From positions 1 to 47,010 of the forward strand of contig JAHDYE010000001.1 of NCBI GenBank assembly GCA_023383035.1: DNA of 47,010 bases, read 5' to 3'. Below the pieces are notes generated by a model. The model worked only from the letters and a program-made list of their open reading frames with translations, was not told the origin of the DNA and ran no database searches. Source of the stretch: Burkholderiaceae bacterium. GTDB taxonomy: Bacteria; Pseudomonadota; Gammaproteobacteria; Burkholderiales; Burkholderiaceae_E. The position numbers were made by a program, and so were the translations under genes. Shown here piece by piece: positions 1-47,010 of the stretch (positions are counted from its first letter, which is position 1; each line of letters starts with the position of its first letter).

Positions 1-2
1 AC

Positions 3-101
3 GTCTTCGAGGTGCTGATGGACGCCGTGCGCGTGTGCTCGCTCGGCCAGATCACCAACGCGCTCTTCGAGGTCGGCGGGCAGTATCACAGGAGCGTGTA
101 G
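3..101 (+). CDS. C-terminal fragment of an upstream CDS of unknown function (truncated by window start)
   Basis: Open frame from base 3 reads VFEVLMDAVRVCSLGQITNALFEVGGQYHRSV* and stops at 99-101, tail to tail with livF. Confidence 0.45.
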   Translation, partial: VFEVLMDAVRVCSLGQITNALFEVGGQYHRSV

Positions 102-116
102 GCGAGTCTCAATTTT

Positions 117-830
117 TCATACGCCGACCCACCTGGAGACGTAGTCCAGGTTGGCCCGGAAGCTCTGTGCATCGCCCTGCCAGACGATGCAGCCCTTCTC
201 GAGCACATAGTGCTGGTCCGCCAGCCGTGACAGCGGTTCCAGATTCTTGTCGATCACCAGCATCGCCAGGCCCTCACCTTTCAATATCTCGAGGCATGTC
301 CAGATCTCGAGTCGGATAAGCGGCGCCAGGCCTTCGGTGGCTTCGTCCAGGATCAGCAGGAGCGGGTTGGTCATCAGTGCGCGACCAATGGCAAGCATCT
401 GCTGCTCGCCGCCGGAAAGATTGGCGCCGGCATTGCTGCGTCGTTCCCGTAGTCGGGGGAACATCGAATAGACACGCCCCAGCGTCCAGGGTGCCGTCGC
501 CCCATGTCGGTTGGCAGCGCCACAAACCAGGTTCTCCTCGACAGTCAGGTTGGGAAAGATCGAGCGGCCCTCGGGCACCAGACCGATCCCGCAGCGCGCG
601 ATGCGCCAGTCGGGCAGGTCGGTGATGTCGGTTCCGGCGAAACGGATGCGGCCGGCTCGGGCCTTGATGCGCCCGGTCAGCGTCTTGACAATGGTCGACT
701 TGCCCATGCCGTTGCGCCCGATCAGCGTCGCGACGCGGCCGCGCGAAATCTCGATCGAGACCTTTCGCAGCACCTGTACCAGGCCATAGCCGGACTCGAT
801 GCCTTCGACTTCCAACAAGGGCGATCTCAC
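117..830 (-). CDS. livF: Branched-chain amino acid-type ABC transporter ATP-binding protein (LivF-like)
   Basis: 237 aa; Walker A GRNGMGKST, signature LSGGEQQMLAIGRAL, Walker B LLILDEATEGLAP; LivFGMH gene order. Confidence 0.93.
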   Translation of the reverse strand: MRSPLLEVEGIESGYGLVQVLRKVSIEISRGRVATLIGRNGMGKSTIVKTLTGRIKARAGRIRFAGTDITDLPDWRIARCGIGLVPEGRSIFPNLTVEENLVCGAANRHGATAPWTLGRVYSMFPRLRERRSNAGANLSGGEQQMLAIGRALMTNPLLLILDEATEGLAPLIRLEIWTCLEILKGEGLAMLVIDKNLEPLSRLADQHYVLEKGCIVWQGDAQSFRANLDYVSRWVGV

Positions 831-1594
831 ATTGCCCCCTGCCCGTCTCCCAGATAGGCCTCCCGCACCGACTTGTCGCCGCGCATCGCATCTGGCGAGC
901 CGCTGGCGATGGGCCGCCCCGCCACCAGCACCGTCAAACGGTCCGCCAGTGAAAACACCGCGTCCATGTCGTGCTCCACGAGCACGATGGTGTAGTGTCC
1001 TTTGAGCCGGGCCAGCAACGCCACCATTTCATCGGCTTCGGCTCCGCTCATGCCCGCGAGCGGCTCATCGAGCAGCATGATGCGGGGTTCGAGCGCCAGC
1101 ACCATTGCCAGTTCCAACTGTCTGCGCGCTCCATGAGCAAGAGTATGTACGCGGGAGTCGGCTTCACCCGCCAGGCCGACCAGTTCGAGCGCATCACGCG
1201 CAGGCGATATCAGGCGCTGATCTTGTCGAGTGTCCCGGAAAAACGAGAAGCTGTGTCCTTCCCTGGCCTGTACGGCAAGCATCACGTTCTGCAGCGCGCT
1301 GAACGGCGGGAAGACCGAAGTAATCTGATACGAGCGCACCAGTCCTCGCTGAGCCCGCTCGTGCACACTCAACCGGGTGATCTCCTGGCCTTCGAAGAAT
1401 ATATGCCCCTGGCTGGGCTGCAATTCACCGGCAAGCAGGTTGATGAGCGTCGTCTTACCCGCGCCGTTGGGCCCGATAAGGGCGTGCAGCTCACCCACGG
1501 AGAACTTGAGATCCGTACGATCGGTAGCGATGACGCCTCGAAAATGCTTGACCAGGCCGTGCACGCTCAGCACGGCGCTCTTCTTCGCATTCAT
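827..1594 (-). CDS. livG: Branched-chain amino acid-type ABC transporter ATP-binding protein (LivG-like)
   Basis: 255 aa; GPNGAGKTT Walker A, LAHGARRQLELAMVLALEPRIMLLDEPLAGM; overlaps livF by 4 bp. Confidence 0.93.
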   Translation of the reverse strand: MNAKKSAVLSVHGLVKHFRGVIATDRTDLKFSVGELHALIGPNGAGKTTLINLLAGELQPSQGHIFFEGQEITRLSVHERAQRGLVRSYQITSVFPPFSALQNVMLAVQAREGHSFSFFRDTRQDQRLISPARDALELVGLAGEADSRVHTLAHGARRQLELAMVLALEPRIMLLDEPLAGMSGAEADEMVALLARLKGHYTIVLVEHDMDAVFSLADRLTVLVAGRPIASGSPDAMRGDKSVREAYLGDGQGAM

Positions 1595-2583
1595 CGCGGT
1601 TCCCTCGCTGAGCGCAAGCTACCGAGCAGACCGCGCTCCAGCGACAGCGTAACCGCTACGATGAATACGCCGACCAGTGCCAGCCGGTAATCGCTGAACG
1701 CGGTGCCCAGGCCGCCGACCAGCGGCAGATTCATGCTCGATAAGGCCTCCTCCAGCAGGAGCAGCACGGCGGCGCCAACTATGGGACCAGCCAGCGTTCC
1801 CATGCCCCCCAGGACGACGATCACGATCAGCTCGCCCGACAGCGTCCACTGCATGTACGACGGAGAGACGAAGTTGGTGAGATTCGCCAGAAGCACGCCC
1901 GCCAGCGAGGCTATCTGCGCCGACAGCACATAGGCAAGCAGGCGATAGCGAAAGCATGCAAAGCCCATCGCGGCCATGCGCCGCTCGTTGACGCGTGTGC
2001 CTTGCAGCACCATGCCGAAGCGCGAGTGAACCAGCCGTGACATGCCGAACAGCACCGCCAACAGGCACCCCAGTACCAAATAGTAGAAGCCTGTCTCGTT
2101 CGCGAGATCCAGCAGGCCGAAGTCGCTACGCGCATCGATCTGCAGCCCATCCGCGCCGCCATAATCCCTGGCGCCGACGGCAACGGAATAGACCATCTGG
2201 GCGAAGGCCAGCGTGATCATGATGAAGGCCATTCCGCTCGTGCGGAGCACCACGGCACCGACCGCTGCAGCAACCAGAGAATTCACCAGCAGCGCCACGC
2301 CCAGATGCGCCCAGCCGCTGGTTATGCCGTGCACCGACGACACCCCTACCGCGTACGCACCCAGTCCCACGTAAAGCGCATGGCCAAAGCTCACCATGCC
2401 GCCGTAGCCCAGCACCAGATTGAGTCCGACCGCAGCGAGCGCCAGGATCATGATGCGGCTGACCAGGCTGAGGTAGTAGGGTTCGTCGATGATTCGAACG
2501 GCCAAGGGAACGAACACCAGCAGAACCAGCACCGCCGACGTGCACCATTCCCGAGGGCCGAAGAAGCGAAGTGGATCAACCAT
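1591..2583 (-). CDS. livM: Branched-chain amino acid-type ABC transporter permease (LivM-like)
   Basis: 330 aa hydrophobic; AVGLNLVLGYGGMVSFGHALYVGLGAY motif. Confidence 0.92.
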   Translation of the reverse strand: MVDPLRFFGPREWCTSAVLVLLVFVPLAVRIIDEPYYLSLVSRIMILALAAVGLNLVLGYGGMVSFGHALYVGLGAYAVGVSSVHGITSGWAHLGVALLVNSLVAAAVGAVVLRTSGMAFIMITLAFAQMVYSVAVGARDYGGADGLQIDARSDFGLLDLANETGFYYLVLGCLLAVLFGMSRLVHSRFGMVLQGTRVNERRMAAMGFACFRYRLLAYVLSAQIASLAGVLLANLTNFVSPSYMQWTLSGELIVIVVLGGMGTLAGPIVGAAVLLLLEEALSSMNLPLVGGLGTAFSDYRLALVGVFIVAVTLSLERGLLGSLRSAREPR

Positions 2584-3496
2584 ATTTCGGCGGGAAGAGA
2601 CCTTGCGGGCGCAGCACCAATACAGCGGCCATCACGAGATAAATCAGCATCGACGAGATCGCCGGACCGATGGCCTGCGCGAGCGAGCGGTCCAGCAACT
2701 CGCGCAGCAGCATCGGCAACAGAGTGCGGCCCAGCGTGTCGATCACGCCTACCATGAGGGCGCCGTAGAAGGCGCCGCGGACCGAGCCGATGCCGCCGGT
2801 AACGATGACCACCAACGTCATGATCAGGATCGGCTCACCCATGCCCGGCTGCACCGACGACAACGGCGCGGCCATCGAGCCGGCCAGCGCGGCGAGCATT
2901 GCACCGAGCCCGATGACAATGCTGTTGAGCCGCTGCACATTGACGCCCATCGAAGCCGTCATGGGAGCGTCCGAGGCCGCTGCTCGGATCAGGATACCCA
3001 GCCGCGTGCGGTGGATCAGAAGATACAACGCGACACCGACGAGCCCGCCAACCGCGATTACAATGAAGCGGTAGGACGGATACGGCAGGCCGAAGAGCAT
3101 CACGGGTTCCGATAACGCTGCCGGCACGTCCATCGATTTGGCCGACGGGCCCCATACCAAACGCACCAGTTCGTTGAAGATCATGATCATGCCCAGCGTC
3201 GCGAGTACCTGGGCCAAATGGTCGCGTCGATACACGCGACGCAGAACCACCCGTTCCGTGGCCAAACCCACCAGCAGCGTGGACACTATCGAGATCATCC
3301 CGGCTGCGAGAAAAGAGCCGGTCCGCTCGAATGTCACCACCGCCACGTAGGCACCCACCATGAACAGCGAACCATGCATAAGGTTCACGAAGTTCATGAT
3401 TCCCAGCACCAGCGTCAGCCCGGCCGCCAGCAGAAACAGCAACATGCCGAACTGCACGCCGTTCAGCAGTTGAACGAGAAGAAACGTGAAGCTCAT
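2576..3496 (-). CDS. livH: Branched-chain amino acid-type ABC transporter permease (LivH-like)
   Basis: 306 aa; LLNGVQFGMLLFLLAAGLTLVLGIMNFVNLMHGSLFMVGAY motif. Confidence 0.93.
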   Translation of the reverse strand: MSFTFLLVQLLNGVQFGMLLFLLAAGLTLVLGIMNFVNLMHGSLFMVGAYVAVVTFERTGSFLAAGMISIVSTLLVGLATERVVLRRVYRRDHLAQVLATLGMIMIFNELVRLVWGPSAKSMDVPAALSEPVMLFGLPYPSYRFIVIAVGGLVGVALYLLIHRTRLGILIRAAASDAPMTASMGVNVQRLNSIVIGLGAMLAALAGSMAAPLSSVQPGMGEPILIMTLVVIVTGGIGSVRGAFYGALMVGVIDTLGRTLLPMLLRELLDRSLAQAIGPAISSMLIYLVMAAVLVLRPQGLFPPKYG

Positions 3497-3536
3497 CGTG
3501 ACCCGCGAAACCGGGAAGCGGCAAGGAATTTCTGTC

Positions 3537-4715
3537 TCATTTCAGCGGGCACTTGGAAGCGTGCTCGTCCGTGAAGTCTTTCAATGAAGTAGCCACCGTC
3601 TTCAGGTTTACGCGTCCGTTGGCATCCAGCGCCACCTGTTGAATGAAATAGTCTTGCACCGGGAATTGATTGTTTCCGAAGCGGAACTTGCCTCGTACCG
3701 AGGCGAAGTCGGCCGCCTTGAGCGCCGCGCGCAATGCCTCCGCGTTCCCTACGTCTCCTCCGACCTTCGCGAGCGCCGAATCGATCAACTGAGCAGCGTC
3801 GTAGCTCTGTGCAGCGAACTGCGTGGGGATGCGGTTGTACTTGCGCTCGAAATCCTCGACGAAGCGGCGATTGGCGGCATTGTCGAGATCAGGGCCCCAA
3901 ACCGCACCGTTGTATGCGCCGAGCGCGGCGTGCTGAAGTGCCGGCAGGGTCGAACCGTCCACGGCCCCGACGGCGAGAAGCGGCGTGGTCTTCATCAAGC
4001 CCGCCTGATTGTATTGGCGCACGAAGTTGATGCCCATCGCGCCGGGGTAGAACACGAAGACTGCATCGGGCCTGGCGGCAGCAACCTGTGTCAACTCCGC
4101 CGAAAAGTCGATCGCATTCATGGCCGTATATATTTCGTCGACGATTTCGCCTTTGAAGGCGCGCCGAAAACCACCGAGGAAGTCCTTGCCAGCCTGATAG
4201 TTCGGTCCCAACATGAAAACTTTCTTGAACCCGCGCTGGTTGGCGTACTCGGCCTGGGCAACGGCTGTGGCATCCTGCTGGAACGAGGTAATGAACTGAT
4301 ACGCGCTGCATTGCGCGCCAGCAATCGGCGATGGGCCGCCTAACGAGCCGACGAGGAATACCTTGGCCTCTGTAACCGGCTTGTGAATCGCCATCATCAC
4401 ATTGGAGAAGGTGGCCCCCAGGACGATCGACACACGTTCTTTGTCGATCAGCTTCTTGACCAGTTGGACCGCCAACTCCGGTTTGAGCTGCGTGTCTTCC
4501 TTGATCACCTGCACCGATACGCCTCCGAGCTTGCCGCCGTTGCGTTCGACCAGCATCATGAAGCCGTCGTATTGGTCCTGGCCTAGTACTGCCTGCGGAC
4601 CAGACAGCTCGCCGATGAAACCGATCTTGACCGGTGTTTGCGCCGGTGCGGACAGAGCCGCTGGGACGACACAGGCGGTCAGCACGATCGCACTCAAGGT
4701 CTTTCGCATGTTCAT
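3537..4715 (-). CDS. ABC transporter substrate-binding protein (LivK/Peripla_BP_6 type)
   Basis: 392 aa, signal peptide, VKIGFIGELSGPQAVLGQDQYDGF; adjacent to livHMGF. Confidence 0.92.
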   Translation of the reverse strand: MNMRKTLSAIVLTACVVPAALSAPAQTPVKIGFIGELSGPQAVLGQDQYDGFMMLVERNGGKLGGVSVQVIKEDTQLKPELAVQLVKKLIDKERVSIVLGATFSNVMMAIHKPVTEAKVFLVGSLGGPSPIAGAQCSAYQFITSFQQDATAVAQAEYANQRGFKKVFMLGPNYQAGKDFLGGFRRAFKGEIVDEIYTAMNAIDFSAELTQVAAARPDAVFVFYPGAMGINFVRQYNQAGLMKTTPLLAVGAVDGSTLPALQHAALGAYNGAVWGPDLDNAANRRFVEDFERKYNRIPTQFAAQSYDAAQLIDSALAKVGGDVGNAEALRAALKAADFASVRGKFRFGNNQFPVQDYFIQQVALDANGRVNLKTVATSLKDFTDEHASKCPLK

Positions 4716-4876
4716 CGAATGTCTCCTGTTGGTTCTTTCCGAATGCGGGCTACCGAGGCGCCGAACTCCTGCGCATCGTCGAGTCGCCCATACCTCCTCG
4801 TAGTGCCGACAGAGCGTCTTCGCGCTCGTCCTTCATTCTTTCGATGCTCGTTGCCGCAAACTACGAGGCGAGGCCG

Positions 4877-5626
4877 TCAATGACGTGCCCAACCGCCATC
4901 GACGCAAAGCGTTTGTCCTGTTACAAACGCGGAATCGTCCGAAGCGAAAAACAGCAAGGGGCCCACCAGATCCGCGGGGGTCTGTTTACGCTTGATGCAT
5001 TGGGACGCCACCAACATGTCCCATGCCTGCAGCAGTTGGGGCGTTGCTTCCAAACCCTCTGTTTTGGTCAAACCGGGTGCGATGCAATTCATCGTAATTC
5101 CGAATTCACCGACTTCAGCAGCTAGGCTCCTGGTCAGCCCGATTACTCCGCCCTTCGTGGACACGTAGTGCGCGAAGTGGGGAACGCCCATAAAGAAAGT
5201 CGTGGAGGTAATCGTTACGATACGGCCATAACGCTGCGCCTTCATCTGCGGCAAGGCGGCCTTGATACAGAGAAATGTTCCGTCGAGATTGACACGTAAC
5301 ACTTTCTGCCAGTCATCGAGGCCGATCTGCTCGAACGACTGCATAGGATAGACGCCAGCATTATTGATCAGGATATCCAGGCGTCCGTACGCATCCAGCG
5401 TTCGCTCGACCATATTTCCGACATCTTTCTCGTTGGCGACATCGACTTTCATACCGATTCCGGTCCCGCCTGCCGCTTCGATTCTCTCCAGTGTGGGCGC
5501 CGCATCTTGTATGTCCGCCACCAGCACCTTTGCCCCCTGCGACGCGAGCGCGATGCTGAACTCCTTGCCTATTCCAGCGGCCCCTCCGGTAACGACCGCG
5601 ACGCGCCCCGCCAATCTTTCTTTCAT
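4877..5626 (-). CDS. Short-chain dehydrogenase/reductase, resembles (S)-1-phenylethanol dehydrogenase-type SDRs
   Basis: TGGAAGIG cofactor motif, NNAG, TSTT...YVSTK catalytic residues, VTGQTLCVDGGWARH C-terminus; start set at MKERLAGR (ORF runs to 5740). Confidence 0.88.
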   Translation of the reverse strand: MKERLAGRVAVVTGGAAGIGKEFSIALASQGAKVLVADIQDAAPTLERIEAAGGTGIGMKVDVANEKDVGNMVERTLDAYGRLDILINNAGVYPMQSFEQIGLDDWQKVLRVNLDGTFLCIKAALPQMKAQRYGRIVTITSTTFFMGVPHFAHYVSTKGGVIGLTRSLAAEVGEFGITMNCIAPGLTKTEGLEATPQLLQAWDMLVASQCIKRKQTPADLVGPLLFFASDDSAFVTGQTLCVDGGWARH

Positions 5627-5736
5627 GACCTCTCCTTCGACCGATAGTGTGTTGTACGACCGCGATTCGGCTGCATCCCTCGTTGTTCGCTCGCTCTCTG
5701 CAGACGGCACATGGAACACGGGCATCGACCCGTCTG

Positions 5737-7179
5737 TCACCTCCGTATCCCGGCGCCTCCCGGGTACAGATCGGTGATGGTCCCTTCCGCCGTTTCGGCC
5801 GCAAGCGCGAGAGTCTCTGCAAGCGTGGGATGCGGATGTATCGTCAGGCTGAGATCTTCGGTCGTGGCGCCCAGCTCTATCGCAACGGCCACTTCTCCGA
5901 GAAGCTCGCCCGCGTGCGATCCGACGATCCCCGCGCCTACGATCCGGTGCGTGGTCTTCTCCACAAGCAACCTGGTGAGTCCTTCGTCACGTCCCAGGCT
6001 GAGACTGCGTCCGCTTGCCGACCATGGGAATGCCGCCTTCTCCACCGCGATCCCGCGGGTCTTCGCGTCCGTCTCGGTCAAACCGATCCAGGCCACTTCC
6101 GGATCCGTGTAGGCAACGGCCGGAATTGCCGCTGCCTCGAACGATGCGACGTGGCCTGCCGCGACCTCGGCCGCGATTTTTCCTTGATGCGCCGCCTTGT
6201 GCGCGAGCATCGGCTCGCCCACGACGTCGCCGATGGCGAAAATGTGTGGAACGTTGGTGCGCTGGCGTTCGTCGACGGGAATGAACCCGGCCTCGTCGAC
6301 CTGCACCCCTGCTTTCGCGGCGCCGATCTCCTTCCCGTTCGGCTGTCGCCCGATCGCAACCAGCACCCGATCGAAGCACTGCCGCGACGCGGCCCCCGCG
6401 CCTTCCAGGTGGACTTTCAGCTCTTCCGCCAGCGCCTCGATCCGGATCACGCGGGTGCCGAGATATATGCCTTCGCAGCGCCTTTCCAGCCGCTTGCGCA
6501 ACGGTCGAACGAGATCTGCGTCCACGCCGGGAAGCAGCGCATTCGATAGCTCTACGATGGTCACGGTGGAGCCGAGCGCCGCATACACGCTCGCCATCTC
6601 GAGTCCGATGACGCCGCCGCCGACGACCAGCAAACGCGCGGGCACGTCTTCCAGGGCAAGTGCGCCCGTCGAATCGATGATGCGTGGATCGTCCGGAACG
6701 CCCGGCAGGGCCCTGGGCCGGGAACCGGCCGCGATGATCGCCCGATCGAACGAGATCCGTTGGACGCCTGCGGCGGTCTTCACATCGATTTGGTGCGGCG
6801 TCGAGAAGGCGCCTTCGCCCCGCACAACGGCCACCTGGCGCAGTTCCGCGAGCTGTTCGAGCCCTCTCGCGAGTCGGGCGACTACGCCCTCCTTCCACCT
6901 GCGCAGGCGCTCCACGGCGAGGCGGGGCGGTGCGAATTCAACCCCCGCCTCGCCGAGTTCCGCGGCCTCCGTGATGACTTTGGCCACGTGCAGCAGCGTC
7001 TTGGAGGGAATACAGCCCACGTTGAGGCAAACGCCGCCGAGCGTGGCGTGTCGCTCGATCAGCACCACCTGCTTTCCGAGATCGGCGGCCCGGAACGCGG
7101 CCGTGTAGCCGCCCGGGCCACCGCCGAGGACCACTACGTCCGCGTGTCGATGTACCGCATTGGGCACGCCCGCCGTCAT
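5737..7179 (-). CDS. lpdA: Dihydrolipoamide dehydrogenase (E3)
   Basis: GGGPGGYTAA, redox motif GGVCLNVGCIPSK, HPHPTLAE C-terminal motif; start MTAGVPN at 7179 overlaps E2 stop (ATGA). Confidence 0.93.
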   Translation of the reverse strand: MTAGVPNAVHRHADVVVLGGGPGGYTAAFRAADLGKQVVLIERHATLGGVCLNVGCIPSKTLLHVAKVITEAAELGEAGVEFAPPRLAVERLRRWKEGVVARLARGLEQLAELRQVAVVRGEGAFSTPHQIDVKTAAGVQRISFDRAIIAAGSRPRALPGVPDDPRIIDSTGALALEDVPARLLVVGGGVIGLEMASVYAALGSTVTIVELSNALLPGVDADLVRPLRKRLERRCEGIYLGTRVIRIEALAEELKVHLEGAGAASRQCFDRVLVAIGRQPNGKEIGAAKAGVQVDEAGFIPVDERQRTNVPHIFAIGDVVGEPMLAHKAAHQGKIAAEVAAGHVASFEAAAIPAVAYTDPEVAWIGLTETDAKTRGIAVEKAAFPWSASGRSLSLGRDEGLTRLLVEKTTHRIVGAGIVGSHAGELLGEVAVAIELGATTEDLSLTIHPHPTLAETLALAAETAEGTITDLYPGGAGIRR

Positions 7180-8429
7180 TCCTCGTCCCCGAAACCTTCG
7201 AGTGCCTCCTTGAGCGCCCCGAGGAATCGGCTTGCGACCACTCCGTCCGCGACGCGGTGGTCCACCGACAACGTCATGGTCGTCATCGGACAGATCGAGA
7301 TGGACCTTCCATCCGTCACGACGCGCGGTGCAACCTGTCCGACCGCAAGAATCGCCGCCTGCGGCGGATTGATGATGGCCACGAAGCTGTCCACGCCGAG
7401 CATGCCGAGATTCGATACGGTGAAGGTCCCGCCGTCGCAGTCGACGGCGGCAAGCTTCCTGTCGCGCGCCTTCGTGGCCAGCTCGCCCGTCCGGCTGGCC
7501 ATGCCGCGAACGCTCAGGCGGTCCGCCCGATGTATCACCGGAACGATCAGTCCTTCCTGCACCGCCGTCGCCATTCCGATGTTGACGTCGGCAAAAACGG
7601 TGATCTCGTCCCCGCTCAAGCTGGAGTTGAGCGCCGGAAACGCTTTCAGCGTGCGCGCTGCGGCCCACAGAACGAAGTCGTTGTAGGAAGGAATCGCCGT
7701 CTCCCCCCTTTCCTTCCAGGCTGCTCTTCTTTCCTGCACGCGGCGCATGTCCACGTGCATGCTGACGTAGAAATGCGGAGCCGCCTGCTTGCTCAGCGTC
7801 ATGCGCTCGCCGGTGGTTCGACGCATCGCGCTGAGTGCAATGCGCTCCTTCACCGCACGGATGTCGCTCTCCGGGAGAGGACTCGGGCGCGCCCGCGCTT
7901 CGGCGCCGGGTCCCCTCGCCGGCACTCCCGCCGGGCGCGAGGCCACCGCCCGCAGCACGTCGTCCGCGACGATGCGACCGTGCGGCCCGGTGCCGTTCAC
8001 CCCGGCGAGATCGACTCCGTTCTCCCTCGCGACCCGCCGTGCCGCCGGCGAGGAGCGCAAGGGCAACGCCTTCTCGTCGCGACGCGCGTGCGCCACGACC
8101 GCCTTCTCCTGCATCGAGACGCGTCTTTCGGCGTCGGCTTCGACACGGATGGCGGGTCGGGGTTGTTCGCCGGCCGCCGCGGTGGGCGCATCGCCTTCTG
8201 CGCCGAGCACCGCGAGCACGGTACCGACCGCGCAACTCTGCCCTTCGGCAACGAGAATCTGGCGCAGGATTCCCTCCGCCTCGGCCTCGACTTCCTGGAC
8301 CGTCTTGTCCGTCTCGATCTCGAGGATCGGTTCTCCCTTGCGAACCGCGTCCCCCGGGGCCTTGTGCCAGCGAACGACCGTGCCCTGGTCCATCGAGGGG
8401 CCGAGCTTCGGCATGAACACCTCGATCAT
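7176..8429 (-). CDS. Dihydrolipoamide acyltransferase (E2), single lipoyl domain
   Basis: N-terminal lipoyl motif EIETDKTVQEVEAEAEG; E3-binding and catalytic domains; DHRVADG catalytic motif. Confidence 0.92.
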   Translation of the reverse strand: MIEVFMPKLGPSMDQGTVVRWHKAPGDAVRKGEPILEIETDKTVQEVEAEAEGILRQILVAEGQSCAVGTVLAVLGAEGDAPTAAAGEQPRPAIRVEADAERRVSMQEKAVVAHARRDEKALPLRSSPAARRVARENGVDLAGVNGTGPHGRIVADDVLRAVASRPAGVPARGPGAEARARPSPLPESDIRAVKERIALSAMRRTTGERMTLSKQAAPHFYVSMHVDMRRVQERRAAWKERGETAIPSYNDFVLWAAARTLKAFPALNSSLSGDEITVFADVNIGMATAVQEGLIVPVIHRADRLSVRGMASRTGELATKARDRKLAAVDCDGGTFTVSNLGMLGVDSFVAIINPPQAAILAVGQVAPRVVTDGRSISICPMTTMTLSVDHRVADGVVASRFLGALKEALEGFGDEE

Positions 8430-9397
8430 TTCAGGACCTCGCGCACGGCCGCGACGATTCTGTCTTCATCGGGATCGATGTGCTTCTCGAGCGGAGGGCT
8501 GAAGGGAACCGGGACATCCGGCGTCACCACGCGCCGGATCGGGGCTTTCAGGTACTCGAATCCCTCTTCGGCGACGAGCGCGGCCAGTTCCGAGCCGACG
8601 CCGCAGCTGCGGTGGCCTTCGTCGGCAATCACCACGCGGCCCGTCCGGGCGATCGAGCGCAGCATCGTCTCCTTGTCCAGCGGTACCAGGGTGCGCAGGT
8701 CGATGACTTCGACCGCGATTTTCTCGGCTGCCAGCCGATCCGCCGCGTGAAGCGCCCGCTGGACCATGTAGGAGGTCGCCACGATCGTCACGTCGGCACC
8801 GGCCCGCGCGACGTTTGCCTTGCCCAGGGGAATCGCCGGGCATTCATCGGGCACGGGGCCGACGAGCTCGAAGAGTTTCACGTGATCGACGAAAATGGTC
8901 GGGTTGTCGCTGGCCACGGCCGCCTTGAGCAGGCCTTTCACGTCCTGCGGGGATGCAGGCAGCACGATCTGAAGGCCCGGAGTGTTCCAGAGCATGGCCT
9001 GCGGGCTGTGGGAATGCTGCGCGGCGCCGCCGCCGCGAATGCCGTGCAGGATGTGGAAGACGACGGGCACCTTGATCTGGCCGCCGGACATGTAGTGCGC
9101 GTTGGCGGCCTCATTGGCGATCTGCGAGAACGCCTGGAACAGGAAGCTGGACGTGGCGACATCCACGATCGGGCGTTCGCCTGCCATGGCTGCGCCGATG
9201 CCCAGGCCGCAATACGCCGCCTCGGAGATGGGGGGATCGAAGGTGCGATCGGGGTACTTCTCCTGGAGGCGGGTCAGCAGCACGCGCCGTGGACTCAAGC
9301 CCAGGAAATAGCTCCCGATCAGCGATACCCTGGCGTCGCCTGCCATGATTTCGTCGAGGGCTTCGACCATGGCTTCGGCGTAAGTGATCTCTCTCAT
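8426..9397 (-). CDS. 2-oxoacid (pyruvate/acetoin-type) dehydrogenase E1 beta subunit, copy 1
   Basis: 323 aa transketolase-like Pyr domain, PISEAAY, DLRTLVPLDKETMLRSIARTGRVVIADE. Confidence 0.92.
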   Translation of the reverse strand: MREITYAEAMVEALDEIMAGDARVSLIGSYFLGLSPRRVLLTRLQEKYPDRTFDPPISEAAYCGLGIGAAMAGERPIVDVATSSFLFQAFSQIANEAANAHYMSGGQIKVPVVFHILHGIRGGGAAQHSHSPQAMLWNTPGLQIVLPASPQDVKGLLKAAVASDNPTIFVDHVKLFELVGPVPDECPAIPLGKANVARAGADVTIVATSYMVQRALHAADRLAAEKIAVEVIDLRTLVPLDKETMLRSIARTGRVVIADEGHRSCGVGSELAALVAEEGFEYLKAPIRRVVTPDVPVPFSPPLEKHIDPDEDRIVAAVREVLK

Positions 9398-9409
9398 GTC
9401 GCAGCCCCT

Positions 9410-10432
9410 TCAGGCGAATACATCTTCGAGGGCTGCCTCGGGCGGCGGATAGGAACTGTCCACGGCGAGGATGCAGGCCTGGGCCACCACCTCGCGAACT
9501 TCGCTGTCGATCGACAACAGAAGGCCGCGCGTCGCATGCTTGCCTTCGAGCAGATCGCGGGTGAAGCGCAACAAGGCGTCCTGCTCGCCATGCCATACGG
9601 CGTGCTGCTGCGGAATGCTGGACGGGTTCCAGGCGTACTCGAGCTTCATGACCCCGGTCACCAGGTCCGGCCAGAGCAGGCTCGTGCCAGGCCAACGTAC
9701 CGTGCGCGTTTCGATGAAGGTGGGTCCGTCACCGCTGCGGGCCCGGGCGATCGCCTCCTGAACAGCTCGATGGACCTCCCCGGCATCCGTTCCGTCGACC
9801 GATACCGCCGGAACCCCGAACACCCTCGCCAGGTCGCCAAGGTCGCGCGCTGCGATGGTGGATCCGGGATACTCGCCGGCTTTCTGTCCCAGGGCGCCCA
9901 GGCTGTTGTTCTCGCACAGGTAGATCACCGGCAGGCCCCATAGGGCAGCGATATTGATGGATTCGTAGAAGACGCCCTCTTCCAGCGCGCCGTCGCCGAA
10001 GAAGCACAGATTGATGGCGTCCGTGCCGCGCCGCTTGGCTGCGAACGCGGCGCCAAGGGCCAGAGGCAGAGTGCCTCCGACGAGCGCCGACGTGCTCAGG
10101 AAGCCGAGCTCGCGGGCGGTCAGATGCAGGGTGCCGCCTTTTCCCTTGTTGTATCCGGTGGCCTTTCCCATGATCTCCGCCATCAGCCGCCACGGGTGTG
10201 CTCCACGCGCGAGCAGATGGCCGTGATTGCGATGGGTCGTGAAGATCGTGTCGTCAGGCCGCAGGAGCGAAACAGCGGGAGCCCCCGTGCATTCCTGCCC
10301 GATGTACACATGGAAGTGGCCGACGGACACTCCGGATTTCGTGACGAGGATCAGTTCCTCCTCGAAGCGACGCATGAGCAGCATCGTGCGGAACAGCTCC
10401 AGCAGGTGCTCGCGCGACAGGTTCGGCAGCAT
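9410..10432 (-). CDS. 2-oxoacid (pyruvate/acetoin-type) dehydrogenase E1 alpha subunit, copy 1
   Basis: 340 aa; ThDP motif FFGDGALEEGVFYESINIAALWGLPVIYLCENN. Confidence 0.92.
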   Translation of the reverse strand: MLPNLSREHLLELFRTMLLMRRFEEELILVTKSGVSVGHFHVYIGQECTGAPAVSLLRPDDTIFTTHRNHGHLLARGAHPWRLMAEIMGKATGYNKGKGGTLHLTARELGFLSTSALVGGTLPLALGAAFAAKRRGTDAINLCFFGDGALEEGVFYESINIAALWGLPVIYLCENNSLGALGQKAGEYPGSTIAARDLGDLARVFGVPAVSVDGTDAGEVHRAVQEAIARARSGDGPTFIETRTVRWPGTSLLWPDLVTGVMKLEYAWNPSSIPQQHAVWHGEQDALLRFTRDLLEGKHATRGLLLSIDSEVREVVAQACILAVDSSYPPPEAALEDVFA

Positions 10433-10449
10433 GCTTCTCCTCCTTCTGG

Positions 10450-11430
10450 TTATGACGACCGCCCCATTGCGCGCAATACCGCGTCGATGACATCGTCCTT
10501 GCCCGGAGCGAATGCCTTCTCCAGCGAGGAGCCCGCCGGAACGGGGGCGAACGGGGCACCGACGCGAAGAATCGGGCTGTCGAGATAGTCGAACGCCGCC
10601 TCCTGCACCTGGGCCGCGATCTCGCCACCCGCGCCGCCGGTCTGCACCGCTTCATGGGCAATGACCAGCCGTCCCGTCTTGCGCACCGAAGCCGCGATGG
10701 TGTCCAGGTCGAGCGGGCAGAGGCTGCGTGGGTCGACCACCTCGACCGAAATGCCTTGCGCCGCCAGCTGTTCCGCCGCTTCCAGGGCCGCACCCACCAT
10801 ACGCGAAAGCGCAAGAACGGTGACGTCCTTGCCGCTGCGCTTCACGTCGGCAAGACCGAGCGGCACGACGTGCTCACCGTCCGGCACCTCGCCCTTGGAC
10901 CAGTAGAGCGCGCGATGCTCGATGAACAGCACGGGGCCGTCGTCGCGCACGGCCGCCTTCAGCAGCCCCTTGGCGTCGGCGGGGTTCGACGGGATCGCCA
11001 CCTTCAACCCCGGCACGTGCATGAACCACGACTCGAGGCTTTGCGAGTGATGCGCACCGCTTGCACCTGCGATGCCGCCCTGCGCCCTCACCGTGAGCGG
11101 CACGCGCAGCTGGCCTCCGGACATGTAGTGCAGCTTCGCCGCGTGGTTCACCAGCTGGTCCATGGCCAGGGTGATGAAATCGATGAACATCACCTCGACC
11201 ACCGGACGCATGCCGAGCGCCGCCGCGCCGGTTGCCATGCCCATGACCGTGCTCTCGCTGATGGGCGTGTTGAGGATGCGGCTTTCGCCGAACGCATCCG
11301 TCAGACCCTTGGTGGCGCCGAACGGCCCGCCCATGGTGACGTCCTCGCCCAGCACGTACACCGAGTCGTCGCGCGCCATCTCTTCCTGCAGGCCGCTTCG
11401 AATCGCTTCCAGATAGCTCAGTTGCGGCAT
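10450..11430 (-). CDS. 2-oxoacid (pyruvate/acetoin-type) dehydrogenase E1 beta subunit, copy 2
   Basis: start MPQLSYLEAIRSGLQEEMARDDSVYVLGEDV at 11430; PISESTV, DPRSLCPLDLDTI. Confidence 0.92.
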   Translation of the reverse strand: MPQLSYLEAIRSGLQEEMARDDSVYVLGEDVTMGGPFGATKGLTDAFGESRILNTPISESTVMGMATGAAALGMRPVVEVMFIDFITLAMDQLVNHAAKLHYMSGGQLRVPLTVRAQGGIAGASGAHHSQSLESWFMHVPGLKVAIPSNPADAKGLLKAAVRDDGPVLFIEHRALYWSKGEVPDGEHVVPLGLADVKRSGKDVTVLALSRMVGAALEAAEQLAAQGISVEVVDPRSLCPLDLDTIAASVRKTGRLVIAHEAVQTGGAGGEIAAQVQEAAFDYLDSPILRVGAPFAPVPAGSSLEKAFAPGKDDVIDAVLRAMGRSS

Positions 11431-11431
11431 C

Positions 11432-12442
11432 TCACTCCCCGGCGAACACTTGAGAGGTGACTTCCCCGTCCGCTGGCCACGGTGCGGCCAGTGCCGCCTC
11501 GGCAGCGGCCGCCACCGCTTCGCGCGCCTCCCGCTCGATGTCCGCCGCCTGCCTTTCGGAGCAGATGCCTTCGCTGGACAGATGACGCACGAAACGTGCG
11601 ATGGGATCTTTCGCTTTCCACTCGGCCTGTTCGGCCTGTTCGCGATACTTCGCCCCGTCGCCCTCGTAGTGCCCACGCAGGCGATAGGTGATGCACTCCA
11701 CGAAGGAAGGGCCCTCGCCTGCGCGTGCCCGCGTAACCGACTCCTCGACGGCGGCCCGCACGGCCAGGACATCGTTGCCATCGACGATCACGTTGGGCAT
11801 GCCATAGGTCTTGGCGTAGTTCGCGAGGCGATCGACCAACGTGTGCGCCGACAGCGGAGTGAACTCCGCGTAGCCGTTGTTCTCGCAGACGAAGACGACG
11901 GGCAGCTTCCAGAGGGCCGCGATATTGAGCGACTCGTGGAACACGCCGGTCTGGCCGGCGCCGTCGCCGAAGAACACGACCGATACCTGGCCTTTGCCGG
12001 CCTCCCGGCACACCAGCCCGCCCCCCAGGGCCAGCGGGATGCATCCGCCGACCACTCCGGTGGCGGTGACGAACCCTGCGTCACGCGCGACCAGGTGCAT
12101 CGAACCGCCCTTGCCGCGGCACAGGCCGGTGACGCGCCCCGCCAGCTCGGCCAATACGCCGCGAATGTCCGCCCCTTTCGCGATGATGTGCGGATGGGCA
12201 CGATGCCCGCCGAACACGTAGTCGTCCCTGGACAGGACGCTGCATGCGCCGACCGAGCTGCCCTCCTGGCCGATGCCGAGATGCAGCAGCCCCTCGAGCT
12301 GCGCCTTGGCATAGAGTTCCGATACCTTTTCCTCGAAGGCACGCACCGTCCACATCGTGCGCAGTATTTCGAGGTGTTGCTCCTTCATCTTCGCCTCGGG
12401 TTTCTTCCCGGATGCGTTCGTCCTGGCCGAAGCAGCAGCCAT
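11432..12442 (-). CDS. 2-oxoacid (pyruvate/acetoin-type) dehydrogenase E1 alpha subunit, copy 2
   Basis: ThDP motif FFGDGAGQTGVFHESLNIAALWKLPVVFVCENN; start uncertain (12442 or 12388). Confidence 0.91.
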   Translation of the reverse strand: MAAASARTNASGKKPEAKMKEQHLEILRTMWTVRAFEEKVSELYAKAQLEGLLHLGIGQEGSSVGACSVLSRDDYVFGGHRAHPHIIAKGADIRGVLAELAGRVTGLCRGKGGSMHLVARDAGFVTATGVVGGCIPLALGGGLVCREAGKGQVSVVFFGDGAGQTGVFHESLNIAALWKLPVVFVCENNGYAEFTPLSAHTLVDRLANYAKTYGMPNVIVDGNDVLAVRAAVEESVTRARAGEGPSFVECITYRLRGHYEGDGAKYREQAEQAEWKAKDPIARFVRHLSSEGICSERQAADIEREAREAVAAAAEAALAAPWPADGEVTSQVFAGE

Positions 12443-12542
12443 CGTCGTCCCTGTCGTGGTTCGGTATCTGGATGGGGGCCGACGGCCGCGGGACACGCCC
12501 GGCGGCCGTCAGGGAGCCTGATCGACGCGCGCCTGGCGTCGC

Positions 12543-14309
12543 CTACTGCCTGGCCGCGGCGGCGCTGGCGCGCAGATCGCTCGTCTTTCCGTGATCCACC
12601 TTCAGGGTCTGCGGATCGATCACGACTCCGTAGACATCCCTCGCCGCCTGCAGTGACACCAGTTCGTTCTCCACGTCTTCACGAACCATTTCCGGATCCC
12701 GCTCCCAGGGGCTTCCCACCCCGCCGCCGCCGGAAGAGCGCTTGTCGATGACGTCGCCGTGCTTCATCTGCACCAGGCGATGCGGCTTGAGCCGAATCTC
12801 TTCGTCGCCGCGTTGAATGAAGGTGCGACACTGCGGCACCGGCTCGCCGCCCAGGGCGCCGAAACCCTGGATTTCGTCGCCGTCGGAGCTCCCGGTGGCG
12901 ATGACGCCATCGCTGCCCTCGTTGACCGCGATCCACTGGATTCCCGGTCCGCCGCGCCACCGGCCCGCGCCGGTGAAATCGGGCACGAGCTCGTACTTCT
13001 CCATCCGCCACGGAAGCCGGATTTCCATTTCCTCCACGTCGCCGCGGTTGACGGCACCGAGCGCGGTCATGCAACTCACGCCCTGGTAGCCGTCGTAGCC
13101 CCAGACCGCGCCGGCGCTGCCGTCGTAGTCGAAGGAAGTCCGCACGTAACGCTCACCGGTACGCGGATCGGTGCTGGAAACGTAGTCGCCCCGGTGCTTG
13201 CCCCAGGCGGCTACGGCGCGTTCGGGCCTTGCCTGGGCAAGCGCCTGCAGGACCGCTTCCATGACCTGGATGCCCACGTTCACCGGCGATGCACCCACCG
13301 TGGCCGGATACTGGCAGTTGACGACCAGCCCCGCCGGCGCGACGACCTTGATCGGGCGCATCGTGCCTTCGTTGTGGTAGTCGGCGAGCGCCGGATCGAA
13401 AGTGAGGATGGTGGCTGCGATCGCGTTGCCGTAGGTGGCCGCGTAGATCGCGTTGATGAAGCCCTTGCGCTGCGCGTCGCTTTCGGAGAAGTCGAGCGTG
13501 ATCTCGTCGTCCTTCACGGTCACCGTGCAGCGCACCCACACCGGCACGTCCAGTTCCGTGCCGTCGTCGTCGGTTGCGGCGGCCCCCTTGTAGACCCCGT
13601 CCGGAATCTTGCGGATCTCTTCGCGCACGGCCTTCTCGGTGCGCTGCGTCATCTGTTCGACGCAGGCGAGCACCTTCTCCTTGCCATAGTGATCGAGCAG
13701 CGCCGCGATGCGCTGATCGGCCCGTCTGGTGGCGGCGAGCATGGCGTAGTTGTCGATGCGCACGCCTTCGGGGAAACGCACGTTGTTCCAGATCAGGTCG
13801 AAGATGTCGGTGCGCTCGACGCCCTTCTCGACCACCTTGGTCGGCGGGATGCAGATGCCTTCCGAATGGATGTCGAAGCCGTTGGGGAAGTAGCCGCCCG
13901 GATAGGCGCCACCGGTGTCCTGCTGGTGGGCGCGGGCCAATGTGAAGAACAGCAGCTCGCCCTTGTGGAAGATCGGCCGCAGGAATGCCCAGTCGGGCAG
14001 ATGGCAGCAATGCCCGCCGTGGTACGGGTCGTTGGTCAGGAACACGTCGCCCGGATGGATGTTGCCGCCGAACTTCGCGACCAGGTCGCGCACGGCGAAG
14101 CCGGTACCGAGGAACTGCACGGGCAGCCCGACCGGCACGGCAACGGTTCTGCCCTGTGCATCCCAGATCCCCACCGAGACGTCGTGCAGCTGGCTGATGA
14201 GGAAGTTCTGCGAAGTGCGGTCGATCACGTAGCGCATCTCCCGGCAGATGCTCTGCATGGAGTGCCAGACCGTCGCGACGGTGGTCGGATCGATGTCGAG
14301 TTTGTTCAT
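12543..14309 (-). CDS. Hydantoinase B/oxoprolinase family protein (beta-type subunit)
   Basis: HPGDVFLTNDPYHGGHCCHLPD, GGAYPGGYFPNGFDIHSEGI, C-terminal GGGGVGSPWERDPE. Confidence 0.9.
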   Translation of the reverse strand: MNKLDIDPTTVATVWHSMQSICREMRYVIDRTSQNFLISQLHDVSVGIWDAQGRTVAVPVGLPVQFLGTGFAVRDLVAKFGGNIHPGDVFLTNDPYHGGHCCHLPDWAFLRPIFHKGELLFFTLARAHQQDTGGAYPGGYFPNGFDIHSEGICIPPTKVVEKGVERTDIFDLIWNNVRFPEGVRIDNYAMLAATRRADQRIAALLDHYGKEKVLACVEQMTQRTEKAVREEIRKIPDGVYKGAAATDDDGTELDVPVWVRCTVTVKDDEITLDFSESDAQRKGFINAIYAATYGNAIAATILTFDPALADYHNEGTMRPIKVVAPAGLVVNCQYPATVGASPVNVGIQVMEAVLQALAQARPERAVAAWGKHRGDYVSSTDPRTGERYVRTSFDYDGSAGAVWGYDGYQGVSCMTALGAVNRGDVEEMEIRLPWRMEKYELVPDFTGAGRWRGGPGIQWIAVNEGSDGVIATGSSDGDEIQGFGALGGEPVPQCRTFIQRGDEEIRLKPHRLVQMKHGDVIDKRSSGGGGVGSPWERDPEMVREDVENELVSLQAARDVYGVVIDPQTLKVDHGKTSDLRASAAAARQ

Positions 14310-14335
14310 GGGTTTCTCCTCACTGAATTTGCCGG

Positions 14336-16402
14336 TCATGCAGCGGTGAGCACGTAGTTCTTGTACTTGTCCACCGTGCAGGTGAACCCCGTGGGCACCA
14401 CCACCGTCATCGTGGGCTCCTCGACGATGGCGGGCCCGGCGAACCGGTCGCCAGCGCGGATCCGGTCACCGTCATAGACCGGCGTATCGATGTCCTTCCC
14501 CTCGAAGCGGGCGCGCCGGGTGCGCTTGAGCGCACCGGACGCATCGCCATTGCCGGCTTCCACGCCCTTGAGCTGGAAGGGAGCCTTGCGTACCGTGGCC
14601 TTGACGCGCAATGCCAAGATCTCCGCGCCCTTCCAGGGCATGGAGAAGGCGTAGAGCTTTTCGTGCTTCTGCGTGAAGGCCTGCACGGCCGCCTCGATCT
14701 CGGCGCTCGTGATCTCGCCGCCCTTCACTTCCGTCTCGACCTCGTGGAACTGGCCGATATAGCGCATGTCCGCCGTACGGCTCAGCGTGACATCGCCCCT
14801 CGCGATGCCCATCTTGCGGAAGCTGTCGACGGCTTCGGCTTCCATGTCCTCGTACAGCTCGTTGATGCGCTCGGGAATGGCGTTCGCTGCCCGCACCACG
14901 TGCGAACGGACGTAGTCCTCTCCCGGATCCATCGCGAACATGCCGAAGGCGCTGAACAGCCCTGCCACCTGCGGAATCACGACCGTATCCAGACCCAGGC
15001 TCTTGGCAATGAAGCCGCCATGCGTGGGGCCACCACCGCCGGCTGCGACCAGAACGCTCTCGCGCACGTCGTGGCCGCGCTTGGTCGAAACCTCGGTGAT
15101 CAGGTCGGCCATGCTCGCGTTGACCGTCGTGAACATGGCTTCCGCGGTATCGATCGCGTCGCGCTTCAGGTGCTCGGCGATCCCTTTCATCGCGTTCCTG
15201 GATGCCGCCAGATCGAGCTTGATGTCGCCGCCCAGGAAGTAGTCGTGCGGGATGTACCCCAGCAGCACGTCCGCGTCGGTGACCGTGGGCCGGTCGCCCT
15301 TGCCGTAGCATGCCGGCCCGGGATCCGCACCCGCGCTCTGCGGGCCGACCTTCAGCAGCCCCAGGGAGTCGATGTCGCCGATACTGCCTCCGCCCGCACC
15401 GATGGTTTCGATCTCGACCATCTTGATCGCAACGCGCTGGTCCCCGCCCCAGCTTTCGGTGGTGGTCGGGATCTCGCGGTCCTGGATCAGGCACACATCG
15501 AAGCTGGTGCCGCCCATGTCGACCGAAATGAGATCGCGCTTGCCCAGCATGTCGCCCAGGTAGACCGCGCCCGAAGGCGCGGCCGCGGGACCGGAGTGCA
15601 GCAGGTAAACCGCCTTGTCGATGCACTTCTCGACGGTCTGCACCAGGCCGTTCGCCTGCATCATCAGCAGGTTGCCGGCAAACTCGCACTCCTTCAGGCG
15701 CTGCTGCAGATTGGTGAGGTAGTTCGCCACGGCGGGACCCACGTAAGCGCCGACCATGGTGGTGTTGAAGCGCTCGAACTCCCGCCAGATCGGCAGGGTG
15801 TCGCTCGAGGTCGTGACATACATGTCCGGCGCGATCTCCTTCACCAGCGCCGCGGTACGCCGCTCATGGTCCGGATTGATGTACGAGTGCAGATAGCAGA
15901 CGGCCACGGCTTGCACGCCGTCGTTCCTGAATTTCGCTACGGCGTCGACCACCTCCTGTTCATTGAGCGGGGTGGCGACCGTTCCGTCGTAGAGCACGCG
16001 CTCGTCGACCCCGATACGGCGCGAGCGCGGCACCAGCGGGCGATTCGGCGGAATGAACACGTTGTAGAGCGAAATGTTCACGGGCTTGATGCCACGCCGG
16101 ATCTCCACGATGTCGCGGAAGTTCTTCGTGGTCAGCATCCCGGTTTTCGCACCGCGTCCGGTGAGGAGGATGTTCGTCGCCAGCGTCGTGCCGTGGATCA
16201 GTACGCTGACGCTGCCGAGAAACTCCTGCAGCGACTGGCCGTAGCCCTTGGCCGCCTTCTGCATGGCATTCATGAAACCGTCGGACGGATAGTTCGGCGT
16301 GGTCGATGCCTTGAACTGCCGCAATACGCCCGTTTCATCCATGACCAGGCAGTCGGTGAACGTACCCCCGACGTCAACGCATACGCGCTTCTTGCCCTGC
16401 AT
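14336..16402 (-). CDS. Hydantoinase A/oxoprolinase family protein (alpha-type subunit)
   Basis: VDVGGTFTDCLV phosphate-binding motif, SVDMGGTSFDVCLI; start MQGKKRVCVDVG at 16402. Confidence 0.9.
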   Translation of the reverse strand: MQGKKRVCVDVGGTFTDCLVMDETGVLRQFKASTTPNYPSDGFMNAMQKAAKGYGQSLQEFLGSVSVLIHGTTLATNILLTGRGAKTGMLTTKNFRDIVEIRRGIKPVNISLYNVFIPPNRPLVPRSRRIGVDERVLYDGTVATPLNEQEVVDAVAKFRNDGVQAVAVCYLHSYINPDHERRTAALVKEIAPDMYVTTSSDTLPIWREFERFNTTMVGAYVGPAVANYLTNLQQRLKECEFAGNLLMMQANGLVQTVEKCIDKAVYLLHSGPAAAPSGAVYLGDMLGKRDLISVDMGGTSFDVCLIQDREIPTTTESWGGDQRVAIKMVEIETIGAGGGSIGDIDSLGLLKVGPQSAGADPGPACYGKGDRPTVTDADVLLGYIPHDYFLGGDIKLDLAASRNAMKGIAEHLKRDAIDTAEAMFTTVNASMADLITEVSTKRGHDVRESVLVAAGGGGPTHGGFIAKSLGLDTVVIPQVAGLFSAFGMFAMDPGEDYVRSHVVRAANAIPERINELYEDMEAEAVDSFRKMGIARGDVTLSRTADMRYIGQFHEVETEVKGGEITSAEIEAAVQAFTQKHEKLYAFSMPWKGAEILALRVKATVRKAPFQLKGVEAGNGDASGALKRTRRARFEGKDIDTPVYDGDRIRAGDRFAGPAIVEEPTMTVVVPTGFTCTVDKYKNYVLTAA

Positions 16403-16703
16403 CGCTTCCTCCTGTCGCGTGTCGCTCTCGCGATTTCTCACGAGAACTGTTCTTCGATCGAACGATTCAAATAACGGCTGCGAAATTCGATGCCGTTTGG
16501 GTTCTCTCGGAAAATGAATTCGAAGACGGTGACCACCGTGCGCCGTCTCCACCGGTCCATTTGCAGGTCTCCTCGCCGTTCGCCCGCTCGTAGCGCATTT
16601 CACGCATCGTTTTCGTCGCGAACGCCGGGCGCCGGCCTAAGCGTGGAAACTTGTTGCTGGGCATGATCCCATCGCATGTGGTATAAATAAATCGAAGCGG
16701 CGT

Positions 16704-16716
16704 AATACGGCGTATT
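16704..16716. promoter_or_regulatory. Perfect palindrome AATACG-G-CGTATT, candidate LysR autoregulatory site
   Basis: 6-1-6 inverted repeat ending 6 bp upstream of the LysR ATG at 16723, in the divergent hyuA/lysR gap. Confidence 0.45.
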
Positions 16717-16722
16717 CCATTC

Positions 16723-17640
16723 ATGAATAAAGCGAAGAGCCTCAGGCTGAGAGACGTGGATCTCAACCTGCTGGTGACTTACCGGCAGCTGCTGCGCGAT
16801 CGACGCGTGTCTGCCGCGGCTCAATCTCTGGGTTTGTCGCAGCCCGCCGTGAGCAGCGCGCTCAATCGCCTGCGCAAGCTGGTCGGCGACGAATTGTTCG
16901 TGCGTACTTCGCGGGGGATGGAGCCGACGCCCTATGCCGAGCAGCTCGCCAAGCCGATCGACGAAGCCTTGCGTGCCATACAGGACGCACTCAACGAAGG
17001 CGCCTCGTTCGATCCGCTCTCGAGCGAGAGACAGTTCGTTCTTGCCGTGGCCGACGTCGGCGAGATCTACTTCCTACCGTCACTCATGGGCGCGGTCGGT
17101 GAGGCGGCTCCCGGCGTCAGGCTCAAGGCGGTGAGCAATCAGGACCCCGGAATGAAGGGGGACATGGAGGAAGGCAAGGTCGATCTGGCGATCGGCTTTC
17201 TACCCGAGCTGAAGACCGATATCTTCCAGCGCCGCCTGTTTCGGCAGCGCGATGTCTGCCTCTTTCGCCAGGGCCACCCGCTCGACGGCCGCAAGTTGAC
17301 GATCGAGGATTTCGCGCAGGCAGATCACGTCTTCGTCGACTTGGGTCGGGGTCACGGCATGGTCAACAGCGCGATCGAGCGTGTCGTCGGCCATCGCGCG
17401 GTCAAGCTTCGAGCGCCCCATTTCACGGCGCTCCCTTATTTGCTCCTGGAAGCGGATCTCGTCGTCACGATTCCGGAGAAGATCGCCAAGCGTCTGGCTT
17501 CCTACTTCCCGCTCTCGGTCGCAGACCATCCGATGGATTTGCCGGACTACCAGATCAATCTGTTCTGGCATGCCAAGTTCCACCACGAACCCGGCAATCA
17601 GTGGTTGCGCACACTCATCTACAACATGTTCTCCGAGTAG
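16723..17640 (+). CDS. LysR-family transcriptional regulator
   Basis: 305 aa; N-terminal wHTH LNLLVTYRQLLRDRRVSAAAQSLGLSQPAVSSALNRLRKLVGDELFVRT; divergent from hyuA. Confidence 0.94.
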   Translation: MNKAKSLRLRDVDLNLLVTYRQLLRDRRVSAAAQSLGLSQPAVSSALNRLRKLVGDELFVRTSRGMEPTPYAEQLAKPIDEALRAIQDALNEGASFDPLSSERQFVLAVADVGEIYFLPSLMGAVGEAAPGVRLKAVSNQDPGMKGDMEEGKVDLAIGFLPELKTDIFQRRLFRQRDVCLFRQGHPLDGRKLTIEDFAQADHVFVDLGRGHGMVNSAIERVVGHRAVKLRAPHFTALPYLLLEADLVVTIPEKIAKRLASYFPLSVADHPMDLPDYQINLFWHAKFHHEPGNQWLRTLIYNMFSE

Positions 17641-17811
17641 CGCTGCTCGGTTCGGTGCGGTTCGGCGAATCCGCATCGCATTGCCTACGTAACCGATCAC
17701 GATGTGGCACATCCAATGGGTGTCGCGTGCGGGCGCGCGCGCGTCATCCGCAGGTCGGCGTCACCGTTTACGCGGCGTTCAACCGGTGCTCGAGCTAGCG
17801 CCTCCGTTCCG

Positions 17812-17822
17812 CCACATTGTGG
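17812..17822. promoter_or_regulatory. Perfect palindrome CCACA-T-TGTGG, candidate IclR operator
   Basis: Same 11-mer (opposite strand) at 33849-33859, near the second IclR gene. Confidence 0.45.
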
Positions 17823-18019
17823 AAGCATAAATCGGCTTCCGGCCTTGCCAGTCTCTCGTGTCGTTTGCAAACTAGGACCGATCCACGGCTCCACACGACA
17901 GCACCACGGCTGCGGTTCACGGTTGCTGACGCAGCGACGCAGAGTTCGCCATCGCGCATGCCTTCCGAACGCCGACCAGCCTCCCCGACACACGAAATCG
18001 AACGCCGAAAGAGGCGCAT

Positions 18020-18811
18020 ATAGACAGCGCGAAAGAAACGGGCGGCCAAAGCAACCGGCAGGGTGTCAAGTCGGTTGAAGTCGCCGGTCGCATCCTCGAA
18101 GCCCTGGCGGCGCACCGGATCAGCGTCTCTCTGAAGGATCTCAGTCAGACGACCCGCCTGCCCGCCGCCAAGCTGCATCGATATCTGACCAGCTTGATCA
18201 GGACCCGCCTGGTGCAGCGGGATCCGCTCAGACGGCTCTACCAGCTTGGCGGCTTCGCCATGGAGCTCGGCGCGGCGGCGATGCATTCCTCCGACGCGAT
18301 GATCGATGCCGTGCGCAGGCAGCGCATGGTGCGAGATGCCGTCGATGAAACCGTGTCGCTGGTCATCTGGAGCAATAACGGGCCGATCGTGATCCACGTG
18401 GAGGAGAGCAGCCGCGCTGTGCTCATGACGGTGCGGCCAGGCACGTTGCTGCCGCTGTGCGCGAGCGCCGCCGGCATCGTGTTCGCCGCCTTCCTCGCCC
18501 CGCACCTGACCCGGGCACTCATAGCGGCCGAACTGGCATCGCCAGACAACGACCCAGCGCCGATCGTCAAGTCCACCGCCAAGCTGAACGACTTGCTGGG
18601 CAGAGTCAAGCGCGAGAGGTACATGGTGAACAGGGGCCATCTGCTACCGGGGGTGATGGCGGTTGCGAGCCCCTTGTTCGATCCTGGCGGCCGCCTCATC
18701 GGCGTGCTGTCGGTCATCGGGCGCGAAAGCCATCTCACGCCGGAACGCGAGCGCGACCTTATTGCCCATCTGCTGCGCATCGCCGGACACGAAGCCGCGA
18801 CAGCCAAATGA
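18020..18811 (+). CDS. IclR-family transcriptional regulator (no ATG/GTG/TTG start upstream of the HTH; possible ATA start)
   Basis: In-frame HTH upstream of the ORF-track start: VKSVEVAGRILEALAAHRISVSLKDLSQTTRLPAAKLHRYLTSLIRTRLVQRD, continuous with the 18194-18811 effector domain; frame open from 17930. Confidence 0.72.
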   Translation: MDSAKETGGQSNRQGVKSVEVAGRILEALAAHRISVSLKDLSQTTRLPAAKLHRYLTSLIRTRLVQRDPLRRLYQLGGFAMELGAAAMHSSDAMIDAVRRQRMVRDAVDETVSLVIWSNNGPIVIHVEESSRAVLMTVRPGTLLPLCASAAGIVFAAFLAPHLTRALIAAELASPDNDPAPIVKSTAKLNDLLGRVKRERYMVNRGHLLPGVMAVASPLFDPGGRLIGVLSVIGRESHLTPERERDLIAHLLRIAGHEAATAK

Positions 18812-18920
18812 GGGCCGGACGAATTATGAAATGCGAAACCCGTTGAGGCGAATCAGTTTGACGTCGTCGTCTCTGCGGCTCTGTAATGCCTCCCGCATCC
18901 ATGTTGCTGCAAGGTAGGTG

Positions 18921-19946
18921 ATGCCAAAGCTTCCGAAGTTCAAAGCGGCTGCCGTACAGGCGGCCCCGGCCTTCCTCGATACGCCCGCAACGATCGGGAA
19001 AGTCGGCCGGTACGTGCGCGAAGCTGCCGCAGCCGGCGCGTCCATCGTGGTATTCCCCGAGGTGTTCGTATCCGGCTATCCCTACTGGAACTGGCTGAAG
19101 AACCCGCTCGACGGCAGCGCCTGGTTCAAGCGCCTGTACTACAGCGCGATCGACGTGCCGGGCCCGGAAGTCGATGAGCTCTGCGGCCTTGCGAGCGAGA
19201 ACCGGATCCACATCGCCATCGGCGTCAACGAGCGCGGCGCGAAAAGCGTGGGCGCGATCTACAACACCAACCTGCTGATTTCGCCGGACAAGGGCTTGAT
19301 CAACAGGCAACGCAAGCTGGTGCCGACCTTCGCCGAAAAGCTGTCGTGGACCCCCGGCGACGCGCACGGCCTGCGCGTGTCGGAAACCGAGCTCGGCCCG
19401 GTCGGCATGCTGGCCTGCGGTGAAAACACCAATACGCTGGCGCGCTTCGCGCTGCTGGCCGAAGGCGAACTGCTCCACCTGGCCAATTTCGTGGCCTTCC
19501 CCTTCGTCGAGAACTACGACATGCCGGCTGCGATCAAGACCCGCATCGGCGCCCACTCGTTCGAGGGCAAGGTGTTCAGCATCGTGTCCTGCTCGGCCAT
19601 GTCTCAGGAAATCGTCGATGCCATCGCCGACTCCGAAGAGGAAAAGAAGCGGATGGCGGGCTCGCCCAATGCCTTCTCGGCCATCTTCGATCCGCACGGC
19701 GAGATCATCTCCGAGCCGCTGGTCGACGTCGAGGGCATCACCTATGCCGATATCGATCTCGAGCAATGCATCGCGCCCAAGCAGTATCACGACATTCTCG
19801 GCCACTACAACCGCTTCGACATCCTGAGCCTGCAGATCGACCGCACCGAGCGCTCCCCGGTGCGCTATGTCGGCGAGGCGAGCAAGCCCGCGGGTATCGC
19901 GGGGGCGGAGCAGGAAGCCGCGCCTTCCCTCGTCCCGAGCCGATAG
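18921..19946 (+). CDS. Nitrilase (carbon-nitrogen hydrolase family)
   Basis: Glu in VVFPEVFVSGYP, Lys in NRQRKLVPTFAEKLSW, Cys in MLACGENTNTLARFALLAEGE. Confidence 0.92.
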   Translation: MPKLPKFKAAAVQAAPAFLDTPATIGKVGRYVREAAAAGASIVVFPEVFVSGYPYWNWLKNPLDGSAWFKRLYYSAIDVPGPEVDELCGLASENRIHIAIGVNERGAKSVGAIYNTNLLISPDKGLINRQRKLVPTFAEKLSWTPGDAHGLRVSETELGPVGMLACGENTNTLARFALLAEGELLHLANFVAFPFVENYDMPAAIKTRIGAHSFEGKVFSIVSCSAMSQEIVDAIADSEEEKKRMAGSPNAFSAIFDPHGEIISEPLVDVEGITYADIDLEQCIAPKQYHDILGHYNRFDILSLQIDRTERSPVRYVGEASKPAGIAGAEQEAAPSLVPSR

Positions 19947-19986
19947 GGAATCTTCATCCAGGTTTCATCAAGCCGGAAGAACAATC

Positions 19987-21159
19987 ATGGCTACCGCACT
20001 ACTTCGTTTCGTACAGGCGCTGTCCCTTGCCGCGCTCGGCGTCGCAGCGACCGCCGTCTACGCGCAGGAGAAGGTGAAGGTCGGTTTCCTGTTGCCATAT
20101 AGCGGCACCTACGCCGCACTCGGCGTCGCCATCGAGAACGGCTTCAAGCTGTACGTCGCGGAGAAAGGGGGCAAGCTGGCCGGCCGCGAGATCGAGTACT
20201 TCAAGGTGGACGACGAATCCGATCCCGCCAAGGCGATCCAGAACGTCAACCGCCTGGTGCAGCGCGACAACGTCGATCTGCTGGTCGGCTCGGTGCATTC
20301 CGGCGTGGCGCTGGCCGCGACCAAGGTGGCCAAGGACAACGACGTCACGCTGATCGTGCCCAATGCCGGTGTGGGCGCGATTACGGGAGCCCTGTGCGCG
20401 CCGAACGTGTTCCGCTCGTCCTACTCGGCCTGGCAGACGGCCTACTCCATGGGCAGGGTCGCGGCGCAACAGGGCAAGAAGACCGCGATCACCGTCACCT
20501 GGAAATACGCTGCCGGCGATGAACAGGTCGGAGCGTTCCGCCAGGGCTTCGAGGAGGGGGGCGGCAAGGTGGTGAGAGACCTGACACTGCCGTTCCCGAA
20601 CGTCGAATTCCAGCCGATCCTCACCGAGCTGGTTTCGGCAAGGCCGGAAGCGGTGTTCGGCTTCTTCGCTGGCGCGGGCGCGGTCAAGTTCGTGCAGGAC
20701 TTCGCGGCCGCGGGTCTGAACAAATCGATCACGCTATACGGCTCGGGCTTCTTGACCGAAGGCACGCTGCAAGCGCAGGGTCGGAGCGCGCAGGGCCTGC
20801 AGACCACGCTGCACTATGGCGATGGCCTGAACACGCCGCGCGACAAGGCGTTCCGCCTCGCGTATGCAAAGGCTTTCAAGATGCAGCCTGACGTGTATGC
20901 GGTGCAGGGCTACGACACGGCGCAGATGTTCGAGATCGGCCTGAAGGCCGTCGGCGGCGACGTCAAGAAGAAGGACGCGCTGCGCGCAGCAATGCGCGCC
21001 GCCAGGATCGACAGCCCGCGCGGCACCTTCTCGCTTTCCAAAGCCGGCAATCCGATCCAGGACTTCTACCTGCGCGAAGTGACCGGCGCGGAGAACAAGG
21101 TCATCGGCATCGCCGTCAAGGCGCTTGCCGATCCGGCCATGGGTTGCCAAATGAAGTAG
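19987..21159 (+). CDS. ABC transporter substrate-binding protein (LivK/Peripla_BP_6 type), orphan
   Basis: Signal peptide then VKVGFLLPYSGTYAALGVAIENGF; no adjacent permease or ATPase. Confidence 0.9.
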   Translation: MATALLRFVQALSLAALGVAATAVYAQEKVKVGFLLPYSGTYAALGVAIENGFKLYVAEKGGKLAGREIEYFKVDDESDPAKAIQNVNRLVQRDNVDLLVGSVHSGVALAATKVAKDNDVTLIVPNAGVGAITGALCAPNVFRSSYSAWQTAYSMGRVAAQQGKKTAITVTWKYAAGDEQVGAFRQGFEEGGGKVVRDLTLPFPNVEFQPILTELVSARPEAVFGFFAGAGAVKFVQDFAAAGLNKSITLYGSGFLTEGTLQAQGRSAQGLQTTLHYGDGLNTPRDKAFRLAYAKAFKMQPDVYAVQGYDTAQMFEIGLKAVGGDVKKKDALRAAMRAARIDSPRGTFSLSKAGNPIQDFYLREVTGAENKVIGIAVKALADPAMGCQMK

Positions 21160-21175
21160 TGCGAGGGGATCAACG

Positions 21176-22645
21176 ATGGCGAAATCGCAAGCGGCCCCCA
21201 GCGGCCGTTCTCTGTATTTCGATGGAGATTGGCATCACCCGGATTCGGGGCGCTACGGGCCGACCTTCAATCCCGGGCTCGACGAGCCGATCGCCGATGT
21301 CGCCGAGGCGGGCGCGGTCGACGTTGAGGCTGCGGTGCGCGCGGCTCGTGCCGCTTTCCACGTCTGGCGCGACGTCGCGCCGTTGGAGCGCGGTCGTTTG
21401 CTCAAGGAAGTCGGGACCGTGGTGCGCGCCAATGCGCGCGAACTGGCTGCGCTGGACGCGGCCAACTGCGGCAATCCCGTGCGAGAGATGATCGGCGACG
21501 CCGCGATCGCTGCTGCCCAGCTCGATTTCTTCGCCGGTCTTGTCACCGAGATGAAGGGCGACACGATTCCCATGGGGCCTGATGCGCTGAATCTCACCGT
21601 GCGCCAGCCCCTCGGCGTCGTGGCACGAATTCTCGCGTTCAATCACCCGTTCATGTTCTGCGCCGGCAAGATCGCGGCTCCGCTCGCGGCGGGCAACGCT
21701 GTCATCGTGAAGCCCCCGGAGCAGGCGCCGCTCTCATCGCTGCGGCTGGCCGAACTCATCCACGGCATCTTGCCGAAAGGCGTGTTCAGCGTATTGCCGG
21801 GCGGGCGCGAGGCCGGAGCGGCGCTTGCGGCCCATCCGGGCATCGACAAGGTCGCGATCATCGGCAGCGTCGGTGCAGGGCGGGCGGTGATGCGCGCTGC
21901 CAGCGAGACGATAAAGCCGGTCTTGCTCGAGCTCGGTGGCAAGAACGCGCTGATCGCCTTTCCGGACGCCGATCCGGAACAGACTGCGCAGGCGATCGTG
22001 GGCGGCATGAATTTCACCTGGTGTGGCCAGTCCTGCGGCTCGACCAGCCGGGCCTTCGTGCATCGGGCCATCTACGAGGACGTACTGGCCCGACTCCCCG
22101 CCAAGGCAGCGCACTATGTGCCGGGCCTGCCGACGGACGAGGCGACGACGATGGGCGCGCTCATCAGCGGGGCGCAGTACGAGCGTGTACTCGGCTACAT
22201 CGCCTCGGCCAAGGCGCAGGGCGCTCGCCTGGTGACCGGCGGCGGCACGCCCGATGACCCGGCGCTGCGAAAGGGCTTCTACATCGAGCCGACCATCTTT
22301 GCCGATGTCACGCCTGCCATGCGCATCGCTCGCGAGGAGATCTTCGGCCCGGTGCTGGCGGTCACGCCCTGGGAGGACGAAGCTGCGATGCTGTCGCAGG
22401 TGAATGGCGTGGAATACGGGCTGACCTGCTCTATCTGGACAAACGACTTGCTGAAGGCGCACCGTACCGCCATGGCGGTCGAGGCGGGCTTCGTCTGGAT
22501 CAACGAAGTCTCGAAGCACTTCCTCGGGGCGCCTTTTGGCGGCTGGAAGCAATCCGGCATAGGTCGCGAGGAGTGCCTGGATGAACTCCTGGCCTTTACG
22601 CAGGAGAAGAACGTTCACGTCAGCCTGAAGCAAGGGAAAGCGTGA
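21176..22645 (+). CDS. NAD(P)-dependent aldehyde dehydrogenase
   Basis: 489 aa; FNHPFMFCAGKIAAPLAAGNAVIVKPPEQAPLSS, LELGGKNALIAF, GQSCGSTSR catalytic Cys region, EEIFGPV. Confidence 0.92.
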   Translation: MAKSQAAPSGRSLYFDGDWHHPDSGRYGPTFNPGLDEPIADVAEAGAVDVEAAVRAARAAFHVWRDVAPLERGRLLKEVGTVVRANARELAALDAANCGNPVREMIGDAAIAAAQLDFFAGLVTEMKGDTIPMGPDALNLTVRQPLGVVARILAFNHPFMFCAGKIAAPLAAGNAVIVKPPEQAPLSSLRLAELIHGILPKGVFSVLPGGREAGAALAAHPGIDKVAIIGSVGAGRAVMRAASETIKPVLLELGGKNALIAFPDADPEQTAQAIVGGMNFTWCGQSCGSTSRAFVHRAIYEDVLARLPAKAAHYVPGLPTDEATTMGALISGAQYERVLGYIASAKAQGARLVTGGGTPDDPALRKGFYIEPTIFADVTPAMRIAREEIFGPVLAVTPWEDEAAMLSQVNGVEYGLTCSIWTNDLLKAHRTAMAVEAGFVWINEVSKHFLGAPFGGWKQSGIGREECLDELLAFTQEKNVHVSLKQGKA

Positions 22646-24432
22646 TGGGCATTCCGCCGGCCGGCATCGACGCACCGGTTGCCTCCCATGATGAGGGGAT
22701 CTGGGGCAGCGACGCGGTAGCCGTCATGCTTCGCAAGCTCGACATCCCGTATCTCGCCTTGAATCCCGGATCGAGTTTCCGGGGGTTGCACGACAGCATC
22801 GTGAACCATCTCGGCAATGAGCGGCCGCAGATGCTGTTGTGCCTGCACGAAGAGCATGCCGTTGCCGTGGCCCATGGATACGCGAAGGTGACCGGCCGCC
22901 CCATGGGCGTGATCCTTCACAGCAATGTCGGCCTCATGCATGGTGCGATGGCGATCTACAACGCGTGGTGCGACCGCGTTCCCATGCTCATCCTCGGCGC
23001 TGCCGGTCCTTTCGACGCCGCCGAGCGCCGTCCCTGGATCGACTGGCTTCATACCGCCAGGGATCAAGGCGCCCTGATCCGCCCTTACATCAAATGGGAC
23101 GACCAGCCAGTCTCGCTGCCGGCATCGCTCGAGTCGTTGTTGCGCGCCGTGAACCTGACCCGCTCGACCCCGATGGCGCCGACCTATGTCTGCCTCGATG
23201 TCTCGATGCAGGAGCGGCGCCTGGAGGCGATGCCGGAGTTCCCCGATCCGAAGCGTTACGCGGCACCGTCGACGAGTGTGCCCTCCTCCGATGACCTTGC
23301 GGCCGCGGCGGCGCTGCTCGATGGCGCGAAGAATCCGCTGCTCCTGCTCGGCCGGCTGTCGCGCAGCCCGCGCGACTGGGCGCGTCGCGTAGCGCTCGCC
23401 GAGCGGCTCGACGCCCGGGTGCTCACCGACATCAAGGTCGGCGCCGTATTCCCCACCGACCACGCGCTGCACGCTGCCAAACCCGGGCATTTCCTCGATG
23501 AGGCCGGGGCCCGATGCATCCGGCAGGCTGACGTGATCGTGGCCTTCGACTGGGTGGATCTGGCCGGCACGCTCGCACAGGGCGGCGGTGCGGCCGCCGC
23601 GAAGGTCGTCAACGTCGCGCTGGACCACCATCTGCACAACGGCTGGAGCATGGACCACCAGGCGCTGCCGCCCGCGGACCTGCACCTGAGCGGTGACCCG
23701 GATCTCGCTTTGCACCTCATCGCCGATGAGCTCGGCGTGGGTCCCGGAACGATTCCCGGCACGCTCCGCGCCCTCCCCGCGCTGAGCCTGGACGGCCCGC
23801 CTCGCGAGCTCGACGTCGTCTCGCTCGCTGCGGCAGTCGGCGAGGTCCTGCGCAACGAGGTCGTGTCGCTGGTGCGCCTGCCGCTGGGTTGGGCGGGCGA
23901 TTCCTGGCATTTCCGCCACCCGCTCGACTATCTGGGCTCCGATGGCGGAGCCGGCATCGGCTCCGGCCCCGGCATGCTCGTCGGCGCGGCGCTTGCCCTG
24001 AAGGGGTCCGAGCGCCTTCCGATTGCCATCCTGGGCGATGGAGACACGATGATGGGCGTCTCGGCGCTGTGGTCTGCCGCGCACTACAAGCTGCCCTTCC
24101 TGGCGATCGTCTCGAACAATCGATCGTTCTACAACGACGAGATCCACCAGGAGCGCATCGCCCGCACTCGCGGCCGGCCTGTCGAAAACAAGTGGATCGG
24201 GCAGAAGATCGGCGAGCCCGATATCGACATCGCGGCAATCGCGCGCGCGCAAGGGCTGGTCGGGATCGGGCCGGTTTCGACCACGGACGGACTCGTGACC
24301 GCCGTCCGGGAAGGGCTGGCGGCCGCGAAGAGCGGAAAGCCGGTTCTGATCGATGCGCAGGTGAAGCCCGGCTACAACCCGACCATGGCAGCGGGGATGA
24401 CCCGCGAGGGATCCAGGACCACCGGAGCCTGA
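22645..24432 (+). CDS. ThDP-dependent enzyme, benzoylformate decarboxylase/acetolactate synthase-like
   Basis: HEEHAVAVAHGYAKVTGRP Pyr domain, GDGDTMMGVSALWSAAHYKLPFLAIVSNN ThDP motif; overlaps ALDH stop. Confidence 0.88.
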   Translation: MGIPPAGIDAPVASHDEGIWGSDAVAVMLRKLDIPYLALNPGSSFRGLHDSIVNHLGNERPQMLLCLHEEHAVAVAHGYAKVTGRPMGVILHSNVGLMHGAMAIYNAWCDRVPMLILGAAGPFDAAERRPWIDWLHTARDQGALIRPYIKWDDQPVSLPASLESLLRAVNLTRSTPMAPTYVCLDVSMQERRLEAMPEFPDPKRYAAPSTSVPSSDDLAAAAALLDGAKNPLLLLGRLSRSPRDWARRVALAERLDARVLTDIKVGAVFPTDHALHAAKPGHFLDEAGARCIRQADVIVAFDWVDLAGTLAQGGGAAAAKVVNVALDHHLHNGWSMDHQALPPADLHLSGDPDLALHLIADELGVGPGTIPGTLRALPALSLDGPPRELDVVSLAAAVGEVLRNEVVSLVRLPLGWAGDSWHFRHPLDYLGSDGGAGIGSGPGMLVGAALALKGSERLPIAILGDGDTMMGVSALWSAAHYKLPFLAIVSNNRSFYNDEIHQERIARTRGRPVENKWIGQKIGEPDIDIAAIARAQGLVGIGPVSTTDGLVTAVREGLAAAKSGKPVLIDAQVKPGYNPTMAAGMTREGSRTTGA

Positions 24433-24527
24433 CCGGTACGGCTCCTCAGCCGTCGCCCCCGGGTTGCCGGCGGGGTGTTGCACTGAACCGCCGCGAGTCA
24501 CCCCGAGAGTCCCGTCACCTCAGGCAT

Positions 24528-25343
24528 TCAGCCCGCGGCTTGCTTCTTCGTCATCCGCATCTCGGTGTAGCGTCCCAACCAGGAATTGACGCCGACGGCG
24601 AGCAGGAATACGACCAGCAGCAGCGCATACATGCGCGGCATATTGAAAGTCACGTAGGTCTGGATGACCGCATAACCCAAACCCTGGTTGGCGAGCTTGG
24701 TCTCGGCGAGCAGCGTGCCGACGATCGCGACCCCCAGACCGATACGGATGCCGTTGAGAACGGGAATCCGCATGGCGGGGATGAAGATCTTCGTGAACAT
24801 CTGGATAGCGCTGAGGCGGAAGCTGAGCCCGACGCGGATCAGCGTTGAATCCACCTGGCGCATCGCGCTCGCAACGCTGATGGCAACCGGAAAGAAGCAC
24901 GACAGTGCGCCCATCGCGACCTTGGACCCCATGCCGACACCGAACCACATGATCAGGATCGGGAAGAAGATGATCTTCGGCGTAGGACCCAGGTAGTAGA
25001 TCAGCGGCTCGAAGGCACCCCCGAGATAGCGGTTGCGCCCGAGTATGACGCCGACGAGGATGCCGCTTCCACCTCCGATCGCCAGCGCCAGCAGGACCTC
25101 CCCCGTCGTGACGGCGAGATGCCAATAGAAGCCGCGGTCGAAAAAGAGCAGCGTGAACTCCTTGGCGATCAGCGGCAGAGGCGGCACGACGTCGCGGTAA
25201 AGCAATCCCGATCGGGCAACCAATTCCCACGTGACGAGGATCGCCGCCAGGATTGCCACGCGCGTCATGATTACCGCCCGCGCTTCGTTGAACGCGGGGG
25301 TTGGGACCGGCTTCGCCGGTCCCAGTGCGGCAAGCCGCTGCAT
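24528..25343 (-). CDS. ABC transporter permease (SsuC/TauC-like)
   Basis: BPD inner-membrane domain; MQRLAALGP start at 25343 preceded by GGAGGAGAAATC. Confidence 0.88.
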   Translation of the reverse strand: MQRLAALGPAKPVPTPAFNEARAVIMTRVAILAAILVTWELVARSGLLYRDVVPPLPLIAKEFTLLFFDRGFYWHLAVTTGEVLLALAIGGGSGILVGVILGRNRYLGGAFEPLIYYLGPTPKIIFFPILIMWFGVGMGSKVAMGALSCFFPVAISVASAMRQVDSTLIRVGLSFRLSAIQMFTKIFIPAMRIPVLNGIRIGLGVAIVGTLLAETKLANQGLGYAVIQTYVTFNMPRMYALLLVVFLLAVGVNSWLGRYTEMRMTKKQAAG

Positions 25344-25369
25344 GATTTCTCCTCCAGGACTACCGTCGG

Positions 25370-26335
25370 TCACCGGCGCGGCGGAATCTGGATCAGTTCG
25401 TCGAGCTGTTCTTTGGTCAAAGGCTGCGCGGTGTACTTCAGCACGACCGCATCGCGAACGATGGTGTCCAGACCGACGATGCGATCCGGATTCAGCGCCT
25501 CTTTCGGGAAGAAGTCGTCTCGTGTACGCCGGGCGATCTCCAGCGGCACGCCGACGAAGTCTGCGTAGACCTTGAGCGCTTCGTCGCTGGCATACATCGC
25601 CTCCACCGTCTCGCGATAGGCAGCCATGTAGCGCTCGATCTGGTCCTTCTTGTTCTGCAGCACTGACGTATTCGTGATCAGCAGGCGCACGGTCTGGGTC
25701 TTGAAGGCCCTGGTGTCGTTGCCGGTGGCGATGACCCGAATCTCACCCTTGTTGAGCTGCTCCAGGCCGAAGGGAGGAGCCGACCAACCGACGTCGATCT
25801 GGCCCGACATGACCTGGGTGAGCGTGGGAGCGGGACCTCCGGTGGCCGTCAACCGGGGCTTGATGCCATTTTCCTGGGCGAAGGCGTTGACGATGCCATG
25901 CGTGGAAGAGCCGTTGGTCGAATAGGCGACCGTCCGACCGTCGAATTCCTTCAGCGTCTTGATGGGCGAATCGGCCTTCACGTACCAGAACAGATCCTGG
26001 CCGCCGGTGGTCTCTGCAGCGATGATGCGCACAGGAGCGCCTTTCGAGTAGGCCGACAGCGCCCCCATGATGCCGCCCGCGACTCCGATGTCGACGCTGT
26101 TCGAGAGCACGGCCTGCTGCGTCTCCCCGCCACCCTGCGTGTAGAGCAGCTGCAGTTCCAGGTTGTGCTTCTTGAAGATACCAAGGCGGCTGCCGATCTC
26201 CGACACCGAGGTGTCCCAGTTGCCGCGCTGGCCGACGGCGAGCTTGAGCCGATCCTGCGCCTGTGCCAGACCCGCACTCGAAGCTGCCATGACGACAACG
26301 CCAGCAGCGAACAAAAGCTGCTTCAGAATATTCAT
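25370..26335 (-). CDS. ABC transporter substrate-binding protein (NMT1/SsuA-like)
   Basis: Signal peptide MNILKQLLFAAGVVVMAASSAGLAQAQ; NMT1-like core (SVDIGVAGGIMGALSAYSKGAPVRIIAA). Confidence 0.88.
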   Translation of the reverse strand: MNILKQLLFAAGVVVMAASSAGLAQAQDRLKLAVGQRGNWDTSVSEIGSRLGIFKKHNLELQLLYTQGGGETQQAVLSNSVDIGVAGGIMGALSAYSKGAPVRIIAAETTGGQDLFWYVKADSPIKTLKEFDGRTVAYSTNGSSTHGIVNAFAQENGIKPRLTATGGPAPTLTQVMSGQIDVGWSAPPFGLEQLNKGEIRVIATGNDTRAFKTQTVRLLITNTSVLQNKKDQIERYMAAYRETVEAMYASDEALKVYADFVGVPLEIARRTRDDFFPKEALNPDRIVGLDTIVRDAVVLKYTAQPLTKEQLDELIQIPPRR

Positions 26336-26402
26336 TTGAATCCTCCTTGTAGTGATGTCCGGTTTCCGGCAAGCCGCCGGCAAACCGCTCCTCAGACCGC
26401 GC

Positions 26403-27395
26403 TCAGATCCTGAAAACCTCCAACGTAGACGGATGGAAAAGCTCTTCGATCGCCAGCTGGCGAGGCGAGAGACCTTGAGAATGGTGAGCCTTCAGGAAAG
26501 CATCGAGCGCATGGCGGTTCGGCCCGACCCCGTAAGGCCAGAACTCCTCGCCCATCAAATCCCGGGCCGACCGTAGTTGCTCCTCGACGAAAGGCAGCGT
26601 GACCTTCGTTGCAGAGGTATCACTCAACCGATCGAGCGCATCGTGCTTGGACTGTTCGAAGGCCTTGAGCAGTGCAGCCGGAAGCCACGGGTGTTCATCG
26701 ACCACCGTGCGACGGGCGCCGATCATGTGCATGATCGGAAATACCTTCGTGCGCCGATAGTAGTCCGTAGCGACAGATACCGGATCCGGAAAGAGCCGCA
26801 CGATATTGGGATGCCCGGCATCGAAAGACGAAGGCGAGCGTGGGCCGATGAAGCCGTCGATCTCGCCCGCGGCAAGCATCTGATTCAAGGATCGATCCGC
26901 AGGCGCCTGCTCCAAACGGATCTCGGACGGCAGCGACACCTGAATCTTCTCGGCGCGGCCCGGCTGCTCGATGCCGCCCCGCACCCAGATCACGTCCGAG
27001 GGCTTCACCCCGTAGTCGTCCTCCAGGAGGCTGCGAATCCAGACGCAGGCGGTGAGCTGATATTCAGGGCAACCGATGCGCTTGCCCTTCAGGTCCTTCG
27101 GCGTCTCGATCCCACGGTCGTTGCGAACGAAGATGCCTGAATGTCGGAAGGCTCGCGATACGAATGCCGGCACGCCGACATAGGGGTTCGTCCCTTGCGC
27201 AGTCTTCACCGTGAAGCTCGAAAGCGACGCTTCGCAGACGTCGAACTCGCCGTGCCTGAAGGCGCGAAAGAAGATCTCCTCCGGCCCCAGCTTCATGAAC
27301 ACCGGATCGACACCATCGATCCGAACTTCGCCGTCGAGCAACGGCCTGTTGCGGTCGTAGTCGCCGATCGCGATGGACAGACGGAGTTTCGACAA
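26403..27395 (-). CDS. PBP2-fold protein related to 4,5-dihydroxyphthalate decarboxylase (Pht5-like) / ABC substrate-binding protein without signal peptide
   Basis: KLRLSIAIGDYDRNRPLLDGEVRIDGVDPVFMKLGPEEIFFRAFRHGEFDVCEASLSSF...FRHSGIFVRNDRGI; TTG start at 27395 with GGAGGG upstream. Confidence 0.78.
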   Translation of the reverse strand: MSKLRLSIAIGDYDRNRPLLDGEVRIDGVDPVFMKLGPEEIFFRAFRHGEFDVCEASLSSFTVKTAQGTNPYVGVPAFVSRAFRHSGIFVRNDRGIETPKDLKGKRIGCPEYQLTACVWIRSLLEDDYGVKPSDVIWVRGGIEQPGRAEKIQVSLPSEIRLEQAPADRSLNQMLAAGEIDGFIGPRSPSSFDAGHPNIVRLFPDPVSVATDYYRRTKVFPIMHMIGARRTVVDEHPWLPAALLKAFEQSKHDALDRLSDTSATKVTLPFVEEQLRSARDLMGEEFWPYGVGPNRHALDAFLKAHHSQGLSPRQLAIEELFHPSTLEVFRI

Positions 27396-27496
27396 TGATC
27401 CCTCCGAGCGGTACCGATTGGTCGGACTCGAGTCACCCCGGCGACGCGCCCGGTGGAGACGAAGCGAACGCATCGCGCTCACGGCGACGACCTGCG

Positions 27497-28252
27497 TTAT
27501 CGTGCGGGTCGCAGCCAGCGTTCGACCCACTCCAGCACCGAGAACAGGACAACACTGACCAGAATCACGAAAACGATGGTGGCAAAGACGCCTGGAAGAT
27601 CGTAGCGTTCGGCAAGATCGTTGATCAGTTGGCCGAGCCCGCCGAAGTTGATCAGGAACTCGACGCCGATGAGGTTGATCAACGTGAAGATCAGTCCCAG
27701 GCGAATGCCGGTGAAGATCGTCGGAATCGACGCGGGGAACTGGATCTTCCAGAAGAGCTGCGAGGCGGTCAGGTTGTAGCTGTAACCCACGTTGAGCAGC
27801 GTCTTCCTGACGCCAAGGAATCCCTCGAGCGTCTTGAGTAAAGCCGGTGCGAGCCCCGCCACGAATCCCATCGCGACGATCGTCGCCGAGCTCCGGCCGA
27901 ATATGACGAGAAAGAGCGGATAGGCGAGCACGATCGGCGCAGCGGCGGCAGCCGCGATCCATGGCTCCATCGCCAGTCTGGCGATGCGGTGTCTGTGAAG
28001 CAGCATGCCGATGCCGATGCTGAAGCCGATGACCAGCAGGCTGGCGACAAGCGCCTCCACGCCGGTCACCAGCAGCCGATGCAGAAGCTGCTCCTCGGCG
28101 AACAGCCTGCGAAAGCTGAGGACAACGGCAGAAGGAAACGGGATGACGAACTGATTCAGCACCCCGATGCGCAGCATGAACTCGACGCCGCCGAGAAAAA
28201 TCACGACGCAACCGAGCCCGAATGCAGGGGGAGGAATCCTCGCGATTCGCAC
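27497..28252 (-). CDS. ABC transporter permease (SsuC/TauC-like)
   Basis: BPD-type permease; GTG start at 28252 just downstream of the ATPase stop. Confidence 0.85.
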   Translation of the reverse strand: MRIARIPPPAFGLGCVVIFLGGVEFMLRIGVLNQFVIPFPSAVVLSFRRLFAEEQLLHRLLVTGVEALVASLLVIGFSIGIGMLLHRHRIARLAMEPWIAAAAAAPIVLAYPLFLVIFGRSSATIVAMGFVAGLAPALLKTLEGFLGVRKTLLNVGYSYNLTASQLFWKIQFPASIPTIFTGIRLGLIFTLINLIGVEFLINFGGLGQLINDLAERYDLPGVFATIVFVILVSVVLFSVLEWVERWLRPAR

Positions 28253-28257
28253 GGCGT

Positions 28258-29145
28258 TCAGCCCCCCCTTAGCCGCGCAGTTTGCTCGGCTTCGGCCATG
28301 CCGCGCGATGCCTCCTCGCGCAGATCGTTCCAGATCTCCGCCACATGGCGGCCAAAGGCTTCGCTTCCGACGACATCGCCGGCGCGCGGACGCGGCAGAC
28401 GGATATCGACGATCCGCTTCACCCGGCCGGGTCGGAACGTCATGATGAGAACGCGGTCGGAGAGCTGCACCGCTTCGGTGATGTTGTGGGTGATGAGCAG
28501 CGTGGTCTGCCGCAACTCCTGCTGGATCTTGAGAACCTTGTCTCCGAGCAGCACGCGGGTCTGCTCGTCCAGAGCCGCGAACGGCTCGTCCATCAGCAGG
28601 ATCCTGGGCTCGAACACCAGCGTGCGGGCAATGGCAACGCGCTGGCGCATGCCGCCCGAGAGCTCGGACGGATAGCGCTGCTCGAAACCGGTCAGTCCGA
28701 CCAGGTCGATGAACCTGCGCGCGACGGCCTGGCGCTCGGCCTTGGAGACACCTTTGATCTCCAGCGGAAAGGCAACGTTGTCGATCACGGTGCGCCACGG
28801 AAAGGTCGACTCCTCCTGGAAGACCATGCCGATGGAGGCGTGAGGACCTGAAATTCGCTCGCCGCCGACAAGAACGTCGCCGTCGTAACCAGGTACGAGT
28901 CCGCCGAGGATGTTGAACACGGTCGACTTGCCGCAACCAGACGGACCGATGATCGATACGAACTCCCCTCGTCTGATCTCGAAGGACACGCCATCGACTG
29001 CGGTCACCGTGCCTTGACGCGTATCGAAACGCATCGAGACGTCCTTGATGACGAGGTCGATTTCATCTGCCGTGTCGGTGGCCAGATGCAGCTTCGCGGT
29101 CGATGCCCGCATGTCCTTGTCGTCCTCCGAATGGCTATCCGTCAT
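28258..29145 (-). CDS. ABC transporter ATP-binding protein (SsuB/TauB-like)
   Basis: GPSGCGKSTVFNILGGL, LSGGMRQRVAIARTLVFEPRILLMDEPFAALDEQTR. Confidence 0.92.
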   Translation of the reverse strand: MTDSHSEDDKDMRASTAKLHLATDTADEIDLVIKDVSMRFDTRQGTVTAVDGVSFEIRRGEFVSIIGPSGCGKSTVFNILGGLVPGYDGDVLVGGERISGPHASIGMVFQEESTFPWRTVIDNVAFPLEIKGVSKAERQAVARRFIDLVGLTGFEQRYPSELSGGMRQRVAIARTLVFEPRILLMDEPFAALDEQTRVLLGDKVLKIQQELRQTTLLITHNITEAVQLSDRVLIMTFRPGRVKRIVDIRLPRPRAGDVVGSEAFGRHVAEIWNDLREEASRGMAEAEQTARLRGG

Positions 29146-29195
29146 ACGATTGAGCGCGCAGCTGATCGCCGCTGTAGACAACGTCTGCATAGGGC

Positions 29196-30416
29196 CTACT
29201 CGAAAGCGCCCAGACGCTGATAGTGGTCATACTGTTCGGCGCTCAGGCCAAGCAGCTCGCAGAACACATAGGCGTTGTCGGCGCCGAGAAGCGGCGCGGC
29301 GCCCGTGACGTCACCGGGCGTGTCCGACAGATCGAATGCCGAGAAGTAGCAGGCCAGATCGCCCATCACGCCGTGACGCCGCCGGCGCCAGACGCGCCGA
29401 TGCAGCAGCTGCGGATCGGCGAACAAGTCGGCCATCGTGTTGACCGCATAGGCTCGCAATCCGGCCGACTGCAGAAGTGCCGCCGCTTCGGGCGCCTCCT
29501 GGTCCGCCGACCACTGCGCGACGATCTCACTGAGCTCCGCCTCGTGGCTCATGCGCGCTTCCAGCGATGCGAAGCGCGGATCTTTCGCCAGGCCCGGCCT
29601 TCCGAGGATCTCCGAGAACTGCTCGAACTCGCGATCGCTCCAGCAAGAAAGCGCCAGCCATCGCCCTCCCCGGCAGGGAAACGCGTCGTGGGGTGCGGCG
29701 CGTGGGTCGCGATTGTTCGCCCGCTGCGCCGTGGCCTGCGTGCTGTGGTACTCGTGCAAGGCGCTGGCAATGAACACCAGGCCGCTTTCGTACTGCGAAA
29801 GGTCGATCCAGGCGCCTCGTCCGCATCGCCGCTGCCGATCGAGTGCGGCCAGCACTGCGGAAGCGCCGAGCGACGATGCGATGAAGTCGATGTATGGCCC
29901 GTAGAGCAGCTGAGGAGGTCCATCCGGGCTGCCGGTGAGGCCGCAGAACCCGGCCAGCGCCGACAATTGCGAGCCGAACCCGGGCGTATGCGCTCGGGGG
30001 CCGCTCTGGCCCATGTTGCAGCTCGAGATCATCACCACGCCCGGATTCAGCTTACGCGCGGCTTCGTACCCCAGGCCTAGGCGCGTCATCACCTCGGGCC
30101 GCATGTTCTCCACGACGATGTCCGACCAGGCAATGAGCCGCCTTGCCATCTCGAGGCCCGCGTCGTTCTTCAGATCCAGCGTCACGGCACGCTTGGAGTC
30201 GTTGAACATTGCGAAGCATCCGCCCCGGTCGAGTCCGGGTCGTCCGTCCTTGAAGGGCGGATACTCCGCCCGGAAGCCATCGGGTCGACTGCGCGACTCC
30301 ACGTGAATGACCTTGGCGCCGAAGGACGCGAGCATCTTGCCGATATGCGGGCCGGCCGCGTAGGCGCCGAACTCGACGACCTTCACGCCGGACAGTGCGG
30401 TAGAGATGGCGCTCAT
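29196..30416 (-). CDS. CaiB/BaiF class III CoA-transferase, putative catalytic subunit (Asp present)
   Basis: SGVKVVEFGAYAAGPHIGKMLASFGAKVIHVES; GPYIDFIASSLGA with Asp177; RGAWIDLSQYE; start MSAIS overlaps upstream stop (ATGA). Confidence 0.9.
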   Translation of the reverse strand: MSAISTALSGVKVVEFGAYAAGPHIGKMLASFGAKVIHVESRSRPDGFRAEYPPFKDGRPGLDRGGCFAMFNDSKRAVTLDLKNDAGLEMARRLIAWSDIVVENMRPEVMTRLGLGYEAARKLNPGVVMISSCNMGQSGPRAHTPGFGSQLSALAGFCGLTGSPDGPPQLLYGPYIDFIASSLGASAVLAALDRQRRCGRGAWIDLSQYESGLVFIASALHEYHSTQATAQRANNRDPRAAPHDAFPCRGGRWLALSCWSDREFEQFSEILGRPGLAKDPRFASLEARMSHEAELSEIVAQWSADQEAPEAAALLQSAGLRAYAVNTMADLFADPQLLHRRVWRRRRHGVMGDLACYFSAFDLSDTPGDVTGAAPLLGADNAYVFCELLGLSAEQYDHYQRLGAFE

Positions 30417-31561
30417 CCGATGCTTCCGAATTCCGCGAGAAGTGAGGTGAAAGTCACCTCCTCGCCGGGTGCATGCCGAAGCGCAGCCCGCTCGCCGTCG
30501 ACGCGCGCGAAGCTTCCACAATGTCGCTGCGCCGTTCCGTTGCGATCCGCGATGTCCGCCCAGAACTCACGAGCGGCGAGTTGCGGGTCTTCAGCAATGT
30601 CGGCAACGGTGAACACCGGATAGCCGAGCATCTCGCGCCGGCTCGTTTCCTCCAGGAACTCGCGCTTCGAAATCGTGAGGAAGAAACGAGCGATCGGCTC
30701 CTCTAGCGCGTCCACCTCGGCCTGCGTGGCCAGCTTCGGATCGAAGCGCTTCCAGTCGACCGTTCTGAGCGCGCCGCGCGCTACACCCCGCTCGCGCATC
30801 CATTCCACCAGCTGCATGTTCGTCCGGCGCCCGGCCGGGCCGCCGTAAAGCACGAAATTGAGATAGCCGTCGAGGCAGGGCCAGAACGCCCGATAGCGCG
30901 CCCCCGTGATCGAGCGGCCGGTCACGTAGGCGCCGCATCGGCTCGGGTTGGTTCCCTCGATGTCCCAGAAGGCGGCTGCGTGCGACGACGCCAGGATGAC
31001 CGACGCCTGGGCCGAAACGTCCACCTGTTGTCCCACTCCGGCGACGGTGCGGTGTACGAGAGCCACGAGGGCACCGACCGCCGCCTGAGCACCGGCCCAG
31101 CCGTAGGACTGCGGCACCGTCACGCGTGTCGGCGGCCCGTCGGGCTCACCCGCCAGGGACATCGCCCCCCCGGCCGCCATCAGCTCGATGTCGGATGCCG
31201 ACCAGTCCGCACGCGGCCCTTCGCGTCCGAATGGCGTCACCGACACGTGAACGAGGCGAGGATTCAACGCGCGAAGGCGAGGCCAGCTCAATCGTCCGGC
31301 GAGCGGATCGCTTGCCTGCGACGACTCGATGAGCACGTCAGCATGTGCGAGGAGCTGGTCAAGCTGCGCCTGCCCGTCTTCCGTTGCAAGAGCGAGACGA
31401 AGCAGGCGTTTGTTGACATGGTTTGCCTGCCAATCGAAATCGTCGATACGGGCGTCCGGAGGTTCGATCCGGACGACGTCGGCGCCGAGGTCAGCGAGCA
31501 ACCGCCCGGCGAGCCAGCCGAGGCGGTTGCTCAGATCGAGAACGCGGTACCCGCTCAACAT
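30413..31561 (-). CDS. CaiB/BaiF class III CoA-transferase-like subunit lacking the expected catalytic Asp
   Basis: LSGYRVLDLSNRLGWLAGRLLADLGADVVRIEPP; Asp position reads QSYGWAGAQAAVGAL; GQQVDVSAQASV. Confidence 0.87.
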   Translation of the reverse strand: MLSGYRVLDLSNRLGWLAGRLLADLGADVVRIEPPDARIDDFDWQANHVNKRLLRLALATEDGQAQLDQLLAHADVLIESSQASDPLAGRLSWPRLRALNPRLVHVSVTPFGREGPRADWSASDIELMAAGGAMSLAGEPDGPPTRVTVPQSYGWAGAQAAVGALVALVHRTVAGVGQQVDVSAQASVILASSHAAAFWDIEGTNPSRCGAYVTGRSITGARYRAFWPCLDGYLNFVLYGGPAGRRTNMQLVEWMRERGVARGALRTVDWKRFDPKLATQAEVDALEEPIARFFLTISKREFLEETSRREMLGYPVFTVADIAEDPQLAAREFWADIADRNGTAQRHCGSFARVDGERAALRHAPGEEVTFTSLLAEFGSIG

Positions 31562-31580
31562 GGCGAGTTTTTGTCCGCGC

Positions 31581-33161
31581 CTACCGACCGGTTCGGGCAA
31601 GCGACAGCACCCAGCCCGCCATGCGGGACTTCATCGTCTCGATATCCTTCGTGCTGAAGAAGTCCTCCGGCTTCACGAGATCCACGCCGTACACCGGTCG
31701 ATGGAAGTCGCTCTCGTACCCGTAGGGCACGGTGGCGTCGATCCCCATGCCGCCCTCGAACAGCGTATTCGAAGCGGTCCACTGCTTGTCGCCCGAGGTC
31801 ATGCGCTCGGCGGGCATGAAGGTCTGGCCGCGGCCGCCCGGGATCGGATTGAGGATGTCCGTACGCGGATTCACGCGCGTCGTCAGGCACCACATGATGT
31901 CGTCCATCGAGTAGATGTCGACGTCCTCGCTGACCGCGATCGCCAGGCGCATTCCCTGCGAGCACGACAGGATCGCCCCCAGGAAGTTGCGCTGCCAGCC
32001 TTCTTCGATCTGGTTGCGCTTCTTGACCTGGATGATGCATCCGCCCCAGTCGGTCATGCAGTACGGGATATGCACGTTCTGCACGATGCCGGGCTGCAGC
32101 CGCTCGCACAGCGCGAAGATCGCCGACTCGCGCACCGACGTGTCGATGTTCGAGTCGTCGGCCGTGTGCACGCCGAGCGGGAAGATGATGGGCTTGCTCT
32201 CGCGCTTGCGCATCGTGATCGCCGTGACGTGGAACGTGGGCGCCTTGTAGGCCTTGCCCATGTACCCCGCCCACTCCGGATGGAAATGGAAGCGACCCTG
32301 GATGTCCGCCTTCTCGGACTCGGCCGTCTCGTAGCGCTTGTCGCGCGGATGCAGGTAGCCCTCGAGGACGTACTCGGCGTCGGCCAGCGTGTACGCGTCG
32401 ATCGTCTTGCATTTCACGAGCCGGATCGGCGAGCCCTGGATCGCCCCCGCGATGCCGACCTCGTCGCATCCCTTGGGCAGGATCGCGTAGTCGAAACCCG
32501 CGCCCGCCACGTACGTGCACGCCGGCGGCACGCCGAAGCACATGGTCAGCGGAATCGGCTGGTCGTCCTTGTAGTGCTTGGTCATCACCTGCCACATGTG
32601 CGACCCGGGCGAGATCTGGAAGGTGCCGACGTTGCCCCAGCGGAAGTTCATCCGGTTGTAGCCGATGTGGCTGCCGCCGTCGAAGTAGTCGCCGATGACG
32701 CACGAGATGCCCGAGCCGATCGTCAGCTCGGTTTCCAGCGGCGTATGGCGGATCGCCGTCAACCACTTGTTGACATCGAGGTCGTCGGTGATCACATCCT
32801 GGTGCACCGGCGCCTCCTCCGAGGAAATGATCACCGACTGCAGCGGATGATCGATCGCATGGGCGACCTTCTTCACGCGCTCGAGCGAATCCTTCCAGCC
32901 GAACATGTCCTCGACGACGCGGATGTCGCCGAAGAGGTTGGTGATCGCGCGCGCGTGCGGCATGCCCTTCACGTTGTTGAACAGCATCGGCAGGCTGCCG
33001 TCGAAGATCTTCTGCAGGCCGGTGATCTCGAGATCGGGGTTGACCTCCTTGTCCGTCTCGATCAGATAGCCTTTCGAGCGGAACCACTCGACCGTCGAAC
33101 GCAAGCTGGTCACGTCCTTGTTTTCGACTTTCGTTTTACGTTTTTCGACCGAATCGTTCAC
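31581..33161 (-). CDS. UbiD-family (prenyl-FMN) decarboxylase, candidate phthaloyl-CoA-type decarboxylase
   Basis: 526 aa; AIAVSEDVDIYSMDDIMWCLTTRVNPRTD and FHVTAITMR match UbiD family; partnered with UbiX. Confidence 0.88.
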   Translation of the reverse strand: MNDSVEKRKTKVENKDVTSLRSTVEWFRSKGYLIETDKEVNPDLEITGLQKIFDGSLPMLFNNVKGMPHARAITNLFGDIRVVEDMFGWKDSLERVKKVAHAIDHPLQSVIISSEEAPVHQDVITDDLDVNKWLTAIRHTPLETELTIGSGISCVIGDYFDGGSHIGYNRMNFRWGNVGTFQISPGSHMWQVMTKHYKDDQPIPLTMCFGVPPACTYVAGAGFDYAILPKGCDEVGIAGAIQGSPIRLVKCKTIDAYTLADAEYVLEGYLHPRDKRYETAESEKADIQGRFHFHPEWAGYMGKAYKAPTFHVTAITMRKRESKPIIFPLGVHTADDSNIDTSVRESAIFALCERLQPGIVQNVHIPYCMTDWGGCIIQVKKRNQIEEGWQRNFLGAILSCSQGMRLAIAVSEDVDIYSMDDIMWCLTTRVNPRTDILNPIPGGRGQTFMPAERMTSGDKQWTASNTLFEGGMGIDATVPYGYESDFHRPVYGVDLVKPEDFFSTKDIETMKSRMAGWVLSLARTGR

Positions 33162-33197
33162 TGGGGTTTCTCCTGTTTGCGTGCCTAGGCACTGATT

Positions 33198-33803
33198 TCA
33201 GACTGGACCGGCTACCGCCGGTTGACGCTGCGATTGCGTGTGCATGGCTCCGTCCCAGCGTCGCGCGAACGGGGCTGGAATGCCGAACTGGTCGAGGACC
33301 CGCGCGACGATGTGATCGACCATGTCGTCGAGCGTTTCGGGGTGGTTGTAGAAGGCCGGCACCGGCGGCATGATCGTCACGCCCATCCGTGAAAGCCTGA
33401 GCAGGTTCTCGAGATGCAGGTCGCTCAGCGGCGTCTCGCGCGCCACGAGCAGCAGCTTGCGGCGCTCCTTCAGGATGACGTCCGCGGCGCGGTGTATCAG
33501 GTGGTCGCCTGCGCCCTGGGCGATCGCCGCGACCGTACGCATCGAGCACGGGATGATGACCATGCCGTCGGTGACGAACGAGCCCGACGAGACCGACGCC
33601 CCCATGTTCCCGGCGTCGTGCACCACCGAGGCGAGCTCGCGCACCTGTTTGACGCTCGAACGCGTTTCATGCCCGATCGTCTGTATCGCCCATTTGCTCA
33701 GGATCAGGTGGGTTTCGACGTCGGTGCCCTGTAGCGCCTCCAAAAGCCGAATTCCGAACACGGCGCCTGTCGCGCCCGTCATGCCGACGATGAGTCTTCT
33801 CAT
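33198..33803 (-). CDS. UbiX/Pad1-type flavin prenyltransferase
   Basis: RLIVGMTGATGAVFGIRLLEAL; IPCSMRTVAAIAQGAGDHLIHRAADVILKERRKLLLVARETPLSDLHLENLLRLSRMG. Confidence 0.94.
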   Translation of the reverse strand: MRRLIVGMTGATGAVFGIRLLEALQGTDVETHLILSKWAIQTIGHETRSSVKQVRELASVVHDAGNMGASVSSGSFVTDGMVIIPCSMRTVAAIAQGAGDHLIHRAADVILKERRKLLLVARETPLSDLHLENLLRLSRMGVTIMPPVPAFYNHPETLDDMVDHIVARVLDQFGIPAPFARRWDGAMHTQSQRQPAVAGPV

Positions 33804-33847
33804 CGGGCCGCTCCTCCTTCTTGATTCGAATCAGAGTTCACATCTCT

Positions 33848-33860
33848 ACCACAATGTGGT
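33848..33860. promoter_or_regulatory. Perfect palindrome ACCACA-A-TGTGGT, candidate IclR operator upstream of ubiX
   Basis: 6-1-6 inverted repeat in the divergent ubiX/iclR gap; core CCACATTGTGG (minus strand) equals 17812-17822. Confidence 0.5.
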
Positions 33861-34013
33861 TCTTTTTATGGGAAACCAGGGCTTGGAACAAACGTCCATT
33901 ATGCGGCAGGATACGAAACGCAACTCCCATGAGTAGTTTGCAAACGGAGCGCCGAATTGACAAGGCATAGACCACTAAATAACTTCCACACTATGGATGA
34001 TTGGTGATCGGAC

Positions 34014-34811
34014 ATGACAACCGATTCAGACAGCCATCAGCGGGCCGGCACACAAAGCATCGAACGCGCGTCGCTCGTCATGCGCGTCATCGCCTCACGC
34101 AACGGCCTGGGCATGCGCCTCGTCGATGTGACACGCTGCGCGCAGCTGGAACAGTCGACCGCGCACCGGATCCTCAAGTGCCTGATCGCCGAAGGCATGG
34201 TGAGGCGCGATCCGGAGACGCGCCGCTACCACCTAGGGCACCAGATCTTCGAGCTCGGCCTCGCCGCGGCCTCACAGTTCAACCTGCACACCATTTGCCA
34301 TCCGTCGCTCGTTCGCCTGTCGGAGAAGACGGGCGACACGGTGTTCCTCACGGTGCGCAGCGGTTTCGATACCGTGTGTCTGGATCGCAGGGAAGGCGCT
34401 TTTCCGATCAGGACGCTGACGCTCGACGTCGGCACTCGACGGCCGCTGGGCGCCGGCGCAGGCGGCGTGGCACTGCTGATGCTCCTGCCCGAGCGCACCG
34501 TCGAGGAGATCGTCAACGCGAACGCGCTTCGGCTCGGCGGCTACGGAGATCTCACCGTGCCGGCTGTCCTGAAGCTGGTGAACCAGTCCAGACAGCTCGG
34601 CTACGCGCTGAACGACAGCCACATCACGCCGGGCGCCACCTCGGTCGGCATGGCGATCCGTTCGCGATACGGTGTGCCGTTCCTCGCGATCAGCATCGGA
34701 GCCATCTCGAGCCGGATGGAGAGCAACCGCCAGCGCGAGCTCGCCGCCCTCTTGAGGGAAGAGGTCGAAGTACTCGAACGATTGTTGAGTGAAAGCGCAC
34801 ACCCCCTCTAG
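34014..34811 (+). CDS. IclR-family transcriptional regulator
   Basis: 265 aa; TQSIERASLVMRVIASRNGLGMRLVDVTRCAQLEQSTAHRILKCLIAEGMVRRD, IclR effector domain. Confidence 0.93.
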   Translation: MTTDSDSHQRAGTQSIERASLVMRVIASRNGLGMRLVDVTRCAQLEQSTAHRILKCLIAEGMVRRDPETRRYHLGHQIFELGLAAASQFNLHTICHPSLVRLSEKTGDTVFLTVRSGFDTVCLDRREGAFPIRTLTLDVGTRRPLGAGAGGVALLMLLPERTVEEIVNANALRLGGYGDLTVPAVLKLVNQSRQLGYALNDSHITPGATSVGMAIRSRYGVPFLAISIGAISSRMESNRQRELAALLREEVEVLERLLSESAHPL

Positions 34812-35214
34812 CGGGCGCCTGCCGATCGGCGTGGCGAAGACGCTTCGTGGCGAGCTCGGCCAACGTCAACGACGTAACGAGAACGGGTGCGCTGCTGCAC
34901 GGACGAGAGACAACGGCCTTCGAGGAATCGGGCTATCAAGGCGTGGAACGAGCGAAAGAAAGCGGCCGGGCCACGCGTGGCGATGAAGCCGGGCAAGCGC
35001 GAGCACCTCGACCCGACGTTGTGCTGGCGTTGCAGGCCCAAGGTGCATCTTGAATACCCAAGCAGACTCTGAAGAGCGCTTCGAAGACCACGTACAGGCC
35101 GGTCGAGCGACGCCCGACCTACCCCGGTCCGACACCGGGACGCCGGTCGAGTTCATCGCGCACGATTTTTCTCGTGAATCAGCGGGTCGACGACGCAGCA
35201 AGAACGGGTAAACG

Positions 35215-35808
35215 ATGAGAAAAGTCGATTCCGTCAGATATGAGGCGAGGCGTCTGGAGATCCTGAGCGCGGCGGAAACATGTTTCGTGCGCAAAGGCTT
35301 CCACAGCACCGCCATCGCGGAGATCTGTGCAGAGGCTGGGATCAGCGCCGGCCACCTTTACTACTATTTCGCGAGCAAGGAGGAAATCGTCGCGGCGATC
35401 GCCCAGGATCGGCTAAAGGTCTGTATCAAGATGCTGGAACACATTCTGGACGGGCCCGATCCTTTCGCGGAGTTGATCCGGCAAATTTGCAGGCCGAAGA
35501 TCGGCGGGCTGGATACGGATTCCCTGCTTCTGGAGTTGCTGGCCGAAGCCGGCCGTAACCCTGCGATAGGAGAGTCGATGCGCGAGCAGAGCGCCTGTAT
35601 TCGTAGGCTGTTCAGTGGCGTCCTGCGCAAGGGGCAAGCCGACGGCAAGGTCGATGCCGCGCTCGATCCGGACCTCGCCGCGAGCATACTCCTCAGCGTA
35701 GTCATCGACGGCATGAAAGCGCTGATGGTCAGGCAACCCGATCTGGACCGCGGCAAGACAAGCGACATGATCGAAGTGCTGGTCACCCGCTTTCTCGCGG
35801 CCCCTTGA
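35215..35808 (+). CDS. TetR-family transcriptional regulator
   Basis: RRLEILSAAETCFVRKGFHSTAIAEICAEAGISAGHLYYYFASKEEIV. Confidence 0.94.
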   Translation: MRKVDSVRYEARRLEILSAAETCFVRKGFHSTAIAEICAEAGISAGHLYYYFASKEEIVAAIAQDRLKVCIKMLEHILDGPDPFAELIRQICRPKIGGLDTDSLLLELLAEAGRNPAIGESMREQSACIRRLFSGVLRKGQADGKVDAALDPDLAASILLSVVIDGMKALMVRQPDLDRGKTSDMIEVLVTRFLAAP

Positions 35809-36249
35809 CGCTGCGCAGCGGCTTCTCGCGTTAGTCGCCGACCCCGCGGTTGCGACAACTGGCGCGCGGCCAGCAGTGGAGGCAGCAATGGCCGAGCGTG
35901 CCGTCCCGATGGAGCGCGGCGATATCGGTATCCGCGCTCCGCAATCCCCTGACGGTACCGGGTCTGCAGTCGAAATCCCACACATTCGAGCGCCGTTTCC
36001 GGGCGACCCGGCCCACCGGACAAGGAAGAATCGTTGGGCCATGCAACGAGGGCGCTCGATGCTGCTCACACGCTCCTACGACCACTGGCCAAGCGCCGGC
36101 CGGCAGCGCCTGCTCGCGCTGTCTTCGTCGCTCACGATAGGCGGCTCGCACCGCCACGACTTGCCGTCGTGCCGTCCACCTGAGACGCCCTCCAGTCGAC
36201 GTTCAGGCACTGCGCACCGCGCCAGGTAGCCGCCGCGGAGCTTTACAAG

Positions 36250-38151
36250 ATGCTGCTGCGACGCTATGAGATGCCTTGGCGCCGCGCCTTCGAGGCCTAT
36301 GGGGGAGCGGGATGGCTGATCGCGGCGCTCTACTTTGCCGCCCTCCCGCTCATTGGTTCGGTGCCACCGCCTGCGGCCGTCTCTCTGGCGGCAGGCTGCC
36401 TGCTGATGGGGCTGCGACGACTGACGCAGGCGGTGCGAGTGCTGCGCTTGCGAAGCGCTCTTGCGGGCCGGCGCATCCAGGTGATCGCGCCACAGGATCT
36501 TGAACGACTTTACGCCGACCGCGCGCAGGTATTCCTCGGCTTCGGCTTCGAGTGGCGGCCCGTACATGCGCAACGGCTCTACGAGCTCTCGAAGATCAAC
36601 TACCGCGACTTCATCGTCCCGCGCTGGCTGCAGTTCGCGCTCGGCCAAGGCGCCAATGCGCAGCCGGATGCCGAGATCGGCCTGCCGTACATCCACGGCG
36701 TCGAGCCCACGGAGCAACCGCTGTTCCGGCCCCTGCAGAACTTCGAAGGCGGCACCCTGCTCGTGGGTACGACGCAATCGGGCAAAGGGGTCGCACTGGC
36801 CAACCTGATCACTCAGGCCGTGCGCCGCGGTGACGTGGTGATCGTGATCGACCCGAAGAACAGCCGGCGCCTGAAGCGTGTCGTCGAGCGCGCCTGCGCG
36901 GACTACCGGGACGCGGACACCTTCATGGAATTCCATCCGGCATTCCCCGAACGGGGCGTGCGCCTGGACTTCACCTTCAATTGGCAAAAACCGACCGAGA
37001 TCGCCTCGCGCATCCAGGCCATCATGCCACCGGACACGGCGGGCGCCTTCAGCGCTTTCGGCTGGGATGCGGTCAACGTGGTGGTCCAGGGCTTGGTCGA
37101 ACTCGAGGAGCGTCCCAACCTCATCAAGCTGACCAAGTACATCGAGGGCGGCATCGAGCCGGTGCTGGAGATGTCGCTGCGCCGCTTCTACGAGCGCCTC
37201 CTCGGCAATGCCTGGCGCGACCAGCAAGAGATGCGCAGGCTGCTGCACGAGGCGCATAAGGGCAATATACGCCGGCCTTCCGAAGCCGCGAGCGCCGACT
37301 TGCTGGCCTTCGTTGCCTACTACGAGCACCACGTCGCGCAGAACCAGCGCAGCAAGGTGCTCGACGCGCAGGTGCGCACCTTCCGGCACAACCGCGAGCA
37401 CTACCAGAAGATCACGGCCAACCTGTTGCCCGTGTTGTCGATGCTGACTTCCGGCGATCTGGGCCGCAGCCTGTCCCCCGATCCGTTCGACGCCGACGAC
37501 ATACGTCCGATCATGAACTTCGAGAAGATCGAGCGCGGCGGGCACGTGCTGTACATGTGCCTCGATGCCCTGCCCGACCCCTCGGTGGCGTCGGCGATCG
37601 GCGCGCTGGCGCTGGCCGACCAGGCGGCTCGCGCGGGGATGCGCTACAACCTGGGCGCCTATCAGCGCATTTCGCTCTTTGTCGACGAGGTCGCCAACGT
37701 CATCAACCAGCCACTGATCGAGATCCTCAACAAGGGAGCCGAAAGCGGCATCTTCGCGACCTGCGCGATGCAGACGCTGGCCGACCTCGCAAGGCGGCTG
37801 GGCAGCGAGGACGCAGCGCGCATGGCGCTGGGCAACCTGAACAACCTGATCGCGCTGCGCACGAAGGACAGGCCGACGCAGGATTTCGTCGTGGAGACCT
37901 TCGGCAAGACCGCCATCCATACCGTGCGCGTCGGTCTGAGCCACGGTGCCGATGCCCATCTGGGCGACTTCTCGTCGAGCTACTCGACGCAGCTCACCGA
38001 GAGCTTCGAGGAGGTGGTCCCCGCGGACATGCTCGGAAAGCTGCCGAACCTGCAGTATTTCGCGTCGGTCTCGGGTGGACGCATCATCAAGGGGCGCTTT
38101 CCGATCATCGACCCGGATGCCGGGCCTGCGTCGCCGAAGCGCATCCCATGA
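36250..38151 (+). CDS. traD: Conjugative coupling factor TraD (SXT/TOL-type T4CP)
   Basis: Walker A LLVGTTQSGKGVA, VIVIDPKNSRRLK, Walker B ISLFVDEVANVI; two N-terminal TM segments. Confidence 0.93.
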   Translation: MLLRRYEMPWRRAFEAYGGAGWLIAALYFAALPLIGSVPPPAAVSLAAGCLLMGLRRLTQAVRVLRLRSALAGRRIQVIAPQDLERLYADRAQVFLGFGFEWRPVHAQRLYELSKINYRDFIVPRWLQFALGQGANAQPDAEIGLPYIHGVEPTEQPLFRPLQNFEGGTLLVGTTQSGKGVALANLITQAVRRGDVVIVIDPKNSRRLKRVVERACADYRDADTFMEFHPAFPERGVRLDFTFNWQKPTEIASRIQAIMPPDTAGAFSAFGWDAVNVVVQGLVELEERPNLIKLTKYIEGGIEPVLEMSLRRFYERLLGNAWRDQQEMRRLLHEAHKGNIRRPSEAASADLLAFVAYYEHHVAQNQRSKVLDAQVRTFRHNREHYQKITANLLPVLSMLTSGDLGRSLSPDPFDADDIRPIMNFEKIERGGHVLYMCLDALPDPSVASAIGALALADQAARAGMRYNLGAYQRISLFVDEVANVINQPLIEILNKGAESGIFATCAMQTLADLARRLGSEDAARMALGNLNNLIALRTKDRPTQDFVVETFGKTAIHTVRVGLSHGADAHLGDFSSSYSTQLTESFEEVVPADMLGKLPNLQYFASVSGGRIIKGRFPIIDPDAGPASPKRIP

Positions 38152-38768
38152 TCCGGGCGGTCGCAATCGTTTCGCTGCTCGTGCTGCTGGTCCTCGTTCT
38201 CTACGTGCCGTCCGCGCACCCGCCCTCGCGGTTCCTCGACCAGTTGCGCAGCGAGCACGACATGGCCGTCACGTTCTGGGGCGCCGAGTCAGCCTACCGG
38301 ATTCTGGACCGCGCCATGCAGCTGCAATCCGACGCGGCCGCCGTCAGCTCGCTTTCATCGCCGAACATGCGCGGGCCCGGGGCCGTCGACGGCGCGGTCT
38401 CCGTCGAGATGGCCTCGGTCAGCCAGCGGCTGTTCGGCAACCCCTACTTCCGCTCGGTCGACGCGCTGCTGGTGCTCGCGAGCTACCGGCTCACGACCCT
38501 GCTCGAATGGTTGTATTGGCTCCTGCCCCTGGTGATCGTCGCGGGAGTCGATGGCGGTCTGGTTCGGGTGATCCGAGCCAAGGAGTTCGTGCAGCACGAT
38601 CCGGAGATGTTCGCGCTGTGGTGCTCGCTGCTGATCATCACCGCTTGCGCGACCGTGATCGCGTTCGTGCTTCCCGTGGCTGTCCATCCCGTGGCACTGG
38701 CCTGCTCGCCGATCGCGATGGCGGCGTTGCTCGACCTTGCCATCATGAATTTCCATCTCCGCGCCTGA
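38148..38768 (+). CDS. ICE-type membrane protein, DUF4400/TIGR03747-like
   Basis: ATG overlaps traD stop (ATGA); 206 aa with N- and C-terminal TM helices; FWGAESAYRILDRAM, DGGLVRVIRAKEFVQHDPE. Confidence 0.8.
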   Translation: MIRAVAIVSLLVLLVLVLYVPSAHPPSRFLDQLRSEHDMAVTFWGAESAYRILDRAMQLQSDAAAVSSLSSPNMRGPGAVDGAVSVEMASVSQRLFGNPYFRSVDALLVLASYRLTTLLEWLYWLLPLVIVAGVDGGLVRVIRAKEFVQHDPEMFALWCSLLIITACATVIAFVLPVAVHPVALACSPIAMAALLDLAIMNFHLRA

Positions 38769-38913
38769 TCCCTCGCGTCGCCGAAGCCCACTGATCACGA
38801 AACACCGCCAAGAAGCGCGCCATTGCGGGGCGACGCAGATGCACAGACGCCCTACCCTTCATCCATGCGCTCACGATCGGTTCGCCATCTCCCGTGACCC
38901 GAGGACAGACGTC

Positions 38914-39414
38914 ATGTCGACATCCATGCCGAACACCAGCCATGCAGCACGCGCTGACTTGAGTGCCGCCGCGCCTAGTGACGTCGTCGAGACCCGGCTG
39001 TGGATGGAGGAGCACATGTGGCTGTATGCGCTTCTGCGCAGCAGCGACAACGTTGCGCCCACCTTCCGCTTTCCGGATCTCCTCAGCGCCTGCGTGGCGA
39101 TCGTGTTCGATCGTGACGATGCCGCCGAACGCATCTTCGGCTTCCTGGGAACGTCGCTGGTGCTGCGTGCGCCGACCACGCCAAGGCGACGCGAGTCGCT
39201 ATGGCGCCCTCAGTACGAGCTCCTGCATGACCTGCAGTGCTCGCCGGCGAACAAGCATCCCAACCCGAAGTTCCAACTCGACCAGCTCACCACCGCCTGC
39301 GTGGCGCTGTGCCGACAGGAGGGTGAATCGGGCGCCGCCGTGCTGCGGCAGGCGCGTCGCAACATGGTGCAGCGGCACGCGAGCGCCCAAGGCGCGTCGC
39401 GATACGCGCGCTGA
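38914..39414 (+). CDS. Hypothetical protein within the transfer module
   Basis: 166 aa from MSTSMPNTSHAARADLS; codirectional with tra genes; no family recognised. Confidence 0.6.
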   Translation: MSTSMPNTSHAARADLSAAAPSDVVETRLWMEEHMWLYALLRSSDNVAPTFRFPDLLSACVAIVFDRDDAAERIFGFLGTSLVLRAPTTPRRRESLWRPQYELLHDLQCSPANKHPNPKFQLDQLTTACVALCRQEGESGAAVLRQARRNMVQRHASAQGASRYAR

Positions 39415-39568
39415 CGAGTGAACTGAGCACGCGGCGCTGCGCCGCCACCCGCACATACCCTGCCGGGCCCGCGCCCGGCCTGTCTGCGCAAGACCCTGAC
39501 CGGCCCGCCGGTCCTCACCTCGTGCGCCCTCTATCGCGGGCCGATCGTGAACGCCTCCGGGATCTTCG

Positions 39569-40102
39569 ATGCACTTGGCCGTCGTCGTCGTTTTTGTGGT
39601 GACGCTGGTGCTGGCTGTGCCGGCCGGCGCAACGCCGTGCTGGAACACGGCCGCCCAGCGCTACGGCGTCGCGCCGGAGCTGCTCTACGCCGTCGCTCGC
39701 ACCGAATCCAATCTGAACCCGCGCGCGATGAACCGAACCCACGTGCAGCGTACCGGCAGCTACGACATCGGTCTGATGCAGATCAACAGCCGGCACCTGC
39801 CCAGGCTCGCCGCTTTGGGCATCCGTGAGGCGGACTTGTTCGATCCCTGCGTGAACCTGCAGGTCGGCGCCTGGCTGCTGGCCGACAGCTTCTCGCGCCA
39901 CGGCGTGACGTGGCACGCCGTCGGCGCCTACAACGCCGCCTGCAGCCAGCTCAAGGGCGACGACTGCACACGGGCGCGAGCGACCTATGCCTGGAAGGTC
40001 TACCGCCACCTACCCGGAGCCGACGGTGGACGGCCCACGCCTGCGGCCAGGCCGCCATCGGGATCGCTGACGCGTCACCTGCATGTGAAGGTGGCGCAAT
40101 GA
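39569..40102 (+). CDS. Lytic transglycosylase (SLT domain, VirB1/IagB-like)
   Basis: Signal peptide; YAVARTESNLNPRAMN catalytic Glu; SYDIGLMQINSRHLPRL; GAYNAAC. Confidence 0.9.
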   Translation: MHLAVVVVFVVTLVLAVPAGATPCWNTAAQRYGVAPELLYAVARTESNLNPRAMNRTHVQRTGSYDIGLMQINSRHLPRLAALGIREADLFDPCVNLQVGAWLLADSFSRHGVTWHAVGAYNAACSQLKGDDCTRARATYAWKVYRHLPGADGGRPTPAARPPSGSLTRHLHVKVAQ

Positions 40103-40800
40103 AGCGCGCCTCGATGACGTGCGCATGGCGCCGCGGCGGCATCGCAGCATGCCTGGCCATGACGGGCTGCGCGGCGCCAGCACCCACACCTGTCGCTCCC
40201 GACGCGCCGACGGGCAGTCGGCCGGCATTGCACCTGGCCCAGCTGGGACACGGGCGTCTTGCGGCGTTCGCCTGGTGCCTGGGCGACGACTGCCCGGAGC
40301 GCAGCCCCAAGACGCTCGCGCCACCGCCGGCGCCAACGACAGTCGCGAGGCTGGATCCGGTGCGACCGCTGGCATCGGCGGACGGCATCGCCAGGGGCGA
40401 GGAGCTGGCAGCTCTTGCACCGCGCCCCAGCAGGTCGGTGTCCCAGCAGGCGGCGCAGACCCTGTCCGTCCACTTCCACCTTGCGAGCGCGCGCCTGGAT
40501 AGTGCAGCGCGCGAGGCGCTTCGCGCGATCGTCCCCCAGCTCAAGCAGGCAAACAAAGTCCGCCTGAGCGGGCGCACCGACAGCACCGGTTCGGCGTCAA
40601 CAAACGACCTGCTCGCCAGGGAGCGCGCCGAAGCGGTGCGCCGAGAACTGCTCGCCCTGGTTCCCGGCATCGCCCCGATCGTGACCATCGACGCGCAGGG
40701 CGCCTGCTGCTTCGTCGATACCAACGACAGCGCGGCCGGGCGCGCGCGCAATCGTCGCGTCGACATCCTCCACCGCATCGAGCTCGACGACCTGCCCTGA
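40099..40800 (+). CDS. OmpA-like domain lipoprotein
   Basis: Lipobox-like LAMTGCAAP; VHFHLASARLDSAAREAL...VRLSGRTDSTGSASTNDLLARERAEAVRREL...GRARNRRVDI; overlaps SLT stop. Confidence 0.85.
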   Translation: MKRASMTCAWRRGGIAACLAMTGCAAPAPTPVAPDAPTGSRPALHLAQLGHGRLAAFAWCLGDDCPERSPKTLAPPPAPTTVARLDPVRPLASADGIARGEELAALAPRPSRSVSQQAAQTLSVHFHLASARLDSAAREALRAIVPQLKQANKVRLSGRTDSTGSASTNDLLARERAEAVRRELLALVPGIAPIVTIDAQGACCFVDTNDSAAGRARNRRVDILHRIELDDLP

Positions 40801-40861
40801 CATCCGCCACCACCCGCTCTCACCGGATCCGCCACCCACCTTCCTCTGCTGGAGCTTTCAC

Positions 40862-41224
40862 ATGGGCACTGCCATTCTCTCTACCTCCACCCCGAAGTCG
40901 CTGCGTTCGCCCGCGCGCACGCTCACCGGCTTCTTTGCACTGCTGGTCGCCGCCTTCATCGGCCTGGCGCTCGCGTTCCCCTCCCACGCGCTGGATCTCG
41001 TGGCCTTCACCGGCATCACCGGCCCATTGACTTCCGCACTCGTTCAGATCGCGGACCTGGGGCCCGGCATCAAGGCCCTGGTGGGCTTCGTCGGGTTCGT
41101 GGTGGCGCTGATCTCGTTGTCTGCGCTGCGCAACTTCGGGCCCGTGCTGTTCTACGTCGGATTGGCGATCTTCGCCGCCGTCGGCCTCGTGATCGCCGGC
41201 GCAATCATGGGCGCCGTCGTCTGA
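40862..41224 (+). CDS. Putative conjugative pilin (TraA-like)
   Basis: 120 aa; basic N-terminus, TM, possible cleavage after PSHA, then two hydrophobic helices; directly upstream of traL as in F. Confidence 0.65.
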   Translation: MGTAILSTSTPKSLRSPARTLTGFFALLVAAFIGLALAFPSHALDLVAFTGITGPLTSALVQIADLGPGIKALVGFVGFVVALISLSALRNFGPVLFYVGLAIFAAVGLVIAGAIMGAVV

Positions 41225-41253
41225 GCGCAGCTCGCGCCATCGCGCAGGCCACC

Positions 41254-41553
41254 ATGCAAACAGACACCTACATCCCCCGGCGTCTGGACGACAGCTGGAA
41301 GATCGGCTTCTGGGACGTCGACGTTGCGGCGCCGATCCTCTTCATGTTCTTCATCGGCTACCTGTCGTCGAGCAAGGGGGCATTCGCAGTCTGCCTCGCC
41401 GTGGGCATTGCGGTGTCGCGCTGGATCGCGCGGCTGAAGGCGGACAAGCACCCCGCCTTCGCGATTCACTGGCTGTACTGGCACTTGCCGACCAATCCCC
41501 TCACGTCGATGCGCGCGACGCCGCCGTCGCACATCCGCCGCATGGTCGGCTGA
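41254..41553 (+). CDS. traL: F-type conjugative transfer protein TraL
   Basis: YIPRRLDDSWKIGFWDVDVAAPILFMFFIGYLSSSK; HWLYWHLP. Confidence 0.9.
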   Translation: MQTDTYIPRRLDDSWKIGFWDVDVAAPILFMFFIGYLSSSKGAFAVCLAVGIAVSRWIARLKADKHPAFAIHWLYWHLPTNPLTSMRATPPSHIRRMVG

Positions 41554-41568
41554 GCCGCAGGCACTGCC

Positions 41569-42135
41569 ATGGATTTCGATCGGCTCAGCGGCGACCTCAA
41601 GGATCTGCGCCGGCGCAACCGGAGCCTCGCCCTGGCGGTCGGTGCCATGGCGCTGAGCCTCGTCCTGACGCTGGCCATCATCGTCAGCCTGCTCGGAACG
41701 GTGCGCACCGTGGTCGTTCCTCCGTCGCTCAACAAGACCTTCTGGGTCGCGGGCGACCGGGCATCGAGCGAGTACCTCGAGCAGATGGGCAGCTTCATCG
41801 CCTGGCTGATCCTCGACGTCACCCCGAGCACCATCGACTGGAAGAAGGACATCCTGCTCGGCTATGTCGATCCCCAGCAGTACGGCGCGCTCAAGACGCG
41901 CCAGGAGATCGAGGCCGAGCGCCTGAAGCGCATCAACGCGGCCACCGCCTTCGCCCCGCAGCAGCTCGTGGCCAGCGAGGACACCCAGTCCCTGCTCGTG
42001 CTCGGACGACTGCGCACCCTCGTCAACGGCTACGAGACGGCCAATGACCTGAAGGCCTACCGCATCGACTTCGGCTACGCCGGAGCACGCATGCACATCG
42101 TCGGGTTCAACGAGGTGCCCTATGCGGTACGGTGA
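41569..42135 (+). CDS. traE: F-type conjugative transfer protein TraE
   Basis: 188 aa; N-terminal TM, VVPPSLNKTFWVAGDRASSEYLEQMGSFIAWLILDVTP. Confidence 0.93.
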   Translation: MDFDRLSGDLKDLRRRNRSLALAVGAMALSLVLTLAIIVSLLGTVRTVVVPPSLNKTFWVAGDRASSEYLEQMGSFIAWLILDVTPSTIDWKKDILLGYVDPQQYGALKTRQEIEAERLKRINAATAFAPQQLVASEDTQSLLVLGRLRTLVNGYETANDLKAYRIDFGYAGARMHIVGFNEVPYAVR

Positions 42136-43114
42136 GACGGCGTCCGCATCCCGCCCGCGCGTTGGCTCCTTGCACCCGGGCAACGCGTCGTCTCGCGCGA
42201 GACGCCAGCCCACTGACCCTGCATCGATACAGAGTCTTTGCGATCGCGCGCCTGCGCGCCGTCGCTGGGATCCGCTAGCCCCTTGCGCACGCCGCATCCT
42301 TGCCGTCACGTCACTGTCCTTCGGCCTGCAGGCGCATGCACTGCAGGTCTTGGACGCGAGCGATGGCGTCGCGGTCGAGGCCATCGTGTCGCGCAGCGAG
42401 CCCACCCGCATCCGCATCGAGGGCGCGCCGATCACCGACGTCTTCGGCAACATCCATTCGAGCCACTGCGCTGCGGGCCCCTCGCTGCCTGCGGCACCCG
42501 CCACCCCCGGCGTTCCAGCGCCGGCCGCAGGTTTTCAGGCTGTCGTGAATCCGGCGGGCGACGTGGTCGTCGAGTGCGACCGCGACAAGGGCGAGATCTA
42601 CATCCGTCCGGTGGGCGAGGCGTCGCGCCCGATCAACCTCTTCGTGTCCTCTGCGACGGCGACCTACACGCTGCTGCTGCGTCGCGCTGATACTCCGGCC
42701 GACACCCTCGTCATCCGCGACAAGACGCCGCGGGCGCTGCGCCCTCTCGCGCCCGAGCCCGCAACGGCCGGCCCGGCCCCGAACCATGTGCGCACGATGA
42801 AGGCGCTGCTGGTCGCGATGGCCTCGGACCGCATACCGCCCGACGTGCGCGTCGAGGAGACCTCCCGAGCCGTACAGCTCTGGGCCGAAGCGCGCTTCAC
42901 GCTGTTGCGGCTGTACGAAGGCCGCGGATATGTAGGCGAGAAGTACACGCTGCAGAACATCAGCCAGGCGCCGATGGTGCTGGCCGAGCAGGAATTCGAC
43001 CGCCCCGACAGCCGTACGGGCGGCGAAGTCGCAGGCATCGCCATCGAGCACCACAACCTGCGCCCGGGCGAGACCACCAGCGTCTATGTCATCCGCCGGG
43101 CAGGCGCGCCATGA
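42122..43114 (+). CDS. traK: F-type conjugative transfer protein TraK (secretin-like)
   Basis: ALQVLDASDGVAVEAIVSRSEPTRIRIEGAPITDVFG; position between traE and traB; true start uncertain. Confidence 0.85.
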   Translation: MRYGETASASRPRVGSLHPGNASSRARRQPTDPASIQSLCDRAPARRRWDPLAPCARRILAVTSLSFGLQAHALQVLDASDGVAVEAIVSRSEPTRIRIEGAPITDVFGNIHSSHCAAGPSLPAAPATPGVPAPAAGFQAVVNPAGDVVVECDRDKGEIYIRPVGEASRPINLFVSSATATYTLLLRRADTPADTLVIRDKTPRALRPLAPEPATAGPAPNHVRTMKALLVAMASDRIPPDVRVEETSRAVQLWAEARFTLLRLYEGRGYVGEKYTLQNISQAPMVLAEQEFDRPDSRTGGEVAGIAIEHHNLRPGETTSVYVIRRAGAP

Positions 43115-44541
43115 ACGCGTCCTCTCCCAGCCCGGCATCGCGCCCCGGACACGGCCGGCCGCCCGGCCACGTCGGGCGCGGCGTGCTGGATCCCCTGACG
43201 CCGCGCCAGCGCCAGTTCGCGCTGCTCGGCGCCCTCCTCGCCGGCGGCGTCGGCCTGCTCTGGCTGGTCTTCAGCTTCGCCGGCTCCGGGACTTCGGCCC
43301 ACGGTACTCGTGCGGCCCCGACGCGGCCCGGCGACGTGACCAACATCGGCGTGCTCGCGCCCGGCGGCCAGGTGAATCCGGTCGATCAATGGGTCGGCAC
43401 CGCCGGTCGCAAGCTCGCGCAATACGAGACGGAGCGCGAGGAGCAGAGCCGACTCAACAAGGACCGGCAGGCCTTCGAAGCCCGCACGATGCAGCGTTTC
43501 GCCGAACTCGAGCAGCGCCTGACCGCGAATCAGCGAGCACCGACGCTACCTCCTCCTGCGCCTGCCCAATTCGCGCCGCCGCCCCCCGCGCCAGCCCCGG
43601 CAACACCCGCGATGATGCCTCCGGCCGCCGGCCTGCCGCCCGGTCCGCCACCTTCGAGGCCGGGGATGGGCGCGATGCCCGCTGGCGCCCCGGTCCTGCA
43701 ACCGGCCAGCGCACCTGCGCCGGTGATCTCGCGCGTGACCTTGGCCGAGCGCTCGCGGCCGACGGGCGTGGCGGGGCCGCACGGCGCATCGGCCCGGGAG
43801 CACGCGAGCGACTCATCCTCCACCGCACGGACCGTCACGACCTTCCTGCCGGTGAGCTTCACGCGCGGGATTCTGTTGGGGGGCCTGGACGCCCCCACCG
43901 GTGGGCAGTCCCAGTCCAACCCGCACCCGGTGTTGATCCGCCTGTCGGACAACAGCGTGCTGCCCAACCAGTTCCGTGGCGAGTATCGAGAGTGCTTCGT
44001 CGTGGCCGCGGGCTACGGCGACATCAGCTCGGAGCGTGCGTACCTGCGCACCGAGAACCTCTCCTGCGTGCGCGCCGATGGTGCGACGCTCGAGGTCCGA
44101 ATCCAGGGCAGCGTCTACGGCGAAGACGGCAAGGTGGGGATGAGGGGGCGCCTCGTCACCAAGCAGGGCCAGATGCTCGCCAACGCGCTGCTCGCCGGCG
44201 TGGTCAGCGGCATCAGCCAGGGACTGTCCACGGCCAACACCACCTACAGCACCTCGGCGCTGGGAACGATCGCGAGCACGGACAGCAACGCCGAAGCCTA
44301 CCGCGCAGGCCTGGGGCAAGGCATAGGCAAGGCCCTTGACCGCCTCGCCCAGTACTACATCCGCCTGGCCGAGAACACGTTCCCGGTGATCGAGGTCGAC
44401 GCCGGCCGCCAGATCGATGTGGTCATCACCAAGGGCGCGCGCATCGACGTACCCATGGCGGCGTCCATCGCCCGCAGCACCCGACTCGCGCGTTCGCCCG
44501 AGTTCCGCTACCTGGAGGTTACCGATGATGGCGACTACTGA
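43111..44541 (+). CDS. traB: F-type conjugative transfer protein TraB (VirB10-like)
   Basis: Single N-terminal TM, Pro-rich linker, [77 protein letters not shown]. Confidence 0.93.
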
Positions 44542-45352
44542 TCCGCGCGCAAGCTGCGCGCGCCGCCTCGTCGCCGCTGCGCTGCTGAGCACGCTGTTCA
44601 TCGGCCTGACGCCTCTACCGTCGCTCGCGGCCGATGCCGATGAGGCGAAGCTGCTGGCCGCCCTGCGCGAGGCTCATGTCGGAACGCGCTTTACCGAGGT
44701 CGCGCGCACGGACGTCCAGGGGCTCTACGAGGTCTGGATGAACGGCAACGTCGCTTACGTCGCCTCGGCGAATCCGCGCTACTTCATCTTCGGTCGGCTG
44801 TTCGACACGCAGACGATGCGCGATGTCACCGGCCCGAAGCTCGTCCAGCGTGCCTCGAGACAAGAGGGTCAGCTGCAGGGCGATGCCGTGTCCAGGGCGA
44901 CCGTTTCGCTCGACCAGCTGCCGCTGGCCGATGCGCTCACGACGGTGCGCGGCAACGGGCAGCGCCGGGTGGCTGTCTTCAGCGACCCGAACTGCATCTA
45001 CTGCAAGCAGCTCGAACCCGAACTGGCGGGCCTGGACAACGTCACGGTCTACACCTTCCTCGTGCCGTTTCAAGGCGAGGATCGACCCATCGCCATCTGG
45101 TGCGCCGCCGACCGCGACCGGGCCTGGCGCCAATGGATGCTGCAGGGCGACGCGAGCAGCCTCGATCCCGCCGTGCGCTGCGATCATCCGATCGCGCGCA
45201 ACCTGGACCTGGCACGCCGCCTGGGCGTACAGGGCACGCCGACGCTCTTCTACGCCGACGGCACGCGCACCGACGGCTACGTCGGCCGATCGGTGCTCGA
45301 AGCGCGGCTGGCCGCGGCCGTGCAGGCCGCCCATGCACAGGGGCAGCCATGA
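44525..45352 (+). CDS. dsbC: DsbC-like periplasmic thiol:disulfide interchange protein
   Basis: Signal peptide; [34 protein letters not shown] cis-Pro. Confidence 0.92.
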
Positions 45353-46011
45353 GTGACCGGCGTCTGTGCACCGGCATGGTGACATTGCTGCTGCCGCTCG
45401 CCGGCTGCGTGAGCATGTCGGGGCTAGGCGGCGACTCGAAGTACGCTTGTGCCGCACCCGAGGGTGTGGCCTGCGACTCGGTCTCAGGCACCTATGCCAA
45501 CGCGGTGCATGGAAGCCTTCCGAGCCAGAGGCGCCAGGAGCATGCACCTGTGCCGACGACGGGGCACGCACCGTCGCCTGCTGGCTCTGCGAACGCGTCC
45601 GGAAAAGCGGCCCCGTCGCTGCACGCGCCTCTGGCCGCCGCGGCCCTCACCGACACCGCTGCCCCCGCGCCGCGCGTGCTGCGCTCGCAAGCACGCTACC
45701 TGCGCCTGTGGGTCAAGCCATGGGAGGACATCGACGGCGACCTTTTCGACCAGGCCCACGTCTACGTCCAGGTCGACCACGGTCACTGGCAGATGGATCA
45801 TGTCCGCCAGCAGATCCGCGACAGGTACGCCCCGCTACGCCCGCCCGTCTCCTCCGCCCCCGCGCCCCGCAGCGAGCCCGCAGGTGGCTCGGACGCGGCC
45901 GACGCCACCGACGCCGGGAAGCAGATCGCGCGCCCGACGGCAACGGATTCCCGCTCATTGTTCCCTTCGCTCGCCTCCCCGCCCGCGGGCCAGGGTGCAC
46001 GCCCGCAGTAG
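45349..46011 (+). CDS. traV: F-type conjugative transfer lipoprotein TraV
   Basis: Lipobox [40 protein letters not shown] overlap with dsbC. Confidence 0.92.
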
Positions 46012-46017
46012 GCCGTC

Positions 46018-47010
46018 ATGCCCTTGCCTTCCATCTTCGACGCGCTGCCGGGCGAGACGCTCTCGGATTTGTTCCCGTTCGGCACGCCAGAGGACACCCC
46101 CGCCGAGCAGTTCGCCGGCTGGCTGCCGTACTCGGCCTACCTCGCCGACGAACAGATCTTCGTGAACCGCGATGGCATGGGCTTCCTGCTGGAAGTCATG
46201 CCCCAAAGCGGCGCGGACGATCGCATGGCCGAGGTGCTGGTCTCCCTATACGCCAACTGCCCGCCAGACACCGGTCTGCAGTTCCACCTGTTCGCTTCCC
46301 CGCACATCCGCCACCCGTTGCGCCAGTACACCAACCTGCGTGTCGAGGACGAGGATCAGGCCGAGAAGGCACACCTCATTGGACGGCCCGTGCCCGACGA
46401 GAACCTGTTTCGCAAGCTGGCCCGCCAGCGTGTGAACCACCTGCTGCGCGGCACGCAGAGCTCGCTGACCGCGGGCTTTCACTACACGCTGCGCGACTTC
46501 CGGCTGATGCTCAGCGTGTCGTTCCCAGGAAACGCAAACGACCTGAACAGCCGCGACGCCCTGCTGACGCTGCGCGCCTCGCTCGCCGCCACGTTGCGCT
46601 CGGCGCTGCTGCCCAGCCGCGTCTGCGACGCCGCCGACCTCATCAACTGGTGCGCCCTGTTCACCAACCCGGACCGCATCGCCCACTCCGACGCCGCGGA
46701 CCTGAACTTCGACGACGACCGATGGCTGCACTACGACGACGGTCGCGAGATTCGCGATCAGATCATCGACTTCGACACCATCCAGGACCCGCACCCGTGC
46801 GGCCTGACGCTCTGGAAGGAAACCAGCGACGAAGTGCTCGAGGCGCGCTTCTACTCGATCAAGAACTTCCCCAAGCGCTTCGCCTTGTGGCAGATGGGCT
46901 CGCTCATCGGCGACCTGATGCAACCGGCGCTGCAGTACAGCGCGCCCTTCCTGATCACGCTGGGCGTGCACATGCTGGACCCGAACACCACCCGGTCCGT
47001 CGTCACGGCC
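46018..47010 (+). CDS. traC: F-type conjugative transfer ATPase TraC (VirB4-like), N-terminal part, truncated by window end
   Basis: Open from ATG 46018 to the end; MPLPSIFDALPGETLSDLFPFGTPEDTPAEQFAGWLPYSAYLADEQIFVNRDGMGFLLEVMPQSGADDRM; ORF track omits it because it has no stop. Confidence 0.9.
   Translation, partial: MPLPSIFDALPGETLSDLFPFGTPEDTPAEQFAGWLPYSAYLADEQIFVNRDGMGFLLEVMPQSGADDRMAEVLVSLYANCPPDTGLQFHLFASPHIRHPLRQYTNLRVEDEDQAEKAHLIGRPVPDENLFRKLARQRVNHLLRGTQSSLTAGFHYTLRDFRLMLSVSFPGNANDLNSRDALLTLRASLAATLRSALLPSRVCDAADLINWCALFTNPDRIAHSDAADLNFDDDRWLHYDDGREIRDQIIDFDTIQDPHPCGLTLWKETSDEVLEARFYSIKNFPKRFALWQMGSLIGDLMQPALQYSAPFLITLGVHMLDPNTTRSVVTA

Follow-up and report, generated by a model that had tools for sequence, protein, structure and literature searches.

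A 47,010-nucleotide stretch of DNA from a Burkholderiaceae bacterium (contig JAHDYE010000001.1, hereafter the window) carries a ubiX gene, a ubiD gene and two CoA-transferase genes side by side on the minus strand. A four-gene set of this already known kind would turn phthalate, a breakdown product of plasticisers, into benzoyl-CoA without oxygen. The locus raises the questions of which aryl dicarboxylate is used here, whether the host is equipped to consume the product, and what the neighboring genes, some of which are otherwise found with oxygen-dependent phthalate breakdown, might contribute.

Organization of the operon

The order ubiX, ubiD, CoA-transferase A and CoA-transferase B had been proposed for the minus strand in an initial annotation made from the sequence, and the open reading frames agree with the Pfam and NCBIfam assignments on both the gene families and their positions. 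All Pfam matches of the four frames (Flavoprotein, the N-terminal, middle and C-terminal UbiD domains, and CoA_transf_3 twice) are far above cut-off. All frames of the operon are open, and it is complete with a UbiX, a regulator and an importer. The features of the locus are as follows, with identities given in part to the phthalate operon on plasmid 2 of Aromatoleum aromaticum EbN1.

21176-22645, plus strand: aldehyde dehydrogenase (ALDH), possible 2-carboxybenzaldehyde dehydrogenase, PhdK-like (Pfam Aldedh; 66-69% identical to ALDHs whose genes adjoin that of the thiamine-diphosphate (ThDP) enzyme, both within and outside phthalate clusters)
22642-24432, plus strand: ThDP enzyme of the benzoylformate-decarboxylase superfamily, possible phthalate feeder (Pfam TPP_enzyme N, M and C; gene neighborhoods)
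24528-25373, minus strand: ABC importer permease 2 (Pfam BPD_transp_1)
25370-26383, minus strand: ABC importer substrate-binding protein, NMT1/SsuA family (Pfam NMT1)
26403-27395, minus strand: pht5-type gene, relative of 4,5-dihydroxyphthalate decarboxylase (TTG start at 27395 after GGAGG)
27497-28267, minus strand: ABC importer permease 1 (Pfam BPD_transp_1)
28258-29190, minus strand: ABC importer ATPase (Pfam ABC_tran; 63-65% identical to ATPases in loci L011, L025, L056, L094 and L095)
29196-30416, minus strand: subunit B of a predicted succinyl-CoA:phthalate CoA-transferase, with putative catalytic Asp177 (CoA_transf_3)
30413-31600, minus strand: subunit A of the same predicted enzyme, without the catalytic Asp (CoA_transf_3; Tyr at the Asp position); translation may in fact begin at the ATG near 31561
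31581-33161, minus strand: ubiD (pcd), predicted phthaloyl-CoA decarboxylase (Pfam UbiD N, middle and C)
33198-33803, minus strand: ubiX, predicted flavin prenyltransferase (Pfam Flavoprotein; NCBIfam UbiX-family cut-offs passed; 76% identical to both EbN1 ubiX copies)
34014-34811, plus strand: IclR-type regulator, divergent from ubiX (66% identical to the IclR protein encoded beside EbN1 ubiX)
36250-38151, plus strand: TraD-type coupling protein (Pfam TrwB/TraG-D; 71% identical to TraD of a Piscinibacter plasmid)

The arrangement of the four genes is not a matter of chance, because order and strand are kept in 22/79 related genome loci, several of the remaining ones ending at contig ends, as well as on EbN1 plasmid 2. 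Like the window, this plasmid carries an IclR gene nearby and transfer genes; compared with the window, its transferase subunits are 70% (A) and 71% (B) identical, and the UbiD proteins of its two ubiX-ubiD copies 89-91%. Homologues of the regulator (55-69% identical) are found in many pcd loci. EbN1 differs in that its transferase genes are followed by a TRAP transporter of the TAXI type and in that it holds a second copy of ubiX-ubiD and one further UbiD. The window carries no TRAP genes, although a TRAP-type phthalate transporter is usual for such operons, if perhaps not defining; an Ssu-type ABC importer enclosing pht5 lies downstream instead.

The two ubiX-ubiD copies of EbN1 plasmid 2 (L080:13784-16016 and L080:23911-26141) are 99.0-99.4% identical, the second being without transferase genes, and Aromatoleum buckelii (L008) has two copies as well. 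The extra UbiD of EbN1, which lies beside pcd (L080:19092-20606), is distant from Pcd (24% identical), and homologues that are 63-86% identical to the EbN1 member occur in L001, L004, L007, L009, L012, L017, L030, L031, L036, L037, L040, L042, L045, L051, L052 and L066. No close homologue of this protein was found in the host of the window, where the best match is 37% identical.

Judged by its genes, the operon belongs to the o-phthalate type of denitrifiers, and we consider it highly probable that it serves o-phthalate catabolism, is carried by a probably conjugative element and feeds an anaerobic benzoyl-CoA pathway of the host. In the proposed route, a heteromeric family-III CoA-transferase, with A as the non-catalytic and B as the catalytic subunit, would transfer CoA from succinyl-CoA to phthalate. 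The unstable phthaloyl-CoA would then be decarboxylated to benzoyl-CoA and CO2 by the UbiD, for which the UbiX of the operon would supply prFMN, and benzoyl-CoA would be consumed by the anaerobic pathway of the host (Bcr, Dch, Oah and Had). The divergent IclR protein probably controls the operon.

Relationships of the decarboxylase and the CoA-transferase

When searched against all PDB sequences, the UbiD of the window matches phthaloyl-CoA decarboxylase (8PMK and 8OZ5) with 1126 bits, whereas the next UbiD scores 149 bits. Over 514 residues, 464 are identical to 8PMK (90%), and this identity, together with the gap in score, rules out a vanillate, gallate or ubiquinone decarboxylase. We also inferred a maximum-likelihood tree with relatives from the 79 genome loci, EbN1 and the solved enzyme, which is labeled 'Thauera' in the tree on our assumption of its organism, the PDB search naming none. 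The window sequence adjoins a group (SH-aLRT 99) of Sulfuritalea, Sterolibacterium, Rhodoferax, Polaromonas, Aromatoleum, EbN1 and the solved enzyme. The homologue from Desulfosarcina cetonica, a phthalate degrader (PMC13040137), is 70% identical and placed on a deeper branch, such that the window sequence lies between it and the solved enzyme. The deep branches and the root of this tree are unsure, because the search was short, support was calculated by SH-aLRT alone and the outgroup is very distant. By both the PDB search and the tree, the UbiD groups with phthaloyl-CoA decarboxylase, as the phthalate-type reading of the initial annotation demanded.

The same reading fares equally well for the CoA-transferases, which match the EbN1 phthalate subunits and are far under the NCBIfam curated cut-offs for formyl/oxalate, carnitine, mesaconate and glutarate enzymes (for example, 188 of 750 for glutarate); these assignments are rejected. 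In the separate trees of A and B, the window sequences are found with Nitrosomonadales, Aromatoleum, Polaromonas and Sulfuritalea loci. At the alignment column that we take, by analogy with formyl-CoA transferase, to hold the catalytic Asp, this residue is present in 40/40 aligned B subunits and 0/44 A subunits, which mostly have Tyr. The closest solved pair is the benzylsuccinate CoA-transferase BbsEF (PDB 9FN0), likewise a heteromeric family-III enzyme, whose chains A and B match subunits A and B, respectively, and whose non-catalytic subunit carries Tyr at the Asp position. However, BbsEF acts on another substrate, and with phmmer scores of 122 and 194 bits it is related to the window subunits far less closely than the EbN1 phthalate pair.

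Pht5 and the ABC importer

Downstream of the operon, a Pht5-like protein and an SsuBC-like importer had been noted as codirectional with it. Both are present, and Pht5 is a true relative of 4,5-dihydroxyphthalate decarboxylase, with full-length similarity to PDB 9JP7 (436 bits over 313 residues). Its homologues in clusters of Rieske oxygenase, reductase and dehydrogenase genes on plasmids (59-68% identical) are often labeled ABC binding proteins. We reject this label for the window protein, given the 9JP7 match and an N-terminus (MSKLRLSIAIGDYDRNRP) that, by eye, has no signal-like sequence. More distant Pht5-family genes (40-44%) lie near pcd in L021, L039 and L041. No phthalate Rieske oxygenase, reductase or dihydrodiol dehydrogenase was found within the window, and a complete aerobic 4,5-dihydroxyphthalate pathway is dismissed on this ground. 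The best Rieske match in the host, an incomplete bin, is 38% identical.

The importer genes directly follow the CoA-transferase genes on the same strand, with pht5 enclosed within them, and the stretch examined holds no further phthalate transporter, which argues against assigning the importer to the ThDP/ALDH module. On the other hand, on Rhizobium and Agrobacterium plasmids the same ABC type accompanies ThDP and ALDH genes but no Pcd, and it also accompanies the ThDP enzyme in L056, while L025 carries this ABC plus a TRAP system beside pcd. Because of this association, and because L025 has both transporters, the importer may carry the substrate of the ThDP enzyme rather than phthalate. We see an even chance that the adjoining importer serves the ThDP/ALDH module and not phthalate, in which case two catabolic units would stand side by side.

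Mobility and the host bin

To the right of the operon are TraD, TraK-like and TrbI-like genes, which make it likely that the contig belongs to a plasmid or to an integrative conjugative element. Of 74 genomes from this family, only this one and one from another genus carry the decarboxylase at the threshold used. The bin to which the window belongs, as contig 1 of 479, is 83% complete and 5% contaminated. Within this incomplete bin, genes of an anaerobic benzoyl-CoA pathway are present, with the bcr-like members below cut-off and dch partial: oah (623 bits, cut-off 464) lies beside had, which is also over its cut-off, and a dch broken by the contig end, and a separate contig encodes a BcrC-like and a BcrB-like HGD-D protein together with two activase-like proteins similar to BcrA and BcrD, all under the NCBIfam curated cut-offs. 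The G+C content of the had-oah-dch and bcr-like contigs is similar (0.65-0.67 vs 0.65). Neither boxB nor narG was found in the bin, absences that are weak given its incompleteness; with boxB not found, a box pathway in the host is dismissed.

Bin membership of a mobile contig is no proof that all genes share one cell, as mis-binning can occur. The operon might then be a passenger whose product is unused in this host, either through mis-binning or through a benzoyl-CoA pathway that does not work, and the state of the bin, the conjugation genes on the contig, the single other family genome with the gene and the missing narG are all consistent with this. It is nevertheless improbable, as the frames are open throughout, the operon includes its own UbiX, regulator and importer, and the same bin holds the had-oah-dch and bcr-like contigs, whose G+C content is similar.

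Substrate of the operon

The transferases of PA01 and EbN1 have been reviewed as active on o-phthalate and not on other isomers (PMC13040137). By homology to this system, the phthalate-type CoA activation and UbiD decarboxylation originally proposed for the locus are supported, and the isomer, which had been left open, is now narrowed to o-phthalate as the most likely substrate. With transferases that are 30% diverged from the characterized ones, a shifted substrate is possible. That the same combination of CoA activation and UbiD decarboxylation here serves some other aryl dicarboxylate (isophthalate, terephthalate, homophthalate or a substituted phthalate), as transferase identities of just 70-71% and neighboring ABC, ALDH and ThDP genes that hint at further substrates might suggest, is very unlikely given the 90% identity of the UbiD to the solved phthaloyl-CoA decarboxylase, a known isophthalate pathway that employs a CoA ligase (PMC13040137), and an isophthalate decarboxylase reported near phenolic acid decarboxylase subunit C, separate from Pcd (PMC8269228).

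The ALDH-ThDP module

The ALDH and ThDP genes overlap by 4 bases and converge on the operon from the left. They are preceded on the same strand by genes for a carbon-nitrogen hydrolase of the nitrilase/amidase family and a periplasmic binding protein (18918-21159), which may be part of the same unit. Further left (827-16603), the window holds genes for a branched-chain-type ABC importer, an SDR, 2-oxoacid dehydrogenase E1, E2 and E3, and hydantoinase A and B; in L031, which carries a pcd cluster, homologues of HyuB (80%) and E1 (60-69%) are close by.

An ALDH gene is near in 18/19 plasmid neighborhoods of the ThDP family, and Pht5 and/or a phthalate Rieske oxygenase is near the ThDP gene in 13/19. 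All 13 are among the 15 neighborhoods whose ThDP enzyme has at least 53.8% identity to that of the window, a line that was set after the data were seen, and the 19 were picked from best hits and are non-independent, several coming from closely related roseobacters. Genes for alpha-hydroxy acid oxidases occur in five of these ThDP loci. The aerobic phdK-pht clusters of Thalassospira and roseobacters resemble the window in their ALDH, ThDP enzyme and Pht5 relatives, which are mostly 51-68% identical, but they lack Pcd and encode a Rieske oxygenase, a reductase and a dihydrodiol dehydrogenase, none of which is present here. In Thalassospira, the cluster has been tied to growth on 2-carboxybenzaldehyde via phthalate (PMC9604089). 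From its superfamily and its neighbors, including the alpha-hydroxy acid oxidase genes, we infer that the ThDP enzyme could convert 2-carboxybenzoylformate to 2-carboxybenzaldehyde. Our literature search on phthalonate and homophthalate found no catabolism paper among the matches listed, and that on benzoylformate decarboxylase with phthalate clusters found nothing relevant. The literature searched, which was largely without subscription journals, holds no description of such an operon combined with Pht5, ALDH-ThDP and ABC importer genes close to transfer genes, and we do not claim the newness of this combination with confidence.

Several aerobic phthalate clusters contain nadC, the gene for quinolinate phosphoribosyltransferase (L099:9104-9895, L100:9005-9856, L101:8993-9844 and L102:16863-17744). 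Phthalate is a substrate analogue in structures of this enzyme (PMC3633916), and one may speculate that the extra copy shields NAD synthesis from phthalate.

Distribution and implications

The 79 relatives of pcd that were retrieved (68-94% identical) are spread over Pseudomonadota, Thermodesulfobacteriota, Myxococcota, Binatota, Chloroflexota, Actinomycetota and Gemmatimonadota. Phthalates have been produced industrially for about 70 years, and an origin within this time does not fit the spread over phyla or the divergence between near neighbors, which ranges from about 10% (UbiD) to 30% (transferases). Among 33 genomes with pcd relatives, for which completeness figures are not given, both oah and boxB are detected in 12, only oah in 4, only boxB in 8 (L010, L019, L033, L037, L041, L051, L052 and L067) and neither in 9. 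In five of the boxB-only genomes (L010, L019, L033, L037 and L041), pcd is accompanied by the CoA-transferase pair. This raises, without proving, the possibility that the phthaloyl-CoA route feeds the oxygen-dependent box pathway, in which benzoyl-CoA is epoxidized aerobically.

While the core operon is already known in kind, its setting is unusual: it lies in another organism, probably on a transferable element, beside genes that belong elsewhere to oxygen-dependent phthalate breakdown. We tentatively propose, as a possibility that is on balance doubtful, that the element brings together the anaerobic phthaloyl-CoA operon, a feeder upstream of it, in which the ThDP enzyme, the PhdK-like dehydrogenase and an ABC importer of their own would lead from 2-carboxybenzoylformate through 2-carboxybenzaldehyde to phthalate, and a decarboxylase of the aerobic route. 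If this is true, phthalate would arise naturally as an intermediate in a side-chain pathway and would not be solely a plasticiser product, and the phthaloyl-CoA route would be far older than industrial phthalates, with some aerobes feeding the box pathway by it. The linked ALDH-ThDP module suggests a natural source of phthalate that can be tested.

Follow-up and report, generated by a model that had tools for sequence, protein, structure and literature searches.

A predicted phthaloyl-CoA decarboxylase gene of the UbiD family and its active-site residues in a Burkholderiaceae bacterium

In the described route of phthalate degradation, a CoA transferase forms phthaloyl-CoA, which is then converted to benzoyl-CoA by phthaloyl-CoA decarboxylase (PCD), a UbiD-like enzyme that uses prenylated FMN (prFMN), and UbiX genes occur in all known phthalate clusters (PMC13040137). 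The prFMN and UbiX dependence of the pathway is also backed by PMC6644310. Solved structures of PCD are available (8pmk, 8oz5 and 8p02), and plasmid 2 of Aromatoleum aromaticum EbN1 carries two copies, WP_011255025 and WP_011255033, which are 99.4% identical; the latter has been called the A. aromaticum phthalyl-CoA decarboxylase (PMC7976604). On this plasmid (L096/L097) the two copies have different neighbours, namely CoA-transferases and a TRAP transporter in one case and an ABC transporter and an IclR-family gene in the other, and transposases are found nearby. More distant members of the UbiD family are Aspergillus niger Fdc1 (4za4), Escherichia coli UbiD (5m1c) and AroY (5o3m, 5o3n, 5ny5), which have a Glu-Arg-Glu/Asp triad in common; Glu289 is the proposed catalytic acid of AroY (PMC5656893), and the Fdc1 triad consists of Arg173, Glu277 and Glu282 (PMC5818171).

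The phthalate operon and its relatives

The stretch of DNA analysed here, hereafter the window, has 47,010 nucleotides. The UbiD-family assignment made in a preliminary description of one of its reading frames (Table 1) was borne out, as the minus-strand product of 526 residues contains the three UbiD Pfam domains UbiD_N (PF20695), UbiD (PF01977) and UbiD_C (PF20696), all far over the cut-off. In a phmmer search of the PDB the whole length of the protein matched the phthaloyl-CoA decarboxylases 8pmk (1126 bits) and 8oz5/8p02 (1125 bits), with AroY/protocatechuate decarboxylase as the next-best group at 149 bits; a PHROGs search gave no match. Identity to the two EbN1 proteins is 88.6-90.6%. 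The window protein is thus a full-length ortholog of the known PCDs, from which it diverges by about 10%, and it has the same motifs, HIGYNRM and FHPEWAGYMG, and the same operon partners. The gene almost certainly encodes the PCD of the phthalate-to-benzoyl-CoA pathway, an ordinary and previously characterised type of enzyme whose identity is not new, and it would be a further copy of the key enzyme in the anaerobic breakdown of phthalate, a plasticizer residue.

Table 1. Features of the window (positions on the forward strand; residues are numbered in the UbiD-family protein)
Feature	Position	Strand	Basis
Predicted phthaloyl-CoA decarboxylase gene (pcd), UbiD family, prFMN-dependent	31581..33161	-	526 aa, GTG start; phmmer and EbN1 identity
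His165 codon, canonical metal-ligand Asn position	32667..32669	-	multiple alignment
Arg170 codon, predicted catalytic Arg (Fdc1 Arg173 counterpart) in HIGYNR	32652..32654	-	conservation, hhalign, phmmer offset
Gln182 codon, residue taken for a lost Arg; Fdc1 residue 185 counterpart	32616..32618	-	phmmer range pairing 182 with 185
Glu278 codon, candidate first triad Glu, in longer loop	32328..32330	-	invariant 80/80; alignments
Glu296 codon, predicted catalytic acid (Fdc1 Glu282, AroY Glu289 counterpart)	32274..32276	-	conservation and alignments
UbiX family flavin prenyltransferase (makes prFMN)	33198..33803	-	NCBIfam TIGR00421 250 bits, over cut-off; 76% to EbN1 UbiX
Class III CoA-transferase subunit without catalytic Asp (BbsE-like)	30413..31600	-	Pfam CoA_transf_3; 70% to WP_011255034
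Class III CoA-transferase subunit with conserved Asp (BbsF-like)	29196..30521	-	Pfam CoA_transf_3; 71% to WP_011255035
NitT/TauT-type ABC transporter genes and 4,5-dihydroxyphthalate decarboxylase-like gene	24528..29190	-	Pfam ABC_tran, BPD_transp_1, NMT1
ABC ATPase	28258-29190	-	Pfam
ABC permease	within 27497-28936	-	Pfam
4,5-dihydroxyphthalate decarboxylase-like gene, inside ABC-transporter cluster	about 26403-27374	-	452 bits to solved 9jp7
ABC binding protein	25370-26383	-	Pfam
Second ABC permease	24528-25373	-	named by sequence look and position alone
IclR-family regulator, divergent from operon	34014..34811	+	Pfam; kept beside pcd in many relatives
Conjugation block	36250-44541	+

The order of the operon, ubiX-pcd-CaiB-CaiB, is that of EbN1, with partner genes that are each 70-76% identical; it is also found in many MAGs and in L003 from A. 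evansii KB740, a strain reported to use phthalate (PMC6644310). WP_011255034 and WP_011255035, the EbN1 counterparts of the two CoA-transferase subunits, belong to the phthalate cluster of that strain. The conserved Asp of class III CoA-transferases is the catalytic residue. It is kept in one window subunit, in the sequence YIDF, and the corresponding position of the other reads Q-S-Y; in EbN1, too, one subunit has the Asp and the other does not. The best match of both window subunits is the benzylsuccinate CoA-transferase BbsEF (9fn0), which likewise pairs a CaiB-type subunit that has the conserved Asp with another that lacks it; however, the substrate of BbsEF differs and the similarity is at family level only.

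On this model, the two subunits would transfer CoA from a donor, which is succinyl-CoA in characterised clusters, to phthalate, and UbiX would supply prFMN. The decarboxylase would bind the unstable phthaloyl-CoA over prFMN and release CO2, yielding benzoyl-CoA, through an ordinary UbiD active site made up of Arg170, the acid Glu296 and, as first acid, probably Glu278 on a longer loop.

The operon of the window is adjoined by an ABC transporter and a 4,5-dihydroxyphthalate decarboxylase-like gene, and so differs from the EbN1 cluster that has a TRAP transporter next to it. 4,5-Dihydroxyphthalate is part of an aerobic phthalate route. These neighbours would suit a PCD-like enzyme acting on another CoA ester, such as a substituted phthaloyl-CoA, with the same active site. 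This is very unlikely, considering that the motifs are nearly identical, that identity to characterised PCD reaches 89-91%, that both CoA-transferase subunits are orthologous at 70-71%, and that the second EbN1 PCD copy also adjoins an ABC transporter. Phthaloyl-CoA is therefore the expected substrate, and the guess of a CoA-thioester substrate made in the preliminary description is very probably right in view of the orthology to PCD.

The catalytic arginine

The same description had read the active site as degenerate. The sequence NVGTFQ was taken for the N-x-G-x-Y-R motif of canonical UbiDs, so that Gln182 would replace the catalytic Arg; the first Glu was likewise regarded as lost, and an altered mechanism was suggested. 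The sequences quoted are indeed where they were said to be (NVGTFQ at residues 177-182, QGRFHFHPEW from 288 and EDVDIYSMDD from 412), NVGTFQ does resemble the canonical motif, and Gln is present in the column of residue 182 in 76 of 80 PCD-like sequences of a multiple alignment. Nevertheless, this column varies (Met in three sequences, Asn in one), while Arg170 is found in all 80 and is aligned with an Arg in the four canonical paralogues included.

Further alignments led to the same residue. The phmmer alignment to Fdc1 pairs residue 182 with Fdc1 185 and not with 173, which, if no gap intervenes, places Fdc1 Arg173 on Arg170; in the phmmer alignment to AroY, GYNRM stands opposite TIHRL, again with Arg170 on an Arg. 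Profile-profile comparison with hhalign, using 15 PCD-like proteins against seven canonical UbiDs from the same genome, set HIGYNR opposite NLGIYR.

The spacing of the metal site agrees with these alignments. In canonical UbiDs the metal-binding Asn is followed by the Arg at +5 and by the metal-binding His at +23, as with N168, R173 and H191 of Fdc1, where N168 and H191 are the metal ligands. The metal-binding His here is His188, which lies 23 residues after residue 165 and 11 after Asn177. Since His188 is the canonical metal-binding His, the motif must begin at residue 165 (H165-I-G-Y-N-R170) and not at Asn177, and this start alone is compatible with the spacing.

Thus, according to three agreeing alignment routes, the catalytic Arg predicted from sequence is Arg170 and has not been lost, and NVGTFQ is by the same comparisons a chance look-alike 12 residues downstream of the true motif. 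The motif had been read 12 residues too far along, the very shift of alignment that the preliminary description had named as fatal to its reading. A replacement of the catalytic Arg by Gln182, together with loss of the first Glu and an altered mechanism, is hardly credible; the absence of Glu from the usual position five residues before the catalytic acid also speaks for it, and is taken up below. With Arg170 and Glu296 present and invariant, an altered mechanism has no support, and the proposed mutant Q182R would add a second Arg opposite Fdc1 residue 185 and not restore the catalytic one. No UbiD protein without a catalytic Arg was therefore found here, which corrects a misreading of the active site. 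The view that the protein is not a dead enzyme fared better, and from its sequence it would be a living UbiD enzyme.

An AroY mutant described as "Arg181" (PMC5656893) was considered as evidence and dropped, as this position falls on no Arg when the AroY chains are numbered from Glu289 and Arg188. In that numbering the AroY Arg aligned to Arg170 would be Arg171.

The acids and the metal site

The last acid of the triad, Glu296, had been regarded as retained, and so it is: it is invariant (80/80), hhalign matches it to the second of the canonical UbiD acids and phmmer to AroY Glu289, and it is the counterpart of Fdc1 Glu282. The claim that the first Glu is missing holds in one respect only. At the usual spacing the window protein has Phe291, in a variable column (F/T/Y/H/A in relatives), but the canonical first Glu is matched by Glu278, which is invariant; Gln288, which had been put forward for this place, was aligned with that first Glu in none of the alignments made. 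Glu278 stands opposite the E of the canonical EGP sequence (hhalign) and opposite a Glu of AroY (phmmer), both alignments crossing a gapped loop. The first Glu of Fdc1 lies five residues ahead of the catalytic Glu, as opposed to about 18 in the window PCD, whose loop ahead of Glu296 exceeds that of canonical UbiDs by about 13 residues. Judged from alignment across this loop, the triad is probably complete as Glu278-Arg170-Glu296.

Within this identification, it could still be that the first Glu is truly absent, with a different helper to Arg170 and Glu296, or that its place is taken by Glu281 or Glu283, which are conserved as well in the longer loop. We consider this rather unlikely, since hhalign and phmmer pick Glu278 independently and since the triad is present in AroY (PMC5656893), the nearest solved relative outside PCD. 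AroY belongs to the same UbiD fold family and also has a longer loop ahead of its catalytic Glu. It differs from the window PCD in that its substrate is a free acid and not a CoA ester, and its catechol-binding Arg188 corresponds to Ser187 here. An AlphaFold model of the window protein, built with 15 relatives, was poor (mean pLDDT 48) and was set aside.

The metal-site Asn of Fdc1 and UbiD is replaced by His165 in the window PCD. In this column the paralogues have Asn, and the 80 PCD-like sequences are divided between His (38) and Asp (42), two states that a single branch of the tree separates (support 87/94, 99% of bootstrap trees). His188 and Glu234 are both invariant. Together with these, His165 would form a set of two His and one carboxylate. 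The title of a paper by Mergelsberg (2017), listed among the references of PMC13040137, calls the Thauera PCD K+- and Fe2+-dependent, and we infer a link between this set and Fe2+. It is possible, though less than probable, that the His165 set explains the Fe2+ dependence of PCD and that a 28-row group with Asp decarboxylates another aryl-CoA with a different metal.

Genes of this Asp group mostly occur without UbiX and CoA-transferase neighbours. In three of the four members examined (L049, L071 and L038) they are adjoined by acyl-CoA synthetase genes, and in the fourth (L063) the next gene belongs to the phosphoglucomutase family. For these neighbourhoods a choice of genes based on GC3 replaced ORF clustering, which was confounded by shadow ORFs of the high-GC DNA. 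The PCD-like proteins of L049, L071 and L038 are about 69-76% identical. A PCD-like contig filed as Klebsiella pneumoniae (L055) has a long branch in the tree, where it clusters with MAGs of Betaproteobacteria, and may be mis-binned.

Genomic setting of the operon

No ortholog of the window PCD was found in 17 genomes of the same genus, in which the best match has 30% identity; within the order, one genome carries an ortholog at 79% identity. A conjugation block begins 0.4 kb past a TetR gene and encodes TraD/TrwB-like, SLT transglycosylase, TraL, TraE, TraK and TrbI/TraB-like proteins. Its position beside the phthalate operon suggests an integrative conjugative element or a plasmid. Transposons beside PCD genes have been reported (PMC8269228), and it is likely that pcd was acquired horizontally.

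As to the fate of benzoyl-CoA, the aerobic benzoyl-CoA epoxidase BoxB was not found in the genome, which is 83% complete. Another contig of this incomplete genome (C34, L094:6121-10419) carries a four-gene cluster resembling the class I benzoyl-CoA reductase BcrCBAD, in which all genes score below the curated cut-offs; it may encode a divergent aryl-CoA reductase. Near this cluster are CaiB genes and a gene resembling those of Rieske oxygenases.
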